Source: Acidiluteibacter ferrifornacis
GTDB taxonomy: Bacteria; Bacteroidota; Bacteroidia; Flavobacteriales_E; Vicingaceae
Assembly: GCF_009909615.1 (NCBI RefSeq)
Contig: NZ_WWNE01000018.1
Coordinates: 69,393 to 133,392, forward strand
Length of the DNA: 64,000 bases
Direction: 5' to 3'
Position numbers and translations under genes: made by a program. Below the pieces are notes generated by a model. That model was not told the DNA's origin. It ran no database searches and was given only the letters and a program-made list of their open reading frames with translations. Position 1 is the first letter of the stretch. Every line of letters begins with the position of its first letter. Shown in pieces: positions 1 through 64,000 of this stretch.

Positions 1-12
1 GAAGTTAGTAAA

Positions 13-46
13 AAGGTCGAATGCAATGAAAGCATATTCCAACCTT
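13..46 (-). terminator. Probable terminator of pepD
   Basis: An imperfect hairpin (AAGGTCGAATGC paired with GCATATTCCAACCTT) lies just beyond the stop of the minus-strand dipeptidase gene. Read on the minus strand it is followed by a short T run, so it resembles an intrinsic terminator. The stem has mismatches, so confidence is moderate. Confidence 0.5.
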
Positions 47-62
47 TAGCACACTTCCTTTT

Positions 63-1526
63 TTATTTCACTTCAGGAATACGTTTCAATGCTTCCAAGA
101 AATAATCCCAATACTTTTGAACTGAACTAATTTGAACTTTTTCATCAGGGGAGTGAGCTCCGCGTATGTTTGGTCCGAATGATATCATTTCCATTTTAGG
201 GTAATTGGTTCCTAAAATTCCACATTCTAATCCCGCATGACAGGCTTGAACTCTAGGTTCAGCATCGAATTTTTCACGATATAAATCGGCCATTAAATTT
301 ACAATGTCAGAGTGAGGTAGAGGAGTCCATCCTGGATAACTACCTCCAACTTCTACTTGAGCTCCCATTAATTCAAAGGCAGCAGTCAATGCTTCGGCCA
401 AATCCCATTTCTCAGACTCAACAGAACTTCTCGTCAAACAAAGAATAGAGTATTCTCCGTCTGCTACTTTTACTTGGGCGATATTATTGGAAGTTTGTAC
501 CATGTTTAGCATGGCAGGACTCATTCTATATATTCCGTTTGGAGCGGCATAAATGGCACGGAGCAATAATGCTTGGAAATCTTCTTCCATCACCGCATCA
601 AATTTGTCCATATTTTTTACCGTCACTACAACATTAGGATCGGTAAAGTTGTGCTCGTCTTTGATTGTTTCTTCGTATTCTTTAATCGCTGTTTCAAAAG
701 CTGCCCACTCAGAAACTGGTACTGCTATTTTAGAAACCGACTCTCTAGGTATGGCATTTCTCAACCCGCCACCTTGAATCTCATTGACATAAATTCCCAA
801 TTCATTGGATAGGTTCAGTAATAAGCGATTCATTAGTTTGTTGGCATTTCCTAACCCTTTGATAATGTCCATTCCGGAATGGCCACCACTTAATCCATTG
901 ATGGTAATCTCAACACATTTTACTTCTTCAGGAATTTCCATTTCAGGATAAGCACCCGTAGCAGTTAAATCAACACCTCCAGCACAGCCAATGGTTAACT
1001 CATCATCGTCTTCAGTATCTAAATTCAATAAAATCTCGCCTTCTAAAAGACCACCTTTTAGACCAATGGCACCCGTCATTCCAGTCTCTTCATCGATGGT
1101 AAATAAGGCATCAAAAGCTGGGTGAGGTATATCTGTGCTTTCTAGCAAGGCCATGATCGATGCTACCCCAATTCCGTTGTCAGCTCCTAATGTAGTTCCG
1201 TCTGCTTTTACCCAATCACCATCCACAATCATTTTGATTCCTTCTTTATCAAAATCAAACTGAGTAGCGTTGTTTTTTTGATGTACCATGTCCAAGTGAC
1301 TTTGAATCACTAGTTTTTTGCGATTCTCCATGCCTTTTGTGGCAGGCTTTCGGATGATTACGTTTCCAACTTCGTCGGTTACCACAGGTAATCCTAACTT
1401 TTTTCCGAAATCTTGCATAAAGGCAATTACTCTTTCTTCTTTTTTAGAAGGACGAGGTACTGCATTCAAATCGGCAAAATTATTCCACAATGATTGTGGT
1501 TCTAGCTTTCTAACTTGTTCTGACAT
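63..1526 (-). CDS. pepD: Aminoacyl-histidine dipeptidase (Xaa-His dipeptidase, M20 family)
   Basis: A cytosolic zinc dipeptidase that hydrolyses Xaa-His and related dipeptides such as carnosine-like substrates. The 487 residues match the usual PepD length. Expected M20 metal-site motifs are present: SHLDMV (His/Asp ligands, about residues 77-81), GADNGIG (bridging Asp, about 115), DEETGM (catalytic Glu pair, about 146), NLDTED (about 169) and a late GAHSPDE containing the last His ligand. The central 'lid' domain (about 200-380) is the M20 dimerisation insert. It stands alone on the minus strand with its own terminator, and looks like an ordinary housekeeping peptide-recycling gene. The family assignment is firm. 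Confidence 0.95.
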   Translation of the reverse strand: MSEQVRKLEPQSLWNNFADLNAVPRPSKKEERVIAFMQDFGKKLGLPVVTDEVGNVIIRKPATKGMENRKKLVIQSHLDMVHQKNNATQFDFDKEGIKMIVDGDWVKADGTTLGADNGIGVASIMALLESTDIPHPAFDALFTIDEETGMTGAIGLKGGLLEGEILLNLDTEDDDELTIGCAGGVDLTATGAYPEMEIPEEVKCVEITINGLSGGHSGMDIIKGLGNANKLMNRLLLNLSNELGIYVNEIQGGGLRNAIPRESVSKIAVPVSEWAAFETAIKEYEETIKDEHNFTDPNVVVTVKNMDKFDAVMEEDFQALLLRAIYAAPNGIYRMSPAMLNMVQTSNNIAQVKVADGEYSILCLTRSSVESEKWDLAEALTAAFELMGAQVEVGGSYPGWTPLPHSDIVNLMADLYREKFDAEPRVQACHAGLECGILGTNYPKMEMISFGPNIRGAHSPDEKVQISSVQKYWDYFLEALKRIPEVK

Positions 1527-1701
1527 GATTTTTGTTTTTAGAACAACAAATTTAGCATCATTTAAAGAGAATGAAAGTACAAGTTGAAATTATTCATCAT
1601 TTTCGGCAATTTATTGATTGGTTGGATTGGATTAACTATTTTTAAGTCGTTGAGGTTTGATTACGTCTTAAATACATCCAAAAAATAGTACTTTTACGAT
1701 T

Positions 1702-2151
1702 GTGAAAATTTTTAATCAAATAGCGTCTTTTTTACTTGCCTGTCTTTTACTGGTCAGTACAACGGGATTTTCCATGTACAAGCATTATTGTGGGGAAAAT
1801 TTGAAGGAGATCAGTTTGTTTGATGAAGTAGAATCTTGTCATGATGAAAATATTTCAAAGGATTTAGACGAAGATTGTCCGTTTCACCAACATGATTCAG
1901 CAGCTATTGGCGAAGAAGATAATTGTTGTACAGATGAATACAACCGAATATCATTAGAAGATCAACTTAAGCAGTTGGATAAAAACCAGTCCAATTCAAT
2001 GGGATTAACTCCCGCTGTAATTGATTTGGGGTTTCAATCCATGTTGCCAATAGTCGAAGATGATGCTAAAACAATATCGCATCAATTTGGAGCTTCTATA
2101 AATGCTCCACCACTTTACATTCTATATACTCAATTTAATTTTTACGGATGA
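1702..2151 (+). CDS. HYC_CC_PP family small secreted protein
   Basis: 149 residues with an N-terminal hydrophobic signal segment (about 1-24). The three signatures that name this Bacteroidota family are visible: HYC (about residues 28-30), CC (about 75-76) and a C-terminal PP (near 135). The function is not established. The cysteine/histidine content and acidic stretches, and the position directly before an HMA-domain protein and a TonB receptor, suggest periplasmic metal binding or delivery. The gene probably opens a three-gene operon, with 49 bp to the next start. The start gives a clean signal peptide. Confidence 0.75.
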   Translation: MKIFNQIASFLLACLLLVSTTGFSMYKHYCGENLKEISLFDEVESCHDENISKDLDEDCPFHQHDSAAIGEEDNCCTDEYNRISLEDQLKQLDKNQSNSMGLTPAVIDLGFQSMLPIVEDDAKTISHQFGASINAPPLYILYTQFNFYG

Positions 2152-2200
2152 TATCATGAGTTCTCTTTAACTCATTAATTAATCATTTATAAAAATTACT

Positions 2201-2548
2201 ATGAAATATAATATATTGCTTATTGTGATGGTAGTCATTGGTTTATCTACTGCTGCCGCACAATCAAAAAATCAGAAATTAGAATTGCACGTAGAAGGAG
2301 TCTGTAAAATGTGCAAGGAACGCATTGAAACAGCTGCTTTAAGAACAACAGGCGTGAAATTTGCCGAATGGCACAATACCGACAAAATTTTACATGTTGT
2401 ATACAATGCTAAAAAGGTAGAAGAAGCAGAGATCAGAAGTGCAGTAGCCAATACTGGCCATAAAATGAACGATCAGCCAGCAGACTCGTCAGCATATCAG
2501 TCCTTACCTGATTGTTGTAAGTACGATAACGGAATAGAGTCTCATTAA
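2201..2548 (+). CDS. Secreted heavy-metal-associated (HMA) domain protein
   Basis: 115 residues: a signal peptide (about 1-20, ending AAAQS) followed by one HMA ferredoxin-like domain. The metal-binding loop is GVCKMCKER (CxxC, about residues 33-36), the position used in CopZ/MerP proteins. A C-terminal CC lies in the tail (about 106-107). It is likely a periplasmic soft-metal (Cu, possibly Hg or Zn) chaperone. Immediate neighbours are the HYC_CC_PP protein upstream and a TonB receptor 20 bp downstream, consistent with a metal-handling unit. Metal identity cannot be read from sequence. Confidence 0.85.
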   Translation: MKYNILLIVMVVIGLSTAAAQSKNQKLELHVEGVCKMCKERIETAALRTTGVKFAEWHNTDKILHVVYNAKKVEEAEIRSAVANTGHKMNDQPADSSAYQSLPDCCKYDNGIESH

Positions 2549-2568
2549 TAATAAAACACTTATTTAAT

Positions 2569-4821
2569 ATGCAAAACTTAGCTAGAGTGCTAGTGTTTGC
2601 CAGTTGTTTTATTTTTATGATTGGTGAATTATCAGCGCAAGAAATCAAAGGGACTGTAAAGTCAGAAGAAGGAAAAGTGGTTCCATTCGCTAATGTTTAT
2701 TGGTTGAATACTACTATTGGAACTACCACCGATGAAAAAGGAGAGTTCACAATTCCTTCTCATAATCAAACGAATAATTTAGTCATTAGTTCTGTAGGTT
2801 ATACCTCAGACACTTTGAAAGTTATAACAACTCCAATTTTGATCCAATTGAAAAACTCAGTTCAATTGGGACAAGTGGATGTGGTGTCACGAGAGACGGG
2901 ATCCTCCATCTCATACATGCAAAGTAAGAAAGTGGAGCAAGTCAGTCAGAAGGAACTACAAAAAGCGGCGTGCTGCAATCTTTCTGAAAGTTTTGAAACA
3001 CTACCTTCAATCGATGTTGCGATAACTGATGCCGTTACTGGGACTAAAAAGATTAGAATGTTAGGTCTCGAAGGTCCAAATACTTTTATCAGCAGAGAAA
3101 GTATGCCAGGAGTAAGAGGGTTAGGTAGCGCTTATGGACTGACTTTTATCCCAGGAGTTTGGATTCAATCGATGCAATTATCAAAAGGAGTAGGGTCGGT
3201 TGTCAACGGTTATGAAAGTATAGCCGGACAAATCAATGTGGAAATAAAGAAACCTGAAGATGATGAGTTGTTTGTCAACATGTATTTGAATCAAAGCGGT
3301 AGAACAGAATTCAATTTTAATCAGAATTATAAGGTTTCGGATAGGTGGAGTACCATGTTATTATTGCATGGAAGCGCTCGCCCCTTTGAGGTAGATAACA
3401 ATAATGATGAGTTTATGGATTTTCCTACAGGAAATCAAATTAATGTGATGAACCGTTGGAAATATTATGGCACTGAAGGTCTAGAGGGACAATTAGGGGC
3501 ATGGTATATCAATGATCAGCGTGTTGGTGGTCAGATGGGATATGAGCCATCCACTGCTCAAAATCTACAACCTAAATTCGGTTTAGAAATTAATACAGAA
3601 CGTATGGAATTGTTTGGTAAAATGGGATATGTTTTCGGAAATAAACCATACAAAAGTACAGGTTTACAAGCTTCTATAAGTCGACATCAACAAACTTCCA
3701 ACTTTGGAATGAATGATTACAATGCGGTTCAAGAATTTGGTTATTTAAATTATCTGTATAGAACGCAGATAAAAAGTGATAAGCATGTCATAACTACTGG
3801 ATTCAGTTATGTATACGACCGATTTGAGGAAACGGCTTACGACAGCAGTTTTAACAGAACCGAGCAAGTGCCTGGAGTTTATATGGAATATACTTTTGCA
3901 CCCAATAATAACATTTCAGTAGTTGGGGGATTAAGAGCAGACTTTAATTCCATTTATGGAAATTATATTACCCCAAGAATTCATGCCCGATGGGCTGCTA
4001 CAGAAAAGTTAGTTTTTCGAGGAGTTGCAGGAGGTGGGCAGCGAACAGTGAATATTTTTGCTGAGAATCAAGGAATGTTTGCTTCATCAAGATCATTTCA
4101 ATTGATGGGCAACAAGTCGGATTTGCCTTTTGGGTTAAAACAAGAGAAAGCTTATAATTATGGGTTGAATTTTAATAAGGATTTTCGACTATTCTATAGA
4201 GATGGGTATTTTGGTGTAGATGCTTATCACACAAGATTTGAAAATCAAGTCATTTATGATATTGAAGATGCCAGAACTGTTAAGTTTTATAATCTTGAAG
4301 GAGAATCTTTTGCGACGAGTATACAAGCAGAGGTGAATTATGAGGTGATTAAGTTCGTGGATTTGAAAGTTGCTTATCGTTACCTAGATGTACAGACCGA
4401 TTATCAGAGTGGATTAAAACAAAAACCATTGACTGCAAAGCATCGAATATTTTCTAGTATTGGTTACACTACGCGTAAAAATGAAAAGGGAGGAAATTGG
4501 AAATTTGATGGGACAATTCAATATTTAGGTCAACAGAGAATTCCTTCTACAGCTATAAATGCTCCAGAAAACCAACGACCAACTACTTCAGAAGGATTTG
4601 TAACCGCTAATATGCAAATCACTAAGACCTTTAATAAGCGATGGGATGTATATGCAGGTATGGAGAATATTACGAATTACAGACAAGATAATCCCATTAT
4701 TGATGCTGATAATCCTTTGGAAACGGGAAATGAGTTCGACAGTGGACTGGTGTGGGGCCCAATTTTTGGACGGATGGTCTATGCTGGATTTAGATTTAAG
4801 ATAGCTCCCGACAATAAATAA
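2569..4821 (+). CDS. TonB-dependent receptor with CarboxypepD_reg N-terminal domain, metal-type
   Basis: A 750-residue outer-membrane receptor. Signal peptide about 1-23, CarboxypepD_reg-like Ig fold about 25-110 (EIKGTVKSEEGKVVPFANVYW), plug about 120-235 (containing GYESIAGQINVEI), then a long beta-barrel ending in an aromatic strand (AGFRFKIAP). The plug contains KAACCNLSESFET, a vicinal-cysteine motif that I associate with the Bacteroidota receptor group paired with HMA proteins. Together with the two genes before it, it probably imports or senses a metal or metallophore. It is followed by a strong hairpin terminator. The substrate is inferred from context only. Confidence 0.88.
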   Translation: MQNLARVLVFASCFIFMIGELSAQEIKGTVKSEEGKVVPFANVYWLNTTIGTTTDEKGEFTIPSHNQTNNLVISSVGYTSDTLKVITTPILIQLKNSVQLGQVDVVSRETGSSISYMQSKKVEQVSQKELQKAACCNLSESFETLPSIDVAITDAVTGTKKIRMLGLEGPNTFISRESMPGVRGLGSAYGLTFIPGVWIQSMQLSKGVGSVVNGYESIAGQINVEIKKPEDDELFVNMYLNQSGRTEFNFNQNYKVSDRWSTMLLLHGSARPFEVDNNNDEFMDFPTGNQINVMNRWKYYGTEGLEGQLGAWYINDQRVGGQMGYEPSTAQNLQPKFGLEINTERMELFGKMGYVFGNKPYKSTGLQASISRHQQTSNFGMNDYNAVQEFGYLNYLYRTQIKSDKHVITTGFSYVYDRFEETAYDSSFNRTEQVPGVYMEYTFAPNNNISVVGGLRADFNSIYGNYITPRIHARWAATEKLVFRGVAGGGQRTVNIFAENQGMFASSRSFQLMGNKSDLPFGLKQEKAYNYGLNFNKDFRLFYRDGYFGVDAYHTRFENQVIYDIEDARTVKFYNLEGESFATSIQAEVNYEVIKFVDLKVAYRYLDVQTDYQSGLKQKPLTAKHRIFSSIGYTTRKNEKGGNWKFDGTIQYLGQQRIPSTAINAPENQRPTTSEGFVTANMQITKTFNKRWDVYAGMENITNYRQDNPIIDADNPLETGNEFDSGLVWGPIFGRMVYAGFRFKIAPDNK

Positions 4822-4846
4822 ACGCAAATAATTGTAAAGATCATTT

Positions 4847-4878
4847 AAGGCAAAAGAACTCTCTTTTGCCTTTTTTAT
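4847..4878 (+). terminator. Intrinsic terminator of the TonB receptor operon
   Basis: A perfect inverted repeat AAGGCAAAAGA / TCTTTTGCCTT with a 4-nt loop, followed by a T-rich run, 25 bp after the receptor stop codon. The A-rich left arm and T-rich right arm make it a textbook intrinsic terminator. Confidence 0.9.
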
Positions 4879-4932
4879 TTCCTGCATCTCAATTTATCTT
4901 AATTTCGGAGGAAACAACTTTAATACTGACCT

Positions 4933-6564
4933 ATGAAAAAACGCATAGTAGGAATCATATTTTTAATTTTAGTTGGAGCTCTATTTGTTTCCATACCTTT
5001 TTTAAAGCAATTGTTGTCTGAAAAGATAGAACAGAAGTTGGGCTCTAATTTCTACTACAGTTACGAAGATATTTCAGTTTCTTTACTTCATCGGAAAATA
5101 GAATTTTCCAGCCTAAAGTTTGCTTACCCTAAAGACAGTAGTAACTTACAATATGTCGGGGAAGCAGCGTCTTTTTCAGTAGAAGGCTTTGATTTTATGG
5201 CTTTGATTTATAGTCAATCTTTGGATCTTGGTAAAATTGAATTAATACAACCCTCTTTAAAAACGAGACTAAAACAAGAGGTAAATCAAAGGGAAAAAAC
5301 AGATACATTGAATCTAGAACAATTGAATTTTTATTCATTTATTGAAGGAGGTCTAAATCAGTTAAAGTTAGGTGAGCTAAACGTTCAAAGTGGGCATTTT
5401 GATTGGTTTTATGGCTCGCAGGATTCTGTATGGCGAATGATAGATGGCATTGATTTGAAGATTAAAGACTTTACCTTGGATTCCATTGTGGCAGCTGAAA
5501 ACAACGGGTGGTTTATTTTGGACGATTTCACATTAAATGTCAACCATCTGATGGAAAAGTTGCCTGATAGTATTCATGTGCTTACCGCTGATTCAGTGAG
5601 AATGTCTTATAAAGACTCTTCTATTACGATGGCGAATGTTAGAATGATGCCTCGTTTTAATCGGAATGAATTGCCAGGTGTTTTACCACATCAGCAAGAT
5701 GTTTTTACCCTTAAAGTAAGTCAGTTGGAGCTCAATTATATCAATATAGATCACTTGATTTATAAGAAACAATTATTTGTTGGGGAAGTAGGTATTGATG
5801 GTTTTGATTTAAACGTTTATCGCGATAAGTCTTTGCCTTTTCCGCATATATATAAACCATTGCCAATACCAGAGCTGTTAAAGTTAGAATTTGAAATGAC
5901 CCTAGATTCTGTACTAATAAGTAACGGTCAGGTCGCTTATGAACAACAAAATGTTGGCGCACCCGAAACTGGTATTATTGTTTTTGATCAAATTGATGCC
6001 ATTTTGTATAATCTGACATCTTCTGAAAAGCAAGTGGATAAATATGCTCATACCGTACTAAATACTACTGCGCTTTTGCAAGGAGGAGGAAAAATCGATC
6101 TGAATGTAGATTTTGACTTGTTAGATACAAATGGTGGACATCGTTTGATAGGTACCATAACTGATTTCGATTTATCCGATTTGAATCAAATTATTTTACC
6201 ATTAACTCATGTGAAAGTGAAGGAAGGAAAGAGCAGTCAAACTAGCTTTAATTTTTATGCCAGTACTTTTGGTACAGAAGGCGAAATAGAGTTTCGTTAT
6301 GATGGATTGAAAGTTAGTTTGTTAGATAAAGATGAATACGAATTGCGAAATGAAAAACGTAAATGGTTGGGATCTTTGTTTTTGAACACATTGGTGGTGC
6401 GAGAAAGCAATCCCAAAGGCAATACTTTGCGTATCGGAACCATTCAATCAGAACGAAATACCGAGAAGTCTATTTTTAATTTGTGGTGGGAAGGAATTGC
6501 TTCAGGAATGGGAAGCACTATGATTAACTTCAAGAAGGATGCGAAAGAAGTGAAAATTCAATAA
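4933..6564 (+). CDS. Membrane-anchored AsmA-like protein of unknown function
   Basis: 543 residues with one N-terminal transmembrane anchor (about 5-25, then KQLLSEKIEQKLGS) and a long beta-rich periplasmic body. The layout (short cytosolic tail, single anchor, repeating beta strands with 'LDLGKIELIQPSLKTRL'-like stretches) resembles AsmA/DUF748-type proteins that bridge the envelope and affect lipid transport. I see no catalytic motif. It has its own start 55 bp after the preceding terminator and is followed by 262 bp without a gene. The function is unassigned; the AsmA comparison is by architecture only. Confidence 0.65.
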   Translation: MKKRIVGIIFLILVGALFVSIPFLKQLLSEKIEQKLGSNFYYSYEDISVSLLHRKIEFSSLKFAYPKDSSNLQYVGEAASFSVEGFDFMALIYSQSLDLGKIELIQPSLKTRLKQEVNQREKTDTLNLEQLNFYSFIEGGLNQLKLGELNVQSGHFDWFYGSQDSVWRMIDGIDLKIKDFTLDSIVAAENNGWFILDDFTLNVNHLMEKLPDSIHVLTADSVRMSYKDSSITMANVRMMPRFNRNELPGVLPHQQDVFTLKVSQLELNYINIDHLIYKKQLFVGEVGIDGFDLNVYRDKSLPFPHIYKPLPIPELLKLEFEMTLDSVLISNGQVAYEQQNVGAPETGIIVFDQIDAILYNLTSSEKQVDKYAHTVLNTTALLQGGGKIDLNVDFDLLDTNGGHRLIGTITDFDLSDLNQIILPLTHVKVKEGKSSQTSFNFYASTFGTEGEIEFRYDGLKVSLLDKDEYELRNEKRKWLGSLFLNTLVVRESNPKGNTLRIGTIQSERNTEKSIFNLWWEGIASGMGSTMINFKKDAKEVKIQ

Positions 6565-6826
6565 CTGAATGTTACAATATTGAAATGTTTGATTCAGTCT
6601 ATGAAATAATGATTCTAATTTTTAATATTTTGTTTTGAATAGATTGTATGTTTAGTTCATAAAATAGATAATCAACACAATTACTCATTAATACTGGCGA
6701 CTTAGCTAATGCTAACCATTATTAAAAGTTATATTGAAAGAAAAATGGGGAATACCACATAAAGGGTATTGATTATTAAAAATAGTAGGGTCATCTTTGC
6801 TCTTTAGAATCATTCTAAATAATGAG

Positions 6827-7474
6827 ATGAGTTTAACAATCCTACATGCGAATTCAAATGTGCTGATGTCATTCGGCCTCAAGTCTTTATTGTCGAGAGG
6901 AGGAGGAGTTGAGTCAGTAAAGAATGTTACCCACGAAACTCAATTGTTTCAGGCATTGGAGGAGAGTACTTATGATGTGGTAATTGTAGACCCTAATTCA
7001 AAAGGACATTTTTCATCAGAAACAGTTTTAAAACTTCGAGAAAAGTCTAAATCACAGAAAATGTTGATTATTTCATCTACTGCCAATACCGCTGAAGTTT
7101 TAAAGGTTTTGGAGAAAGGAGTGGAAGGATATTTAACCCGAGAGTGTGATGAAGATGAAATTATCCACGCCATATTTGCGATAGCCAAAGGAGAGAAGTT
7201 TTATTGCAACAAGGTGATGGATATCATACTCAATAAGCAGTATAGCCCAGATGAAGATAATTGCGAACCCACAGCATTAACGCAGCGAGAGTCTGAAATA
7301 ACTGCGTTAATTGCCAAAGGGATGACCAATAAGGGTATTGCAGAACAACTGCATTTGAGCCCACATACCGTGCATACCCATAGAAAAAATATACTTCGAA
7401 AATTAGGAATCAACTCTGTTTCTGAGTTGACATTATATGCGATTAATGTAGGCCTTGTGGCCATGGATTCATAA
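6827..7474 (+). CDS. LuxR-family regulator with degenerate receiver domain
   Basis: 215 residues from the chosen ATG; an upstream in-frame TTG at 6797 would add ten unlikely residues. It has a receiver-like domain (1-120) and a NarL/LuxR helix-turn-helix (about 150-210: LTQRESEITALIAKGM, IAEQLHLSPHTVHTHRKNIL). The presumed phosphoacceptor Asp55 (VIVDPNSKG) is kept. The acidic pair that binds Mg in true receivers is replaced by His-Ala-Asn (residues 7-9), and the conserved Lys is missing near GYLTRE. It may therefore act without phosphorylation. No kinase gene is adjacent. A strong terminator follows, which is also the left copy of the repeat bracketing the next island. Confidence 0.85.
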   Translation: MSLTILHANSNVLMSFGLKSLLSRGGGVESVKNVTHETQLFQALEESTYDVVIVDPNSKGHFSSETVLKLREKSKSQKMLIISSTANTAEVLKVLEKGVEGYLTRECDEDEIIHAIFAIAKGEKFYCNKVMDIILNKQYSPDEDNCEPTALTQRESEITALIAKGMTNKGIAEQLHLSPHTVHTHRKNILRKLGINSVSELTLYAINVGLVAMDS

Positions 7475-7497
7475 AAGCTTTTTTATTTGGTTTTGAG

Positions 7498-7537
7498 AAC
7501 GCCGTTTTACTTTTAGAAGTAGAACGGCGTTTTTTTT
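7498..7537 (+). terminator. Intrinsic terminator after the luxR-type gene
   Basis: The hairpin AACGCCGTTTTAC / GTAGAACGGCGTT (one mismatch) is followed by eight T residues. It ends transcription of the LuxR-type gene. Most of the sequence recurs at 19295-19342, so this terminator forms the left boundary of the restriction island. Confidence 0.88.
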
Positions 7538-7548
7538 GTGGGTTGTTT
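7501..7548 (+). repeat. Left 48-bp direct repeat bracketing the restriction island
   Basis: This segment matches 19295-19342 in the same orientation at 46 of 48 positions; the two differences are A/T at offset 23 and G/A at offset 39. A further short match (TTTGAG) lies just outside both copies. It comprises the terminator hairpin plus the T run and GGTTGTTT. It may be an attachment site, a duplication footprint, or a dispersed terminator repeat. Confidence 0.85.
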
Positions 7549-7632
7549 TATTGCAGTAAACATAAAACTGTATATTTATTTGGATTATTGAAATTTGATT
7601 CTTTAATTTGTCTCAGTAAAGTCGAAACTGAA

Positions 7633-8202
7633 ATGAAATTAAGTCAAATTGCAAGAATATTTACTGGTCAAACATTTAGAGGAAGAGTTAATTCTTCAGT
7701 AAATGGAGAAGTAGCAGTAATTCAAATGCGGGATTTAGATATTGATCTAGGACGTATTAGGAATACTGCACAGAAAATAGAATTAGAAAAAGTTAATGGA
7801 AAGCAACTCCTAATGAAAGGCGATGTACTTTTTTTAGTAAAAGGAAACAATAACATCGCTGTATGTTTCGATAAAAAGTATAAAGCCATTGCTAGTTCAT
7901 TATTTGTGATTATTCGACCAAAACCAGAGTTAATAAGAGCAGATTACTTGGCGTATGTTTTAAACAGTAAGCCCATACAAATTACATTGAGCACATTAAA
8001 GTCTGGAGCAGTTGTGAGTAACATTAAAAAGTCTGACTTAGAAGAGATTGATGTTCCGATTCCTTCTAAAAAAGTGCAAAAGAATATTGCTAAATTGTAC
8101 CACCTTTCTAATCGAGAAAAGTTGATTGCTAAACAATTAATGGAACAAAAAGAATTATTATTACAAAACCAATTAACGACTATAATTTATGAAAGACAAT
8201 AA
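7633..8202 (+). CDS. Half-size type I restriction specificity subunit (HsdS-like)
   Basis: 190 residues from the ATG at 7633; an in-frame TTG at 7543, inside the flanking repeat, would add an implausible N-terminus. It carries one target-recognition domain (start MKLSQIARIFTGQTFRG, GDVLFLVKGNNN, DYLAYVLNS, VSNIKKSDLEEIDVPIP) plus one conserved helical arm (VQKNIAKLYHLSNREKLIAKQLMEQKELL). This is half of the two-TRD plan of normal HsdS. Its end overlaps the start of hsdM by 14 bp, so the two are translationally coupled. Such half subunits can dimerise or act as alternative specificity modules. A full-size hsdS lies further down the same operon. Confidence 0.8.
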   Translation: MKLSQIARIFTGQTFRGRVNSSVNGEVAVIQMRDLDIDLGRIRNTAQKIELEKVNGKQLLMKGDVLFLVKGNNNIAVCFDKKYKAIASSLFVIIRPKPELIRADYLAYVLNSKPIQITLSTLKSGAVVSNIKKSDLEEIDVPIPSKKVQKNIAKLYHLSNREKLIAKQLMEQKELLLQNQLTTIIYERQ

Positions 8203-9718
8203 AGTGCTTCAGAATGAAATCAATAAAACCTTATGGGCTGCTTGTGACACGTTTAGAGGAGTGGTAGATTCCTCAGAATACAAGAATTACATCTTGGTGT
8301 TTTTATTTGTAAAGTACCTCAGTGATGTCTGGAAAGATGACTTAGCCAAACTGAGAGAGAAGTACGGAAATGACGAAAAACTCATTCAACGCAAGCTAGA
8401 AAGAGAGCGTTTTTATTTACCTGAGAAGAGTACGTTCGACTTTATTTATGCCAATAGAAATAAAGATGATATTGGGCAGATTATTGACCATGCATTGGAA
8501 TTAATAGAAAGCCAAAATTTAGAAAAGTTAGAAGGCGTTTTTAGAAACATTTCTTACAACTCCGATAAATTAGGGCAAACGAAGGATAGAAACAGTCGAT
8601 TGAAGAATTTGATTGACGATTTCGCAAATCCTGTACTAGATTTTAGACCTTCTGTTTTACCAAAAGCTGAAGATATTTTAGGAAAGGCCTATATGTATCT
8701 GTTGGAAATGTTTGCTTCAGGCGCAGGCAAGAAAGGCGGGGAGTTCTTCACGCCTATGGAGGTTTCTCAACTTCTTGCTAAAGTGGTAGCGCCAAAAGCT
8801 GGTTCTCGTATTTGTGACCCCACATGTGGTTCAGGGTCTTTATTGACTACCGTGGCCGATGAAGTGAGAGATGAAAAAGGAAATCCGAGTATCGACTATT
8901 CACTTTACGGACAAGAGAGTAATGGCGACACCTGGGCTTTGGGTAAAATGAACATGTACATTCACGGAATGGATTCCGCTAGGATAGAATGGGGCGATAC
9001 CATTAATAATCCTTTATTGAGAGAAGGTGAAGGATTGATGAAATTTGATGTGGTAGTAGCCAATCCACCTTTTAGTTTAGATAAATGGGGATATGATAAA
9101 GCCGAAGTCGACCCTTTTAAACGATTTATGCGCGGTTTGCCACCAAAATCTAAAGGAGACTACGCTTTTATTTTGCACATGATAGAAACGCTAACCCACA
9201 AAGGAAAAGCAGGAATAATAGTGCCACATGGCGTATTGTTTAGAGGAAGTGCTGAAGGTAAGTTAAGAAAGGACTTAATCGATGACAATTTATTGGAAAT
9301 GGTAATTGGTTTGCCAACTAACTTATTTTTCGGTACTGGTATTCCTGCAGCCATAGTGGTGTTTAATAAAGCTAAAACACATGATAATGTATTGTTTATA
9401 GATGCTAGTAAAGCATTTGAAGAAGGAAAAAAGCAAAACAAATTAAGAGAAGAAGACATTCAGAAAATAGTGGATAGTATTGCTGCTGCCAAAACATGGA
9501 AAGCTGGCGATGGGATAGATAAGTTCGCTTATTTAGCACCCTTATCTGAAATAAAAGAAAACGACTACAATTTGAATATCCCAAGATATGTAGACACATT
9601 TGAAGAAGAAGAGCAAGTGGATATTAAAGAAGTGCAACAAACCATCAATCGATTAGAAACCGAATTGGTAGAAGTGCGAAAAGAAATGGCCGGCTATTTA
9701 AAAGAATTGGGCTTATAA
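8189..9718 (+). CDS. hsdM: Type I restriction-modification methyltransferase subunit
   Basis: 509 residues, standard HsdM size. N-terminal HsdM helical domain (LWAACDTFRGVVDSSEYKNY, about 11-30), then the N6-adenine methyltransferase domain with SAM-binding motif I DPTCGSGSLL (210-219) and catalytic motif IV NPPF (292-295). It transfers methyl groups to adenine in the host target sequence and pairs with HsdS for recognition and with HsdR for restriction. It starts inside the end of the half-hsdS gene. The C-terminal helical tail (about 480-509) is the usual HsdS-contacting region. Intact, with no frameshift. Confidence 0.96.
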   Translation: MKDNKVLQNEINKTLWAACDTFRGVVDSSEYKNYILVFLFVKYLSDVWKDDLAKLREKYGNDEKLIQRKLERERFYLPEKSTFDFIYANRNKDDIGQIIDHALELIESQNLEKLEGVFRNISYNSDKLGQTKDRNSRLKNLIDDFANPVLDFRPSVLPKAEDILGKAYMYLLEMFASGAGKKGGEFFTPMEVSQLLAKVVAPKAGSRICDPTCGSGSLLTTVADEVRDEKGNPSIDYSLYGQESNGDTWALGKMNMYIHGMDSARIEWGDTINNPLLREGEGLMKFDVVVANPPFSLDKWGYDKAEVDPFKRFMRGLPPKSKGDYAFILHMIETLTHKGKAGIIVPHGVLFRGSAEGKLRKDLIDDNLLEMVIGLPTNLFFGTGIPAAIVVFNKAKTHDNVLFIDASKAFEEGKKQNKLREEDIQKIVDSIAAAKTWKAGDGIDKFAYLAPLSEIKENDYNLNIPRYVDTFEEEEQVDIKEVQQTINRLETELVEVRKEMAGYLKELGL

Positions 9719-9742
9719 ATAAAACAGATAATTGAAAATTAT

Positions 9743-9900
9743 TGGGTGGAAGATGGGATTCGAACCTGAATTAGTATTCGGTGGAGAATATCGGATTCGA
9801 AGCGGAGAAAGAGGGATTCGAACCCTCAACAATATAAAGAGATAGCTTTAGCAAACTTGTCTGGGGTTCGAACCCAAGACTTTGTATTTGCCATATGCAT
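9743..9900 (-). repeat. Cluster of tRNA T-arm-like fragments
   Basis: Between hsdM and the next gene, the minus strand holds several tRNA 3'-end-like pieces. The best (9811-9827) is GAGGG-TTCGAAT-CCCTC on the minus strand, a perfect 5-bp T-stem with a 7-nt T-loop, followed by TTTCTCCGC as in the acceptor end of a serine tRNA. A second (about 9861-9878) reads TTGGG-TTCGAAC-CCCAG. Weaker copies of the TTCGAA core occur at 9755-9766 and 9791-9802. No anticodon or D-arm is present, so these are not tRNA genes. They are probably scars of tRNA-targeted integration. Confidence 0.65.
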
Positions 9901-9950
9901 CTTAAAAAAAAAACTCCCATTTTTTTTCAGTTAGACAATGATAATGAAAT

Positions 9951-10490
9951 ATGGAAAAGAAAGAACGAACGTATCGAACAAAAGAGCTGTTAATAGAAAT
10001 GGCAGACACTTCGTTGAAGGAAGTTTTTTATAAGTTGGCTAAAAATCAAGAAATAGCTTTAAACAATTTTAGAACGAATTTAAGTTCCTTATTTATTCAA
10101 GGTGACTGTATTCGAGATCAAATTGTAGGTTTAGATTTAATGGATTTTGGAAATAATCTAAATGCAATTATTTCTGATGAACCGCTAGAATATACCACAC
10201 CATTAAGAATTGAATTTCAACTTCATTTAGGAGAGTTATTCGATTTTCCTGATAACAAAGATTACATTATTTATGAATTTGAAATAGCGTTCAATGAATA
10301 TGATTACAATATTGCTTTAGATTATTTTAATGACGAATTAAAGGAAGGTAACAATAGAGAAATTAGTAAAAGGTTCATGTATGATGAAGCTAATCAGGAT
10401 TCCATCCTAGCTTTGGTCGATAAGTATACCGACTCAGTTCAAAAGCATATCAATTATTTGAAGGAACAAAGTAAAGTCACTAAGCTATGA
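9951..10490 (+). CDS. Unknown protein coupled to Fic in the restriction operon
   Basis: 179 residues with no family I recognise. It is mainly helical at both ends (TKELLIEMADTSLKEVFYKLAK; ALVDKYTDSVQKHINYLKEQ), with an acidic beta-rich middle (DFPDNKDYIIYEFEIAFNEYDY). There is no signal peptide or membrane segment. Its stop codon overlaps the fic start by four bases (ATGA), so the two are translationally coupled. That arrangement is common for antitoxin/toxin or modulator/effector pairs, but no Fic-inhibitory motif is visible here. It could equally be an accessory subunit of the restriction complex. Confidence 0.6.
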   Translation: MEKKERTYRTKELLIEMADTSLKEVFYKLAKNQEIALNNFRTNLSSLFIQGDCIRDQIVGLDLMDFGNNLNAIISDEPLEYTTPLRIEFQLHLGELFDFPDNKDYIIYEFEIAFNEYDYNIALDYFNDELKEGNNREISKRFMYDEANQDSILALVDKYTDSVQKHINYLKEQSKVTKL

Positions 10491-11860
10491 GGTTTGAAAA
10501 TTTATTAAATCTTATCGATGCTAACCACCAAAGGATAGCGGAGCTAAAAAGCGAAAAGAAACAAACGCTAGAAAAGTTAAAATATACTTTTCAACTCGAG
10601 TGGAATTACCATTCTAATAAAATAGAAGGAGGTCCACTAACTATTGAAGACACCAAAAAAGTAATGGCAGGAGTGCTTTTTGAATCTACTATAGATAAAA
10701 AGTACATTGAGGAAATGAGAGGGCACAATGAGTTAGTGGAAGAGGTTTTTAACACTCCTCCGAAACAACTTGAATTGAAGCCAAAGCGAATTAAAGAAAT
10801 GCATAAAAAAATAATGCATGAAAATAATTCTGCTAGAATGAATGAGGTAGGCCAATGGAAATCTCAAGATAACTATGTGATTAACTACCGTAAAGAAAAG
10901 TTTAAGTTCTTGAGTGTTGATTTTGTGGACGATGAAATAAAACACATCTGCAAAGAACTTGCTTTCGATTTGGAATCTGAGATTGTTCACCCAGTAGAAT
11001 TGGCAGCCAAATTTTTTCTTGATTTCATTGAAATTCATCCGTTTTATGATGGAAATGGAAGAGTAGGTAGAGCCCTTTCTAATCTAATTTTAATCAATTA
11101 TGGTTTTCCACCATGCATCATTAAAAGTAATGAGAAAGAGAACTACTTTCAGTTATTGGCAGATATACAGAGTTATGGAAGTAATGAAGAATTGTTTTTT
11201 TGCTTTTTTGCTGAGAAAGTACTGAATGCTCAGGAGGAAATATTAAAAGCATTCGATGGGGAAGTATTTGTTGCTGTAGACGATAATTTTACGAATCGAT
11301 TAGAGTTATTAAATGAGAAGCTACATAACTTAACAAAAGCAGACAAAGAGACAATTGATAAGCCGATTGTAAATAAGCTTTTAGATGGTTGGCTATTAAG
11401 CTTAAGTAAACAACTTTTTAATACTGTAAAACTGTTTGAGCAATTTTTTGAAGAACCTTCTCATTTTGTAACCTTATCACATGAAGGAACTGAAAAAGAA
11501 AGCCGGGTAGCTGATTATTTGCAATTGATAAAATGGTTGCAAAATGAGATACAATCTGCAAATGAATTAAGAAAGAGCGCGCGAGTTACCATTGACTTTT
11601 TCAGAAATACGCAATTGAAAAAAGTGCCAAAAGCGAGTAGCCAATTAATGTGTGTAATTAGTGTAGAGCTGTTTCCAACACATTATGTAATTGCTACAAA
11701 TTTTAATGAGAATAACTTCACCTTTGATAATAGAATTTATGAGAAAGCGCCCACTAAGGAAGAGGTGAGTACCATAATAAATACGTGCAAGTTAAATGTA
11801 TTAGAATATATAGAAAAGCAATACACTGAATTGAATGCTCATCCTAAAACCTCCAACTAA
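10487..11860 (+). CDS. Fic family protein (predicted AMPylase, class II)
   Basis: 457 residues. The catalytic Fic loop HPFYDGNGRVGR (184-195) is fully canonical, so it should transfer AMP or another nucleotide moiety to a hydroxyl side chain. An inhibitory-helix motif SNKIEG (43-48, [S/T]xxxE[G/N]) precedes the Fic core, which makes it a self-inhibited class II Fic protein. The C-terminal half (about 250-457) is an unassigned extension. It sits between hsdM and hsdS, overlapping the upstream gene by 4 bp and hsdS by 1 bp (TAATG). Fic genes occur inside type I restriction loci, but their target there is unknown. Confidence 0.9.
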   Translation: MRFENLLNLIDANHQRIAELKSEKKQTLEKLKYTFQLEWNYHSNKIEGGPLTIEDTKKVMAGVLFESTIDKKYIEEMRGHNELVEEVFNTPPKQLELKPKRIKEMHKKIMHENNSARMNEVGQWKSQDNYVINYRKEKFKFLSVDFVDDEIKHICKELAFDLESEIVHPVELAAKFFLDFIEIHPFYDGNGRVGRALSNLILINYGFPPCIIKSNEKENYFQLLADIQSYGSNEELFFCFFAEKVLNAQEEILKAFDGEVFVAVDDNFTNRLELLNEKLHNLTKADKETIDKPIVNKLLDGWLLSLSKQLFNTVKLFEQFFEEPSHFVTLSHEGTEKESRVADYLQLIKWLQNEIQSANELRKSARVTIDFFRNTQLKKVPKASSQLMCVISVELFPTHYVIATNFNENNFTFDNRIYEKAPTKEEVSTIINTCKLNVLEYIEKQYTELNAHPKTSN

Positions 11861-13071
11861 TGACCACAACTACAAAAGAGACTGATTCAACGACTTCTAA
11901 TAAAAACGGCTACAAAAAAACCAAATTGGGTTGGATTCCTAAAGAGTGGGAGGTGGTAAGTTTAGGGGAATATTTTGATTTTAAGAATGGGCTAAATAAA
12001 GAAAAGGAGTTTTTTGGTTTTGGAACGCCAATTATAAATTACATGGATGTTAATAAAAACTCTTCTTTAACTAAAAACAAAATTCTAGGAAAAGTTAGTT
12101 TGACTAAAGGTGAGATTAAAAGATTCAATATTAAAAAGGGTGATGTTTTTTTTACAAGGACTTCTGAAACAATTGAAGAAATAGCTTTTTCTTCTGTTCT
12201 TTTAGAAGATGTTGAAAATGGGGTGTTTAGTGGCTTTGTCCTTAGGGCTAGACCTAAATCAGGAAATACTTTAGATATTAATTATTTGAAGTATTGTTTT
12301 TCTACTTATTTAGCTAGAAAAGAAATTATGAGTAAAAGCTCATTAACAACTCGTGCATTAACAAATGGTACTTTATTATCTGAAGTAAACTTATTACTCC
12401 CACCGCTTCCCGAACAAGAAAAAATAGCCCAAATTTTAAGCACTTGGGATGATGCCATTGCCAAACAAACCGATTTAATTGCCCAAAAAGAAGCACTAAA
12501 AAAGGGCTTAATGCAAGAGCTACTCACCGGTAAAAAACGCCTAAAAGGCTTTACCGATAAATGGAAAGAAGTGAAGTTGGGGGAGGTGTTAACTTTTGGA
12601 AGTGGAAAGGATTATAAGCATCTTAATTCAGGGAATATACCAGTATTTGGGACAGGAGGATTTATGACTTCTGTAGATGATTATTTATATGATGGTGATA
12701 GTGTTGGGATAGGCAGAAAGGGCACAATTAATAAACCAATATTTCTTAGTGGAAAGTTTTGGACGGTAGATACTCTCTTTTATACGCATTCATTTAAAAA
12801 CATCTTACCATTTTATGTTTACTTGAAGTTTCAAACTATAAATTGGAAATTTTATAATGAAGCTTCAGGTGTGCCAAGTTTATCGAAATCAACAATCGAA
12901 AAAATTAAAATTTTACTTCCAGCACTTCCCGAACAACAAAAAATAGCTACCATATTATCAGCAGCAGATACCGAAATAGAAAAACTAAAAGCACAAAAGA
13001 GCGCTATAGAAACGCAAAAGAAAGGGTTAATGCAAATATTGCTCACAGGAAAGGTAAGAGTAAAGCACTAA
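11860..13071 (+). CDS. hsdS: Type I restriction specificity subunit, two target-recognition domains
   Basis: 403 residues with the normal HsdS plan: TRD1 (about 22-185), a central conserved arm (LPPLPEQEKIAQILSTWDDAIAKQ, ending KKGLMQELLTGKKRL, about 186-230), TRD2 (about 231-350) and a C-terminal conserved arm (LPALPEQQKIATILSAADTEIEKL, ending KKGLMQILLTGKVRV). The two arms are clear internal repeats. It determines the bipartite DNA target of the complex. Its start overlaps the fic stop by one base. It is the second HsdS-type gene in this operon, alongside the half-size gene before hsdM. Confidence 0.94.
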   Translation: MTTTTKETDSTTSNKNGYKKTKLGWIPKEWEVVSLGEYFDFKNGLNKEKEFFGFGTPIINYMDVNKNSSLTKNKILGKVSLTKGEIKRFNIKKGDVFFTRTSETIEEIAFSSVLLEDVENGVFSGFVLRARPKSGNTLDINYLKYCFSTYLARKEIMSKSSLTTRALTNGTLLSEVNLLLPPLPEQEKIAQILSTWDDAIAKQTDLIAQKEALKKGLMQELLTGKKRLKGFTDKWKEVKLGEVLTFGSGKDYKHLNSGNIPVFGTGGFMTSVDDYLYDGDSVGIGRKGTINKPIFLSGKFWTVDTLFYTHSFKNILPFYVYLKFQTINWKFYNEASGVPSLSKSTIEKIKILLPALPEQQKIATILSAADTEIEKLKAQKSAIETQKKGLMQILLTGKVRVKH

Positions 13072-13072
13072 A

Positions 13073-13465
13073 GTGAAACGCAAAATAATACCATATAACC
13101 CTATTTTAACCGCTAGAGCTAAAAAGTTGCGCAAAAGCAAGACGCTGCCCGAAGTGCTGCTGTGGAAAGCCATAAAAGGCAAACAAATCGGCGGCTTTGA
13201 TTTTGATCGCCAACGGCCAATAGATCATTATATCGTCGATTTTTATTGCAAAGATTTACAATTGGCCATAGAAGTAGATGGCTGTTATCATTTCGAAGAC
13301 GAAATGCTCGTAAAAGACGCCATCCGCCAAAAGCGGCTAGAAGAGTTAGGCGTTACTTTTTTGCGGTTTACCAACGATGAGGTAAAACGAAATTTGGCAT
13401 TAGTAGTCAAAGAAATAAAAGAATATGTGGAACAGAACAAAGATAATTTAGTGGGTAGGGAATAA
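13073..13465 (+). CDS. DUF559 (Vsr-like) endonuclease-domain protein
   Basis: 130 residues starting at a GTG one base after the hsdS stop. It matches the DUF559 family: LRKSKTLPEVLLWKAIKGKQIGG, RQRPIDHYIVDFYC, LAIEVDGCYH and VTFLRFTNDEV. The Asp in IVDFYC and the ExD in IEVDG fit the PD-(D/E)xK/Vsr-like fold of very-short-patch-repair-type nucleases. It is richer in GC than its neighbours, and a GC-rich REP-like palindrome follows 6 bp after its stop. That suggests it arrived with its own repeat element rather than as part of the original restriction operon. Confidence 0.85.
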   Translation: MKRKIIPYNPILTARAKKLRKSKTLPEVLLWKAIKGKQIGGFDFDRQRPIDHYIVDFYCKDLQLAIEVDGCYHFEDEMLVKDAIRQKRLEELGVTFLRFTNDEVKRNLALVVKEIKEYVEQNKDNLVGRE

Positions 13466-13470
13466 GGGAA

Positions 13471-13519
13471 GGGCATACTGACCCTCCCCTTATTCCCCTC
13501 CAAAGAGGGGAGCGCATCC
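13471..13519 (-). repeat. REP-like GC-rich palindromic element, copy A
   Basis: The core CCCCTCCAAAGAGGGG is nested in a longer GC-rich unit. The reverse complement of this element aligns with 14274-14322: shared blocks are ATGC, CTCCCCTC/ATCCCCTC, GAGGGGAA, AGGGG-GGG and ATGCC. Copies A and B are therefore inverted with respect to each other and flank the 212-residue membrane-protein gene. The composition differs sharply from the AT-rich surroundings. Confidence 0.7.
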
Positions 13520-13563
13520 AGGATAAATGAACAATAGAATTAAAAGATTAAGAATCTATAAAA

Positions 13564-14202
13564 ATGTCAAATAAGAAAAGTGTTAACGATAGTATTATCT
13601 CTTTAGTAAAACCTTTAAATGATACGGTTTACCTTTCGGTTGATGTTTCAGGAAATACAGATGTAACTTTTCCTGAAACCTTAGTTAATATTGAAGCTCA
13701 AAAGAAAGAGACATGGGATTATTGGTTTGAAGGCATTACACTCGTAGGTGTATTTGTAACGATTCTATTTACGATTTTATCCATTAAGAAATTACTCAAA
13801 AAAAGTGAAGAGAATAGTCAACTTTTAGAGCAACTAGTAAATCAAAATAAGTTAAAAGAAAGGCATATTAAAATGGAATCTAGACCTGATTTAACGTTTT
13901 CAACCACTTGTAATCCAACTGAAATGCAAGTATATTTTCATTCCAGAGATAATGAAGTTCGAGAAATTGAACTGACTAAACTAAGTGGGAATGCAGAAAT
14001 GCAACCTAAAAACAAAGCGAATAGAAAAATAATAGGTTCTCAGACATTTGATATAATGATTTACCCTTTGCCTGAAATACAAGTCAAAGAAGTGGAATTA
14101 GAATTTAAGTTAGAATACCGAGACAAAGCAGGATATCAATATATTAGATTTTATAAATTAGAAAACAGAAAGCTGACTTTATTAAATGAAATAGAACTTT
14201 AA
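13564..14202 (+). CDS. Unknown single-pass membrane protein between inverted repeats
   Basis: 212 residues of no recognised family. One transmembrane helix (about 59-77, GITLVGVFVTILFTILSI) is followed by a short coiled-coil (KKSEENSQLLEQLVNQNKLKERH, about 82-104) and a soluble C-terminal beta-rich domain (about 108-212). The N-terminal part is short and polar. The gene lies between the DUF559 nuclease and hsdR, enclosed by the two inverted REP-like elements, and is probably cargo of the island. I can suggest no function. Confidence 0.6.
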   Translation: MSNKKSVNDSIISLVKPLNDTVYLSVDVSGNTDVTFPETLVNIEAQKKETWDYWFEGITLVGVFVTILFTILSIKKLLKKSEENSQLLEQLVNQNKLKERHIKMESRPDLTFSTTCNPTEMQVYFHSRDNEVREIELTKLSGNAEMQPKNKANRKIIGSQTFDIMIYPLPEIQVKEVELEFKLEYRDKAGYQYIRFYKLENRKLTLLNEIEL

Positions 14203-14273
14203 ATTTTGAGTTTGAAGCTAATTATTTTCTTATTAATAGTTGTTTTAAAATAAATTAGCCCAATCCATATAGA

Positions 14274-14322
14274 ATGCCATCCCCTCAAGGGAGGGGAACT
14301 CAAAGGGGTGGGAAAAGATGCC
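14274..14322 (+). repeat. REP-like GC-rich palindromic element, copy B, with adjacent partial duplication
   Basis: The core TCCCCTCAAGGGAGGGGA is followed by CTCAAAGGGGTGGG and ATGCC, the inverted counterpart of copy A at 13471-13519. Its right part (14299-14330) is tandemly duplicated at 14340-14371 (CTCAAAGGGGCGGACAAAAATGCC). The element runs into the 5' side of hsdR and creates an artificial in-frame upstream extension of that gene. Confidence 0.7.
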
Positions 14323-14396
14323 AATTAGAACTACCAAAGCTCAAAGGGGCGGACAAAAATGCCAATAAGAAACCCAAATGCCAAAACAAAAAACGA

Positions 14397-17300
14397 ATGA
14401 AATACGCTGAATACGAAGACTCACAAAGCCCTGCAATACATTTGTTGCAAAAAATGGGGTACACTTATCTGTCACAAGAGCAACAGCTAACAAGTAGAAA
14501 TGAGGTGCTCTCCTCCGTTATTTTAGAAGATATATTGGCTGAGCGGTTATCGGCTATTAACGCCTACAGCTATAAAGGTGCAAGCTATTCATTTTCTCCT
14601 TCAAGCATTCAAGGCGCTATTACCGCTTTAAAAAACATTCCAGATCAAGGAGTGGTGTTGACCAATGAGAAAGTGTATGATTTAATCAGTTTAGGCAAGA
14701 GTTTTACAGAAAATGTAAAAGGCGATAGAAAAGCATTTACGTTAAAATATATCGATTGGGAAAATTGGGAGAACAATCATTTTCACGTAGTAGAAGAATT
14801 TACGGTAGAAGGAATCAAAGAAAAACGCCGCCCTGATTTGGTGTTGTTCGTCAACGGGATTCCATTTGTAGTCATAGAAAACAAGCGAAGAGATAAAAAC
14901 GAGTCGGTAGAAGAAGGAATTTCTCAAACGTTAAGAAACCAGAAGAAAGAAGAAGGAATACCCCGTTTGTTTCATTTTGCCCAGTTGCTGATAGCCATGC
15001 AACCCAACGAAGTGAAATATGGCGCTACAGGCACAGCGGCTAAGTTTTGGGCAGTGTGGAAAGAAGAAGTAGAGAAGGACGTAGCTAAACTAATAAAATC
15101 AACTAATAACGGCATAGATTCGGAAGATCGATTACCGACTGAGCAAGATAAAGCATTGTACAGCCTTTGTCGTCCGGAGCGATTGATTGATTTGGTTTAT
15201 AAATACATTGTTTTTGATGGACCAGATAAAAAAATAGCCCGTTATCAGCAATACTTTGCCGTTCAAGACACCTTGCAGCAAGTCACTCAATTTACAGCCG
15301 AAAAGCGCAGAAAAGGCGGAGTAATTTGGCACACCACAGGCAGTGGAAAATCATTGACCATGGTGATGCTTTCAAAAGCACTGGCGCTAAATGAATCCAT
15401 TAAGAATTCAAGAATTATTATCGTAACTGATCGTATTTCATTAGACAAGCAGATTTATGGCACTTTTAGCAACTGTGGTAAAAAGGTAAAAAAGGCCAAA
15501 AGTGGGTCTGATTTAATAGAATTGTTACAGGATAAGGGCAATGAAATAATCACTACCATTTTAGATAAGTTTCGGTCAGCAGCAAAAAAAACAACATTCA
15601 AAGAAACATCAGAAAATATATTTGTATTGATCGATGAAAGCCACAGAAGCCAATACGGGTCGGCCAATATTATGATGCGTAAAATGTTGCCCAATGCTTG
15701 TTTTATAGGATTTACAGGAACCCCTTTAATGAAAGGGCCTGAGCAAAATACAGCTCGTAAATTTGGTGGTTTTATACATAAATACACCATTGACCAAGCA
15801 GTGAAAGATGGAGCCGTTTTACCGCTGCTTTATGAGGGAAGATCAGCTCAATTGAGCATCAATAAAAAGCAAATTGACAAAGGATTTGAGCGACTGTCAG
15901 AGAATTTGAATAAAGATGCTCAGAAGGATTTAAAAAAGAAATTCGCTTCGATTAGTAAAATCTACGAGTCGGAACATGTGATTGAAGAAATAGCTTACGA
16001 TATAGCACAGCATTATTGCAAAAACTGGCAAGGCGGCATGTATAAAGCACAATTGGCCGTTCCTAAGATTGATACTGCCATTAAATATCAAAAGTATTTT
16101 GAAACCCAAAGTAACCCTGAGTTGAAAATCAATACAGCAGTGGTTTTTACACCGCCGGATAGTCGACAATCACATGAAGATGTTTGGTCAGAATCGAGTG
16201 AAGAATCCAAGAAGTATTGGAAATCATTGATGCTGAAATACCAGAATCAAGAAGAATATGAGCGGCACGTAATTGACCGGTTCAAGGAAGAAGGAACAGC
16301 AGTAGAAATAATAATAGTCGTTAGTAAGTTGCTTACAGGTTTTGATGCTCCACGAAATACGGTTTTGTATTTAGCCAAGCCATTGCATTCGCACAATTTG
16401 TTGCAAGCCATTGCAAGGGTAAATAGATTATTTACTGGAAAAGATTATGGACATATTATAGATTATGTTGGGATTTTGGGAAAATTGGATGAAGCGTTAA
16501 CCAATTATTCAGCATTAGAAGATTTTGATCCCGATGATTTGACCAATGCGGTGATAGATATTCGAGAGGAAATTAGAAAAGTGCCAATACGCCATTCAAC
16601 AGTTTGGGATATTTTCAAAGAAGTCTACAACAAAGAAGACAATGAAGCTTTAGAGCGTCATTTATCAGCAAAGAATGTACGGGATGAATTTTATGAGCTA
16701 TTATCGAGTTATGCTAGATGCTTACAAACAGCTTTGAGTAGTAATGAATTTTACGAGGAGTTTTCAGATGATGATATTGGGTTTTATCGTTCAGAATTAA
16801 AACGTTTTCAAAGTTTAAGATCATCAGTTCAATTGCGTTATGCTGAAGTGGTTTCCTACAAGGAATTTGAGCCTCGCGTTCGAAAATTGCTCGATACTTA
16901 TATAGATGCCGAGGAGGTGGAATTGATTACACAAGGCATTAATATTTTTGATAAAGGTGAGGTGAGTGAAGCGCTAGAGAATTATGGTAAAACTGCTGCT
17001 TCAAAAGCTGATTTTATTGCGAGCAACATGAAAAAAGTCATCAATGAAAACATGGAGAAAGACGAGGCTTATTATAAGAAGTTCTCCGAGTTAATTGAAG
17101 ATACAATTCGCGCATTTAAAGAGGGCAGATTAAGCGAAAAAGAGTATTTGGAAGAAATTCTGAAAACACGAGATGGGTTAGAAGGCGGATTTACAGAGAA
17201 TACACCTACAGCATTGCACAAAAATGAGAAAGCAAGAGCATTTTTTGGAGCCCTTAACGAAGGTCTTAAGCTCTCTCAAAATGAATCACAGTTGTTAAAA

Positions 17301-17522
17301 ATTAAAGAGGAATTAGCTATAGCCGCACTGGAGATCAATCAGATTGTTGAATCTATGATTATTCGAGATTGGAAGCGAAATTTGGATATTCAGAAGAAAA
17401 TGGAGAATGATATTGAAGATTATTTAATTAACCACAAAGGAAGTTTGGGAATTACCTTAACCTATGATGAAATAGATGAGGTATTGTTAAAATGCATCAA
17501 GGTGGCAAAACACAATTTTTAA
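14397..17522 (+). CDS. hsdR: Type I restriction endonuclease/translocase subunit
   Basis: 1041 residues from the ATG at 14397. An in-frame extension to 14274 only translates REP-like repeat DNA and is rejected. Domains: N-terminal HSDR_N nuclease with Asp147 and Glu161-x-Lys163 (VIENK), SF2 helicase motor with Walker A TTGSGKS (313-319), DESH box (413-416), FTGTPLMKG motif III, and motif VI QAIARVNRLF, then a long helical C-terminal region. It translocates and cleaves unmethylated DNA with HsdM/HsdS. The stop overlaps the next start (TAATG). All catalytic motifs are intact, so the system is probably functional. Confidence 0.96.
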   Translation: MKYAEYEDSQSPAIHLLQKMGYTYLSQEQQLTSRNEVLSSVILEDILAERLSAINAYSYKGASYSFSPSSIQGAITALKNIPDQGVVLTNEKVYDLISLGKSFTENVKGDRKAFTLKYIDWENWENNHFHVVEEFTVEGIKEKRRPDLVLFVNGIPFVVIENKRRDKNESVEEGISQTLRNQKKEEGIPRLFHFAQLLIAMQPNEVKYGATGTAAKFWAVWKEEVEKDVAKLIKSTNNGIDSEDRLPTEQDKALYSLCRPERLIDLVYKYIVFDGPDKKIARYQQYFAVQDTLQQVTQFTAEKRRKGGVIWHTTGSGKSLTMVMLSKALALNESIKNSRIIIVTDRISLDKQIYGTFSNCGKKVKKAKSGSDLIELLQDKGNEIITTILDKFRSAAKKTTFKETSENIFVLIDESHRSQYGSANIMMRKMLPNACFIGFTGTPLMKGPEQNTARKFGGFIHKYTIDQAVKDGAVLPLLYEGRSAQLSINKKQIDKGFERLSENLNKDAQKDLKKKFASISKIYESEHVIEEIAYDIAQHYCKNWQGGMYKAQLAVPKIDTAIKYQKYFETQSNPELKINTAVVFTPPDSRQSHEDVWSESSEESKKYWKSLMLKYQNQEEYERHVIDRFKEEGTAVEIIIVVSKLLTGFDAPRNTVLYLAKPLHSHNLLQAIARVNRLFTGKDYGHIIDYVGILGKLDEALTNYSALEDFDPDDLTNAVIDIREEIRKVPIRHSTVWDIFKEVYNKEDNEALERHLSAKNVRDEFYELLSSYARCLQTALSSNEFYEEFSDDDIGFYRSELKRFQSLRSSVQLRYAEVVSYKEFEPRVRKLLDTYIDAEEVELITQGINIFDKGEVSEALENYGKTAASKADFIASNMKKVINENMEKDEAYYKKFSELIEDTIRAFKEGRLSEKEYLEEILKTRDGLEGGFTENTPTALHKNEKARAFFGALNEGLKLSQNESQLLKIKEELAIAALEINQIVESMIIRDWKRNLDIQKKMENDIEDYLINHKGSLGITLTYDEIDEVLLKCIKVAKHNF

Positions 17523-18220
17523 TGGAAGTATTGACCTACGGACATATTGATCTTAGTTATACACTAGAGCGTCACGACAGAAAATCATTGGGTATAGAAG
17601 TACATCCGGATTTAAGTATTGTGGCTAAAGCACCCGAAACAGCCTCTTTTGAAGATATAGAAGGAAAGCTCCTAAAAAGAGCTAGATGGATAGTAAAACA
17701 GCAACAATATTTTGAGCAATTTCTGCCGAGGAAGCCTAAAAGCGAATACTTCTCAGGAGAAACTCATTACTACCTGGGAAAGAGTTTTTTATTAAAAGCG
17801 CGAGTTGGTGATACAAAAACGGTGAAAATGAAAAATGGGTGTTTGTGGGTAACCCATCCAAATCCATCTCCAAGTATAACAAAAACGCTTTTGACGGATT
17901 GGTACTATCAGCATGCAAATAAGATGTTTGAAAATAAATTTGAGGTCAATTTTAAAAAGTTTGAGCGTTTTCAATTATCCAAACCAGAGTTAGAGATTAG
18001 GAGAATGAAGAATCGTTGGGGAAGTTGTTCTGCGCAAGGCATTATTCGATTGAATCCTGAATTGATTAAAACTCCAAGTCCATGTATTGATTATGTAATT
18101 ATCCACGAGTTGTGTCATTTGATAGAACCCAACCACAGTAAACAATTTTATGAATTGCTGGAAAGGCAGTTGCCCAACTATCAATTTCTTAAAGGTCGAC
18201 TAGAAAAGTTTGAATTATAA
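17522..18220 (+). CDS. YgjP-like M48-type metallopeptidase (DUF45)
   Basis: 232 residues from the ATG at 17522, which overlaps the hsdR stop as TAATG; an upstream in-frame start at 17492 is less likely. The DUF45/YgjP signature is complete: MKNRWGSCSAQGIIRLNPEL, then IDYVIIHELCHLIEPNHSKQFY with the zinc motif HExxH (HELCH) and a downstream His. This family is frequently encoded beside hsdR, where its role is not established; a regulatory proteolysis role is possible. Here it is the last gene of the restriction operon. Confidence 0.88.
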   Translation: MEVLTYGHIDLSYTLERHDRKSLGIEVHPDLSIVAKAPETASFEDIEGKLLKRARWIVKQQQYFEQFLPRKPKSEYFSGETHYYLGKSFLLKARVGDTKTVKMKNGCLWVTHPNPSPSITKTLLTDWYYQHANKMFENKFEVNFKKFERFQLSKPELEIRRMKNRWGSCSAQGIIRLNPELIKTPSPCIDYVIIHELCHLIEPNHSKQFYELLERQLPNYQFLKGRLEKFEL

Positions 18221-18221
18221 A

Positions 18222-18357
18222 ACAACCCAAGCGTTCGTTGCACCCCTGCGTTATTAGCGCTCTGCGGTTTCAGCTTGAGTCGTTGTATAAAAGCCACAAG
18301 GAATAAAATAACAGCGCGGTCAACTAATTGACCTCACCGCCACTTCATGTGGCTTTC
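18222..18357. repeat. Composite two-hairpin element
   Basis: The first inverted pair is ACAACCCAAGC (18222-18232) with GCTTGAGTCGTTGT (18273-18286). The second is AAAAGCCACA (18289-18298) with TGTGGCTTT (18349-18357), and an inner stem GGTCAA / TTGACC (18318-18333) sits inside it. Two adjacent cruciform-type structures directly after the restriction operon suggest a repeat element or structured RNA rather than a simple terminator, because neither hairpin is followed by a T run. Confidence 0.5.
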
Positions 18358-18723
18358 AAAATAAAAGTACTTATTTCTATTCCAATATACAATATCTTCA
18401 TTTTGTAACTCTATTTTTAGTGTTTGGAACGGCCTTGAAAATTCTTTAAGAATTTCGAATTTATGCCTTAGAAAGTTTGACCAGCTACGAAGAATTGAGG
18501 AGATCAGTTAAACGTCTTAGGCTTAAAGAGTATTTTGAAGAAGAATTTTCACAGCCTTGAATTTTTGGTTCATTTTGTGTCAAGACAAAAGAACATTAAA
18601 GAAATATACATTTTCCCAAAAAAAACTAATTCAATGAGCAATCCTCAAATAATCATCGTGTACTTAAAGCATTTTTTTATCGGACAATAATGATTTGGAA
18701 TTAAAAAATAGTCTAACATCTAA

Positions 18724-18741
18724 ATCCGATAGCTATCGGAT
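18724..18741. repeat. Perfect 18-bp palindrome ATCCGATAGCTATCGGAT
   Basis: A perfect inverted repeat with short flanking direct repeats (TCTAACA at about 18712 and 18741, GTCTAAC at 18711 and 18756). Palindromes with a GATAGCTATC core are widespread as intergenic repeats in Bacteroidota, so this is probably a REP-like copy, not a dedicated operator. Confidence 0.5.
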
Positions 18742-18862
18742 CTAACAGCGCAGCGGTCTAACCTCTATAGCATGTCAACAATACTTTTTAACCACTATTA
18801 ATACTTCTCTACTTCCATCTTAATCTGATAATCTCTAATTTCGAGAGAAATCATTTAACACT

Positions 18863-19290
18863 ATGTTATACACCGTTTCTTATCAGCAACCGAATACCCA
18901 TTATATTGATATCGAATTAGAAGTGAAAGGAGTGAAGGGATCCACCATTCAGTTTCAATTACAGCATGGCGGCCGGGTAGGTATGAGTTGGGCAATTTTG
19001 CAAAGAACATTCAGAAGTGGAATGCTTTTGATACAGATGGAAATGAATTGCCATCAAAAAAGCTAACCAAAGATTTGTGGGAAGTCATTACTATTGGAAC
19101 AGAAGCAGTAATAGTGAATTATAATTATTTCGCCAATGAGTTGAATGCAGGTTCCACATTTTTGGATGCTTCTCAATTGTATATCAACGGAGTGAATTGT
19201 TTCGTGTATATTCCTAATCGAATGGATGAGGTATGTGAGCTGCAATTGGAATTACCAGAGCAATACCTTGTAGCTTGTGGACTTAAGGCT
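18863..19290 (+). pseudogene. Truncated, frameshifted M61 family metallopeptidase
   Basis: The first frame (MLYTVSYQQPNTHYIDIELEV, to about 18961) and then a second frame (from about 18962: AWRPGRYELGNFAKNIQKW, later LTKDLWEV, TFLDASQLYINGVNCFVYIP) together give the N-terminal beta domain of an M61 glycyl aminopeptidase-type protein. A single lost C at about 18962 explains the shift: restoring TTA-CCA-GCA-TGG yields the family's Leu-Pro-Ala-Trp. The gene then stops at about residue 140, where the right copy of the 48-bp repeat begins; the catalytic HExxH half and PDZ domain are missing. Clearly a relic. Confidence 0.8.
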
Positions 19291-19294
19291 TTGA

Positions 19295-19342
19295 GCCGTT
19301 TTACTTTTAGAAGTAGATCGGCGTTTTTTTTGTAGGTTGTTT
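19295..19342 (+). repeat. Right 48-bp direct repeat bracketing the restriction island
   Basis: Same orientation and 46/48 identity with 7501-7548. It is fused to the broken end of the M61 relic. The left hairpin arm lacks the AACG present in the other copy, so its terminator function is weakened, although the T run is retained. Its position marks the right edge of the island. Confidence 0.85.
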
Positions 19343-19745
19343 GTATATATATTTCACTATGATCAGAAAAAGCTGTCTAATTATTCCGATGTAGTAAATA
19401 ACATGATGCATTTAATCTATTTAATGATTTAAATTTTAGCTTATTAGTGTATTTGTAAAACGATATGCTTCGCTTTCTTAAAATTTCCAATTACAGGCCT
19501 TAGTGATTTACCTACTTAAAAACACTTAATACAAAAATGAGGGTTTTCTCTCATTGGATGATTCTGCATTTTGATCCATCTTTGTTATGGTTAAACTGTG
19601 TAACACACTTTACCTCTCAGCTGAAATAATGCTGAAGGAATGAAAAGATGAAAAGTTGATATTGGGTTTAAGAGTTACCCTTCTAGTAGTGTAGTAATTC
19701 AACTTTTCATCTTTTCCTAAAGTGTTAAATCCAAAATTGTAAATT
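19343..19745. other. Intergenic region with a long hairpin before two small genes
   Basis: 403 bp without a gene. The first 270 bp show nothing notable. The last part holds the large inverted repeat listed at 19642-19716, in the leader of the 90-residue gene. Confidence 0.5.
19642..19716. promoter_or_regulatory. Long perfect hairpin upstream of the 90-residue gene
   Basis: GAAAAGATGAAAAGTTGA (19642-19659) and its exact reverse complement (19699-19716) form an 18-bp stem enclosing about 39 nt. A small inner stem GGGT / ACCC lies in the loop. The right arm ends 29 bp before the ATG at 19746. It has no T run, so it is more likely a structured leader, a protein-binding site or a mini-element than a terminator. 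Confidence 0.6.
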
Positions 19746-20018
19746 ATGAGCGATCAGCCTATTCAATATAAAAGAGAGGATTTATTACAGTATAGAACTC
19801 AAATCATCTACGATATGATGTCTATTCCGGGTGTACTTTGTGTTTCTATAGGACTTAAAGAGGTTAATGGAGAGTATACTAATCAATTGTGCTACAAAAT
19901 CTATGTGAAGGATAAAGTCGATACCTCACAATTACCTGATGAACATATTATACCTAACACCTATAAGGGATTTCCTACCGATGTTGTTGTAATGCAAACC
20001 TTAAGGAAGGTCGCATAA
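19746..20018 (+). CDS. Small protein resembling the N-terminal domain of trypsin-like proteases
   Basis: 90 residues with no signal peptide. The pattern IIYDMMSIPGVLCVSIGLKEVNGEYTNQLCYKIYVKDKVDTSQL, ending IPNTYKGFPTDVVVMQ, resembles the short alpha/beta module at the N-terminus of some bacterial trypsin-like proteins (GVxGVGxGxK ... IxVYVxxK ... IPxxxxGxPTDV). No protease domain follows; the open frame ends after VMQTLRKVA. The role is unknown. It lies 115 bp before another small protein and then a sensor cassette, and may be secreted or signalling cargo. The similarity is from memory of the pattern only. Confidence 0.6.
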   Translation: MSDQPIQYKREDLLQYRTQIIYDMMSIPGVLCVSIGLKEVNGEYTNQLCYKIYVKDKVDTSQLPDEHIIPNTYKGFPTDVVVMQTLRKVA

Positions 20019-20133
20019 TAGCTACCCTTTTTCTTCTATTTTATCTTTCTATTATAAATCTTTAGATTTCTTTCATCTGTATCTAAAAAGTGCGATATTA
20101 GTCCACACTAATACAAACCATAAAAAAATAGAG

Positions 20134-20475
20134 ATGAGTAACCCAAACAGTGAATTACCCGAAAATGCATTAGAAGAGCAGGTCGCAATTGATTATGCTG
20201 CTAGCTGGAGAACTTTAGGAGAATCAAAATTAGGTAGTGATTTTTTTAAGGGCTTTTTAATTCCTATGACTGATCTAACACAGATTATTGACAAAGGTTG
20301 TGCAAATATCAGAGTGTATATTGGGAATGATGCCGACAATGGTAAACACCTGCTAATTGTGGGTGTAGGTGCAGATGGCAAAGACTTAATCAATTATAGC
20401 GAAGGATATTATGTTTATGACTTCACTACATGCTGTCCATCTGTATGCGATGAATCAAGCGTATTGTGTGATTAA
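20134..20475 (+). CDS. Conserved Bacteroidota-type small protein with Cys-rich tail
   Basis: 113 residues, no signal peptide. It has an N-terminal helical part (DYAASWRTLGESKLGSDFFKGFLIPMTDLTQII), a central beta pattern (NIRVYIGNDADNGKHLLIVGVGADGKDLI) and a tail YDFTTCCPSVCDESSVLCD. I recall this layout (xxWR, F-IP-DL, IRVY-G, LIVG, YDF-PCPxxCD) from uncharacterised Bacteroidota proteins, often close to regulatory genes. The four clustered cysteines could bind a metal. No function is assignable. A strong terminator follows. Confidence 0.6.
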   Translation: MSNPNSELPENALEEQVAIDYAASWRTLGESKLGSDFFKGFLIPMTDLTQIIDKGCANIRVYIGNDADNGKHLLIVGVGADGKDLINYSEGYYVYDFTTCCPSVCDESSVLCD

Positions 20476-20492
20476 ATATTACAGAACCTTAT

Positions 20493-20538
20493 AAGGCAAT
20501 TGGATGTTTTAATAAACATCTAATTGCCTTGTTTTTTG
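20493..20538 (+). terminator. Strong intrinsic terminator
   Basis: A long hairpin with arms AAGGCAATTGGATGTTT and AAACATCTAATTGCCTT (one mismatch), followed by G and six T residues. It separates the two small proteins from the sensor cassette. Confidence 0.92.
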
Positions 20539-20606
20539 CGACTATACTCTACTTCTCCCAAAGAACTATTGGTTAACAAGTCTTTAGTTTTAAACTCTTT
20601 TTCTAG

Positions 20607-21245
20607 ATGGACATCTATGTTTTTTTTGTTTATGCAGGTCATGTCATTGGTTTTTTAATAGCCTTATTGTATTTATTCAATTTTAACAAACTATTATTTG
20701 AACTGCGCATTTTTACGACCTTTTTGTTTTTATTAGCTTCAATAAACTTACTGGGTCATATTTTTGTTTTCTATAAAATTCATAATGTATTTCTATGGCA
20801 TTACTTTAACTATGTGGAATGGTTTTTTATGTCTTGGTTTTTTCTGCGATTCTACGACAGTAAGTTCAAGAAATACGTTCAAATATTTTCCACAATAGTC
20901 TTGATATGCATGCTGTATGGTTCAATTTTTATCAATCAATCCAACGAATTTAACGTTATAGGTTATTTTGCATTGAAGTTAATGGTCATCATTTTAGGGA
21001 TCGTGGAGATCTATAAGAATCAACTCGTTTCTAAAGCACATTATTATTATTTAAACATTGGTTCTGTATTGATATCTATCGTTAGTGTCTGTTATTTTAC
21101 GTTTTGGAACCTCCGACTAACTGATATCTTTACTAAGGAAGCTCATGTTATTTTAAACACAGTAAATGCTGCCGCTTATGCCATTGGTCTATTGTTTTAT
21201 TTCGTTGAATTTTACAAATCTAAATTATGGAAAGTGAGTCATTAG
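20607..21245 (+). CDS. Polytopic membrane protein of a sensor cassette
   Basis: 212 residues forming about seven hydrophobic segments (for example AGHVIGFLIALLYLF, IFTTFLFLLASINLLGHIFVF, IFSTIVLICMLYGSIF, LMVIILGIVEIY, YYLNIGSVLISIVSVCYF, AAAYAIGLLFYFVEFY). I recognise no named domain. Its last bases overlap the following histidine kinase gene by 19 bp. That kinase has only one membrane segment and no input domain, so this protein is probably its sensory partner, a MASE-like role inferred from position and topology. Confidence 0.75.
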   Translation: MDIYVFFVYAGHVIGFLIALLYLFNFNKLLFELRIFTTFLFLLASINLLGHIFVFYKIHNVFLWHYFNYVEWFFMSWFFLRFYDSKFKKYVQIFSTIVLICMLYGSIFINQSNEFNVIGYFALKLMVIILGIVEIYKNQLVSKAHYYYLNIGSVLISIVSVCYFTFWNLRLTDIFTKEAHVILNTVNAAAYAIGLLFYFVEFYKSKLWKVSH

Positions 21246-22006
21246 TGGGGTTAATCCTGTTGGTCATGTTTGGCATGTTAACGATAGTTTTAGTGCTGAT
21301 AATTTTTATCAATATGGCGAAAAATAAGGTGCGAAATGAACAATTGGAACGCGAAAAGTTGACGAGTGCGCATCGAAAGGACTTGTTGCAGCATTCAATT
21401 TTTGCACAGGAGAAAGAACGAGACCGTTTGTCAGCAGAACTTCATGATGGTATAGTTTCTAAGTTAAATATTATCCATTTTCAATTGGCCAATTTGTCCA
21501 AAAAATTAAATACAAATGAAAGTGAGTCCTTTCAATCCATAAATGATATTCTTCACCATACGATTGACGAAACGAGACGAATATCACACGATTTATTTCC
21601 TGTTGTTTTGGAAAGCTTTGGAATTGTAACTGCTTTAAATGAATTAAAGGAGCTTAATCGATCGAATCAAATTGAAACAAAGCTATATATGGAATATACA
21701 GATGGTGACTTCCAATTGGAAACATCCATTCATATCTATAGAATCGTCCAAGAATTGGTTAATAATTCTATCAAATATGCCCATTGCAGTCAAATAGTTA
21801 TTGAATTGAAAAAAGCTAGCGATGGGTTTCAGTTAATTTATTTCGATAATGGGGTAGGGCAGAAAGAGGAAGTTATTAAGGGAAAAGGCTTAGGAATTAA
21901 AAATATTAATAGTAGATTGAGCATTCTAAACGCTACACTAGAATTGGAACAATTGGAACCCGGCCTGAAATTTATTATCACGCAATCATTAAGAGATTTA
22001 GAATGA
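21227..22006 (+). CDS. NarL-type sensor histidine kinase
   Basis: 259 residues: one N-terminal transmembrane helix (about 4-28), a linker helix, a HisKA_3 dimerisation domain with phosphoacceptor H-box RLSAELHDGIVSKLN (His about 74), and an HATPase domain with N-box ELVNNSIKYAH, G1 FDNGVG and G2 GKGLGIKNINSRL. It autophosphorylates and passes phosphate to the LuxR-type regulator encoded next; the two genes overlap by 4 bp (ATGA). With the upstream membrane protein it makes a compact three-gene signalling unit. The signal is unknown. Confidence 0.92.
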   Translation: MESESLVGLILLVMFGMLTIVLVLIIFINMAKNKVRNEQLEREKLTSAHRKDLLQHSIFAQEKERDRLSAELHDGIVSKLNIIHFQLANLSKKLNTNESESFQSINDILHHTIDETRRISHDLFPVVLESFGIVTALNELKELNRSNQIETKLYMEYTDGDFQLETSIHIYRIVQELVNNSIKYAHCSQIVIELKKASDGFQLIYFDNGVGQKEEVIKGKGLGIKNINSRLSILNATLELEQLEPGLKFIITQSLRDLE

Positions 22007-22659
22007 TCAAGATTTACTTAGTTGATGATGAGATTCTTTTCATTAAGGGCTTACAGAGTATTTTGTCTCAATTTGAGGACGTCGAAGTCCTGAAAACATT
22101 TACAGATCCCGAAGAGCTAATCCTAGAGTTGGAGACTCATGCAGAACGACCAGACATAATTATGGTGGATATGAAGATGCCCAAGATCAATGGGATTGAA
22201 TTGACAAAAATTTTAACTCAAAAGACACCTGAAGTTAAAGTAATTGGTCTAAGCTCTCATTATTCCAATGTGTTGATTTTTGAAATGTTAAAAATAGGAG
22301 CTTCCGCCTATTTGCCTAAAAATGCCTCTGTCCCTAGACTTGAAAAAACCATTCGACATGTGGCAGAGGAAGGATTCTATTTTGAAGAACTAATCCTTAA
22401 TTCTTATCACGAAAGTGTAGCCTCAGCTAAGGCACAGAAAGATTTGGTTAACCAAGGTTTAACTTCTAGGGAAGTGGATGTTTTGATACTTATTTGCGAA
22501 CAGCTTACTACTCAGGAGATTGCAGAGAAACTTTTTATTTCATTAAAAACTGTGGAGCGCCATCGTACTAATCTTTTTCAAAAGACTGGAGCTAAAAATG
22601 TAGTCGGACTGGTTCTATTTGCCTTAAAGAATCAATTAATTTCCAACGCATTTTTATAG
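22003..22659 (+). CDS. LuxR/NarL-family response regulator
   Basis: 218 residues. The receiver is intact: acidic pair in YLVDDE (7-9), phosphoacceptor Asp in IIMVDMKMP (about 52) and Lys in YLPKNA (about 104). The C-terminal LuxR HTH is LTSREVDVLILICEQLTTQEIAEKLFISLKTVERHRTNLF (about 150-192). It overlaps the cognate kinase gene by 4 bp. Unlike the LuxR-type protein at 6.8 kb, this one keeps all phosphorylation residues. The secreted PNGase F-like gene begins 97 bp downstream and is a possible target. Confidence 0.93.
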   Translation: MIKIYLVDDEILFIKGLQSILSQFEDVEVLKTFTDPEELILELETHAERPDIIMVDMKMPKINGIELTKILTQKTPEVKVIGLSSHYSNVLIFEMLKIGASAYLPKNASVPRLEKTIRHVAEEGFYFEELILNSYHESVASAKAQKDLVNQGLTSREVDVLILICEQLTTQEIAEKLFISLKTVERHRTNLFQKTGAKNVVGLVLFALKNQLISNAFL

Positions 22660-22756
22660 AATCAATGCGTGCATAATTGTAAGCCTTCGACTCAAAACAA
22701 TATCTTAACTTTCACTTTCAACAAACTGTTTATATCAATTTAATTTTAGTAATGCT

Positions 22757-25700
22757 ATGGTTATCAGAAAAGTACTATTATGTTTTCTATCTCTAATTGC
22801 TTCTGCTACTTTCGCTCAAAATGTAGGAGATACAATAGTGGTAAAAGCATTAGATTATACAAGTAAAACAAGAGACACTATTGTTAGTTTCCCGAATGGA
22901 AACCTTACCTATGAAAAGGTAATTATGCGATATGCAATGCGGTGTAAGGATGGCTTAGTGTCACCACCAATTTCTGGACAAACGAATAGAGGATGTGGTG
23001 AGTGGGACTATTCTTGTAACACTTATCTAACAGACTCTACTAAATCTGATTCATTACCTAGAACGACTGACCGCTATTTGATTATTCCCAATACAAATAC
23101 AAGTGGCATTTACAGCAGCACACCTACTTGGAGTGGAAGACCAATAGCTCAAAAATTGGTGAACCTACAGAATGTCGTTTCCGAAGATACCTCCAAAGTT
23201 GGTGTCGGAAATCTAATCGATAGTACAACTTTTAAAGTCAGTGGAAATGGGGGGAAAGTATATATTTTAATGACGCAAACCGAGTTGTCAGCAGCTGGAT
23301 TAGTCGCTGGAGATATCGACGGTTTTAGCTTTTTTAATTTAGGTACAGGAGTTGCCTTAAAAAACTTTAAGGTGAGTGTAAAATCAACTACACTAAACTC
23401 TTTAGCAGCTCCTACTACCGCATTTTTTAATGGGTTTCAAGAGACTTTTTATCATAATTATAACTGTGTGAATGGTGAAAATAGAGTTCAGTTTTACACT
23501 CCGTTTATATGGGATGGGAGCTCTAATGTTGTTTTTGAATTGTCATATGTAGGTAAACCCAATAATAGTAAACTTAATATTCAGAGTCACTTAGCTGTCA
23601 ACACAAACGTATTAGCAGCAATGGAAGACTATTCATACAACTTCTTTCCTTCCAATTATATAGAAGCGGACAGTTATTATGGTATTCCTTCAAATAATCA
23701 ACGAACTGTTGAAGCATGGATAAAAACCACTGTAAAGGGTAAAGAAATCGCTTCTTGGGGGACTAATTCGGCTGGGCAGAAATTTTCCTTCAGAACTGAA
23801 AATTCTGGTTTCCTTAGGTTAGAAATAAATTCTGGATTTGCAGTTGGTTCAACAAATGTAGCAGATGGGAATTGGCATCATGTAGCTTTGGTTTTTTCAG
23901 GAAATACGACTAGTCAAATCCAATTTTATGTGGATGGAGTATTAGAAGTAAATAGCTCTGTAAATAATTTGGCAATCAATACTGGGAATTCTTTGGCAGT
24001 TCAGGTTTCAAATGGTTTTCATGGACGATACTTCGAAGGTGAAATCGATGATTTAAGAATTTGGTCAACTGCATTATCTCCAACTACTATCGCTGATTGG
24101 AGTTACAGGAAAGTAGATGCCTCTCACCCAAATTACAGTTCGTTTGAATTAAATTATGCAGCAAAGGAGCAGACTTCAATAGTTGAGGACGAAAGCGCGA
24201 ATGGCAGAAACGGCGTGTTTAACTTCTCCTCGAGCTATAAGGAATTAGTAGGAGAGCAGCATTTCAAAGAGTTTGTAGCGGCTGCTTATAGGCCTAACAT
24301 TAATTTGTTTCAAGGAACTTATAACCAATCTATAATTCAAGATACCGTAATTGATACCACTTTCCAAAAACCATATGCAGTCATTGAAAGAAGTATTTAT
24401 CCAAAGCCTGGGACTATCTATTCAGATAGTATCGCCTCATTGACTACCAATTATTGGCCACAAAATAATATTATGTATGATTTTAATGGAGTGGTAATCT
24501 CAACAACTCCATCTGCCAGTAGTGTTACCCTTCAAAATAGTGTTTTAAACTATTTTGACCGCAGCGCTTCTCAATTAGAAATAATGTCATTCGTAACTCC
24601 ATATGGTATCAATTTGGATTTGGGGATGGCCGGAAAGGCGTGGTATTTTGATGTAACTGATTTTACACCAATTCTTAAAGGGAATAAAAGATTACAGATG
24701 ACTAGAGGTGGCCAATTTCAAGAACAAATGGATATTCAATTTTTATTTATTGTTGGAACACCTCCAAGGGATGTGGTTGACATTCAGCAAATATGGAAAG
24801 TGGATATGCGTTCTTACGCAGTCATTAGTACCGATGAATATTATGAACCGAGAACTGTTCAATTACCGACAGCAGCTTCTCAATTTAAATTAAGATCCGC
24901 CATCACGGGACATGGTCAGGAAGGAGAGTTTATTCCAAGAAATCACTATTTAAGATTAAACAATGGCGCCACCACATTCAATTGGCAAGTGTGGAAGGAG
25001 TGCTCAGAAAATCCTGTTTATCCGCAAGGAGGCACGTGGATATATGACAGAGCCGGCTGGTGTCCTGGCATGGCGACTGATGTTAAGGAGTACGATATTA
25101 CTGCAAATGTCGCTTCATCGACTTCATTTGATATAGATTACGGGGTAACCATTGCTACTGGAACTTCCAATTATATTGTCAATAATCAATTGGTATCTTA
25201 TGGCGCTGCCAACTTTAATTTGGATGCTAGAGTTACTGAAATCATGAGTCCAACTGATAGAGTAGAGTATGCTAGAGAAAACCCAATGTGTAATAATCCT
25301 GAAATAGAAATCCAGAACTCTGGTAGTACAACTTTAACTTCAGCGACAATCACTTATTGGATAAATAATTCAACGACTCCATTGACATACAATTGGACAG
25401 GAAATCTAGCATTCCTTCAAAAAGCTATAGTTAGTTTACCTGTAACTCCAACATTCTGGGCTGGAGCGCAACAAACCAACACATTCCATGCGGTAATTTC
25501 AAGCGTGAATGGAGCAGCGGATCAATATGCATACAATGATACTATGCGATCAACTTTTATTTTACCACAAATATTTCCGAACCAGTTTTACGTGCAGTTT
25601 TATACGAATAACGCGGCCTCAGAAAGTAGTTATGATATTCGTGATGCTGCAGGAGTGGTATTGTTTCAAAGAAATGGGATGAGTAACTCTACGGTATATA

Positions 25701-26167
25701 AAGACACATTGACACTTAATCAAGGTTGTTATAGTTTTAATGTCTATGACTCTGACGACGATGGTATTTCATTTTTTGCCAATAGCGATGGAAATGGTTC
25801 TATACAATTAAGAAACACTTCTGGTGGCGTAATTAGAAGTATCGCTAGTGACTATGGTGGTGGAATTAAGTATCAATTCAATATTGCCACACCAGTTGGA
25901 GTAGAAGAGATAGATATAAAGTCAAGTGTAATTGTTTATCCCAATCCTAGTCACTCAGTTGTGAATATTGAAACTATTGGTAAAGATATTGAAGAGCTTC
26001 TGATCTATGATGTAAAAGGTCAATTTGTAAAGCAAATTCAAGTCAGTCAGGGTATTCACCATCAAATTCATCAAGTAGATGTGACTTCACTCGAGGAAGG
26101 ACTTTATTTTGTGAGATTAAGATCGAATGGTGTTATGGAAACAAAGCGTTTTATTGTTACCCACTAA
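22757..26167 (+). CDS. Secreted PNGase F-like protein with LamG domain and T9SS sorting domain
   Basis: 1136 residues. Signal peptide about 1-20; an N-terminal region containing GCGEWDYSCNTYL (about 76-88), typical of peptide-N-glycosidase F-related Bacteroidota proteins; a concanavalin-like LamG domain (about 290-450, TVEAWIKTT, GNWHHVALVFSG, QFYVDGVLE); the PNGase F C-terminal-like region (about 640-800) with SAITGHGQEGEF and GGTWIYDRAGWCPG; a CARDB/CUB-like stretch; and a T9SS type A sorting domain (VIVYPNPSHSVVNIE, ending ETKRFIVTH). It probably removes or binds N-glycans outside the cell. Deglycosylating activity is inferred, not shown by a checked active site. Confidence 0.82.
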   Translation: MVIRKVLLCFLSLIASATFAQNVGDTIVVKALDYTSKTRDTIVSFPNGNLTYEKVIMRYAMRCKDGLVSPPISGQTNRGCGEWDYSCNTYLTDSTKSDSLPRTTDRYLIIPNTNTSGIYSSTPTWSGRPIAQKLVNLQNVVSEDTSKVGVGNLIDSTTFKVSGNGGKVYILMTQTELSAAGLVAGDIDGFSFFNLGTGVALKNFKVSVKSTTLNSLAAPTTAFFNGFQETFYHNYNCVNGENRVQFYTPFIWDGSSNVVFELSYVGKPNNSKLNIQSHLAVNTNVLAAMEDYSYNFFPSNYIEADSYYGIPSNNQRTVEAWIKTTVKGKEIASWGTNSAGQKFSFRTENSGFLRLEINSGFAVGSTNVADGNWHHVALVFSGNTTSQIQFYVDGVLEVNSSVNNLAINTGNSLAVQVSNGFHGRYFEGEIDDLRIWSTALSPTTIADWSYRKVDASHPNYSSFELNYAAKEQTSIVEDESANGRNGVFNFSSSYKELVGEQHFKEFVAAAYRPNINLFQGTYNQSIIQDTVIDTTFQKPYAVIERSIYPKPGTIYSDSIASLTTNYWPQNNIMYDFNGVVISTTPSASSVTLQNSVLNYFDRSASQLEIMSFVTPYGINLDLGMAGKAWYFDVTDFTPILKGNKRLQMTRGGQFQEQMDIQFLFIVGTPPRDVVDIQQIWKVDMRSYAVISTDEYYEPRTVQLPTAASQFKLRSAITGHGQEGEFIPRNHYLRLNNGATTFNWQVWKECSENPVYPQGGTWIYDRAGWCPGMATDVKEYDITANVASSTSFDIDYGVTIATGTSNYIVNNQLVSYGAANFNLDARVTEIMSPTDRVEYARENPMCNNPEIEIQNSGSTTLTSATITYWINNSTTPLTYNWTGNLAFLQKAIVSLPVTPTFWAGAQQTNTFHAVISSVNGAADQYAYNDTMRSTFILPQIFPNQFYVQFYTNNAASESSYDIRDAAGVVLFQRNGMSNSTVYKDTLTLNQGCYSFNVYDSDDDGISFFANSDGNGSIQLRNTSGGVIRSIASDYGGGIKYQFNIATPVGVEEIDIKSSVIVYPNPSHSVVNIETIGKDIEELLIYDVKGQFVKQIQVSQGIHHQIHQVDVTSLEEGLYFVRLRSNGVMETKRFIVTH

Positions 26168-26185
26168 AATTAAAGACGATAAACG

Positions 26186-26223
26186 TAAAAAAGCGATTCA
26201 AGATTCTTGAATCGCTTTTTTTT
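26186..26223. terminator. Bidirectional intrinsic terminator
   Basis: AAAAAAGCGATTCAAGA / TCTTGAATCGCTTTTTTTT is a near-perfect hairpin with A and T runs on its two sides. It lies between two convergent genes and can end both transcripts. Confidence 0.93.
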
Positions 26224-26226
26224 GTC

Positions 26227-27147
26227 TTATTTACCAAATTTTAAGCCTATAGAGACGTCAAATCGACTCATGTTTTCTTGCTGACCTTCGGGAAACTTAA
26301 CCCTTTCTTTAACGCCATTGTATTCGATATCAGCTTCCGATAATGAACCAAATACAAAGCCCATGTCAAGTGATAAAAATAAATTCTTATCTAGTTTAAT
26401 GTTATATCCGAAGTCGATTGCCAAACCAACGGTGCTACCAGTCATCTTTATTGGATCTATTAGGTAGCCATCATTATCGTAACCAAAGTAACCCAATGAA
26501 GCGTTGATAACGAAAGGATTAGAAGAACCCGTTGGAAGAAATTGAGCAGAAACTGCTGGGCCAATAAACAAGGTGCTGATATTGTCATTAAGTAAGCCTG
26601 TTCTAATGGCTCCATTTGGATACTCAATATAAATTTCAGCAGAATTACTCGTTCTAAAATTAGAACACATCAAGCCCAGCCCAAACTCTCCATGTAAATA
26701 ATAAAATACATCTCCTGAAAAGTGATAGCCCGTTTTTAACTCTTTATAATAGCTCTTTAGCCCGCTTTGATCTTCGTCATCCAATCGAACTAATAAGTAA
26801 CTAAATCCTCCACTGAGCCCAATACTAAACCGATTTAATCCAGTAGGTGGAGCAACAGTATTACTTTCTTCTGAATTGGTGGTATAATTAGGATTAGCAT
26901 AATCAAATTCTTTCGGTTCAGATTTTACGGGTTTAGAAACATTGAAATGGTAACTTTTAACCTTTGAGCGCTCTAATGAGTAAATAATTTGTATGGGGTC
27001 TTTTTGTGGAAGGACATAAAAAATCGAGTCAAGATTAATTTTTGTAATCTGGCAAAATATTTCTTCCCCAGTTTTTTTTACAATCTTATCTTGGCTAAAT
27101 CCTATCAGGGTTGTAATGGAGAATAGAAGTAGTAATATGGTTTTCAT
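26227..27147 (-). CDS. Outer-membrane beta-barrel protein, unknown
   Basis: 306 residues with a signal peptide (about 1-18, ending GFSQ) and a first domain that begins DKIVKKTGEEIFCQITKI, a pattern common in Bacteroidota proteins with a small N-terminal beta module. The remainder (about 100-306) consists of amphipathic strands ending in VSIGLKFGK, as expected for an outer-membrane barrel. Monocistronic, sharing the terminator with the convergent PNGase F-like gene. No substrate can be suggested. Confidence 0.72.
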   Translation of the reverse strand: MKTILLLLFSITTLIGFSQDKIVKKTGEEIFCQITKINLDSIFYVLPQKDPIQIIYSLERSKVKSYHFNVSKPVKSEPKEFDYANPNYTTNSEESNTVAPPTGLNRFSIGLSGGFSYLLVRLDDEDQSGLKSYYKELKTGYHFSGDVFYYLHGEFGLGLMCSNFRTSNSAEIYIEYPNGAIRTGLLNDNISTLFIGPAVSAQFLPTGSSNPFVINASLGYFGYDNDGYLIDPIKMTGSTVGLAIDFGYNIKLDKNLFLSLDMGFVFGSLSEADIEYNGVKERVKFPEGQQENMSRFDVSIGLKFGK

Positions 27148-27226
27148 TTGCGGTTGGTAAAATTTCGTTTTAAATATAATTGATAAAAACCATAAAAAAG
27201 TTATTTCTATTTTAACTCGAATAAAA

Positions 27227-28753
27227 TTACCTGCGTCTTTTTATTCCTAGAACGCCTAAAAGGCCTCTTGTTAACTCTCGCGCTATTGTTCGTCCAATTT
27301 GTCGAGCTGTCGTAGACCCCAAAACAGCTTCAATTGTTGATTTTTCTGACTTTTTGGGTTGAGCAGCTTTACGAGTTGAACTTTCATTGCGTTGAGCAGC
27401 TTTTTCGAGTTTTGCTGTCAAAATTTCATAAGCCGACTCTCGATTTATATTTTTGTTGTAATGTGCAGCAATCCTTGAACGACTTACAATTTGGTCGATC
27501 TCATCGGCTGTTAGAATATCCATTCGCGACTGAGGTGCACGCAAAAGGGTATGAACCAGTTCCGTTGGTCTACCTTTTTTACCTAAAGCAGTAATCAAAC
27601 ATTCTCCTGTTCCAAGGTTGGTTAATAAATCTTTAGTATCATAAAATTCAGTGATAGGATAATTTTCAGCTGCCATTTTAATGGCTCTTCGGTCTTTGGC
27701 AGTAAATGCCCTTAATGCATGTTGGACTTTAAGTCCTAATTGAGAAAGAATTGTTTCCGGGACATCTGTGGGATTTTGTGTAATGAAGAATAAGCCCACT
27801 CCTTTTGAACGTATCAATTTAATTGTGGTTTCCAATTGATCTAAGAGTTCCTTTGAGGCTTCATCAAAAATTAGGTGTGCTTCATCAATAAACACACATA
27901 ATTTAGGTTTGTCCATATCTCCAATCTCTGGCAACTTTTCATAAAGCTCAGCTATCAGACACAGCATGAAGGTAGAAAACAGTTTTGGTTTGTTTTGTAT
28001 GTCTGTTAATCGGAGTATAGATACAATGCCCTTCCCATTTAGATCTGTTCGAATTAAGTCCTCTACTTCAAAAGAAGGTTCTCCAAAAAAACGATCCGCT
28101 CCTTGCTGTTCGATCTCTAATGTTTTTCTTAGAATGGCACCTACTGAAGAACCACTTATGGTGCCGTATTCGTTTTCGATTTCAGCTTTTCCTTCTTTGG
28201 AAATGTAATTCAATACTTTTTTAAAATCATCTAAATCTAGTAATGGTAAGCCATGGTCATCACAATATTTAAACGCTACTGAAACAGCTCCTGTTTGGGT
28301 ATCATTTAGTCCTAATATTTTTGAAAAAAGAACCGGGCCAAACTCTGAAACCGTAGCCTTTAGTTGAACACCTTTTTCATCACTCAATGATAAAAACTCT
28401 ACAGGACTCTTATTGGCTTCGAAAGGAAATCCAATTTTATCATGCCGTTCGTTTATTTTAGGGTGGCCTTCAGACGCAGCAGCTATACCACTGAGGTCTC
28501 CTTTGATATCCATAATTAATGATGGAACCCCCTGTTTAGAGAGTTCCTCAGCAATAATTTGTAACGTCTTTGTTTTTCCAGTTCCAGTAGCACCAGATAT
28601 TAAACCATGCCGATTCATTGTATTTAAAGGCACTTTAACTAAGGTGTTGGTTTGTGCTTCAAAATCTACCATTGCAGCACCTAAGGTGATGAATTCTCCT
28701 TCAAAGGAGTATGAACTTTCGATGGTGGAAATGAATGGAGACTTATCTGTCAT
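27227..28753 (-). CDS. HerA-like ATPase (DUF853 family)
   Basis: 508 residues. It matches the DUF853/YjgR group of HerA-FtsK-type ATPases: Walker A GATGTGKT (about 53-60), IMDIKGDLSGIA, Walker B LCVFIDEAHLIF (about 287-298), then FFITQNPTDVPETILSQLG. The C-terminus is basic (ARELTRGLLGVLGIKRRR). HerA relatives pump DNA, but the physiological role of DUF853 proteins is not settled. No NurA-type nuclease gene is adjacent. Stand-alone gene preceded by a 311-bp intergenic region. Confidence 0.9.
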   Translation of the reverse strand: MTDKSPFISTIESSYSFEGEFITLGAAMVDFEAQTNTLVKVPLNTMNRHGLISGATGTGKTKTLQIIAEELSKQGVPSLIMDIKGDLSGIAAASEGHPKINERHDKIGFPFEANKSPVEFLSLSDEKGVQLKATVSEFGPVLFSKILGLNDTQTGAVSVAFKYCDDHGLPLLDLDDFKKVLNYISKEGKAEIENEYGTISGSSVGAILRKTLEIEQQGADRFFGEPSFEVEDLIRTDLNGKGIVSILRLTDIQNKPKLFSTFMLCLIAELYEKLPEIGDMDKPKLCVFIDEAHLIFDEASKELLDQLETTIKLIRSKGVGLFFITQNPTDVPETILSQLGLKVQHALRAFTAKDRRAIKMAAENYPITEFYDTKDLLTNLGTGECLITALGKKGRPTELVHTLLRAPQSRMDILTADEIDQIVSRSRIAAHYNKNINRESAYEILTAKLEKAAQRNESSTRKAAQPKKSEKSTIEAVLGSTTARQIGRTIARELTRGLLGVLGIKRRR

Positions 28754-29064
28754 TGCTGTAAACTATTACTGATGTTAAAAAATAGGTATATGGAGTACAA
28801 TAATAGCTATTTTTAAAGTAATCGTTACGTTAAATAGGACTGGAGAAAATGGATTATTTAGCCAATGATTTGTTCTATCAGAAATCGTGTTTAACGATTA
28901 TAAGAGTTAAAATAGAATAGGCTGAAAAGTGAAAGGTTTTAGAAATAATTAATATAACAATACGTCAATTAATCACTAAAAAAAGGTAGAATTACCAAAA
29001 TTATAGAAATGTGGGGTGTAGATAAGATTAATCATCTAAATTCAATGTATAAAGAAAGATTAGT
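28754..29064. other. Intergenic region
   Basis: 311 bp upstream of the HerA-like gene and downstream of the YciI-like gene, both on the minus strand. It should contain the HerA-like gene's promoter. I see no strong hairpin, repeat or open frame. Confidence 0.4.
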
Positions 29065-29523
29065 TCAAGGCGACTTTTTCTCAATTTTTTCATGGAAATC
29101 AAGGTACATAGGGATAGCAGCCGAGCCATACCAAGGGTAGAGTTCTGGCTTCAATAGTTTTGCCGTTATAGCAGGATCTGTTTCTAATAAGGTTAGCACT
29201 TCTTTCTCATCACTAAGATTAAATAAAAACAAGCCTCGAAAATCATTAGGGTTTTTAGCGAATGGGCCGGCAATAATCATTTTTTCTTCTTCAACGAGTC
29301 GACCAATATTTTTTAAGTGGCCTTCAAATAGTTTACTTCTAGTTGATTGATCTTCAATGGTACTATCTCCAGTTTTTAAAATAACTAAAACATACATTTT
29401 CATGCCATAATCGTCAGCGCCCAATTTTTTAGCTAGTGTAGAGTCATAAGTTGAAGCGGCTGTTTGACTATGAGCATATAGCGTTAAAAAAAGGAAGGCA
29501 AAAAGATTTAGTACTTTATACAT
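29065..29523 (-). CDS. Secreted YciI-like domain protein
   Basis: 152 residues: signal peptide (about 1-19, LTLYAHSQ) followed by a ferredoxin-like YCII-related domain (about 45-130: YVLVILKTGDS, SKLFEGHLKNIGRLVEEEKMIIAGPFAKNPNDFRG, EVLTLLETDPAI). The conserved His and Asp of YciI proteins fall within GHLKNI and TDPAI. Most YciI proteins are cytosolic; export here is a small variation seen in Bacteroidota. The function is unknown, with enzymatic activity proposed for some relatives. Confidence 0.78.
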   Translation of the reverse strand: MYKVLNLFAFLFLTLYAHSQTAASTYDSTLAKKLGADDYGMKMYVLVILKTGDSTIEDQSTRSKLFEGHLKNIGRLVEEEKMIIAGPFAKNPNDFRGLFLFNLSDEKEVLTLLETDPAITAKLLKPELYPWYGSAAIPMYLDFHEKIEKKSP

Positions 29524-29563
29524 GTGGACTTAATTTAGGTCGAAGATAGAAAAAATAGATCAT

Positions 29564-29599
29564 AAAAAAGCTCCATGCAAACTAAATGGCATGGAGCTT
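29564..29599 (-). terminator. Terminator of the DnaJ-KTSC gene
   Basis: Hairpin AAGCTCCATGC / GCATGGAGCTT with a 10-nt loop; on the minus strand it is followed by a run of T residues, 20 bp beyond the stop codon of the gene at 29621-30070. Confidence 0.88.
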
Positions 29600-29620
29600 C
29601 GAGAAAGTTCTTAAAGTTTC

Positions 29621-30070
29621 TTATTCTTGATCTGATCCTTTTTTTGATTTTCTATAAAGGAAGGTGTTAAAGATGTTTCTTTTCCCAAAACGCATCTGTT
29701 TATCAGAGTTCACAAACTTTTGAAACAACTTGGCATTCACACCAAAGTATTCATAAGTAGAACCATCAGTGAAAGTCACATCCATCAACAGGCCTTTATG
29801 TTTGTAATCTACCACACCTTCCGTATCCAACATTTTTGTATACTCCTCTAAATTTGCAGCTTTAGTTTCAGGGGCTATGCTAACCAAAAAGTGATATCCA
29901 TCAATAATTTGTTTACTCATTCTATCAGCTTCTTCAGCTTTAGAATCATCTGCTTGAAATTTATCTGGATGCCACTCTTTTACAAGATTCCTATAAGTAG
30001 TTTTAATTTGTTTTAAATCAATTTCATTTTCTACAGAAAATAGTTTCTTGTATTCGTTGATGCGTTTCAT
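29621..30070 (-). CDS. J-domain protein with C-terminal KTSC domain
   Basis: 149 residues. The N-terminal J domain (about 5-70) contains the HPD tripeptide in KEWHPDKFQ, needed to stimulate Hsp70 ATPase. The C-terminal KTSC domain (about 88-141) is VDYKHKGLLMDVTFTDGSTYEYFGVNAKLFQKFVNSD, ending NTFLYRK. KTSC domains are thought to bind nucleic acid or RNA-processing enzymes. The fusion therefore looks like a specialised DnaK co-chaperone with a second binding domain. It lies next to, and on the same strand as, a DEAD-box RNA helicase gene, 56 bp away. Confidence 0.86.
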   Translation of the reverse strand: MKRINEYKKLFSVENEIDLKQIKTTYRNLVKEWHPDKFQADDSKAEEADRMSKQIIDGYHFLVSIAPETKAANLEEYTKMLDTEGVVDYKHKGLLMDVTFTDGSTYEYFGVNAKLFQKFVNSDKQMRFGKRNIFNTFLYRKSKKGSDQE

Positions 30071-30126
30071 TACTGCTTTTTTTTAATGGTGCGCGAAAGT
30101 ACACATAATCTGAAAGTGAAAAGAGA

Positions 30127-31260
30127 TTAAAAATCTAAATTTTCAGAATCAACCATAGTAACCCATTTTTTCATTTTCTTTTGAATGACTTTAAAATGAT
30201 GGCTATCCTCTGGAGTGACAAATGTGATTGCTTCTCCAGGATTTTCTGCCCGACCTGTTCGGCCGATTCTATGAATAAAATCTTTAGGAGACCTAGGTAA
30301 TTCGTAATTGATTACACATGGTAAAAATTCGATATCAATACCCCTAGAAAGCAGGTCGGTAGCGACCATCACTCTTAATTTGCCAGATTTAAACAAGTTT
30401 AATGTCTCATTTCGATTTCCTTGGGTTTTCTTACTATGGATGGCTCTAGATGAAATTCCATTCTTGAATAGTTTGTCAGAAACTTTATCGGCTTCATGGG
30501 TGGAAGATGTAAAAACTAAAACTTGATGGAGCTTTTTCGACTCGATCAAATAACGCAAGAGAGGTCCTTTTTTTTCCAATGAAACGAAGTAACCTGTTTG
30601 CTGAATCAAGTCCAATTGTTCAACTGCATCTTCTATCTTAATTACGATAGGTTGTTGTAATAATAATTGTTCTATTTTTTGAACTTCCGGACTTAAAGTG
30701 GCTGAAAATAAAAGTGTTTGTTTTTGAGACGGTAATAATGCGAATATACGATCCATCTCGGCCTTAAAACCAAGGTTTAGCATTTTATCCGCTTCGTCTA
30801 GAACTAAAACACTAATTTTATTAGTAATTAGCGCTTTAGAGTCTATTAGTTCTAAAAGTCGACCAGGAGTGGCAACTAAAACATTTACGCCGTAAAGTCC
30901 TTTCATTTGTGGATTAATAGAAACTCCACCATAAGCAGCCATAGATTTGAATGGGTAGGAGAGGTGGGTGCTTAATTGCTGAAAAATCTCATTCACCTGG
31001 ACGGCTAACTCTCTAGTTGGCACTAATACCAATGCGTTTATGTTTCTATTTTTTTCAGTGGTATTCCCTTTTAAATTCGACAAAATGGGTAATACATAGC
31101 TAGCTGTTTTTCCTGAACCCGTTTTAGCAATCCCTAGCAAATCTCTACCTTTTAGGATTTCAGGAATTGCTTGTTTTTGTATGGGTGTTGGGGATTTATA
31201 ATCTAAAGCATTTATCGCTTTTAGAAGTTGAGGAGAAAGACCTAGGGATGAGAATGACAT
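30127..31260 (-). CDS. DEAD-box RNA helicase (RhlE-like)
   Basis: 377 residues containing the complete core: F-motif/Q-motif (GLSPQLLKAINALDYKSPTPIQKQAI), Walker A AKTGSGKT (about 46-53), PTRELAVQ, GG, TPGRLLEL, DEAD (about 154-157), SAT, then domain 2 with VLVFTSSTHEADKV, ATDLLSRGIDI and HRIGRTGRAE. The short tail lacks the long basic extension of cold-shock helicases. It unwinds RNA duplexes, probably in ribosome assembly or mRNA turnover. It lies upstream of the DnaJ-KTSC gene on the same strand. Confidence 0.95.
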   Translation of the reverse strand: MSFSSLGLSPQLLKAINALDYKSPTPIQKQAIPEILKGRDLLGIAKTGSGKTASYVLPILSNLKGNTTEKNRNINALVLVPTRELAVQVNEIFQQLSTHLSYPFKSMAAYGGVSINPQMKGLYGVNVLVATPGRLLELIDSKALITNKISVLVLDEADKMLNLGFKAEMDRIFALLPSQKQTLLFSATLSPEVQKIEQLLLQQPIVIKIEDAVEQLDLIQQTGYFVSLEKKGPLLRYLIESKKLHQVLVFTSSTHEADKVSDKLFKNGISSRAIHSKKTQGNRNETLNLFKSGKLRVMVATDLLSRGIDIEFLPCVINYELPRSPKDFIHRIGRTGRAENPGEAITFVTPEDSHHFKVIQKKMKKWVTMVDSENLDF

Positions 31261-31327
31261 CTAAATATTTTGTGGTTAAAAGTTTACAAAGGTAGTTTGA
31301 AACATTGGAGAATAGTGGAGTCGTTTT

Positions 31328-31741
31328 TTATTTTTCACTTTCAACATATTTTTTAAAGTTTTCTAAAATGGATTGCCATCCTGCGCGCTGATGTTCAGCA
31401 GAATGAATGTCTTCTGTTTCAAAAGTTTCCTGGAGTAGAATACAATCATCTAGTTGCAGAAATTTAATTGTTACTGCTCTGTCATCTAACATTCGGTAGG
31501 TAATGAGTTTATTAGTAACGACCTGGTCGTATATTCCTTCAAAATCAAACCCTACACTACCATCTTTAGCTTCCATTCTCCATGAAAACTTACCATTAGG
31601 AACCATCTGATTTTCTGCGCTAGGACAACACCAGTCTTCGGAAGCAAAATTCCAATGAATAATGTGATTAGGTTGGGTCCAATACTCCCAAACTCGGTCC
31701 ATATCTGCTTTGATTTCAATTTCTAAAGTAATAGACTTCAT
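31328..31741 (-). CDS. SRPBCC/AHSA1-type domain protein
   Basis: 137 residues of the SRPBCC (START-like) fold, AHSA1-related group: ITLEIEIKADMDRVWEYWTQPNHIIHWNFASEDW, GKFSWRMEAKDGSVGFDFEGIYDQV, TFETEDIHSAEHQRAGWQSILENFKKYVE. These small proteins bind hydrophobic ligands; the specific role is unknown. The gene is 11 bp downstream of the aldo/keto reductase gene, so the two are probably co-transcribed. Confidence 0.88.
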   Translation of the reverse strand: MKSITLEIEIKADMDRVWEYWTQPNHIIHWNFASEDWCCPSAENQMVPNGKFSWRMEAKDGSVGFDFEGIYDQVVTNKLITYRMLDDRAVTIKFLQLDDCILLQETFETEDIHSAEHQRAGWQSILENFKKYVESEK

Positions 31742-31752
31742 CTTTTATTAAC

Positions 31753-32691
31753 TTATAGGTCCCACAAATTTTCTTTAGTATAGAATGGGTTCTGCGTCCA
31801 AAAAGACCCATCGATAATTCTGTAATTACTGTCTAATGCTGCAATTTGTTTGATATCTATTTCATCCAATTTTACAGCATCAGCTTGGAGGTTTTCTTGT
31901 TGTCTTTTAGCATTAGTTGATTTAGGAATTGCACAAATATTTCTGTACTGATTCCACGCTAAAATTATTTGTGCAGTGGTACAATGGTGTTTGCTTGCAA
32001 TTGATTGGAGGGTATTGTTAGACAAAATATTGGGCTCATCTGCTTTTTTAAATCCTTCAGATCGATCTGCAGAGCCTAAAGGTGAATATGCTGTCATGAG
32101 GATATGATTGGCTTTACAAAATGCATTTAAATCTTCTTGTGGGAAAAAGGGATGTAGCTCCACTTGATTCATTTCAACCTTCTGAGCTGAATTTTCATTG
32201 AGGTGTTTTAATTTTTTTATGGAGAAGTTGGAGACTCCCAAATGCTTGACCAAGCCTTCTTTTTTTAACTCGATCATGGCATTCCAAGTATCTAACAGCG
32301 GGACTTCTTCTAGGGATAAGAATTCTGCTGGGTCTGCTCCTTTTTTCATGGCTACTGGCCAATGCATAAGGTATAGGTCTAAATAATCTAATTGTAAATC
32401 ATTTAATGTTTGAATTAGCGCTGGTTTTACATCTTGTGGGATATGTTTGTCATTCCAAAGTTTAGAAGTAATGAACAGTTCCTCCCGCTTCACCATTCCG
32501 CTATTAAACAAATCATTAAAAGCTTCTCCTATTTCTTTTTCATTACCATATATGGCAGCACAATCGATGTGTCTGTATCCAATTTTAACCGCAGAAATAA
32601 TGGCCTCTTTTACTTCTCCTGGCCTACTTTTCCATGTTCCTAAGCCAATTGTGGGTATTTGATCTCCGTTGCTAAATGAAAGCATTTTCAT
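31753..32691 (-). CDS. Aldo/keto reductase
   Basis: 312 residues, an NADPH-dependent TIM-barrel oxidoreductase. AKR signatures: IPTIGLGTWKSRPGEVKEA, the catalytic Asp-Tyr pair in GYRHIDCAAIYGNE, Lys in LFITSKLWNDKH, His in DLYLMHWPVA, and the cofactor loop IPKSTNAKRQQEN. It probably reduces small aldehydes or ketones. Forms a likely two-gene operon with the SRPBCC protein downstream. It looks like a standard chromosomal gene. Confidence 0.95.
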   Translation of the reverse strand: MKMLSFSNGDQIPTIGLGTWKSRPGEVKEAIISAVKIGYRHIDCAAIYGNEKEIGEAFNDLFNSGMVKREELFITSKLWNDKHIPQDVKPALIQTLNDLQLDYLDLYLMHWPVAMKKGADPAEFLSLEEVPLLDTWNAMIELKKEGLVKHLGVSNFSIKKLKHLNENSAQKVEMNQVELHPFFPQEDLNAFCKANHILMTAYSPLGSADRSEGFKKADEPNILSNNTLQSIASKHHCTTAQIILAWNQYRNICAIPKSTNAKRQQENLQADAVKLDEIDIKQIAALDSNYRIIDGSFWTQNPFYTKENLWDL

Positions 32692-32757
32692 ATTCGTCCG
32701 TGTTTAAGATTCGAGTGAAAAATTAAGAAAATCGATTCGTTTAGTCGATTTAAATAC

Positions 32758-32793
32758 AAAAAAAAGGTGTCTTCGCAACTGGCAAAGACACCT
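32758..32793 (-). terminator. Terminator of the T9SS protein gene
   Basis: Hairpin AGGTGTCTT / AAGACACCT; reading on the minus strand it is followed by eight T residues. It lies 27 bp beyond the stop of the 880-residue secreted protein gene. Confidence 0.92.
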
Positions 32794-32819
32794 ACTCACT
32801 AATTAAACAAAATTAATAA

Positions 32820-35462
32820 CTAATTCATCGTCAGCTTTCCTTTGGCAATTATTTTTCCATTGCTATTCAATTGGTAAATATATTGACCTTGAGGCAAGTG
32901 CCCTTTGAAAACTAATATCTTGTCTTGATACTTAATCACCTTTGGTGAAACGATTTGCCCTTTTATATCTCTGATTTCTATATTGACAACATTTCCATCA
33001 ATTGAATTGGAAAGTGCTATGGTAGTAAAATTGTTAAATGGATTGGGGTAAACAGATAGTTTTTCTAAAGTTTGTTCTTCCACTCCGACAGGAACTGTTC
33101 CATTTTCGAATTGAACCTTGATCATTAAGTCTTCAGAATTATTGTTTACATAGGGCGCATATCCATTTGCATCCAACTGATAGGTGTTTTTGGAGAAAGG
33201 AAGTTCTTGATCTACTCCCAGTGTAATTCCGTTACCGAAAGGTCTCCAAACTACATAAAATCCATTACTATCCACCAGCACGTTATTACTAGAAGGAGTA
33301 ACGTCGATGTAGGTGTTAGTAGTAATATTACCCGAACCTACTAAAACACTATCCAATACTGTTCCTGGCATTCCATTTGGTCCATCAGCTTTATATAGCA
33401 GAACATCAAATCCAAAAGCGCCACCTAAAGCAGTGTGGTAAAAAGATGTTTTCTTTATTCTACTAGAAGCGTAAGGAGGTTTGAAATATACCGCATAAGC
33501 CATCATACTTGAAGCATTGGCTACCGATCCTTCTGAAGTGGCATTAGCGTATGAGGCATTTATGGTGCTGAGGTTAGTATCAACAACGATAATTTCTTGA
33601 ATCATGGTGTCATTGTCTAATTCATTATCCTTTAGAAGTTTGTTGAGGTATACGTGGTAGCTATAAGTTCCTGCAATAGAAGGAGTAAATGTATTGCTAA
33701 AGGTGAAAGTCGTATCTCTTCCAGCATTTAAAGTTGCCAATACTTTTGAGCCAGTTCCTACCTGTATACCTGAATTGGTAAATTGTTTATTCTGAACAGT
33801 CACATTAGTGGCATTTCTGAAACCGATATTACTAATTTTTGCGGTCAATGGATATGGGCGTACACGTTGTGTAAACACAGCCTTACCATTTAATCTACCA
33901 ATTGAGGTAACTTCCCCATCTTCAGAAGGTGTTGCAATGGTCATTCCCATCATGAAGTCTTGAGTAGATTGATCTCTATAATCTGCCCAGCTACCCGATA
34001 TAACTTCAATTGCGCGTTTAGATATGGGGAGTGAAGTGCTTGTCCCAATGTTGATTCCATCTCCATCCATTAACCAATGAATGTAAACACCACCGCTTGT
34101 GATCGTGATATTAGTGTCGTTAGGTTTGATGCTCGCATAAGAATTAATAGTCAATGATCCTGGCGCAACATACACACTATCGAGTAATGTCCCATGTGTT
34201 CCATTTGGGCCGTCATCATCAAAAATCATGGCATGAAATCCTACTGCTGGAGTGCCTAAGGCAGTAATGTAATATTCCGTACTTAATATTCTTGCTGGAT
34301 AGATAGGCGGACTCATGTATACAGCTGTACCACCATTCCCTCCGGACCATCCAATACTACCGGTGGAGACCCCATCTGTATAATCCATTTTAATGGTATC
34401 ACTGACTGGGTTTAAAGCAATTATTTTTTGAGTCAAGGAGTTATTAGAAGGTGTGTTATCTCCAGTAACCCCCGTAATGTTGGTACGATAAGAATGCGCG
34501 CCCAATTGGGTAAATGTGTAGGGGGTGTTATACGTAATCGTAGAATCTTTTCCTGCTGCTAAATTTGCAATCGATTTACTCGTATTAAGAGGTGTACCAC
34601 CTACAGGAGGAGTTACCGTTCCATTGGCTGTAAGGGTGGGGATGGTTTGATTTCCAGTGTTTTTAACATTGGTTTTTAAATCTAAAACTTGTCCCTGTAA
34701 AACGAATTCACCGGCAGAGGAGGTATTGCCCACCCAATTAGCAGAAGCATCCGTAAGGGGAGCCACAATGTTTGGATAATAATATTTTACCGAAGTGTTG
34801 GCCGTAGGAAATACCATACCTCGGTATTGTTGTAGGCCATCTGTTCCCGATGAATTTTCAATTCCTATGGATAATCCGTTAGCAGTATAGGTCGGATCAG
34901 GTGACCCAGTTTGTGATTGATAATTTACTGTAATTGAGGTATCTAATTTGTTTAAAATAATTTGAAAGGTATTACTACCACCATATTGGGCTGAATTGTT
35001 AATCCAAAAAGGGACATTAATAAACGAGACACAAACGCTATCTCCATTATCATAGTAATAAGCTCTTCCAGGGTTGCCTGAACTGGCAAACGACAAATCG
35101 CATAATAGGGCGGCAATAAAATTATTTGGACCTCCTACAGTTGGTATGATTGGAAATGCACCCGCTACTGAGGCAATGTTGACAGAACTGAAGGAGATGT
35201 ATCCATTTGAACCCACATAGAAACTAGTAGGTTGAGCGGTATAATAAGTAAAACTTGAAAGTGGAAAAGGCCCTATTACATTGTCATCTCCTAAGCCGTT
35301 CACTTGAGTGCCAATCGTTGAAATGTCGTACCAAGCATATGTAGGGCCTCCACTTGCAGCTGACGATTTCCAAGTGTAACCGAAGTTATCTGGACCTCCT
35401 GAAGTCTGAGCAATCATCCCAAAAGGGACAAGAAAACTCGCAATTAGTAATAATTTTTTCAT
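32820..35462 (-). CDS. Large secreted protein with T9SS sorting domain, adhesin-like
   Basis: 880 residues: signal peptide (about 1-18), an N-terminal beta-sandwich region (FGYTWKSSAASGGPTYAW, SNGYISFSSV) and repeated Ser/Thr/Asn-rich Ig-like modules including two CARDB-like units (LTDASANWVGNTS; FRNATNVTVQNKQF). The C-terminal type A sorting domain is KLSVYPNPFNNFTTIALS to the end. It is exported by T9SS and probably cell-surface bound or shed. No catalytic motif is seen. Two internal copies of a region with 'FYHTALGGAFGFDVLLYKADGPNG'-type sequence indicate internal duplication. The gene is monocistronic. Confidence 0.82.
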   Translation of the reverse strand: MKKLLLIASFLVPFGMIAQTSGGPDNFGYTWKSSAASGGPTYAWYDISTIGTQVNGLGDDNVIGPFPLSSFTYYTAQPTSFYVGSNGYISFSSVNIASVAGAFPIIPTVGGPNNFIAALLCDLSFASSGNPGRAYYYDNGDSVCVSFINVPFWINNSAQYGGSNTFQIILNKLDTSITVNYQSQTGSPDPTYTANGLSIGIENSSGTDGLQQYRGMVFPTANTSVKYYYPNIVAPLTDASANWVGNTSSAGEFVLQGQVLDLKTNVKNTGNQTIPTLTANGTVTPPVGGTPLNTSKSIANLAAGKDSTITYNTPYTFTQLGAHSYRTNITGVTGDNTPSNNSLTQKIIALNPVSDTIKMDYTDGVSTGSIGWSGGNGGTAVYMSPPIYPARILSTEYYITALGTPAVGFHAMIFDDDGPNGTHGTLLDSVYVAPGSLTINSYASIKPNDTNITITSGGVYIHWLMDGDGINIGTSTSLPISKRAIEVISGSWADYRDQSTQDFMMGMTIATPSEDGEVTSIGRLNGKAVFTQRVRPYPLTAKISNIGFRNATNVTVQNKQFTNSGIQVGTGSKVLATLNAGRDTTFTFSNTFTPSIAGTYSYHVYLNKLLKDNELDNDTMIQEIIVVDTNLSTINASYANATSEGSVANASSMMAYAVYFKPPYASSRIKKTSFYHTALGGAFGFDVLLYKADGPNGMPGTVLDSVLVGSGNITTNTYIDVTPSSNNVLVDSNGFYVVWRPFGNGITLGVDQELPFSKNTYQLDANGYAPYVNNNSEDLMIKVQFENGTVPVGVEEQTLEKLSVYPNPFNNFTTIALSNSIDGNVVNIEIRDIKGQIVSPKVIKYQDKILVFKGHLPQGQYIYQLNSNGKIIAKGKLTMN

Positions 35463-35602
35463 CGCAATTAATTTTTAGTTTAAGGAGTTAATTTAGTATT
35501 AAAAAAAGTTAAAACCAAATTTTTCATCGGGTGAAGAATAGGAAGATAGATTATGAAAAAGAGATTCAAAAACATAAATTTGCGTTCTTAAATTTTGAAA
35601 AG

Positions 35603-36040
35603 ATGAAAAAAGCAAAAATGACCACCGATAAAGGTGAGATGATGATCGAGTTTTACGAGAAAGATGCTCCAAAAACTGTAGAGAACTTCGTAAAGCTTTC
35701 GAATGATGGGTTTTACAATGGATTGACTTTTCATAGAGTGATTCCTGATTTTGTAATACAAGGAGGATGTCCTGATGGAACAGGAGCAGGTGGTCCTGGG
35801 TATTCTATCGATTGCGAGCTGAATGGAGACAATCAATTTCATGATAGAGGAGTGTTGTCAATGGCGCATGCTGGTAGAAACACTGGTGGAAGTCAATTTT
35901 TTATCTGCCACAGTAGAAAAAATACTTCTCACTTAGACCGCAATCATACTTGTTTTGGTAAAGTGGTAGAAGGTTTAGATGTAATCGATGCCATTAAGAT
36001 GGGAGATAAAATTCAGAAAATAGAAATTATAGAAGGATAA
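35603..36040 (+). CDS. Cyclophilin-type peptidyl-prolyl cis-trans isomerase
   Basis: 145 residues from the ATG at 35603; an upstream in-frame GTG at 35531 would add 24 non-conserved residues. Cyclophilin motifs: [32 protein letters not shown] (catalytic Arg in FHRVIPDF), [29 protein letters not shown] and [13 protein letters not shown]. The lack of a signal peptide points to a cytosolic protein-folding enzyme. First gene of a tight operon with DUF3127 and a YdjM-like protein (gap 7 bp, then none). Confidence 0.95.
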
Positions 36041-36047
36041 AAATATT

Positions 36048-36422
36048 ATGGGATTATCAATAGAAGGAAAATTAACAGCCATATTACCAGTAGAAAGTGG
36101 AACAAGTAAGGCCGGAAAGGACTGGAAAAAGCAAGGATTTGTAGTAGATACTGGAGCTCAATTTAATCCGGAGGTTTGTTTTAGTTTGTTTGGTGATGAT
36201 AAAATCGCCATGTTGAATGGATTAAAAGCGGGGCAGGATGTGAAAGTGGAGTTTAACTTGTCTTCAAGAGAATATAACGGTAGATGGTTTCACAATGTAG
36301 ATGCTTGGAAAATTGATGTAATTGGAGCTCCTGCGGCGGCTGCAGCAGGCAGTATGCCACCACCCCCAGCCAATATGAACCCAGCAGATGAAGCATCGGA
36401 AGAGGATGATCTTCCATTCTAA
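36048..36422 (+). CDS. DUF3127 OB-fold protein with SSB-like acidic tail
   Basis: 124 residues of the DUF3127 family (SIEGKLTAILPVESGTSKAGKDWKKQGFVV, REYNGRWFHNVDAWKI), a predicted OB fold found mainly in Bacteroidota. After a low-complexity Ala/Pro linker (about 92-110) it ends EASEEDDLPF, which closely resembles the C-terminal protein-interaction tip of single-stranded-DNA-binding protein. This suggests it binds nucleic acid and recruits the same partners as SSB. Flush with the next gene (TAA then ATG, no gap). Confidence 0.85.
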   Translation: MGLSIEGKLTAILPVESGTSKAGKDWKKQGFVVDTGAQFNPEVCFSLFGDDKIAMLNGLKAGQDVKVEFNLSSREYNGRWFHNVDAWKIDVIGAPAAAAAGSMPPPPANMNPADEASEEDDLPF

Positions 36423-37463
36423 ATGGATTCACTCACTCAAATTGTTCTTGGAGCCGCTGTTGGTGAAGCGACTTTAGGAAAGAAAATAGGGAATAAAGCC
36501 CTCCTATGGGGAGCCATAGGAGGCACTATTCCCGACTTAGATGTTTTCGTAGGAAAACTATTCGACACCGTAACTGAACTCGATATACATAGAGGATTCA
36601 GTCATTCCATTTTGTTTAGTTTATTGTTAGCTCCTGTGTTAGGTTTTATAGTTAACAAATGGTATCAGAAATCTAATGAGGCTAATTGGCGTGATTGGAC
36701 TTTGCTGTTCTTTTGGGCATTATTCACTCACCCTTTATTGGATAGTTTTACCACATGGGGAACGCAAATCTTTTGGCCTATGGACTATCGAGTGGCCTTC
36801 CATAGCATTTTTGTCATCGACCCCTTATATACCCTCCCGTTCCTAATCAGTACAATAGCAGTGCTGTTCTATCAACGAGAGTCCCCGATCCGTCGGAGAT
36901 GGAATCGATTTGGAATTTTATACAGCACAGCCTATTTGGGAATTACCTTGCTGATAAAAACTCACGTTAATGAAGTGGTGGTAGATAGTTTAAAACAACA
37001 GCAAATTCAATTTGAGAGTTTCCAAACAAGACCGACTCCATTTAATACGCTGCTATGGGCAACGAATGTGGAACTAGAAGATGATTTTTTAATGGGATAT
37101 TATTCCTTATTCGACAAACAACCTAAGGTGATTTTTAAAAGAATTGCTAAACAACATCTTTTGCAAAGAGAGGTGGAGAAGGAAAACGATTTTCAGCGTT
37201 TGCAATTTTTGACCAAAGGATATTACACACTGGAACAGTTTTCGGACACTTTAGTAATGAATGATCTCCGATTTGGAGAATTCTCAGGCTGGAACTCGAT
37301 TGCTGAAACGACTAATTCAGTCTCCGAAGAGAATGATTTTGTATTCACATATTATCTTACTAGAGATAATGAAGGTCAGTTAGTTGTTCATCGCAAACCC
37401 AATCAAATGAGAAAAGCAAAAGAAGCCATGAACGGCCTATGGAACCGACTGAAAGGAGAGTAG
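36423..37463 (+). CDS. YdjM-like membrane-bound metal-dependent hydrolase
   Basis: 346 residues. The N-terminal signature MDSLTQIVLGAAVGEATLGKKIGNKALLWGAIGGTIPDLDVF and HRGFSHSILF match the YdjM/LexA-binding inner-membrane hydrolase family (PF04307), with His/Asp residues in IPDLD, HRGFSH and THPLLDSFTTWG as likely metal ligands. Four to five transmembrane helices lie before residue 190, followed by a soluble C-terminal domain. The substrate is unknown; relatives act in membrane or phospholipid repair. Third gene of the cyclophilin operon. Confidence 0.88.
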   Translation: MDSLTQIVLGAAVGEATLGKKIGNKALLWGAIGGTIPDLDVFVGKLFDTVTELDIHRGFSHSILFSLLLAPVLGFIVNKWYQKSNEANWRDWTLLFFWALFTHPLLDSFTTWGTQIFWPMDYRVAFHSIFVIDPLYTLPFLISTIAVLFYQRESPIRRRWNRFGILYSTAYLGITLLIKTHVNEVVVDSLKQQQIQFESFQTRPTPFNTLLWATNVELEDDFLMGYYSLFDKQPKVIFKRIAKQHLLQREVEKENDFQRLQFLTKGYYTLEQFSDTLVMNDLRFGEFSGWNSIAETTNSVSEENDFVFTYYLTRDNEGQLVVHRKPNQMRKAKEAMNGLWNRLKGE

Positions 37464-37495
37464 TAGGAGTTAGTGGAAAAAGAATAGTCGTTGAT

Positions 37496-38206
37496 TTACT
37501 TTTGAAAGTTCTTATTTATCAAATATTGTAAGCCTATTCTGAAACTATTCCAGCTTGCGTCTACACCAAATTCTTCATCTTCAGTTTCTTTGTTGTTATT
37601 TATAGTATTAGTTGTGTTAGGAATTGACTCTTTTCTAACTCGGTAATAAATTTGCCCTATCGATCCATTGATAGCCCATTTTGGAGAAAAGAAATAGGTT
37701 AATCCTGGAGTGAAGTTAAGACTAAGTTCTTTATTTTTAGAAGTATATGATTGAGCAGTTCCTCCTCTAGTCTCTCCGCTACCTACTAATAAGTTGAAAG
37801 CAGTAGTAAAATAAAGTCTTTCAGTTATACCATTATACCTTTTAAAAAACGGATTAAAGTAAAACATTCTAGTTTTTTCTTTATATGATGTTTGAATAAT
37901 ATATGTTGAAGGTAGAAAAGGGTAAAATGAGGATTCTGTCCTTTGAATTAGATAACTATTTGCTTCAAATTCAGCTTTCAAACCGACACCTATTAGTATA
38001 GAATTATTTACAAAAAATCCAAAACTTGGAAGAACAGAAAAGGATTCGGATTCCAACTCTACAATGGGGTTGGATGGTAAATTCTGATCGTTTTTTGTTT
38101 TATTATAATTGGCATTGCCACTAAATAAGACTGATCCTGAGGTAATTTGTGCAGTTAGGTTGCATGATAAAAGACCAATGATGATTCCAAGTAATAACCC
38201 TTTCAT
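37496..38206 (-). CDS. Outer-membrane beta-barrel protein, unknown
   Basis: 236 residues with a signal peptide (about 1-19, LLSCNLTAQ) and an array of amphipathic strands (GFFVNNSILIGVGLKAEF, LSLNFTPGLTYFFSPKWAINGSIGQIYYRVR) ending in SFRIGLQYLINKNF. This is a small OmpA/OprF-like barrel without a peptidoglycan-binding domain. Convergent with the YdjM-like gene, 32 bp apart. No function is assigned. Confidence 0.75.
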   Translation of the reverse strand: MKGLLLGIIIGLLSCNLTAQITSGSVLFSGNANYNKTKNDQNLPSNPIVELESESFSVLPSFGFFVNNSILIGVGLKAEFEANSYLIQRTESSFYPFLPSTYIIQTSYKEKTRMFYFNPFFKRYNGITERLYFTTAFNLLVGSGETRGGTAQSYTSKNKELSLNFTPGLTYFFSPKWAINGSIGQIYYRVRKESIPNTTNTINNNKETEDEEFGVDASWNSFRIGLQYLINKNFQK

Positions 38207-38681
38207 GTTTTTATATTATAGTTAACTCTATGTTTTTTAAGAGGAGTGAAAGATAATCGATAATATTGAATTCAAAATACTATTTCCTAAAAAATACTAT
38301 CTTCAGAATACCGGACTTGGTAGTGCGATAATACACTCAATATTAAGTAAATAAATGAAGAGGCTTTTTACTAAGTATTTTTTGTGAAATATGAAGAGGT
38401 AGATTTAATGAACGTCAATTCTGTCAAACTATATTTCAGAAATTAAGTCCGCATTTCGTAAACCTTTTCATAGTCAGTTCGTTTTTCCATCCAGGTGTTT
38501 CTATATAATCGTTCTACATTATCTTTTATTTAACAGCGTTTCTCTCATCCGTTTTCCATTCCTGAATATTATAGGCTAATTATCGAACTATTTCTTCTTA
38601 AGAAACTTTTTAAATATTATTTGTCGGGTTGTCCAAATTCTTTTGTCAATGTTTAGTTTAGGTGTTGTGCGCAATAATTTG
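38207..38681. other. Intergenic region
   Basis: 475 bp between two minus-strand genes. I see no open frame with coding character, no strong hairpin and no recognisable repeat. The part nearest 38207 should hold the promoter of the barrel protein gene. Confidence 0.4.
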
Positions 38682-38996
38682 CTATATATCCATGACTGTG
38701 ATCTGAATTTTGTCAGGTTGATTAAGTTCATTCAGAATTTGATGATTGGAACTCATAGAAGTGCTTGGGGTGTTTGGAGTCACTCTAAGCATACTGTCTT
38801 TAATTTCATAGTTTCCAATTCCATAGACTTCGGTTAAAAGACAACACCCATATTCCGAGAAAAACTCTATAGTATTATTATCGGATACTTTAACGTAATG
38901 GGTTGAGTCGGCCCAAAATGTGCCAATTGGTTCACTTTTCTGGCTAAAACCAACAGCGGCTGAAAAGAAAGTCAATAGGGTTAGTAGATGTTTCAA
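38682..38996 (-). CDS. Small secreted protein, unknown
   Basis: 104 residues with a clear signal peptide (about 1-18, AAVGFSQ) and a compact beta-rich body (GTFWADSTHYVKVSDNNTIEFFSEYGCCLLTEVYGIGNYEIKDS). The vicinal Cys pair sits in a predicted strand. It resembles short Bacteroidota periplasmic proteins that report 'lifetime' or stress terms but I cannot name a family. It may be C-terminally shortened. Region of small accessory genes. Confidence 0.55.
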   Translation of the reverse strand: MKHLLTLLTFFSAAVGFSQKSEPIGTFWADSTHYVKVSDNNTIEFFSEYGCCLLTEVYGIGNYEIKDSMLRVTPNTPSTSMSSNHQILNELNQPDKIQITVMDI

Positions 38997-39227
38997 TTTT
39001 TAATCTTGTGGATTAAGATACATTATTTACAATAGTTATAGATTCATCTATTACACTAAATAAATTGCTAGCCTTGTTGATTATTTCGTGTTCCATTTTG
39101 GTTATAGTAATCTAGAAAATATATACAATAGACCTTCCCAAGTTTTAAAAACTTATGGTTATTTTCAAATCTTTGAGCCTAGTATAACTATGTCTCAAAT
39201 TAAAGAGGAAATTGTTTGTTTTTTACC

Positions 39228-39662
39228 TCAGTTCTTTGTTGTAGGTTGTTTTTCTTTTCCTTTTTTATTCCAATACATCCAATCGTCACTGTTTACCCAA
39301 TTTCCTTCATTTGTATTTTTGTTGTATTTCCATACTCTTGTTCCTTGTGCCTTCAAATTTCCGTTTTCATACCATTCAGTAATTGAATTGACATGCGGAT
39401 TTTGCGATATGGATTGATAGATGAGTTGTCCTTTCTCGGAATAACTCCTGCTTCCTTGATCAGTTATTATCATCTTAAGTTGACCACTTTCGTAGAATGA
39501 CTTTTCCTGTCTAAATTGATAGTTTATTTTTTCAATATTACCGTTTTTAAAGTAGGTAGTGTCTAAAGGTTTTCCATTAATACTAATTTCTGCTTCTTGA
39601 CTCTTCCCATTCATAAATGCAAACAGAAGGATCAATAGGAGGAGGGAGTTTAGTGGTTTCAT
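39228..39662 (-). CDS. YwqK-like/MORN-variant repeat secreted protein
   Basis: 144 residues with a signal peptide (about 1-21) and four MORN-type variant repeats: YFKNGNIEKINY, FYESGQLKMIIT, SYSEKGQLIYQS, WYENGNLKAQGT. This is the repeat family of 'toxin-antitoxin YwqK family antitoxin' annotations, but the secreted Bacteroidota forms are not part of a known toxin pair. It may be a periplasmic or surface scaffold. It lies 21 bp downstream of the JmjC-like gene on the same strand. Confidence 0.75.
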   Translation of the reverse strand: MKPLNSLLLLILLFAFMNGKSQEAEISINGKPLDTTYFKNGNIEKINYQFRQEKSFYESGQLKMIITDQGSRSYSEKGQLIYQSISQNPHVNSITEWYENGNLKAQGTRVWKYNKNTNEGNWVNSDDWMYWNKKGKEKQPTTKN

Positions 39663-39683
39663 AAGGTGTGTTTTGATTTCGTT

Positions 39684-40892
39684 TTATTCCGCTATTGCAA
39701 TCGCCTCTAAATTTATTAATTCGCCAATAAAGCCATAGATTTCAATTAAATCCCAAGCAGGTTCCAAATATGCTTTAATTGTTTCAAATTTTACGGTTAT
39801 ACCGCAATTTATTTTTTCTATCAACTCCGATAAGTTGGAGTGGTGCGGTTTTTCCAAGCGATGTCCTCTTGCGAAAATGAGAGCTTTCTCCTCACTTATA
39901 TTTTCTACAAATAGTGGGAAAATGGCTTTTCCCTTTATAGCAAATTGGCCGTTCGGCAATTGGAAACCTCTTCTTAAATTCGATTTTCTTAAAATCCCGC
40001 CATTACTTTTTAAGGCCAATATTTTTCTTTCAAAAGCAATCTCTATTTTTTGCTGAAGTGATTGTTGATTCAATAGTTGTTTCCACTGATTTCGTGGATT
40101 TTCGGCATTAATCGGTGCCACGTATTTATGTTGACCAATGCTATTATCTTCTCCAGCTTCTTTGAGTAGGCGGTTTTCAAATTGATCCATCGGAGGGCTG
40201 ACATAATCCATCACAAAGCTCACTGAAAATTCGGGCGTGTCTGCAATGTGATACACCGCATGAGGAATAAATTGGGCATCACCAGCTTTTAATTCATAGC
40301 ATTGGGCTTCAGGAAGCTTTTCTTTCACATTGTGGAATACCTTGCTGTGGTGCAGGATCGCATTGTGCTCTGGATCGTCCCAAGTGTAAAACAATTTATT
40401 GGCGGGCCCAAGATGAAACAATACCCCATCTTCTCCTACGGCATCTTTGTGAATCCCAAAAGGAGTAAATCCATAATTTCCCATGAAAAACAAAAATGAA
40501 ATACCTTCTAACGGCAATCCTGCCGATGCTATAAAAGGACGAACCACTTCTGCCGCTTTTTGGGCGAAATCATTGCTAAATTCTTCTAGATAGTTGAAAA
40601 TTAGCCCAAATTTCTCTTCTCCGAAAACTTGACTCGACCATGATTCTAGGGTATCCTTCTTTTTTGGTGGATGCGACAAAAGGCGATCGTTGTAGTCGTT
40701 TCTTAACTCACTGTTGATGTATGTTTTCAAACCCAAATGGAGTTCCCCTTTCGCAATGTATGCTTGGATAACCTCCAATAACAATGCTTTGATTGTTTCA
40801 ACATCGGTTGGTGAAATAAGCGCTGATATCCGAGCTGGCTTTTTGAGCTGCTGCGAATCTTGGTACAATTGTTCCCATTGGGTGAGCTTCAT
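39684..40892 (-). CDS. JmjC/cupin-type 2-oxoglutarate Fe(II) oxygenase-like protein
   Basis: 402 residues. The central beta-jelly-roll has GFTPFGIHKDAVGEDGVLFHLG with an H-x-D iron pair (His148, Asp150) and a third His in the IPHAVYHIADT stretch (His211 or His215), the facial triad of JmjC-type hydroxylases. A helical N-terminus (1-130) and a C-terminal winged-helix-like part (about 280-402) complete a layout similar to ribosomal oxygenases such as RoxA, although overall similarity is low. The substrate is unknown. It may hydroxylate a protein or peptide. It could form an operon with the YwqK-like gene. Confidence 0.65.
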   Translation of the reverse strand: MKLTQWEQLYQDSQQLKKPARISALISPTDVETIKALLLEVIQAYIAKGELHLGLKTYINSELRNDYNDRLLSHPPKKKDTLESWSSQVFGEEKFGLIFNYLEEFSNDFAQKAAEVVRPFIASAGLPLEGISFLFFMGNYGFTPFGIHKDAVGEDGVLFHLGPANKLFYTWDDPEHNAILHHSKVFHNVKEKLPEAQCYELKAGDAQFIPHAVYHIADTPEFSVSFVMDYVSPPMDQFENRLLKEAGEDNSIGQHKYVAPINAENPRNQWKQLLNQQSLQQKIEIAFERKILALKSNGGILRKSNLRRGFQLPNGQFAIKGKAIFPLFVENISEEKALIFARGHRLEKPHHSNLSELIEKINCGITVKFETIKAYLEPAWDLIEIYGFIGELINLEAIAIAE

Positions 40893-40998
40893 GAGGGGGT
40901 GGTTAGTAGGTTGGTTATTGAGTAGTATGGTTTTACTGATATTGGAAATATTTAATAGCTTATAATGTTAAGTCTTAAAGTTGAAATTTATAATAGTT

Positions 40999-41694
40999 TT
41001 ATTCGTTATTTATTTTTCTCTTTATTTTATTTTTTAAAATATAACTATCCAAAAAGTCTCCTTTTGAAAAGCCTGGTTCATTTTCAATTTCTGTTTTTCT
41101 TCTTGAAATAATCAATAATCCAATTCTTTGTGATTGACAAACACTCACAAAGTTTTCAAAATTATCCTTTGTTTGAAAATTTGAATGCTTTAATTTTTGC
41201 GTAAGATTTAAACTATCTTTTGATACAGCAATCCATTTTTCATTAGCTGGATATTGATGAATTTGGGTAACCACATCTATTAATTTATATTTATCAGATT
41301 CTAAAACCATTAAGGTAATTGAAATAAGAAAAGTCATGAATAATACTAATGCAATAGAAAGTAAAGCCGTAAAATACCAAGCCATATTTTGGAAAAAATA
41401 TAGAGATAGGAATCCAATTACTAATGAAGGTAGGATTGAATGTAACGCAAATTTATAGTCGTTCCATGAAGTAATTAAATTTCTTAATGTTTTATGAGAT
41501 TTTGCTTCTATTGAAACAGTATGTTCTTTTTGTTTTTTAGAATTAAAACAGATTAAACCATCTGCTCTTTTCATGGAGGTTGTACAGACCTCATCTTTAC
41601 AAAAGACCTTTTCTAATTCATACTTTTCTTTGTAATAATCTTTGAGAAAACTAAGAGCTCTCATTTGAACAAATTTTTCAGTAAGTCTGGACAT
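40999..41694 (-). CDS. Membrane protein with PD-(D/E)xK-like nuclease motif
   Basis: 231 residues. Residues 1-70 carry KRADGLICFNSKK then TVSIEAKSHKTL: Asp45 followed by Glu63-x-Lys65, spaced as in restriction-like PD-(D/E)xK folds of the Mrr type. Two transmembrane helices follow (about 85-101 and 105-133), and then a soluble C-terminal domain (about 140-231). I recognise no exact family. A membrane-anchored nuclease-like protein is reminiscent of some defence effectors. AT-rich like its neighbours and 112 bp from the HNH pair. Confidence 0.55.
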   Translation of the reverse strand: MSRLTEKFVQMRALSFLKDYYKEKYELEKVFCKDEVCTTSMKRADGLICFNSKKQKEHTVSIEAKSHKTLRNLITSWNDYKFALHSILPSLVIGFLSLYFFQNMAWYFTALLSIALVLFMTFLISITLMVLESDKYKLIDVVTQIHQYPANEKWIAVSKDSLNLTQKLKHSNFQTKDNFENFVSVCQSQRIGLLIISRRKTEIENEPGFSKGDFLDSYILKNKIKRKINNE

Positions 41695-41806
41695 TTAACT
41701 TTAATTGACAATTTCGTTTATAATTGTGCGGTTTATAGTAATTAAAGGTTTTTCTATTTCTCGGATCACAAGTCGGAGCTAACGAGTTAGTATTTCGTAA
41801 TAAATA

Positions 41807-42052
41807 TCAATCAACTTTCATCTTTTCTAAATAGGCATCAAGTTCATTTTCTGAATTAAAATGGAACGCACTTTCAGCCTGGTTTTTAAAGAAATTGATA
41901 AAGTTAATGTGGCTATGAAATAGTCTAAAGGAGTTTCCTTCGTGGTTATATAAGTATACCACTGTGCTATTTGAATTATTTGAAACCTCGATAGTTTCCA
42001 ACGTTCTTGAAGGTCTCAGATAATCCGTATTGATTGTTCTAAAATGATTCAT
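41807..42052 (-). CDS. Small unknown protein coupled to HNH nuclease
   Basis: 81 residues, no signal peptide: MNHFRTINTDYLRPSRTLETIEVSNN, then VVYLYNHEGNSFRLFHSHINFINFFKNQ and a helical C-terminus. It overlaps the end of the HNH nuclease gene by 4 bp, so it is translated from the same message. It might be a modulator or immunity partner of the nuclease; no motif supports this beyond position. Confidence 0.55.
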   Translation of the reverse strand: MNHFRTINTDYLRPSRTLETIEVSNNSNSTVVYLYNHEGNSFRLFHSHINFINFFKNQAESAFHFNSENELDAYLEKMKVD

Positions 42053-42813
42053 TTTTTAAAGATAGTACTGTAATGATAATCTAAAAACTCTTTTGAAGGA
42101 AGAAATTTGTCTGGTAGATTTATTTCCTTATTCTCAAATTTTAAAAAAAAATCCTTTACAGCCGTTTCTTCATTGTATTCTTCAAAAGCCTTTGAAATTT
42201 TAACTTTATAATCAGGTGTAATGGTGATAAATCCTTTATCAAATGCTTTGTCATGAATTGAATTTAAACAAAGTCCATTTCTTGGATTCAGTCTATTCTC
42301 AATGTCTTTCGACCACGGTATGATGTGACTAGCAATTAGAAAATCTGTAATACTTAAACCTGTTATACAGCATTTTGAATAATAAGAAGATAGAATTGTT
42401 GCCCTGAAAAAATTTTGATTGACACGTTGCTTTACAAGTGCTTCTCTATCAATTCCAATTTTATATTCATCTATTTTAATTTGAGCGACCTCTTCAATGC
42501 TCTTATTGGAATACTTAGCGATTAGCAGTTCACTTTCAAAGGCCAATTTTTCCCAATTGCCATTGAATTCATCCCAAACGACTTCATCTAATTTACTTCC
42601 ATTTTTTAAGCCGACTATACCTTTCTTTTTTAATTCAGGATCAAGCCGACCAAAATTGCCAACCTTCATGTTTAGAGCAGAAGGCGACCTTCCGATAAGT
42701 TCTGCGAATTTTTTAATTAAAGGATTTGTTTTGCTGCTGCTTTTGAACGGTAACTTACAATACACATTGAAAGCAATAATGGTCTCTTCTTTGGTCCAGT
42801 TTCTTCTATCCAT
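42049..42813 (-). CDS. HNH endonuclease domain protein
   Basis: 254 residues. An N-terminal helical/winged region (WTKEETIIAFNVYCKLPF, LIGRSPSALNMKVGNFGRLDPEL) precedes a C-terminal HNH_2-type nuclease domain: CCITGLSITDFLIASHIIPWSKD, LNPRNGLCLNSIHDKAFDKG. The HNH triad (His in ASHII, Asn in RNGLCL, His in SIHDKAFD) is intact. This architecture is common among putative restriction enzymes. No methyltransferase is nearby, so it may cut modified or foreign DNA. Followed, with a 4-bp overlap, by an 81-residue gene. Confidence 0.88.
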   Translation of the reverse strand: MDRRNWTKEETIIAFNVYCKLPFKSSSKTNPLIKKFAELIGRSPSALNMKVGNFGRLDPELKKKGIVGLKNGSKLDEVVWDEFNGNWEKLAFESELLIAKYSNKSIEEVAQIKIDEYKIGIDREALVKQRVNQNFFRATILSSYYSKCCITGLSITDFLIASHIIPWSKDIENRLNPRNGLCLNSIHDKAFDKGFITITPDYKVKISKAFEEYNEETAVKDFFLKFENKEINLPDKFLPSKEFLDYHYSTIFKK

Positions 42814-42906
42814 TGGGTGTTATTGTTTGACTCCTTTCATTTATTGGTTAGGTTTTTTACTCTTGATAGAATTATGATTAATTTCTTTAAACTAACTTTC
42901 CCTACA

Positions 42907-43653
42907 CTAGAAGTTTAAGTCGGTTTTTAGAATAGATAATTGTTGACCATTAACACTTAATCTTGACTTTCTTAACCTCATTGCTTCATTATTTAAAGCG
43001 AGTACTTTATGCAATTCTATTGAATCTTTAATTATTCGATATAGCTGCCAATGATCATATTTAAACGGTTCACCACTTTTTATTATTTGTTTCCCTTCCC
43101 TTAAATTGTATTCAAGTGGTTTCTTCTTTCCTTCTTTGTCCCAAATTCCATTGGAATGAATAGTATTTCTAAAATGATTGAGTAATTCGACAGATCTTGC
43201 TAAATCAGAATGCTTTAGTGCCATTTTTTCGAAATAGTTTTTACCTTTAATAGTTCTCTCATATTCTTTTCTTGTGAATTCGAATATACTTGACATCTTT
43301 ACTATTGCATTAAAGGTAATATACCTACGTTGGTTGTTGAATGTGTGTCCTAAAGTATTGTTTATTCCTTTATAGTTCATGTATGTACTGACATCATAAA
43401 AATTTTTTAAAGAATAGCAATTATAAAAAATACTCTGTAAAGTATTTTCAAAATATCCAAATTGTTCAACTCTATAATCAATAATATGTGAAGGGATTTT
43501 AAGTGCATTGGTAACGTCCTTCCAGATGACCCTATTGAAAGAAAGTAACTTTTCAATTAATACTAAGCAAACGTCAATGTCTCGATTGATTTTTATGAAT
43601 TTTCTACTTTCATGAAAGTCTTCTTTTCGAATATATATATTTGAATCCTCCAT
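42907..43653 (-). CDS. Unknown protein, possible HEPN-like fold
   Basis: 248 residues, mainly helical, no signal peptide. The stretch LARSVELLNHFRNTIHSNGIWDKEG (about 171-195) contains an R-N-x-x-H-x-N pattern seen in HEPN-like helical proteins (many defence RNases), although its spacing (Rx3H) is shorter than the canonical Rx4-6H. The rest gives no family match. It precedes the HNH nuclease gene on the same strand, with a 93-bp gap. This context suggests an accessory or defence role. Confidence 0.5.
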   Translation of the reverse strand: MEDSNIYIRKEDFHESRKFIKINRDIDVCLVLIEKLLSFNRVIWKDVTNALKIPSHIIDYRVEQFGYFENTLQSIFYNCYSLKNFYDVSTYMNYKGINNTLGHTFNNQRRYITFNAIVKMSSIFEFTRKEYERTIKGKNYFEKMALKHSDLARSVELLNHFRNTIHSNGIWDKEGKKKPLEYNLREGKQIIKSGEPFKYDHWQLYRIIKDSIELHKVLALNNEAMRLRKSRLSVNGQQLSILKTDLNF

Positions 43654-44123
43654 AGGTTTTGTTTAATTTGGATTTATACTGAATAAAGTCTGAAAAGCAA
43701 TTAGTTAAGCTCTGAGTTTAATTAACTTTTTATTCTTCTTAACTTCAAATAGTTGGCTTTGTCAATAAAAGTTTATTATTATTTTTAATTGCCGAATTAC
43801 AGATAACGTGCATTAGGGTGCCATGCATTATAAATATTGTTGCTTTTTTTTAAACACCAAAGATTATTTTTTCATAATTTGTTGCTAACATTTAGATATC
43901 AAGCTACTATTGTCTAATATCCATAATTTAATTCTTTTATTCTATAGTAGTCAATCATTAAACATCTACTTTTAATTGAATCAAATACAAGCGTCTAAGA
44001 TAAGCGAAAATTCCAAGTAATTGAACTAGAAGCTTTAAAAATAGAGGACTAATAACCTCTAATTTCTTCCAACTCCAAAATCCCTCAACCAAACTCCATT
44101 TCCATCTCCAAATGCCTCTATTT

Positions 44124-44160
44124 TTTCCAAAATATGGAAAATGTGTTTCGGAATGGGAAT
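44124..44160 (+). promoter_or_regulatory. Tandem UAS boxes upstream of FG-GAP exoprotein
   Basis: Distal box TTTCC-AAAATAT-GGAAA (44124-44140) is a full inverted repeat. Exactly 20 bp nearer the gene (44144-44160) only the right half, GGAAT, is conserved. The same box and the same 20-bp phasing recur at 56091-56127 and 61296-61332. Confidence 0.7.
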
Positions 44161-44214
44161 GTTTTAATGTAGGTTTTTAGTTTAGTTGTTTGATATCTAG
44201 TGTCTTTTTGTTCG

Positions 44215-44231
44215 TGGCTTAATTTTCGGCA
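44215..44231 (+). promoter_or_regulatory. Weak sigma-54-like promoter
   Basis: TGGCTT-N6-CGGCA lies 22 bp before the start codon and about 98 bp after the distal box. The -24 TGGC and -12 GC are present, but the spacing between them is one base longer than the consensus, so this assignment is tentative. Confidence 0.35.
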
Positions 44232-44252
44232 TAGCCCACGAAAATTCAAGTT

Positions 44253-47200
44253 ATGAAAAAAACAGTTTTACTTCTTTTTGCGATAATGTCGTTACTCAAA
44301 ATGGCTTTGGCTACAGGTGAGCCGAGCACGTATTTCAACATTTACGTACCACCCAATAACGATGCTACTAATCGCTACGTGGCGTTGATTGTTACTGCTA
44401 TTCAAGATAGTACGCACTTTGAAATTATCGATGATGGCATGGATGGCGATACCGACGATAGTCACTCCGGAATCTTAATGGCGAATCAGTCGTACATTTT
44501 GTACATCAAAGACAATGGCATCAACGATGATGCGAGGTATTCTTCTGGTGGAGTTTTAAAAGCCGATGGAGATTATTTTATCATCAAATCGGATAAGTTG
44601 GTGTACGCTTCTCAGTCAACCAATTCGGATTGGCAATACGATTGGGTGCCTTCGGTAAACAAATCCTCAAAAGGTAAAAAGTTTGTGCTGTATGCGCCTA
44701 AAAATTCAAATTCGAATCGGGATTTGAATTTATTCGCTTATGAAGATCAAACCACCGTAACGGTAAAGCGAATTTCGCCAGCACCAATAACAACCACAGG
44801 TTACACTCAAATCGACGAAAGTAACGCCACAATAGTCATTCAAAAAACCATAAACATAGGGGAGGATTTGATTTATCTCTATAACGATGGTAGAGATGTA
44901 TTGGAGTCGGGGCATACGTATTTGATAGAATCCAATAAAGCGGTGACTGCCCAATATGGCGCTTTGTATAGAAATGAGCGAGATGGAGGAGGATATGTGC
45001 CTTCTTCGAACGGAAGCAGTTCAGGAGAATTGTTTTACTTTTCAGTCCCTTATCAATCTAGTTTTGAGCAAGAAATTCGTATCGTTTCATGGGACGATGC
45101 AAACGATGTTCAATTGGATCGGTATGAAAACAATACCTGGGTACCTACCAAAAGTTGGAATTTGGGTACTTCTTCCACCGCAGATTGGGTGGGAAAAGCT
45201 GAAGGTGCTTCTTATGCTACTACTTTTCGATTGACTTGCAGTTCGGGTAAGAAAATTTCTGTGTTTGCAGCCAATTGGTTGGAAACTGGAAACCCCGGAA
45301 CTTCTGACATTGCTACCATGGCTAGTTCACATGAAGGAACGGCTTCTGGAAAGGAGTTTATCTGTTACATGGCTCCTCCTGGTTACGAGCAAAATGCCAT
45401 AGACCCTTTTACAGGGAGTAGTTTTGGTGGTGCCTTCACTCACTTGTTTTTGTTTGCCAACGATTCAGCAAACGTGACCGTAAAAGATGCCTATACCAAT
45501 GGGCAAAAATTCAGTAGAACGTTTCAAATTGAGGCAGGTCGATATGCCGATTGTGCGTTGTCCTTGCAAGAATGGAGAGCGATTTACAATGGAGATGGAA
45601 ATCCTAGTAGCGGACCTGAACGTCCATATCTATTGGTGACTTCCGATGTGAATATTTCGGTGATGAATACCAATTTTAACGACAATTGGATGATGTATTT
45701 TGGTTCTTCTTTAGAGCAGTCGTTTAATCAAAAGAGCAGTAGTTCCCAGTCTCAGGGTATCCCCGGAGATACAGTAAGTGTGAATACCAAAATTGAGCTA
45801 AACACGAGTAATCCGGTTTCCAATGTGAATGCACAAGTGAATATTGGAACGGGTAGTATTCCGCAGTCGTCTAAGTTTGTTGATTCTACCAATAATACTA
45901 CCATTGATGGGATTATTCAAACCAATGATAAAGGATCAACTGTAACGTTTGATTCTTTGCCAGACTTAGATCAGAATGGAAATTACAGCATTGTCACTGA
46001 AGTAATTTTGTTAGCAGCGAATAACGACGGCTCGCCATTGGGACAAAACTCAGTAGTGACGGTAGAAACGAGTGTGAGTGGAGAAGTGGATGGGCAACTG
46101 CAACAATCCACTTCTACAGAAGGAATCAGTTTGAATCCTGACAATACTTCTAATTTGATTTACAGCCAATATACAATAGGTAACATTGTTTCGGATTTAA
46201 CCGACAGCTGGAATGCGAGTTGGGTAGATACCGATGCCGACGGAGATCAAGATTTATTTGTTTGTTCCAAGGATTTGAATGGCAATAACCGATTGTATTC
46301 CAATAATGGGAACGGAACCTTTACGTCAATAACCAATGGTGCGTTAGTAAATATTGCTACTCAGGCCATGTCTAGCGCTTGGGCCGATGTGGATAACGAT
46401 GGAGATATGGATGTATTGATGGTGAACAATAATTATGACCCATTGCAATTGTATCGGAACAATGGAAACAACAATTTCACGAAAGTGAACAATGCAGGTT
46501 TTCCAAAACATCCTGGGTATTATCATGGCGCTTCTTGGGCCGATGTCAATAATGATGGACTTTTAGACGTCGTAGTTACGAATTATATGCCGACTCGTTT
46601 TCACGAATTGTATTTGAATTTGGGAAATGGTCAATTTGAATTGCAAGCGAATTCCATCATCAACCAGCAATCGAGTTACACCGTTGCACCTACTTGGGTA
46701 GATTATGACAACGATGGACAGTTGGATCTATTTTTACCGAATAATTTAGGCGGAAACAATGCGCTATTCAGAAATGTAGGTGGTCAGTTTGTAGAAGTGA
46801 GCAACGCATTGACTGATGATGGAGGATACAGTGTAGCAGCTGTTTGGGCTGACCCAGATAACGATGGCGATATGGATGTGTTTGTAGCCAATTCTTCCGG
46901 TCAGAAAGATTTCTTTTATTTCAACAATGGAGACGGATCGTTTACACGCGATACTACTTTAGCTTTCACCAGCAAAGGAAGTAATACGCACGGTTGTTCG
47001 TGGTTAGATGTGGACAATGATATGGATTTAGATTTGTACTTGACGGATGATCAAGGAACGAAGCAACTGTATTTGCAATCGGAGAACTTTACTTTTAGCA
47101 ATAAAGTAGACGAGAAAGCGGTCATTCATTATGGTAACAGTTATGGACAGGCTGTAGCGGATTACAACAAAGATGGGCATTTGGATATTTTTGTGAGTAC

Positions 47201-48857
47201 GCACAGCGATCAAGAAAATTTCTTGTGGACCAACAATGGAAACGACAATCACTTTATCAACATCACTTTCAAAGGAACAGCTTCTAATAAAAATGCCATT
47301 GGCACTAAAGTGCGATTAAAAGCAGGAAATGTGTGGCAAACGAGTGTAGTTTCCAATCAAAATGGATTTGGAAGTCAGAATAGTTTGGAGCAGCATTTTG
47401 GATTGGGTGCTAACACTTCAGTAGACTCGTTAATGGTGTATTGGCCCTCTGGTTATGTGCAGTATGCAACAGGAATTAATGCAGATCAATTTATTGAAAT
47501 CACAGAAGATGCTAGTGTATTGGTGAGTGGAACAATCTATGGAGATGTTAACCAAAATTGTGTGATGGATTCCACTGAAAATGGCATTGGAAATCAAGAG
47601 TTGCTGTTGCAACCATTGAATAAAGCCATCTTTAGTGATGCCAATGGAAATTATGAATTTAGAGCGCCAGCTGGGAATTATACGTTGAGCTTTGCCAATA
47701 CCACATATTGGAATTCGAATTGTGGAACTGTAAACATTCAAGTAACTAATTCTTCCGCACCAATTATCAATCAAAATGTAGGGTTGAGTGCATTGAATTA
47801 CGCAGCAGATTTAACAGTAGAATATGGAAATACACTGTGGAGAAGAGGATTTGCGAACAACTCATTCCTAAAAGTGGAAAACAAAGGAACGGTTGTGGCT
47901 TATAATACTACTGTTCAACTGAATTTTCCAACAGAGTTAGATTTGCAAAGTAGCTCAGATAGTTATCAGTCCATTTTAACGAACAGTTTTACTTGGGTAA
48001 TTGATAGTTTAAAAGCCGGAGGGACGTACGTTATCGCTTTAACGGATTCTGTGAATCTAACAGCATTCATCGGGCAAAACTTAACTGTAAACGCAAGTGT
48101 AATTGCAGCAGCAGGAGAGACCAATACCGCTAATAATAATCATTCTTATACATCAGAAGTGGTGGGCTCTATCGATCCGAATGATATTTTGGCTTGGCCC
48201 AATGAAGGATTAATTACTTCCGTTTTTAGATTAGATACGATTACTTATAAGGTTCGTTTTCAAAATGTAGGAAGTTATGAAGCGGCAAATGTCTATGTGA
48301 GTAGTAAAATACCAGATGGTGTGAATGTAAAAAGCTTTAGAATGATTTCGCACAGTCACAATTGCAGCTTTACTATCAATGATGGAGTAATTGATTGGGT
48401 ATTTAGAAATATCAATCTTCCAGATAGTACGGCCAATGAGTCGGAAAGTCACGGTTATGTGATGTATAGCCTAATAGTTGATCGAGCTGCTTTAAGTAAT
48501 CAAGAAATTATAGGTCAGGCGAGTATAATTTTTGATTATGAATCACCATTGGTTACCAATCAAGTGTTTCATCAGGTAATCAACTCAAGTAAGGAAGCAG
48601 GTGTGCTTAAGATTTGGCCGAATCCGGCTAGAACTGGAGCAACCATAACTATGGCTGCTAGACGAGATATTGACGGATATTATCCTCTATTGAAATCGAT
48701 TACGATGAGTGGAGCGGATAGTAAGGTGTTGTTGAAAAAATTTGTGAGTGGCTCAAAAGTATCTTTCCAATTAGAAGGAGTAAAGCCTGGCAGTTATGTT
48801 ATAGTTGCTGAAGATATAGAAGGAACCAATCACATAGGAGTTTTGATTGTTCATTAA
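44253..48857 (+). CDS. Giant secreted FG-GAP/ASPIC-UnbV exoprotein with T9SS-type C-terminus
   Basis: 1534 residues. Signal peptide (about 1-20); N-terminal IgGFc-binding-like region (about 25-500, STYFNIYVPPNN, VLYAPKNSNS, ISVFAANWLETG); at least seven Ca-binding FG-GAP/VCBS repeats (about 650-990, DTDADGDQDLFV, DVDNDGDMDVLMV, DYDNDGQLDLFL); ASPIC/UnbV domain (about 1000-1075, VYWPSG); an SdrD B-like module (GTIYGDVNQNCVMDSTENGIG); a DUF11/DUF7619-like domain (GSIDPNDILAWP); and a C-terminal LKIWPNPARTGATITM sorting module. It is probably a matrix or surface adhesin. The promoter carries boxes shared with the exopolysaccharide operons. Confidence 0.85.
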   Translation: MKKTVLLLFAIMSLLKMALATGEPSTYFNIYVPPNNDATNRYVALIVTAIQDSTHFEIIDDGMDGDTDDSHSGILMANQSYILYIKDNGINDDARYSSGGVLKADGDYFIIKSDKLVYASQSTNSDWQYDWVPSVNKSSKGKKFVLYAPKNSNSNRDLNLFAYEDQTTVTVKRISPAPITTTGYTQIDESNATIVIQKTINIGEDLIYLYNDGRDVLESGHTYLIESNKAVTAQYGALYRNERDGGGYVPSSNGSSSGELFYFSVPYQSSFEQEIRIVSWDDANDVQLDRYENNTWVPTKSWNLGTSSTADWVGKAEGASYATTFRLTCSSGKKISVFAANWLETGNPGTSDIATMASSHEGTASGKEFICYMAPPGYEQNAIDPFTGSSFGGAFTHLFLFANDSANVTVKDAYTNGQKFSRTFQIEAGRYADCALSLQEWRAIYNGDGNPSSGPERPYLLVTSDVNISVMNTNFNDNWMMYFGSSLEQSFNQKSSSSQSQGIPGDTVSVNTKIELNTSNPVSNVNAQVNIGTGSIPQSSKFVDSTNNTTIDGIIQTNDKGSTVTFDSLPDLDQNGNYSIVTEVILLAANNDGSPLGQNSVVTVETSVSGEVDGQLQQSTSTEGISLNPDNTSNLIYSQYTIGNIVSDLTDSWNASWVDTDADGDQDLFVCSKDLNGNNRLYSNNGNGTFTSITNGALVNIATQAMSSAWADVDNDGDMDVLMVNNNYDPLQLYRNNGNNNFTKVNNAGFPKHPGYYHGASWADVNNDGLLDVVVTNYMPTRFHELYLNLGNGQFELQANSIINQQSSYTVAPTWVDYDNDGQLDLFLPNNLGGNNALFRNVGGQFVEVSNALTDDGGYSVAAVWADPDNDGDMDVFVANSSGQKDFFYFNNGDGSFTRDTTLAFTSKGSNTHGCSWLDVDNDMDLDLYLTDDQGTKQLYLQSENFTFSNKVDEKAVIHYGNSYGQAVADYNKDGHLDIFVSTHSDQENFLWTNNGNDNHFINITFKGTASNKNAIGTKVRLKAGNVWQTSVVSNQNGFGSQNSLEQHFGLGANTSVDSLMVYWPSGYVQYATGINADQFIEITEDASVLVSGTIYGDVNQNCVMDSTENGIGNQELLLQPLNKAIFSDANGNYEFRAPAGNYTLSFANTTYWNSNCGTVNIQVTNSSAPIINQNVGLSALNYAADLTVEYGNTLWRRGFANNSFLKVENKGTVVAYNTTVQLNFPTELDLQSSSDSYQSILTNSFTWVIDSLKAGGTYVIALTDSVNLTAFIGQNLTVNASVIAAAGETNTANNNHSYTSEVVGSIDPNDILAWPNEGLITSVFRLDTITYKVRFQNVGSYEAANVYVSSKIPDGVNVKSFRMISHSHNCSFTINDGVIDWVFRNINLPDSTANESESHGYVMYSLIVDRAALSNQEIIGQASIIFDYESPLVTNQVFHQVINSSKEAGVLKIWPNPARTGATITMAARRDIDGYYPLLKSITMSGADSKVLLKKFVSGSKVSFQLEGVKPGSYVIVAEDIEGTNHIGVLIVH

Positions 48858-48866
48858 TTCAGAAGG

Positions 48867-48906
48867 CCTTCGGAAGAATTAAGCGTAATTCTTCTGAAGG
48901 TCTTTT
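48867..48906. terminator. Bidirectional terminator between convergent genes
   Basis: Arms CCTTCGGAAGAATTA and TAATTCTTCTGAAGG (14/15 complementary) with a 4-nt loop and a T-rich tail. The stop codon of the minus-strand kinase lies inside the stem, so the hairpin serves both converging transcripts. Confidence 0.85.
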
Positions 48907-51707
48907 ACTACTTTATCCAAAACATCACAAAACTGTTGATTCAATTGGGGAAGTTCTTCTATATCATATTCTTCACCGATGTATTCCAGTTTTCTAACCG
49001 TTTCTTTCAATGAGTTGATTTGTAAATTATCTAAGCTAGGTTTTAGCTTGTGTGCCAACTTTCTGATTCGGTCGTAATCATTGGTTGCTTCGGCCTCTTT
49101 CATTTCTTCAATAGCACTGGAAGTTTGCTGAATAAAAATGGCCACCATCTTACTGATGAATATCTGATCTCCTCGACTAATGGTCGATAATTTCTCTAAG
49201 GTATATAGAGCTTTGTGGGTTAATACAGGTTCCTTATTATCAGCTTTAGGAAGGGTAGACTTACCCAACCATTGCATCAATGTTTCTAAAATTTCTCGTT
49301 CTTCAAATGGTTTACGGACCGTGTCATTCATTCCAGATGCAATATAACTTTCAGTGTCTCCTTTTAATACATTAGCGGTAAGCGCGATTATAGGAATGTC
49401 AATTTTTAGTTGATTGCGAATATATTGAGTGGCCTCAATTCCATCCATTACTGGCATTTGAATATCCATTAATATCAAATCAATAGGCTTCTCTTGCAAT
49501 ACATCAATAGCTTCTTTACCATTGGTAGCAAAATGAAGGTTTAACTCGTATTGAGCTAGTGTGGTCTCTATTACTAATCGGTTGAGCTCATTATCTTCCG
49601 CAATTAAAAGACTCTTTCCTTTTAGCTCTTCGCAATTATACTGATCATTCGAAAAGGAACTCTCCTCACTAATATCTTGATCAGACAATAGAAATGGCAA
49701 TGTTATTATCACTTTAGTACCTTCTCCTTTCTTACTTTCTATCGCTATATCTCCTCCCATTAAATCAACGAGTTGCTTGGAAATATTCATTCCCAACCCA
49801 GTTCCTCCATACTTTCTAGCAGTAGAACGATCCTCTTGGGTAAACTTGTCGAAGATGGTTTCAAGGTATTGTTTATCTATGCCCACTCCAGTATCTGTCA
49901 CACTAATCTGTATCAATTGAGCGTTGCCTTGATTTTTAATAAGTTCACTAGAAATGGTCACGCTACCTTTCTGAGTGAATTTAATAGAGTTTCCAATCAA
50001 ATTGAAAAGTACTTGATTTAAGCGAAACGGATCACCGAATAGAGTAGGAGCAATTTTAGAGTCAGTGTGAGTAGTCAGCGTAAGGCCTTTTTCTTCTGCT
50101 TTCGGCTGCATGACATCACACGCTTTTTTTAGACTATCACCCAGGTTAAAGGATACATTTTCAATACTTAGCTTTCCTGCCTCTATTTTGGATAAGTCGA
50201 GAATATCATTCAGAATAATCATTAAATTGTCTGCAGCAGAGCGAATAACATCAAGGTGAAATTGTTGCTTTTCATCCAACTTTGTTTTATTCAATTGGCG
50301 AGCCATTCCAATAATTCCATTCATCGGTGTACGAATTTCATGGCTCATATTCGCTAAGAATACTTCTTTCACTTTTGAAGACTCCTCTGCTTGATATTTT
50401 GCTTCTACTAATTCTCTTTCTATCTCCTTTTGTGAAGTAATGTCTAAGTGTATTCCTACAGATCCTGTTGGTTTTCCCAATTGATCAAATAGAGGGGCTC
50501 CGCTGACTAGCCACCACTTAGCTTCTCCTCTCTTGTTTTTCGTCGCTATCTCATACGCGTCTGAAACTCCTTTAGTGCGCATACTGTTTTTTTCTATTAA
50601 AACTTCGGCATTTTCTCCTCTAACAAAGAGTTTAGAAGCAGTACTGTTTAAAATTTCGTCCAATTCAAACCCAGACATTTTACAGAAACTTTGGTTGGCG
50701 TATAGTATTTTTTCATTTTTGTCTACCTCCAATAAACCAAGGTTCATGTTTTCAATAATACTGCGGTATTTCTCTTCGCTTCTTTTTATGGCATTCACTT
50801 GATTCCTTTGTATGGTAACATCGCGATAGTTCCACAAATGCCCACTGTATCTGTTTTCTACATAAATTGGAATGTAATCTCGTTCAAAAATTCGACCATC
50901 TTTGAGTAATAATTCGTCGTTTAGAACTTTCTCTTTTGATTCTAAAATTTCATTAATTCTGTTGACAAAACCTTCTTCATCGATAAAAGAGACTTTACTC
51001 TCTTCGGCTGAACTTGAGCAATCTAATCCAATTAATGAATCGGGAGGAGCGGGGATAGCAAACAAATTGCAAAAGGTTTGGTTAACCAAAACCATTTTGC
51101 GATTTTCATCTTCTAATAAAACGCCTGATTGTAGCGTTGCAATTAAGTTTTTCAATCGGGTTTCAGATAATTTTATTTCTGTAATGTCCCTAGCTACAGC
51201 ATTTACTTGTACTAATTCACCGCTATCATCATATATAAAATTGACATTTTGTCCCAACCAAATGGTGTCACCCTTTTTATTGATTACAGGAAATTCTTTG
51301 TAGCTAGTAACTTCTTTTCTAATGCTTTGTTCTAAATAAAACGCTTGAATTTCTTGGGTGTATTCAGCATCTACGAGAGCGCTAAAGCGAATTTGTTTTA
51401 TTTCCTCTAGACTATAACCTATTTTAAGGAGTGCTGTGGGATTAGCATAAGTGAAGTATCCATTATTATCTGTTCGATAGATAATATCACTTGCGGTTTC
51501 TACTAATAGTCGAAATCGAGATTCCGTTTCCTTAAGCTCTTCAGTACGTTGAGCAACTCTATCTTCCAGTTCACTGTTTATTTTACGTAGATTTTCATTC
51601 GCAAAATGCAACTCTAAACTTTTGTCTTCCAAAATCTTCTCCGCTTGCCTCCGAGCTCTTTTCTCTCGTTCAATTCTTCGCTTTAAAATATCAACTTCAT
51701 TATCCAT
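48879..51707 (-). CDS. Soluble hybrid histidine kinase (PAS3-HisKA-HATPase-REC-HPt), H-NOX partner
   Basis: 942 residues and no transmembrane segment. Coiled-coil 1-62; three PAS domains (about 63-180, 185-305, 312-430); HisKA with His456 (NMSHEIRTPMNGI); HATPase with N-box NLIGNSIKF, DTGVGI and GGTGLGM (to about 672); receiver with Asp748 (LILMDIQMPVMDG); HPt domain with His886 (KLAHKLKPSLDNL). Phosphate can thus run His-Asp-His and out to a separate regulator. The gene begins one base after the H-NOX stop. In other bacteria H-NOX directly inhibits its neighbouring kinase on NO binding; the same is inferred here. The sigma-54 activator encoded two genes upstream is the likely phosphate acceptor. 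Confidence 0.92.
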   Translation of the reverse strand: MDNEVDILKRRIEREKRARRQAEKILEDKSLELHFANENLRKINSELEDRVAQRTEELKETESRFRLLVETASDIIYRTDNNGYFTYANPTALLKIGYSLEEIKQIRFSALVDAEYTQEIQAFYLEQSIRKEVTSYKEFPVINKKGDTIWLGQNVNFIYDDSGELVQVNAVARDITEIKLSETRLKNLIATLQSGVLLEDENRKMVLVNQTFCNLFAIPAPPDSLIGLDCSSSAEESKVSFIDEEGFVNRINEILESKEKVLNDELLLKDGRIFERDYIPIYVENRYSGHLWNYRDVTIQRNQVNAIKRSEEKYRSIIENMNLGLLEVDKNEKILYANQSFCKMSGFELDEILNSTASKLFVRGENAEVLIEKNSMRTKGVSDAYEIATKNKRGEAKWWLVSGAPLFDQLGKPTGSVGIHLDITSQKEIERELVEAKYQAEESSKVKEVFLANMSHEIRTPMNGIIGMARQLNKTKLDEKQQFHLDVIRSAADNLMIILNDILDLSKIEAGKLSIENVSFNLGDSLKKACDVMQPKAEEKGLTLTTHTDSKIAPTLFGDPFRLNQVLFNLIGNSIKFTQKGSVTISSELIKNQGNAQLIQISVTDTGVGIDKQYLETIFDKFTQEDRSTARKYGGTGLGMNISKQLVDLMGGDIAIESKKGEGTKVIITLPFLLSDQDISEESSFSNDQYNCEELKGKSLLIAEDNELNRLVIETTLAQYELNLHFATNGKEAIDVLQEKPIDLILMDIQMPVMDGIEATQYIRNQLKIDIPIIALTANVLKGDTESYIASGMNDTVRKPFEEREILETLMQWLGKSTLPKADNKEPVLTHKALYTLEKLSTISRGDQIFISKMVAIFIQQTSSAIEEMKEAEATNDYDRIRKLAHKLKPSLDNLQINSLKETVRKLEYIGEEYDIEELPQLNQQFCDVLDKVVKDLQKNYA

Positions 51708-51708
51708 G

Positions 51709-52248
51709 CTAGATTTTCTCTATTCTAAATTTTACAGTCTGTCCATTGTTGTCAATTTCTGTCTGCTTCACATTAAAGTTTACGCCGAAATGCGCACCGC
51801 AGCCATGAATTAATCCTTCAGCAACGTCTCCCATACTTCGGTGAGAGTTATATATCAATTCAATGGTTTTTTCATCGAGTTGATTTCCTGTAAATTGGGG
51901 AGGGTTTGCCTCAGGGTATAATTTTCGAACCTCTGTATGTATCAATATTTCAATGTTTAGCAACATGTCAAATGGGTCTTTTATGTCTTTCAATAGTTCC
52001 GGATAATTTTTAGCCAATCCACCAAATAAGTATTCTCCATAAGTTCTGAGTAAGTCGGGTAAAGGAATTCCTGAGCGTTTGTGCAGCGCTATCACTAGGT
52101 TGACCAATTGAGCATGATCGTAGGTGTTCACCGAGGTATATGCGCCGTCTAGTGGATCATGAGCGTCGGTGATGATATTGTCAACCATTTGGTAGTCAAA
52201 CTTTTCTTCTACCATCTCTAAAAATTCTGTAAATATTATTCCTTTCAT
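51709..52248 (-). CDS. H-NOX heme-based nitric oxide sensor
   Basis: 179 residues, a stand-alone H-NOX (HNOB) protein. The proximal heme ligand is His104 (LLNIEILIHTEVRKLYPEA), with the Pro pair at 116-117 shortly after. The heme-propionate motif YxSxR is complete (Tyr133-Ser135-Arg137 in LIYNSHRSMGD). No tyrosine follows in the next ten residues where O2-binding H-NOX proteins place their distal Tyr (position 142 here is Val), so NO/CO selectivity is expected. Flanked by the sigma-54 activator (6-bp gap) and the hybrid kinase (1-bp gap). Very likely controls that kinase in response to NO. Confidence 0.95.
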   Translation of the reverse strand: MKGIIFTEFLEMVEEKFDYQMVDNIITDAHDPLDGAYTSVNTYDHAQLVNLVIALHKRSGIPLPDLLRTYGEYLFGGLAKNYPELLKDIKDPFDMLLNIEILIHTEVRKLYPEANPPQFTGNQLDEKTIELIYNSHRSMGDVAEGLIHGCGAHFGVNFNVKQTEIDNNGQTVKFRIEKI

Positions 52249-52254
52249 CTTTTT

Positions 52255-53607
52255 TTAATTTAATTCGATTTCTTTTTCCGAAATCATTTTGTAAATAGTA
52301 GATTTTCCAACGTTCAATCGTTTAGCTACCCCAACCACATCATTGTTGTATTTAGTCAAAAAGTACTTTACGATGTCACAAGTATATGCTCTTAGCGATT
52401 TTTCTTCTGCTAAAAATGCTTGATCTCCTTTTACGGAAGCATAGTTGATATCGTTCGCTGTAATGATATTTTCCTCACATAGCACAGCCGCCAGGTCTAT
52501 CATGGCTTTTAATTCACGAACGTTACCGGGGAAATTATATCGCAGCATTTTTTCTTTAGCGCTTTCATCGAGTTTGGGTTTGGGTTGCTTGTTTTCTTTC
52601 GCGTATTGAGCAATAAAATGATTGGCGAGAATCAACACATCGTTTCCTCTTTCTCTTAGTGGAGGCAATTCTATTGGCAATCCCATCACACGATAAAACA
52701 AATCTTCTCTAAAATGCCCTTCTTGCACTTCCTTTTGTAAATCACGGTGCGTGGCTACAATGATTCTTACATCCAATTTTACTAACTCATTACCGCCGAC
52801 ACGCGTCACTTCCCTTTCTTGAAGTACACGAAGTAGTTTACTTTGAAGGTTTAAATCTAATTCTGCGATTTCATCTAAAAAAAGTGTTCCACCTTGAGCT
52901 TCTTCAAACTTTCCTTTTTTTCTAGCTAATGCACCAGTAAATGCTCCTTTTTCATGTCCAAATAATTCGCTCTCTACCAATTCTTTGGGGATAGCGGCCA
53001 TATTTACCGCTACAAATGGCTTTTTACTTCGATCTGAATTGTAATGAATGGCTTTAGCTACCACTTCCTTACCAGTTCCTGTTTCTCCTGTTATCGATAC
53101 ATTGATGTTCGATTTACAGGCCTTTTCCATCATTTTAAAGGTTTTTGTAATGGCAGGACTTTGACCTATAATGGTTTTCTCAAAAGAGAATTTATGTTCT
53201 AATTGTTCGTGCAACTGGTTGACTTCATCCCGCAGGGATTGGGTCTCCATGGCTCGAAGCACTGAATTCCACAACAAGTCTTTGGTATTGTCATCTTTGA
53301 TGAGGTAATCGTAAGCGCCCTTTTTTAGAAGTTCTAAAGCGACACTAATTTCCTCCTGTCCACTAATTACTATAACTGGTACTTTAGAATTCCAATGTTT
53401 GATTTTAGTCAGTAATTCATCACCCGTCATGTCGTCCATGCTGTAGTCGATGGTAATCAACTGCGGATTGAGGTGTAAATTTTTAAGGCATTCTTTACCA
53501 GAGGCGAAGCAATGAACTTCGAAATCAGGGTTCAACGACAAATGGTATTCTAATATTTGAGAATACCACGGATCATCGTCGACAATAAATATCTTGTATG
53601 CACTCAT
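52255..53607 (-). CDS. NtrC-type sigma-54-dependent response regulator
   Basis: 450 residues with all parts of an NtrC-family activator: receiver (1-120) with Asp10-12, phosphoacceptor Asp54 and Lys104; AAA+ domain (about 145-385) with Walker A GETGTGKE (174-181), sigma-54-contacting GAFTGA (221-226), Walker B GTLFLDE and the Arg-finger region FREDLFYR; and a Fis-type HTH at the end (GVAKRLNVGKSTIYKMISE, 426-444). It should bind upstream sites and open promoters held by sigma-54 RNA polymerase. It sits between wecA-like and H-NOX genes. A TTCC-N7-GGAA box lies 21 bp before its start. Confidence 0.96.
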   Translation of the reverse strand: MSAYKIFIVDDDPWYSQILEYHLSLNPDFEVHCFASGKECLKNLHLNPQLITIDYSMDDMTGDELLTKIKHWNSKVPVIVISGQEEISVALELLKKGAYDYLIKDDNTKDLLWNSVLRAMETQSLRDEVNQLHEQLEHKFSFEKTIIGQSPAITKTFKMMEKACKSNINVSITGETGTGKEVVAKAIHYNSDRSKKPFVAVNMAAIPKELVESELFGHEKGAFTGALARKKGKFEEAQGGTLFLDEIAELDLNLQSKLLRVLQEREVTRVGGNELVKLDVRIIVATHRDLQKEVQEGHFREDLFYRVMGLPIELPPLRERGNDVLILANHFIAQYAKENKQPKPKLDESAKEKMLRYNFPGNVRELKAMIDLAAVLCEENIITANDINYASVKGDQAFLAEEKSLRAYTCDIVKYFLTKYNNDVVGVAKRLNVGKSTIYKMISEKEIELN

Positions 53608-53627
53608 TTTTTCCTTTTTTTAGATGG

Positions 53628-53644
53628 ATTCCAAATTACGGAAA
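53628..53644 (-). promoter_or_regulatory. Single UAS-type box just before the activator gene
   Basis: ATTCC-AAATTAC-GGAAA (plus-strand reading) has the same 5-N7-5 geometry as the boxes upstream of the three other units. It lies in the 51-bp gap between the wecA-like gene and the activator, ending 21 bp before the activator ATG. The proximity to the start suggests feedback control instead of sigma-54-type activation from a distance. Confidence 0.5.
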
Positions 53645-53658
53645 AAATGAAGACTAAT

Positions 53659-54744
53659 TTAGCTATTCAACACTTTTTCATTTTGTTGCAATTGAATTTG
53701 CCACTCAGCAAGGGTTTGGTTTATCATCAACCATTTGGAAAGTACAACTTGGATTAAAATAAGTGACAAAATCACTAAAGTGCTGCTGAAAATTGCCGAA
53801 AGTATGATTCCAATTAGCATTAGTGCAAGTTGAAGCGCTACGATAGAAAACACAATTTTTGCATGGTTCTTTTTATTGTTCAACAGTAAATGATGCAGAT
53901 GGGATTTATCGGCAGCTAAAATGGAATATCCTTTTGAAAAACGCTTTAGAAATACGCGTAAAGCATCAATCACTGGAACGAGTAAACCACTAGCAATAAG
54001 AATGAAAATGGACTGAGAATTCGTGTGCTGCATTGCAGCTTGAAGAAGAATAATACTTAAAGTGGTTAATAAAAAGCCTAACGTCATTGAACCGGCATCT
54101 CCCATAAATATTTTAGCTGGATATAGATTGAACTTTAGAAATGCAATAAGTGTTGCAGATAGGGTGAGGCAAACTATAAAAATACGCTGTTGATTTAAGC
54201 TCAAAGCTATGCCTGCTAGAAGCAAGGTTGTAACTAATCCAATGCTGCCTGCCAATCCATCTATGCCATCAATTAAGTTAAATGCATTGGTAGATCCTAC
54301 TAAGACTAAGATTGTGATGATATATTGGATTGCTAAAGGAATTTCATGAATGCCAAATAGTCCAAACATAGATTCAATACGTACTCCTGAATGAGTCACT
54401 AAAAAGGCAGCAGCAATTTGAATCAATAAACGAAGTTTTGCCGAAAGATCGAAACGATCATCATAAATGGACATGAGGAAAATTAATGCCAATGCAATAA
54501 ACGATTGTTGATAGATCAAAATGGTCAATAATAGGGAAGAATGAAAGAATGCGACTATTGTAAAAGCAGTGAAAATGGCTAGTCCTCCAACTAACGGAGT
54601 GGACTGTTGATGGATTTTTCTATTGCCTGGTTGATCAACTAATCCTATTTTTTTACTGAGGACGATATAGATGTGAATTAATAATCCTGTTAAGAGAGTA
54701 GTCGAAATAAATGTTGAAATGGATTGAAGTACTATGTTTTCCAT
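53659..54744 (-). CDS. WecA/MraY-type polyprenyl-phosphate sugar-1-phosphate transferase
   Basis: 361 residues with about ten transmembrane helices. Active-site motifs of the family: DDRFDLSAKLRLLIQ (Asp-Asp), NLIDGIDGLAGSIG, GDAGSMTLGFLL and the Mg/sugar-nucleotide loop DKSHLHHLLL. It transfers a sugar-1-phosphate, probably GlcNAc-1-P, to undecaprenyl phosphate, the first membrane step of polysaccharide assembly. Thirty base pairs downstream of a glycosyltransferase gene and followed by the activator, H-NOX and kinase genes on the same strand. WecA-type rather than MraY, because it lacks peptidoglycan gene context. Confidence 0.92.
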   Translation of the reverse strand: MENIVLQSISTFISTTLLTGLLIHIYIVLSKKIGLVDQPGNRKIHQQSTPLVGGLAIFTAFTIVAFFHSSLLLTILIYQQSFIALALIFLMSIYDDRFDLSAKLRLLIQIAAAFLVTHSGVRIESMFGLFGIHEIPLAIQYIITILVLVGSTNAFNLIDGIDGLAGSIGLVTTLLLAGIALSLNQQRIFIVCLTLSATLIAFLKFNLYPAKIFMGDAGSMTLGFLLTTLSIILLQAAMQHTNSQSIFILIASGLLVPVIDALRVFLKRFSKGYSILAADKSHLHHLLLNNKKNHAKIVFSIVALQLALMLIGIILSAIFSSTLVILSLILIQVVLSKWLMINQTLAEWQIQLQQNEKVLNS

Positions 54745-54774
54745 AATAGTGTTATTTAAGTTGAAGTAAGGTGA

Positions 54775-55986
54775 TTAGTTTTCGAAAAATAATTTCTGAT
54801 TATTCAGATGGGCTACTTTGTTTTGAAGTAGACTTGTATTCGGTATTTGAGCGATTTTCGATTTTACGTTCTCTTTGTTTTTGCTTTTTAATGCTCTTTG
54901 AACGAGGTAATTGTATTTGCTAGCAATAATTTCCCAGGTATAACGACGATCTGCAATGGATTTCATCACTTTTCCCAATTTCGCTAAGTCTCGCACGGAG
55001 GTATTTTCGATGATTGTTATCAACTCCTCTTGATTACCAAAGTAAAGCGCTCGATGTCCAGTTGTCGTGCGATTATATGAAACTCCAAAGGCTATAACAG
55101 GTAAACCTAAGTACATGGCTTCCACTAATGAAGGGTTGGTTCCTCCGGCACTGTGACCATGAACATAAACCATGGCATTGGATCGTAAAACATCCAATTG
55201 ACGCTGATTGTAGATAGGGTCAAGTAAAATGATATTATCATAATCTGCATAATCCGCTTTTAACTTTCTGCCGTATTCGTTGATGTTCCAATTTCCTACT
55301 ATCACTAGGGTATATTTTTGCATGGTTGCAAAGGATTCCAAGATCACATGTACGTTATTTTCTGGTTCTATTCGGCACACTTTAAAAGCGTATGTTTTTT
55401 GCAGAAAGGGATATTGTTTTTTATCAGATACAGTTGGTTTCACCTTCATGGTGTGGTCAGCGCCATACTCTATAATCTGACTTAAACTTCCATATCGTTG
55501 AGCAGTATAGTTCTGTATACTTTCGTTGTCAGAAATGTCGATGTGGGAATAGTTGACGGCAATACTTTCAGCCCACCATAAATACCATTTGGCAAACTTG
55601 TTCCACTTGTCTCTTTTCCATTCAATTCCATCAATGGAAACAATAATTTTTTTGTTGGTAAACAAACGAATGAATGGAAAAATCCAAGCTCCAGCCACTC
55701 CTAAAACTAACATCACATCAGCAGTAAACAACGCGTGGAGAATGGATAAGGTATCGTAAATGATACTTTGAACCCCGTTTGCATCAAATGGGAGGAATTT
55801 TAATTTTGCGCCTTTATAAGTTGCTTGACGCTCCTCTTTGGGGTACTTCTTTCCCGAGCAATATACAGTGATGTCGTAGTCTTTGGCGGTATGTTCTACC
55901 AAATGTTCTGCTAATGTTTCAAATCCACCGTAGCAAGCAGGTAGTCCTACGGTTCCGATGATGGCTAGTTTATTTTTCTTTTTCAT
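54775..55986 (-). CDS. DUF1972 glycosyltransferase (GT4, rhamnosyltransferase-like)
   Basis: 403 residues from the ATG at 55986. An upstream in-frame start at 56133 is rejected because it would place the sigma-54 element and UAS boxes inside the coding region. The N-terminus KLAIIGTVGLPACYGGFETLAEHLVEH is the DUF1972 signature; the C-terminal GT4 half has HGHSAGGTNPSLVEAMYLGLPVIAFG with the E-x7-E-type motif. DUF1972 proteins are typically rhamnosyl- or related transferases in exopolysaccharide synthesis. First gene of the operon ending with the NO-sensing genes. Confidence 0.9.
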   Translation of the reverse strand: MKKKNKLAIIGTVGLPACYGGFETLAEHLVEHTAKDYDITVYCSGKKYPKEERQATYKGAKLKFLPFDANGVQSIIYDTLSILHALFTADVMLVLGVAGAWIFPFIRLFTNKKIIVSIDGIEWKRDKWNKFAKWYLWWAESIAVNYSHIDISDNESIQNYTAQRYGSLSQIIEYGADHTMKVKPTVSDKKQYPFLQKTYAFKVCRIEPENNVHVILESFATMQKYTLVIVGNWNINEYGRKLKADYADYDNIILLDPIYNQRQLDVLRSNAMVYVHGHSAGGTNPSLVEAMYLGLPVIAFGVSYNRTTTGHRALYFGNQEELITIIENTSVRDLAKLGKVMKSIADRRYTWEIIASKYNYLVQRALKSKNKENVKSKIAQIPNTSLLQNKVAHLNNQKLFFEN

Positions 55987-56010
55987 TTTAATCGTATTTG
56001 AAAACGGATG

Positions 56011-56026
56011 TGCCAACAGTGTGCCT
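56011..56026 (-). promoter_or_regulatory. Sigma-54 promoter of the glycosyltransferase/activator/H-NOX operon
   Basis: Minus-strand AGGCAC-N5-TGGCA against consensus TGGCAC-N5-TTGCA: the invariant GG (-24) and GC (-12) are present at exactly the right spacing, with only two other mismatches. It lies 25 bp before the ATG at 55986, and the boxes at 56091-56127 are about 80-110 bp upstream, the normal distance for an NtrC-type activator. Confidence 0.8.
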
Positions 56027-56090
56027 CTCTTGAGATTAGTGTCTAATGTTTTGTTATTAAGTGTTTTGGGATTGGGTGAGAGGCGAGTTG

Positions 56091-56127
56091 TTTCCAAATA
56101 AGAGAAGTGTTTTCCAAATTTTGGAAT
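56091..56127 (-). promoter_or_regulatory. Tandem UAS boxes upstream of the glycosyltransferase operon
   Basis: In plus-strand reading, the distal box is TTTCC-AAATTTT-GGAAT (56111-56127). The proximal, degenerate box TTTCC-AAATAAG-AGAAG begins exactly 20 bp nearer the gene (56091-56107). The same arrangement and phasing appear at 44124-44160 and 61296-61332. Confidence 0.75.
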
Positions 56128-56139
56128 CATCAAAATGAA

Positions 56140-58506
56140 TTAAGCAAAGCCATTACCAACTAAGAATGCCTCCCAATTTTGATTGAAATGACTTTTAGTA
56201 AAGGCGGATAGGTACTTTTTCTGAGCAGATCGTCCCATCGCAGGCAAAGTGGCTTTTCCTTTAATCAATTGAAGGATACTATCCGCTAGTTGTGATGGCT
56301 TCCCCGGATCTACTAAAAGTCCTCCATTGCTGTCAGCGATAGCTTCTTTTGCTCCTCCATGGTTGGTGGCTATAACAGGTCTTCCTGCGCTCATTGCTTC
56401 TAAAACCGTTGTAGGAAAAGGATCTTTCATCATCGATGGAACCAAGCATATATCGGCATCTTCCATCGCTGAGGTGATATTCGGTGCAAAGTTTTTGATG
56501 ACTACAATATCTTTTAGTCCGGCCTTTTCAATCGCTTTTTCCAATTCTTGGAGTGATTCCTCCTGACCTGGTACAGCGCCTCCCATTAATGTAAATTGAA
56601 CGTCTTTGAGTTGATCCAAAGTTAGTTGCTTCAATGCTTCTAATAAGTACCATTGTCCTTTTTTAGGCATAATTCTTCCAAATAAATAAAATTTTAAAAG
56701 ACCCCTTGCAATCTTAGGTTTTACAACAATTTGATCAATACCGTTGTGGATAACCACAATTTTTTGTGCTATTCGCTTTGAATACCTGATTAATCCTTTT
56801 TCAACTGCTGCAGATACGCACACTACTTTTTTTGCATAACGATTAGCCAATTGAGCAGTTAACCAGCCTATTGCTTTCGGAGAATCAATGATTTCATGCA
56901 CATGGATATAAGAGGAAATTTTGAATTGTTGCAAGAACGGAAGAATAAATGAAGTGCTCAACGTATTGACATACGCTGAATCGAATGAATGCTTTTGATG
57001 TTGTTTTTTGAAGTATTTCCTAAACCGAAACCATTCTCCAATAAATGTCAGGATCCCACGAGGGTTAAAAATACCGCGGTAGATAATGGGCATAAAAGGA
57101 ATGACTTTTACTTCTGTATTGGTAGTATTCTCCTTAATAAATTTTACTAAAGGCCCTTCAAACTTTAAATAAACTGACTTTTTGGTATCCTTTGGCATTG
57201 CATTGATGGCGTTGACTAATATTCGATCGGCACCATAAAGTTCTGATGAAGGGTGAAAAATCGCTACTGACTTTTGAATTTTTTGATAAGCAGCTTTTAT
57301 CTGATTTCCTTTTGCTCCCCAAGTGAATTCACGCTTAAACCGGTTTCTTGAAAGGTTAGAATAGAACCTAGCATTATTCGAATCTCTTTGTAGTTCAATC
57401 AGTTTTCCAGCAAGTGCCATCACAGTTTCTGAATAACCTTCAACTTTCACTTTTAAACCAGCATTTCCGGCTAACTCTCCCGGACCAACATTGTCCAAGG
57501 TTACAATGGGCAATCCATAACTCATCGCTTCTGGTACCACCATTCCGGCACCTTCATGAGATGGAAATAAGAATACACTTGCATTCTGATAGATTTGCTT
57601 CATTTCAGCGCGTTCTACCCATTCTACCCATTTTATTTTATGGTCGATTTTCAACGCTTTTGCTAAACGTTTTAAGCGAGTTTTTTCTTCTCCATTTCCA
57701 ACTAGAATCAATTGTGTTTTGTCTCTCAACTCTTGAGTAAGGGAATCATAAAAAATGGCAAATGCTTCTATCGTCAAGTCAAAACCTTTCATGTAGTGAA
57801 ATCGTCCAACCGATAATACATTGAATTGATCTGTGTTTAAAGTAGCAGTTGAATCAGTTGATTCTGTGGCCACTGCAGGTACAATTTTTACCTTACTATC
57901 TGGAGCATTCATGACTTTAGCAATACTTGAATTGATGACAAAAATCGTATCTACTTTTTTTACGGCTAATCGGAAAAATGGATCCATATTTCTTAGCAAC
58001 CATTTGAAAATGAAATAGAATTGATCTTTTATAGCGGCTTTTCTACCGTAGATTGGTCGAAGGAATTGTGCTTTTACTTTAGGGTGGTGCCCCACTGGTC
58101 CCCACATGGTTGGTTTTCCTAACGTCCATAGAAAAGTAGGCACACTATCGCTGTGAAAGTTGACTGCATGTGCGATGTCAAATTGCAACTTGTTTTTCTT
58201 GATGAATAGCGGCAAGAACAACTGCCAGAAATAGTAATATAACACATATCCTCTTTCGCCAATTCTCTTTTTCAACCACATTGCCCAAGCCGGTAGATCA
58301 TAGCCAATGAAAACACTGTTGCTGTGCACATCCGTTGAGTTTTCTTTTAAAAATTTCTCAATATGAGGGATGTTATTTTTTCGAGTAATCACGATGGTGG
58401 GATGCTCTTTTGCAACTTCTCTGCTAATGTTCCAGCCTGTCCCATCTTCGGAACCTTTGTAAGGATTTACTGCGTATGCTGAAATAAGGATGGTCTTCTT
58501 TGACAT
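56140..58506 (-). CDS. Two-domain fused GT4 glycosyltransferase
   Basis: 788 residues containing two complete GT-B/GT4 units in tandem. Unit 1 (1 to about 400): NPYKGSEDGTGWNISREV, VLSVGRFHYMKGFDLTIEA, FLFPSHEGAGMVVPEAMSYGLPIV. Unit 2 (about 408-788): FHPSSELYGADRI, KFYLFGRIMPKKGQWYLLEAL, CLVPSMMKDPFPTTVLEAMSAGRPVIATNHGG. Both keep the Glu pair that binds the nucleotide sugar, so the protein could add two successive sugars. It follows the APH/NT/kinase fusion gene by 26 bp and is probably co-transcribed with it. Confidence 0.88.
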   Translation of the reverse strand: MSKKTILISAYAVNPYKGSEDGTGWNISREVAKEHPTIVITRKNNIPHIEKFLKENSTDVHSNSVFIGYDLPAWAMWLKKRIGERGYVLYYYFWQLFLPLFIKKNKLQFDIAHAVNFHSDSVPTFLWTLGKPTMWGPVGHHPKVKAQFLRPIYGRKAAIKDQFYFIFKWLLRNMDPFFRLAVKKVDTIFVINSSIAKVMNAPDSKVKIVPAVATESTDSTATLNTDQFNVLSVGRFHYMKGFDLTIEAFAIFYDSLTQELRDKTQLILVGNGEEKTRLKRLAKALKIDHKIKWVEWVERAEMKQIYQNASVFLFPSHEGAGMVVPEAMSYGLPIVTLDNVGPGELAGNAGLKVKVEGYSETVMALAGKLIELQRDSNNARFYSNLSRNRFKREFTWGAKGNQIKAAYQKIQKSVAIFHPSSELYGADRILVNAINAMPKDTKKSVYLKFEGPLVKFIKENTTNTEVKVIPFMPIIYRGIFNPRGILTFIGEWFRFRKYFKKQHQKHSFDSAYVNTLSTSFILPFLQQFKISSYIHVHEIIDSPKAIGWLTAQLANRYAKKVVCVSAAVEKGLIRYSKRIAQKIVVIHNGIDQIVVKPKIARGLLKFYLFGRIMPKKGQWYLLEALKQLTLDQLKDVQFTLMGGAVPGQEESLQELEKAIEKAGLKDIVVIKNFAPNITSAMEDADICLVPSMMKDPFPTTVLEAMSAGRPVIATNHGGAKEAIADSNGGLLVDPGKPSQLADSILQLIKGKATLPAMGRSAQKKYLSAFTKSHFNQNWEAFLVGNGFA

Positions 58507-58532
58507 GGTTTCGTGTTTTTTAAGCGGTTGGA

Positions 58533-61172
58533 TTAGGCTACCTTTGCAAATTCTCTCAATACAGCTGCAATGGTATCGTCTAAAATGTTGTTCTCTATAC
58601 TGGTGTAATAGCTCTTTTTAAACTTCAGCTTCAGTTCATCAAAAAGTGAGCGATAATTGCTACTCATTTCTATTATGTCTTCAGCATTCAATTCTTGCTT
58701 TCGCGCCAAAATGGTTTCAGCTTCTGCGTATAAAAAAATGTTGAGTTTTGGTTTCATTACAAATCGATAAAGTGCTTTTGTTATGTTTCTATTGATTTGA
58801 ATATTACTCCTTTTGGCATCGTTGATGAAATCAAAATAATACCGATCATACAGCACTATTTTTCCTCTTAGAATGTATCGGAAGTAAACGTATACTTGAC
58901 CGATCATATAGTCGAGGTAGTAGTATAAGAAACGAGCTGCCGAAGAAATTTTATTGTTGTTTTTTCCTTTTCTTGGAAGAGTATCTCCGGCTATTTTTTC
59001 TGCCTTTTGTTTGCCATGTTTGATGGCGCTTAAAATGGGTAAAATTCCCGGTCGGTGTCTCAACAGAACAACCTCTTTGCGATATTTTCGCTCAATGTTA
59101 TTTTTTACGATTTCAATCACAGTTGATTTTCCTGCACCGTCTACACCACTGAAAGTAACCATAAAACCGCGGTGATAAATGAGTTCCTTAATGGTATCGA
59201 TGTAATAATTCCATTTACCACTCATTAGAGTGAATAAGGAAGTATCGTAAAGTGCTTCTGCGACTTGACTTTCTGCCGTTCTTCCTTGTGTGAATAGTTG
59301 TGCTAAATTTTTGAAATCAGTACCGTATAAGTGATTAATATAATTAATCGCCTCCGTTATGCTATTTGAGGAGTGATTACTGAAAAATTGGTGATATCGT
59401 AAAGGAATTGCAGAATGGTTTAAAGTATAAAAACTGAAGGCATAGGCTAAATCATGTTTTAGAGACGGGAGCATAATTCCTTTTTCAGAAGTAGAGCTAT
59501 CTCTTAATAGGTCTTTTGCCGAAAGCATCGTTAAGTGCTTGCGTTTAAATTGGTGAATCAAGTCTAAACTCAAAAAACGATCATCAATAAAATGAATTTC
59601 TATTGTACTCATAAAGCTTTTTTGACGATGTGTCCATCGCTTGATAAGTGGACTTTGCTCACAGCATTGTATTATTTTCTTTATCCCTTGCTTGGTAATC
59701 GCTAAATCTAAATCTGAAGATTCGGGTACTTCACTTAGGCTCTTGTAATCAAATTTTAAAAAGGCATGCGGGGTAGATTGTAATTCTCTATTCAATTCTT
59801 CTATAAAGTAAGTTCTACAGTTTTCGTTGCTTTCCATCAGCTGTAATTCTTTGGTTAATGCCTTTTTCCACGTTTCAATTTGCCATTGATTCTGAATGGT
59901 GAGTTTTTGTTTACCATACACTTGCATGAAATATCCAACAGTGGTTAACAAATACAATCGTTGATATAATTGAACATCAATTGATTTATTTTTAATTGCT
60001 TTTCGGATGGTTTTCATTCTCAAAGTCTCTTCAATTTGTAGTTCAATTTGCTGTAAATTGAAGTGATCCATCAAGATTCCTTTTTGATAATGGAAGTGGA
60101 ATAAATCAAAAAGTGCAGGGGCTTCTTCACGATACATTTCCCAATCGTACAATGCAATTTTATCTTCGTTTAAATACATATTCCAAGGTGTAAAATCTCC
60201 ATGAGCCCAATGTGTAAGAACTGGAACGTCTTCGTTCATTCCATGAATAATTCGCTCTCCCAGCATTCTTAATTCCACTAGTTGTGCATTTTTCGAAAAT
60301 CGGTCCTGATGAAAAGCCGCTTGAGTTTCTTTCCAAAATGAAGTTTGTTTTAAAGTTGTTTGCGCTGAATGATTGAACAAGTTTTCAGTAACAAAGGCCG
60401 CATGTATTGTGGTAAATGATTCTATTCGTTCAGAGTTCGCTGCTTTGACATTTTCAACAATGATTCCTTTACTGTTTTCAGAACACGTAACCTTAGGTAG
60501 TTTTAAATAAGCTGATGTTTGTAGGTGCTGAGATAATAAGGCGTTCTTTTCATTTTCAATTAATTTGCTGGAAGCTTCGCTAGTTGGAACCTTTAAGAAT
60601 TTGACTACTTTTTTATTCTCCAACAAAGCCACTAAAACAGATCGCTGCAAACCCGGAGTACCCATGAATATGCTGTATTGATCCCAATATTCTTTTGTGA
60701 CTTGGTTCAGCTTCAACACCTCCTTAGCGTAGATTTTGATTTGGCCATTTGAAGCCAATCTATCTAGACCTAATTTAGAGATGACTTTGATAGCGGTAGA
60801 GATGAATTTTCCTCTTTTGCCTGAAGCGTTGTAAAATGACAATACATTCTTCAAGTGTTTCCCTTGATACAACCAGCGCATGTTTCCTTCTGGTTGGTTG
60901 ATGTATTTCAACGTTTGTGAATCAAAGTTTGCGGGAGCTTGAACTTTTCCAAAATCCAAGATCAAATCAAACGAGTCCAAAGACATTCCTTTGTATTCAG
61001 TTAGCCTTCCCGCAAGGTTGACTAAAATTTTACATCCTTCTTCTGCTAATTCTTCTTCATGGTCAATTTCTAAACGGCCATAAGGGTCAAAAATGAATGG
61101 GTTAGTAGGCTTTACGGAATACAACTTAATCAGTTGGATAATGTCGCTGTAGTATATTGAACTTGTTTTCAT
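58533..61172 (-). CDS. Three-part fusion: APH-like kinase, nucleotidyltransferase-like domain, TMK-like P-loop kinase
   Basis: 879 residues from the ATG at 61172; the longer frame to 61211 would overlap the sigma-54-like element. Part 1 (about 200-400) is APH/choline-kinase-like with Brenner motif HGDFTPWN (about 320) and DWE (about 336). Part 2 (about 460-640) looks like a nucleotidyltransferase fold with SSDLDLAI (about 484-491). Part 3 (about 665-879) is a thymidylate-kinase-like P-loop domain: SGVDGAGKST (about 673) and VLYDRYYFDF. Kinase/nucleotidyltransferase fusions could make phosphorylated or nucleotide-activated sugars for the polysaccharide. The substrate is unknown. First gene of a two-gene unit with the double glycosyltransferase. 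Confidence 0.75.
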   Translation of the reverse strand: MKTSSIYYSDIIQLIKLYSVKPTNPFIFDPYGRLEIDHEEELAEEGCKILVNLAGRLTEYKGMSLDSFDLILDFGKVQAPANFDSQTLKYINQPEGNMRWLYQGKHLKNVLSFYNASGKRGKFISTAIKVISKLGLDRLASNGQIKIYAKEVLKLNQVTKEYWDQYSIFMGTPGLQRSVLVALLENKKVVKFLKVPTSEASSKLIENEKNALLSQHLQTSAYLKLPKVTCSENSKGIIVENVKAANSERIESFTTIHAAFVTENLFNHSAQTTLKQTSFWKETQAAFHQDRFSKNAQLVELRMLGERIIHGMNEDVPVLTHWAHGDFTPWNMYLNEDKIALYDWEMYREEAPALFDLFHFHYQKGILMDHFNLQQIELQIEETLRMKTIRKAIKNKSIDVQLYQRLYLLTTVGYFMQVYGKQKLTIQNQWQIETWKKALTKELQLMESNENCRTYFIEELNRELQSTPHAFLKFDYKSLSEVPESSDLDLAITKQGIKKIIQCCEQSPLIKRWTHRQKSFMSTIEIHFIDDRFLSLDLIHQFKRKHLTMLSAKDLLRDSSTSEKGIMLPSLKHDLAYAFSFYTLNHSAIPLRYHQFFSNHSSNSITEAINYINHLYGTDFKNLAQLFTQGRTAESQVAEALYDTSLFTLMSGKWNYYIDTIKELIYHRGFMVTFSGVDGAGKSTVIEIVKNNIERKYRKEVVLLRHRPGILPILSAIKHGKQKAEKIAGDTLPRKGKNNNKISSAARFLYYYLDYMIGQVYVYFRYILRGKIVLYDRYYFDFINDAKRSNIQINRNITKALYRFVMKPKLNIFLYAEAETILARKQELNAEDIIEMSSNYRSLFDELKLKFKKSYYTSIENNILDDTIAAVLREFAKVA

Positions 61173-61205
61173 AAAGGTTAAACTTTCTCTGTTTATTATC
61201 CTATA

Positions 61206-61221
61206 TGTCAAAGCCGTGCCA
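61206..61221 (-). promoter_or_regulatory. Sigma-54-like promoter of the APH/NT/TMK fusion gene
   Basis: Minus-strand TGGCACGGCTTTGACA: the -24 half (TGGCACGG) fits the extended consensus perfectly, and the C/A at the end of the -12 half are in register, but the -12 GC is AC. It lies 34 bp before the ATG, with the phased boxes about 75-117 bp upstream. Confidence 0.5.
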
Positions 61222-61295
61222 TTTCTATGTTGGTTTGTTATTTCGTTGTTTATTAGTTAATTGCGATTTATGAGTAGTGAATTTTGCCGTTCCGT

Positions 61296-61332
61296 TTTCC
61301 ATAATTTGAAACTGATTTCCAAAATATGGAAT
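61296..61332 (-). promoter_or_regulatory. Tandem UAS boxes upstream of the fusion gene
   Basis: Distal box TTTCC-AAAATAT-GGAAT (61316-61332, plus reading) is identical to the 44124 box at 16 of 17 positions. The proximal degenerate box TTTCC-ATAATTT-GAAAC (61296-61312) starts exactly 20 bp nearer the gene, as at the other two loci. Confidence 0.75.
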
Positions 61333-61377
61333 AGTTGTAAGCCTTTGAAATAGGCTTCAATATTAGAAAAATGAGCT

Positions 61378-61406
61378 AAAAAAAGGTTGGTCACAATGAC
61401 CAACCT
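61378..61406 (-). terminator. Terminator of galE
   Basis: AGGTTGGTCA / TGACCAACCT hairpin; on the minus strand a T run follows. It separates the galE transcript from the sigma-54-controlled unit downstream. Confidence 0.9.
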
Positions 61407-61430
61407 CTCAACGCTTGAAAAAATAATTGG

Positions 61431-62465
61431 TTAAGCTGCGTTTGACTTTTCTATTTTTAAACTTTGTTCCCACTGCCAAGCATGCATCAATGCATCTTCT
61501 AAAGTGTATGTCGCATTCCAGTGTAGTGCTAATGCTGCTTTTCCGCAATCGGCATAAATGGATTCAATATCGCCAGGTCGTCTATCTACATATTTCACAG
61601 GTAATTGCTCACCTGATACTTTTTCAAAAGTCTCTATGACTTCCCGCACGCTATTTCCTTTGCCTGTTCCTATGTTGTAGACATCGGTTCTTCTTGTGGA
61701 GAGCAATCGAGAAAGCGCTGCTACATGAGCTTTCGCTAAATCAACTACGTGAATGTAATCTCTTACGCAAGTGCCATCTTTGGTCTCGTAGTCTGTTCCG
61801 AAAACTTGCAGGTGATCCCGATCTCCAATAGCGGTTTGCGTGATGAATGGAACCAAATTCTGAGGAACTCCGCTTGGCAATTCACCCAATAAACCACTTG
61901 GATGAGCACCAATTGGATTGAAATACCTCAAAATGATGGCGCCAGTTTCCAATTGATCTTTAATGAGTTGTTCGCCCAATTGTTTGGTTTCTCCATAAGG
62001 AGAACTAGCAGGTTTTAAGTCACAATCTTCTGTTACAGGCAAATGATCGGCCACTCCATAGACTGTTGCTGAAGAAGAGAATACCAAATCAGGAATATTG
62101 AATTTTTCTTTGATGTTGATAATCGTCTGTAGCGACCCCATATTGTTGGCGTAATATTTTTCAGGATGAGCTACCGATTCACTCACCGATTTGTAGGCAG
62201 CAAAATGAATAATTCCAATGACTTGTCCCAATTGAGAAAATAGATCTTCCATTGCTACTTGATTGGCACAATCTAAATCATAACATTGAATGTCATTAGT
62301 GGTCAATTGCTTGATTCGGTCTAAAATCCAAGGTTGGGAATTGGAGAAATTGTCTATAATGATAGGTTCATAACCAACGTTCCATAATTCTACTACGGTA
62401 TGCGATCCGATAAATCCTGCTCCGCCAGTCACTACTATTTTTGGTCTATTGCTATAATTATTCAT
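61431..62465 (-). CDS. galE: UDP-glucose 4-epimerase
   Basis: 344 residues, standard GalE length. NAD-binding Rossmann motif VVTGGAGFIGSH (10-21), catalytic Ser/Thr region FSSSATVYG and YxxxK in SPYGETKQLGE, plus NPIGAHPSGLLGE and YNIGTGKGNSVREV near the substrate site. It interconverts UDP-glucose and UDP-galactose (or the GlcNAc/GalNAc forms) for polysaccharide precursors. It lies 39 bp after the O-antigen-ligase-like gene and ends at a strong terminator, so it closes the upstream exopolysaccharide transcript. Confidence 0.95.
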   Translation of the reverse strand: MNNYSNRPKIVVTGGAGFIGSHTVVELWNVGYEPIIIDNFSNSQPWILDRIKQLTTNDIQCYDLDCANQVAMEDLFSQLGQVIGIIHFAAYKSVSESVAHPEKYYANNMGSLQTIINIKEKFNIPDLVFSSSATVYGVADHLPVTEDCDLKPASSPYGETKQLGEQLIKDQLETGAIILRYFNPIGAHPSGLLGELPSGVPQNLVPFITQTAIGDRDHLQVFGTDYETKDGTCVRDYIHVVDLAKAHVAALSRLLSTRRTDVYNIGTGKGNSVREVIETFEKVSGEQLPVKYVDRRPGDIESIYADCGKAALALHWNATYTLEDALMHAWQWEQSLKIEKSNAA

Positions 62466-62504
62466 GGTATTTTATTTTAATGGGTTAGTAGATGAAACTA
62501 TCTA

Positions 62505-63830
62505 TTATTTAATCGCTGCATCTGCTTCAGTCGGTTGAAAAATAGGGTAGTCTATCTTGTATTTAGATTTGAATTTCTTGAGTTTTAATCGTTCATCTAG
62601 TCGCAATCTTTCCGCAGGTTTAATGATGAATAGCAAGGTGAGAAACTGCCAAAACAAAATACCGTAGTTGGCATCTCCGAAAATTCCAAACTCTGTAAAT
62701 GAGTTGATGATGACCGGAATGAAAAGCGCTATAAAAAAGTTGCCGTAAGGATGGTTCTTGTGCAGTATGAAATTCCGAATAGTGAGCACCACATTCCAAA
62801 ATCCGATAAAGAAACCAACAAATCCTAAATTCATTAAAATCTGCATAAAAGTATTGTGTGTCATTCGTGCAGGATAGGTATTCAACCCTTGAAAATAATC
62901 GGTGTAATTGATTCGCATAAATCCATAGCCAAAAAATGGCTCGTGTACGATTCCTTCATTTAGTAAAGCCGTCCAAAAGGGCAACCTTCCCGTCATGCTC
63001 AATACTTCTTCTACGCCGCCATCGTCTTTAAAAACGACAAATCGAATCAATAAAGGAACGGCGATAGTGATGCCAGTAAACATGACAATTTTTAGATTTT
63101 TGTTGTTTGATTTTAATACGAGAATTCCCATAATCATCAAGAAACCGATGGCACTAGATCGTGATGATGTCCATACCAGAACCAAGATAGAAGCTAACAT
63201 CATTAAGAATCCCCAGAATTTGTGTTTAGAGATTTGCAAGTACATATAACTCATTCCTGCACTGATACTCGAAAGCATTCCTAGTTCATTCGGATTCATA
63301 ATATATCCGCCGAGGCGCTGCTCTTCGCCACCTCGCATTCCACGGTAAAAAGTGTCTTCGTCGATTAACGATCCAATCACGAAAGTGAGCATGATGGGAA
63401 AAATAGACCAAGCAAATAGGCGAATAAAGTTGATGCTTTTCTCTGGGTAGTGGGTGTTGTAAATCACCACGGCTTTCATAAATAGCAATACAAAAATGAA
63501 GCTCTCCACCGTCATAAACCACTGCAATGCTGAATACTGCCATTTAGAACTCCACATGAAAGAGGCAAAGCCTAATAAAAGGTACATGACATAAAAAGCA
63601 GGGGCAAGGGTGTTTTCATACTTGAGTGCGCTAACGTGGCCTAATTTCTTTAAAACAGAAAGCACATAAATGATGGCTCCAGCCATTCCAATCCTACTAA
63701 TGGTTTTGAAGACTTGGTTGATTCCTCGTTCTTCAACAATGCTGAAATATCCCGCAATCATCACGAATAAAATGATGGTGAGGATGGTTTCCATATTTCG
63801 GATAATGAAGGGCAGTCTATGCGGTTTCAT
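62505..63830 (-). CDS. O-antigen ligase/polymerase-like membrane protein
   Basis: 441 residues from the ATG at 63830; a start at 63794 (METIL) is also possible, and the longer frame to 63881 is unlikely. About ten to twelve transmembrane helices with a large periplasmic loop (about 270-330: SMTGRLPFWTALLNEGIVHEPFFGYGFMRIN, then MTHNTFMQILMNLGFVGFF), the pattern of Wzy/WaaL family (PF04932) proteins. It probably polymerises or ligates the polysaccharide repeat. It overlaps the end of the glycosyltransferase gene at the window edge by 14 bp. Confidence 0.85.
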   Translation of the reverse strand: MKPHRLPFIIRNMETILTIILFVMIAGYFSIVEERGINQVFKTISRIGMAGAIIYVLSVLKKLGHVSALKYENTLAPAFYVMYLLLGFASFMWSSKWQYSALQWFMTVESFIFVLLFMKAVVIYNTHYPEKSINFIRLFAWSIFPIMLTFVIGSLIDEDTFYRGMRGGEEQRLGGYIMNPNELGMLSSISAGMSYMYLQISKHKFWGFLMMLASILVLVWTSSRSSAIGFLMIMGILVLKSNNKNLKIVMFTGITIAVPLLIRFVVFKDDGGVEEVLSMTGRLPFWTALLNEGIVHEPFFGYGFMRINYTDYFQGLNTYPARMTHNTFMQILMNLGFVGFFIGFWNVVLTIRNFILHKNHPYGNFFIALFIPVIINSFTEFGIFGDANYGILFWQFLTLLFIIKPAERLRLDERLKLKKFKSKYKIDYPIFQPTEADAAIK

Positions 63831-64000
63831 AAGTATTGATGTGGCGTTGTGCAATGGTCGACCAATCAAAATGGGTTTCAATCATTTTTCTGGCGTTCTT
63901 TCCTAATTCTTGAGATTCTTGGGTTTGGATAGCCGTGAAAGCATTTTCTAAAGCGGCAGTAACACCTGCTACTGTATTTTGCTCGGTTACGAATCCTGCT
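63817..64000 (-). CDS. Glycosyltransferase, C-terminal part (cut by window edge)
   Basis: The reverse strand from the window edge reads AGFVTEQNTVAGVTAALENAFTAIQTQ, then ELGKNARKMIETHFDWSTIAQRHINTYETA and stop. This is the typical C-terminal helix of a GT4 glycosyltransferase (ARxxxxxxFxWxxxAxxxxxxY). Only about 61 residues are inside the window. It overlaps the O-antigen-ligase-like start by 14 bp, so it belongs to the same exopolysaccharide operon. Confidence 0.8.
   Translation of the reverse strand, partial: AGFVTEQNTVAGVTAALENAFTAIQTQESQELGKNARKMIETHFDWSTIAQRHINTYETA

What the first reader, a model, noticed from the sequence alone, without database searches (positions are those of the whole stretch)
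7501..19342. 11.8-kb restriction island bracketed by a 48-bp direct repeat
7501-7548 and 19295-19342 are the same sequence in the same orientation (46/48). The left copy is the terminator of the LuxR-type gene; the right copy cuts off an M61 peptidase relic. Everything between is accessory (type I restriction system, Fic, DUF559, unknowns). No integrase is present, so excision could occur by homologous recombination or by an enzyme supplied elsewhere. Alternatively the terminator is a dispersed repeat.
Basis: seen in the sequence. Interest (0 to 1): 0.7.

Follow-up and report, generated by a model that had tools for sequence, protein, structure and literature searches.

The report
Rearrangement scar beside a restriction island
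The two matching 48-base sequences are real, but they do not mark the ends of a mobile element: a bacterial DNA-defence gene cluster was inserted beside one copy, and the other copy is most likely a scar of an old chromosome rearrangement that broke a neighbouring gene.

Summary
The repeat is real: 7501-7548 (T) and 19295-19342 (T') match at 46/48 and are the only two significant matches in the 22-contig assembly. It does not bracket the island. The nearest relative (G001; MAG Vicingaceae M30B7) has LuxR, a conserved 71-bp element and an intact M61 gene in a row, without island. The window keeps that order: the 71-bp element is at 18215-18284 and M61's first 433 nt at 18863-19294. So the foreign DNA, a 10.7-kb type I restriction-modification cluster, ends near 18216, about 1.08 kb short of T'. 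The complete M61 gene, followed by def, is on another contig; its 5' end is duplicated in the relic (454/483). T' begins exactly where M61 (GCGGTTTTGCTTTT) resembles T (GCCGTTTTACTTTT, 12/14). Outside T, T' and T's own hairpin arm this is the only such site in about 148,500 positions. T' is best read as a scar: a switch or unequal exchange from M61 back to T at the breakpoint that split the LuxR-M61 locus. The dispersed-terminator alternative finds no support. Excision across T/T' is not excluded, but would be weak (longest identity 23 bp) and would take native DNA along. Ordinary overall; the order of events is unproven.

The parts
60..1562 (-). pepD-like gene, left neighbour of LuxR in G001; anchors the native locus
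   Evidence: 79.5% DNA identity to G001 L013:14611-16114
6797..7474 (+). LuxR-type response regulator gene, native
   Evidence: Response_reg + GerE; 79% DNA identity to G001
7501..7548 (+). T, left copy of the 48-bp repeat: terminator-like hairpin plus T-run and tail; taken as the original copy
   Evidence: fold -23.5 kcal/mol over 42 nt
7549..18216 (+). Inserted type I restriction-modification cluster; left edge somewhere in 7549-7632, right edge at about the YgjP stop codon
   Evidence: absent between LuxR and M61 in G001; no HsdR match at E <= 1e-200 in 44 of the other 45 genomes searched, a 45% partial match in G044
7633..8202 (+). HsdS half-subunit (one specificity domain)
   Evidence: Methylase_S; Specificity_I
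8189..9718 (+). HsdM methyltransferase
   Evidence: N6_Mtase E 6.4e-106
9951..10490 (+). unknown ORF, overlaps the start of Fic
   Evidence: no Pfam or PADLOC match
10487..11860 (+). Fic protein
   Evidence: Fic E 3.8e-16; PADLOC PDC-S04 and SoFic
11860..13071 (+). HsdS specificity subunit (two domains)
   Evidence: Methylase_S, 2 stretches
13073..13465 (+). DUF559 protein
   Evidence: DUF559 E 3.2e-31
13564..14202 (+). unknown ORF
   Evidence: no Pfam or PADLOC match
14274..17522 (+). HsdR restriction subunit
   Evidence: HSDR_N, SWI2_SNF2, T1R_D3-like; REase_I E 2.6e-198
17492..18220 (+). YgjP-like metallopeptidase, last gene of the insert
   Evidence: YgjP-like E 6.2e-53, profile 1-206/207
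18215..18284 (+). native conserved element of about 71 bp with a foldable hairpin, lies between LuxR and M61 in G001
   Evidence: 89% identity to G001:C1:457244-457314; found in G000 and G001 only among 46 family genomes
18285..18781 (.). extra DNA in the native intergenic region; 18391-18693 is a dispersed repeat
   Evidence: partial copies elsewhere in G000, G001 and G002
18863..19294 (+). M61 peptidase relic: first 433 nt of the gene, 1-nt deletion (frameshift), then cut
   Evidence: 18812-19294 against C9: 454 identities, 29 mismatches, 1 gap; Peptidase_M61_N
19295..19342 (+). T', right copy of the repeat, joined to M61 at a 14-bp resembling site
   Evidence: 12/14 resemblance at the junction

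Best explanation
Two separate events met at one locus. (1) The ancestral locus of this genus was LuxR - terminator - 71-bp element - M61 - def (shown by the G001 order). A type I restriction-modification cluster of about 10.7 kb was inserted between the terminator T and the 71-bp element (shown by comparison; mechanism unknown). (2) A rearrangement split the locus inside or just before M61. Copying that had reached nt 433 of M61 switched back, or exchanged unequally, to the resembling 14 bp at the start of T and copied T (inferred from the junction). This left M61's 5' part joined to T' and then to unrelated DNA, while a full M61 with def survives on another contig (C9), so about 484 bp around the M61 start are present twice (shown). 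Two versions fit: a tandem duplication T..M61(1-433) followed by a break in the second copy, or one replicative rearrangement in which T' is a 48-bp templated insertion at the breakpoint. The 48-bp repeat is therefore a scar, not the island's attachment site.
For: Order pepD, LuxR, 71-bp, M61 shared by window and G001, island absent from G001. The M61 relic has its native upstream sequence; full M61+def is on C9. Junction resemblance 12/14; among about 148,574 positions only T, T', T's own reverse hairpin arm and this M61 site reach 12/14. The junction type (M61 left, T right) is the one a backward switch gives. The relic decays like a pseudogene: 17 changes on the relic branch (codon positions 5/4/8; 7 synonymous, 10 not) against 6 on the C9 branch (0/2/4; 4 and 2), 4 unresolved, 431 sites. 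T/T' divergence 2/48 is of the same order as the 29/483 of the M61 copies, and T' has lost a stem pair.
Against: Only one informative relative; G002 is 69% complete and shows neither gene. The 14-bp length was chosen after seeing the junction; over 18 or 24 bp the resemblance is weaker (12/18: 89 of 148,558 positions; 14/24: 242 of 148,534). The DNA after T' (19343-29617) has no DNA match in G001 at E <= 1e-5 and 19343-19745 does not resemble the ancestral intergenic DNA, so the second side of the event is not reconstructed. The C9 M61 piece begins behind an N run (L019:3320-5005), so its true neighbour is unknown. A 13-bp inverted repeat at the two edges of the insert is unexplained.
Confidence: 0.72

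Rival explanations
1. Circle and reinsertion: T and M61 recombined across the 14-bp resemblance to make a circle (T - island - 71-bp - M61N), which then integrated by homologous recombination at T in a genome where T was already followed by 19343+, giving T ... T'.
For: Gives the same two junctions and explains why T' is followed by unrelated DNA.
Against: Needs a recipient already split at this locus, and integration across at most 48 bp; no circle or donor seen.
Confidence: 0.13
2. One reading: a mobile island with the 48-bp repeat as its ends, moved by an enzyme supplied elsewhere or by homologous recombination.
For: 46/48 direct repeat, two copies only; cluster absent from G001.
Against: Native 71-bp element and M61 5' end lie inside the repeat on the right. 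No recombinase among scanned ORFs. G001's terminator after LuxR is a different sequence, so T is not seen as an empty target. Exact core 29-mer absent from viral contigs.
Confidence: 0.06
3. T is a dispersed terminator repeat and its two copies here are coincidence.
For: Dispersed intergenic repeats do exist in this genus, one of them at 18391-18693.
Against: Only two significant copies in the assembly and none in 45 other family genomes.
Confidence: 0.03
4. Restriction-modification insertion with long target duplication, as described for Helicobacter: the insertion itself duplicated its target T.
For: A restriction-modification cluster is present and a target-like sequence is duplicated in direct orientation.
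Against: The duplicated copy is not at the edge of the inserted genes; native DNA separates it.
Confidence: 0.06

Closest known systems
Type I restriction-modification cluster with accessory genes (hsdM, hsdS, hsdR)
   Same: All three subunits are present with the expected domains.
   Different: An additional half-size hsdS precedes hsdM; Fic, DUF559, two unknown ORFs and a YgjP-like gene are interspersed.
Insertion with long target duplication of restriction-modification genes (Nobusato et al. 2000; seen only as described in passages of PMC1643837 and PMC3031569)
   Same: Restriction-modification genes between direct repeats, near a rearrangement.
   Different: The repeat does not abut the inserted genes on the right; native DNA lies between.
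DNA duplication associated with inversion in Helicobacter (seen only as cited in a passage of PMC4671568; the original, PMC3029772, is not held)
   Same: A gene segment is present at two places that were one place in the relative, as expected at rearrangement breakpoints.
   Different: The copies lie on two contigs, so inversion and relative orientation cannot be read.
Short-homology template switching or tandem duplication in bacteria (PMC3161906, search listing and start of abstract only)
   Same: A junction at a short imperfect homology with a copied stretch.
   Different: Here inferred from one fossil junction, not observed.

Membership tests
Integrative mobile element with attachment-site direct repeats | Repeats lie at both ends of the foreign DNA | tested here: not met
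   Right copy lies about 1.08 kb inside native locus DNA
Integrative mobile element with attachment-site direct repeats | Encodes a recombinase | tested here: not met
   No such family in 9 island ORFs or 5 further ORFs; a trans-acting enzyme cannot be excluded
Integrative mobile element with attachment-site direct repeats | Empty site in a relative carries one copy of the repeat | tested here: not met
   G001 empty site has a different terminator sequence and no T; only one relative
Integrative mobile element with attachment-site direct repeats | Circular or excised form | not testable with these tools
   needs reads or PCR
Type I restriction-modification system | HsdM, HsdS and HsdR with their domains | tested here: met
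Type I restriction-modification system | Methylates and cuts DNA at a specific site | not testable with these tools
   needs methylome or plasmid restriction assay
Insertion with long target duplication | Inserted genes directly flanked by a duplicated target present once in the empty site | tested here: not met
   T on the left, 71-bp element on the right; T' not adjacent
Dispersed terminator repeat | Many genomic copies after unrelated genes | tested here: not met
   two copies; none in 45 other family genomes
Duplication associated with inversion | Segment duplicated at two breakpoints | tested here: met
   about 484 bp around the M61 start on C14 and C9
Duplication associated with inversion | Copies in inverted orientation on one chromosome | tested here: inconclusive
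   copies are on separate contigs; an N run lies upstream of the C9 copy

The most novel reading that the evidence does not exclude
The arrival of the restriction system and the rearrangement were one linked event: restriction breaks at a newly acquired or unstable type I locus triggered the switch from M61 back to T, splitting the locus and leaving the cluster inside a direct repeat built from host DNA, through which it can now be amplified or lost.
Probability: 0.1. Interest if true: 0.45.

Novelty: new member of a known kind. Interest (0 to 1): 0.2.

Why it matters
It is a clear example of how a direct repeat around a defence cluster can mislead: comparison with one empty-site relative moves the true right boundary 1.08 kb inward and turns an apparent attachment site into a rearrangement scar. 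The junction, with its imperfect 14-bp resemblance, suggests that a terminator hairpin can serve as a landing place for template switching.

Tried and rejected
Tried without result: matching 19343-19745 and C9 5006-5209 to the ancestral intergenic DNA to order the events; 19343-19745 showed nothing above shuffles, and C9 matched only the 50 bp or so next to M61. Searching G001 for the DNA after T': no match in the first 10.3 kb, four matches further on; 77 candidates, of which 40 were scored. Searching G001 for the DNA upstream of the C9 M61: three matches, none near its M61 gene. The C9 stretch just upstream of M61 is not a clear repeat in this genome (next match 37 bases at 81%, E 0.006). 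Rfam: two matches, both below the curated threshold, none at the 71-bp element. HsdR against plasmids: 2778 records, best row 47.5% identity; against phages: 23 records, among the 5 rows shown 31.9% over 84% of the protein and 35.8% over 56%; no near source. GC content does not set the cluster apart (0.349 against 0.359 for the window; profile), so foreignness rests on absence from relatives.

Rejected: terminal inverted repeats of a transposon at the edges (13 bp), because CAACCCA of the right arm is native in G001 and no target duplication is visible by eye. Misassembly: 29 mismatches and a frameshift between the M61 copies, and 2 differences between T and T', speak against a simple assembly error (inference). 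A literature search for restriction-modification islands with direct repeats at a terminator gave 13 papers, 10 listed, none opened.

Full report
What is there. The 48-bp repeat is confirmed at 7501-7548 (T) and 19295-19342 (T'), 46/48, same orientation. A 71-base query around T finds ten matches in the window's own assembly (22 contigs, 3,516,632 bases); only T and T' are significant, the third being 17 bases at E 0.06. In a family-wide search of 46 genomes with a joined query, the T part matched only in this genome, at T and T'. An exact 29-base core was not found in the viral contig collection.

The empty site. The closest informative genome, G001, is one of three genomes in the genus set; G002 is 69% complete and gave no match. 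G001's contig 1 has the length and coordinates of JAGYIE010000001.1, a MAG named Vicingaceae bacterium M30B7, so I take them to be the same. There the order is pepD (opposite strand), LuxR, a 71-bp conserved element, M61, def. The window holds pepD (60-1562), LuxR (6797-7474), the 71-bp element (18215-18284) and the first part of M61 (18782-19294 with upstream) in the same order and orientation. So this is the ancestral order for the two genomes, and everything right of about 18216 up to T' is native locus, apart from about 0.5 kb of extra intergenic DNA that includes a dispersed repeat. LuxR next to M61 was not seen outside G001: of 40 family genomes with M61 I had loci for 30, and LuxR was beside M61 only in G001; of 14 LuxR loci M61 was beside it only in G001. 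Of 58 LuxR loci from genome contigs I tested 20; M61 was present only in L096, the same genome.

The insert. Between T and the 71-bp element lies a type I restriction-modification cluster: half-size HsdS, HsdM, unknown ORF, Fic, HsdS, DUF559, unknown ORF, HsdR, YgjP-like peptidase. The HsdR search, asked for the order, examined 46 genomes: matches at E <= 1e-200 in 2, this genome and a 45%-identical partial match in G044. That cutoff is strict and does not exclude more distant HsdR genes. No integrase or transposase family was hit in the nine insert ORFs or in five further ORFs. The left edge is not resolved within 7549-7632; the right edge is at about the YgjP stop codon.

The right repeat. 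The complete M61 gene of this genome is on contig C9 and is followed by def. Its start region matches the relic at 454 of 483 aligned positions, with one gap, over 18812-19294. Polarised with G001 over 431 sites, 17 changes fall on the relic branch, spread over codon positions 5/4/8, and 6 on the C9 branch at 0/2/4, with 4 unresolved. The relic also has a 1-nt deletion. It has thus been decaying since the duplication. T' starts where the relic leaves M61, at nt 433. In register, M61 reads GCGGTTTTGCTTTT where T reads GCCGTTTTACTTTT. In about 148,574 positions of the window and the C9 stretch, both strands, four reach 12/14: T, T', T's own reverse hairpin arm, and this site. The length of 14 was chosen after the fact; at 18 and 24 bases the resemblance is less unusual (89 of 148,558 and 242 of 148,534 positions). 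T' has a stem mismatch that T lacks and folds less well, which agrees with T being the original. The consensus terminator scan listed neither copy.

Reading. A junction with M61 on the left and T on the right is what a backward switch or unequal exchange between two direct, resembling sites gives. It yields either a tandem duplication, later broken in its second copy, or a single replicative rearrangement with T' as a templated insertion. I cannot tell these apart: DNA after T' finds no match in G001 for 10.3 kb, resembles no ancestral intergenic DNA, and the C9 piece begins behind an N run. Either way the repeat belongs to the breakage of M61, not to the arrival of the restriction genes. I give 0.72 to this reading.

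Could it still excise? The longest perfect identity is 23 bp, near the lower limit usually quoted for RecA-dependent exchange in E. coli (recalled). Excision would remove the cluster, the 71-bp element and the relic together. This is not excluded and is testable.

Known kinds. Restriction-modification genes inserted with long target duplications, and their links to inversions or translocations, are described for Helicobacter and others; I saw passages of PMC1643837 and PMC3031569, a reference-list entry in PMC3874152, and a passage of PMC4671568 on duplication with inversion. Two of the original papers were looked up and are not held; Nobusato et al. 2000 was not looked up. This locus shares the ingredients but fails the defining feature of target duplication at the insert's own edges.

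Noticed in passing
7539-7551 and 18217-18229: A perfect 13-bp inverted repeat (TGGGTTGTTTTAT / ATAAAACAACCCA) lies at the two edges of the inserted cluster; 1 of 1500 random same-distance region pairs has one as long. The right arm is partly native in G001. Unexplained.
   Followed up: partly
18215-18284: Conserved 71-bp intergenic element between LuxR and M61, 89% identical in G001, with a foldable hairpin whose inner stem seems to change on both sides (by eye); no Rfam match there. Possibly a small RNA or leader.
   Followed up: partly
18391-18693: Dispersed repeat with partial copies in G000 (11 further places listed, 73-91% identical), G001 and G002.
   Followed up: partly
7633-8202: A half-size HsdS gene precedes and overlaps HsdM, in addition to the full HsdS at 11860-13071; could allow changes of specificity (inference).
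   Followed up: no
9951-11860: Unknown ORF overlapping a Fic gene inside the restriction cluster; the Fic protein carries SNKIEG and HPFYDGNGR, which resemble the self-inhibitory and active-site motifs as I recall them.
   Followed up: no
1563-6749: About 5 kb with a TonB-receptor-like gene and another ORF lies between pepD and LuxR in the window but not in G001.
   Followed up: no
L019:3320-5005: N run of 1686 bases just upstream of the intact M61 on contig C9: an assembly gap or a withheld stretch.
   Followed up: no
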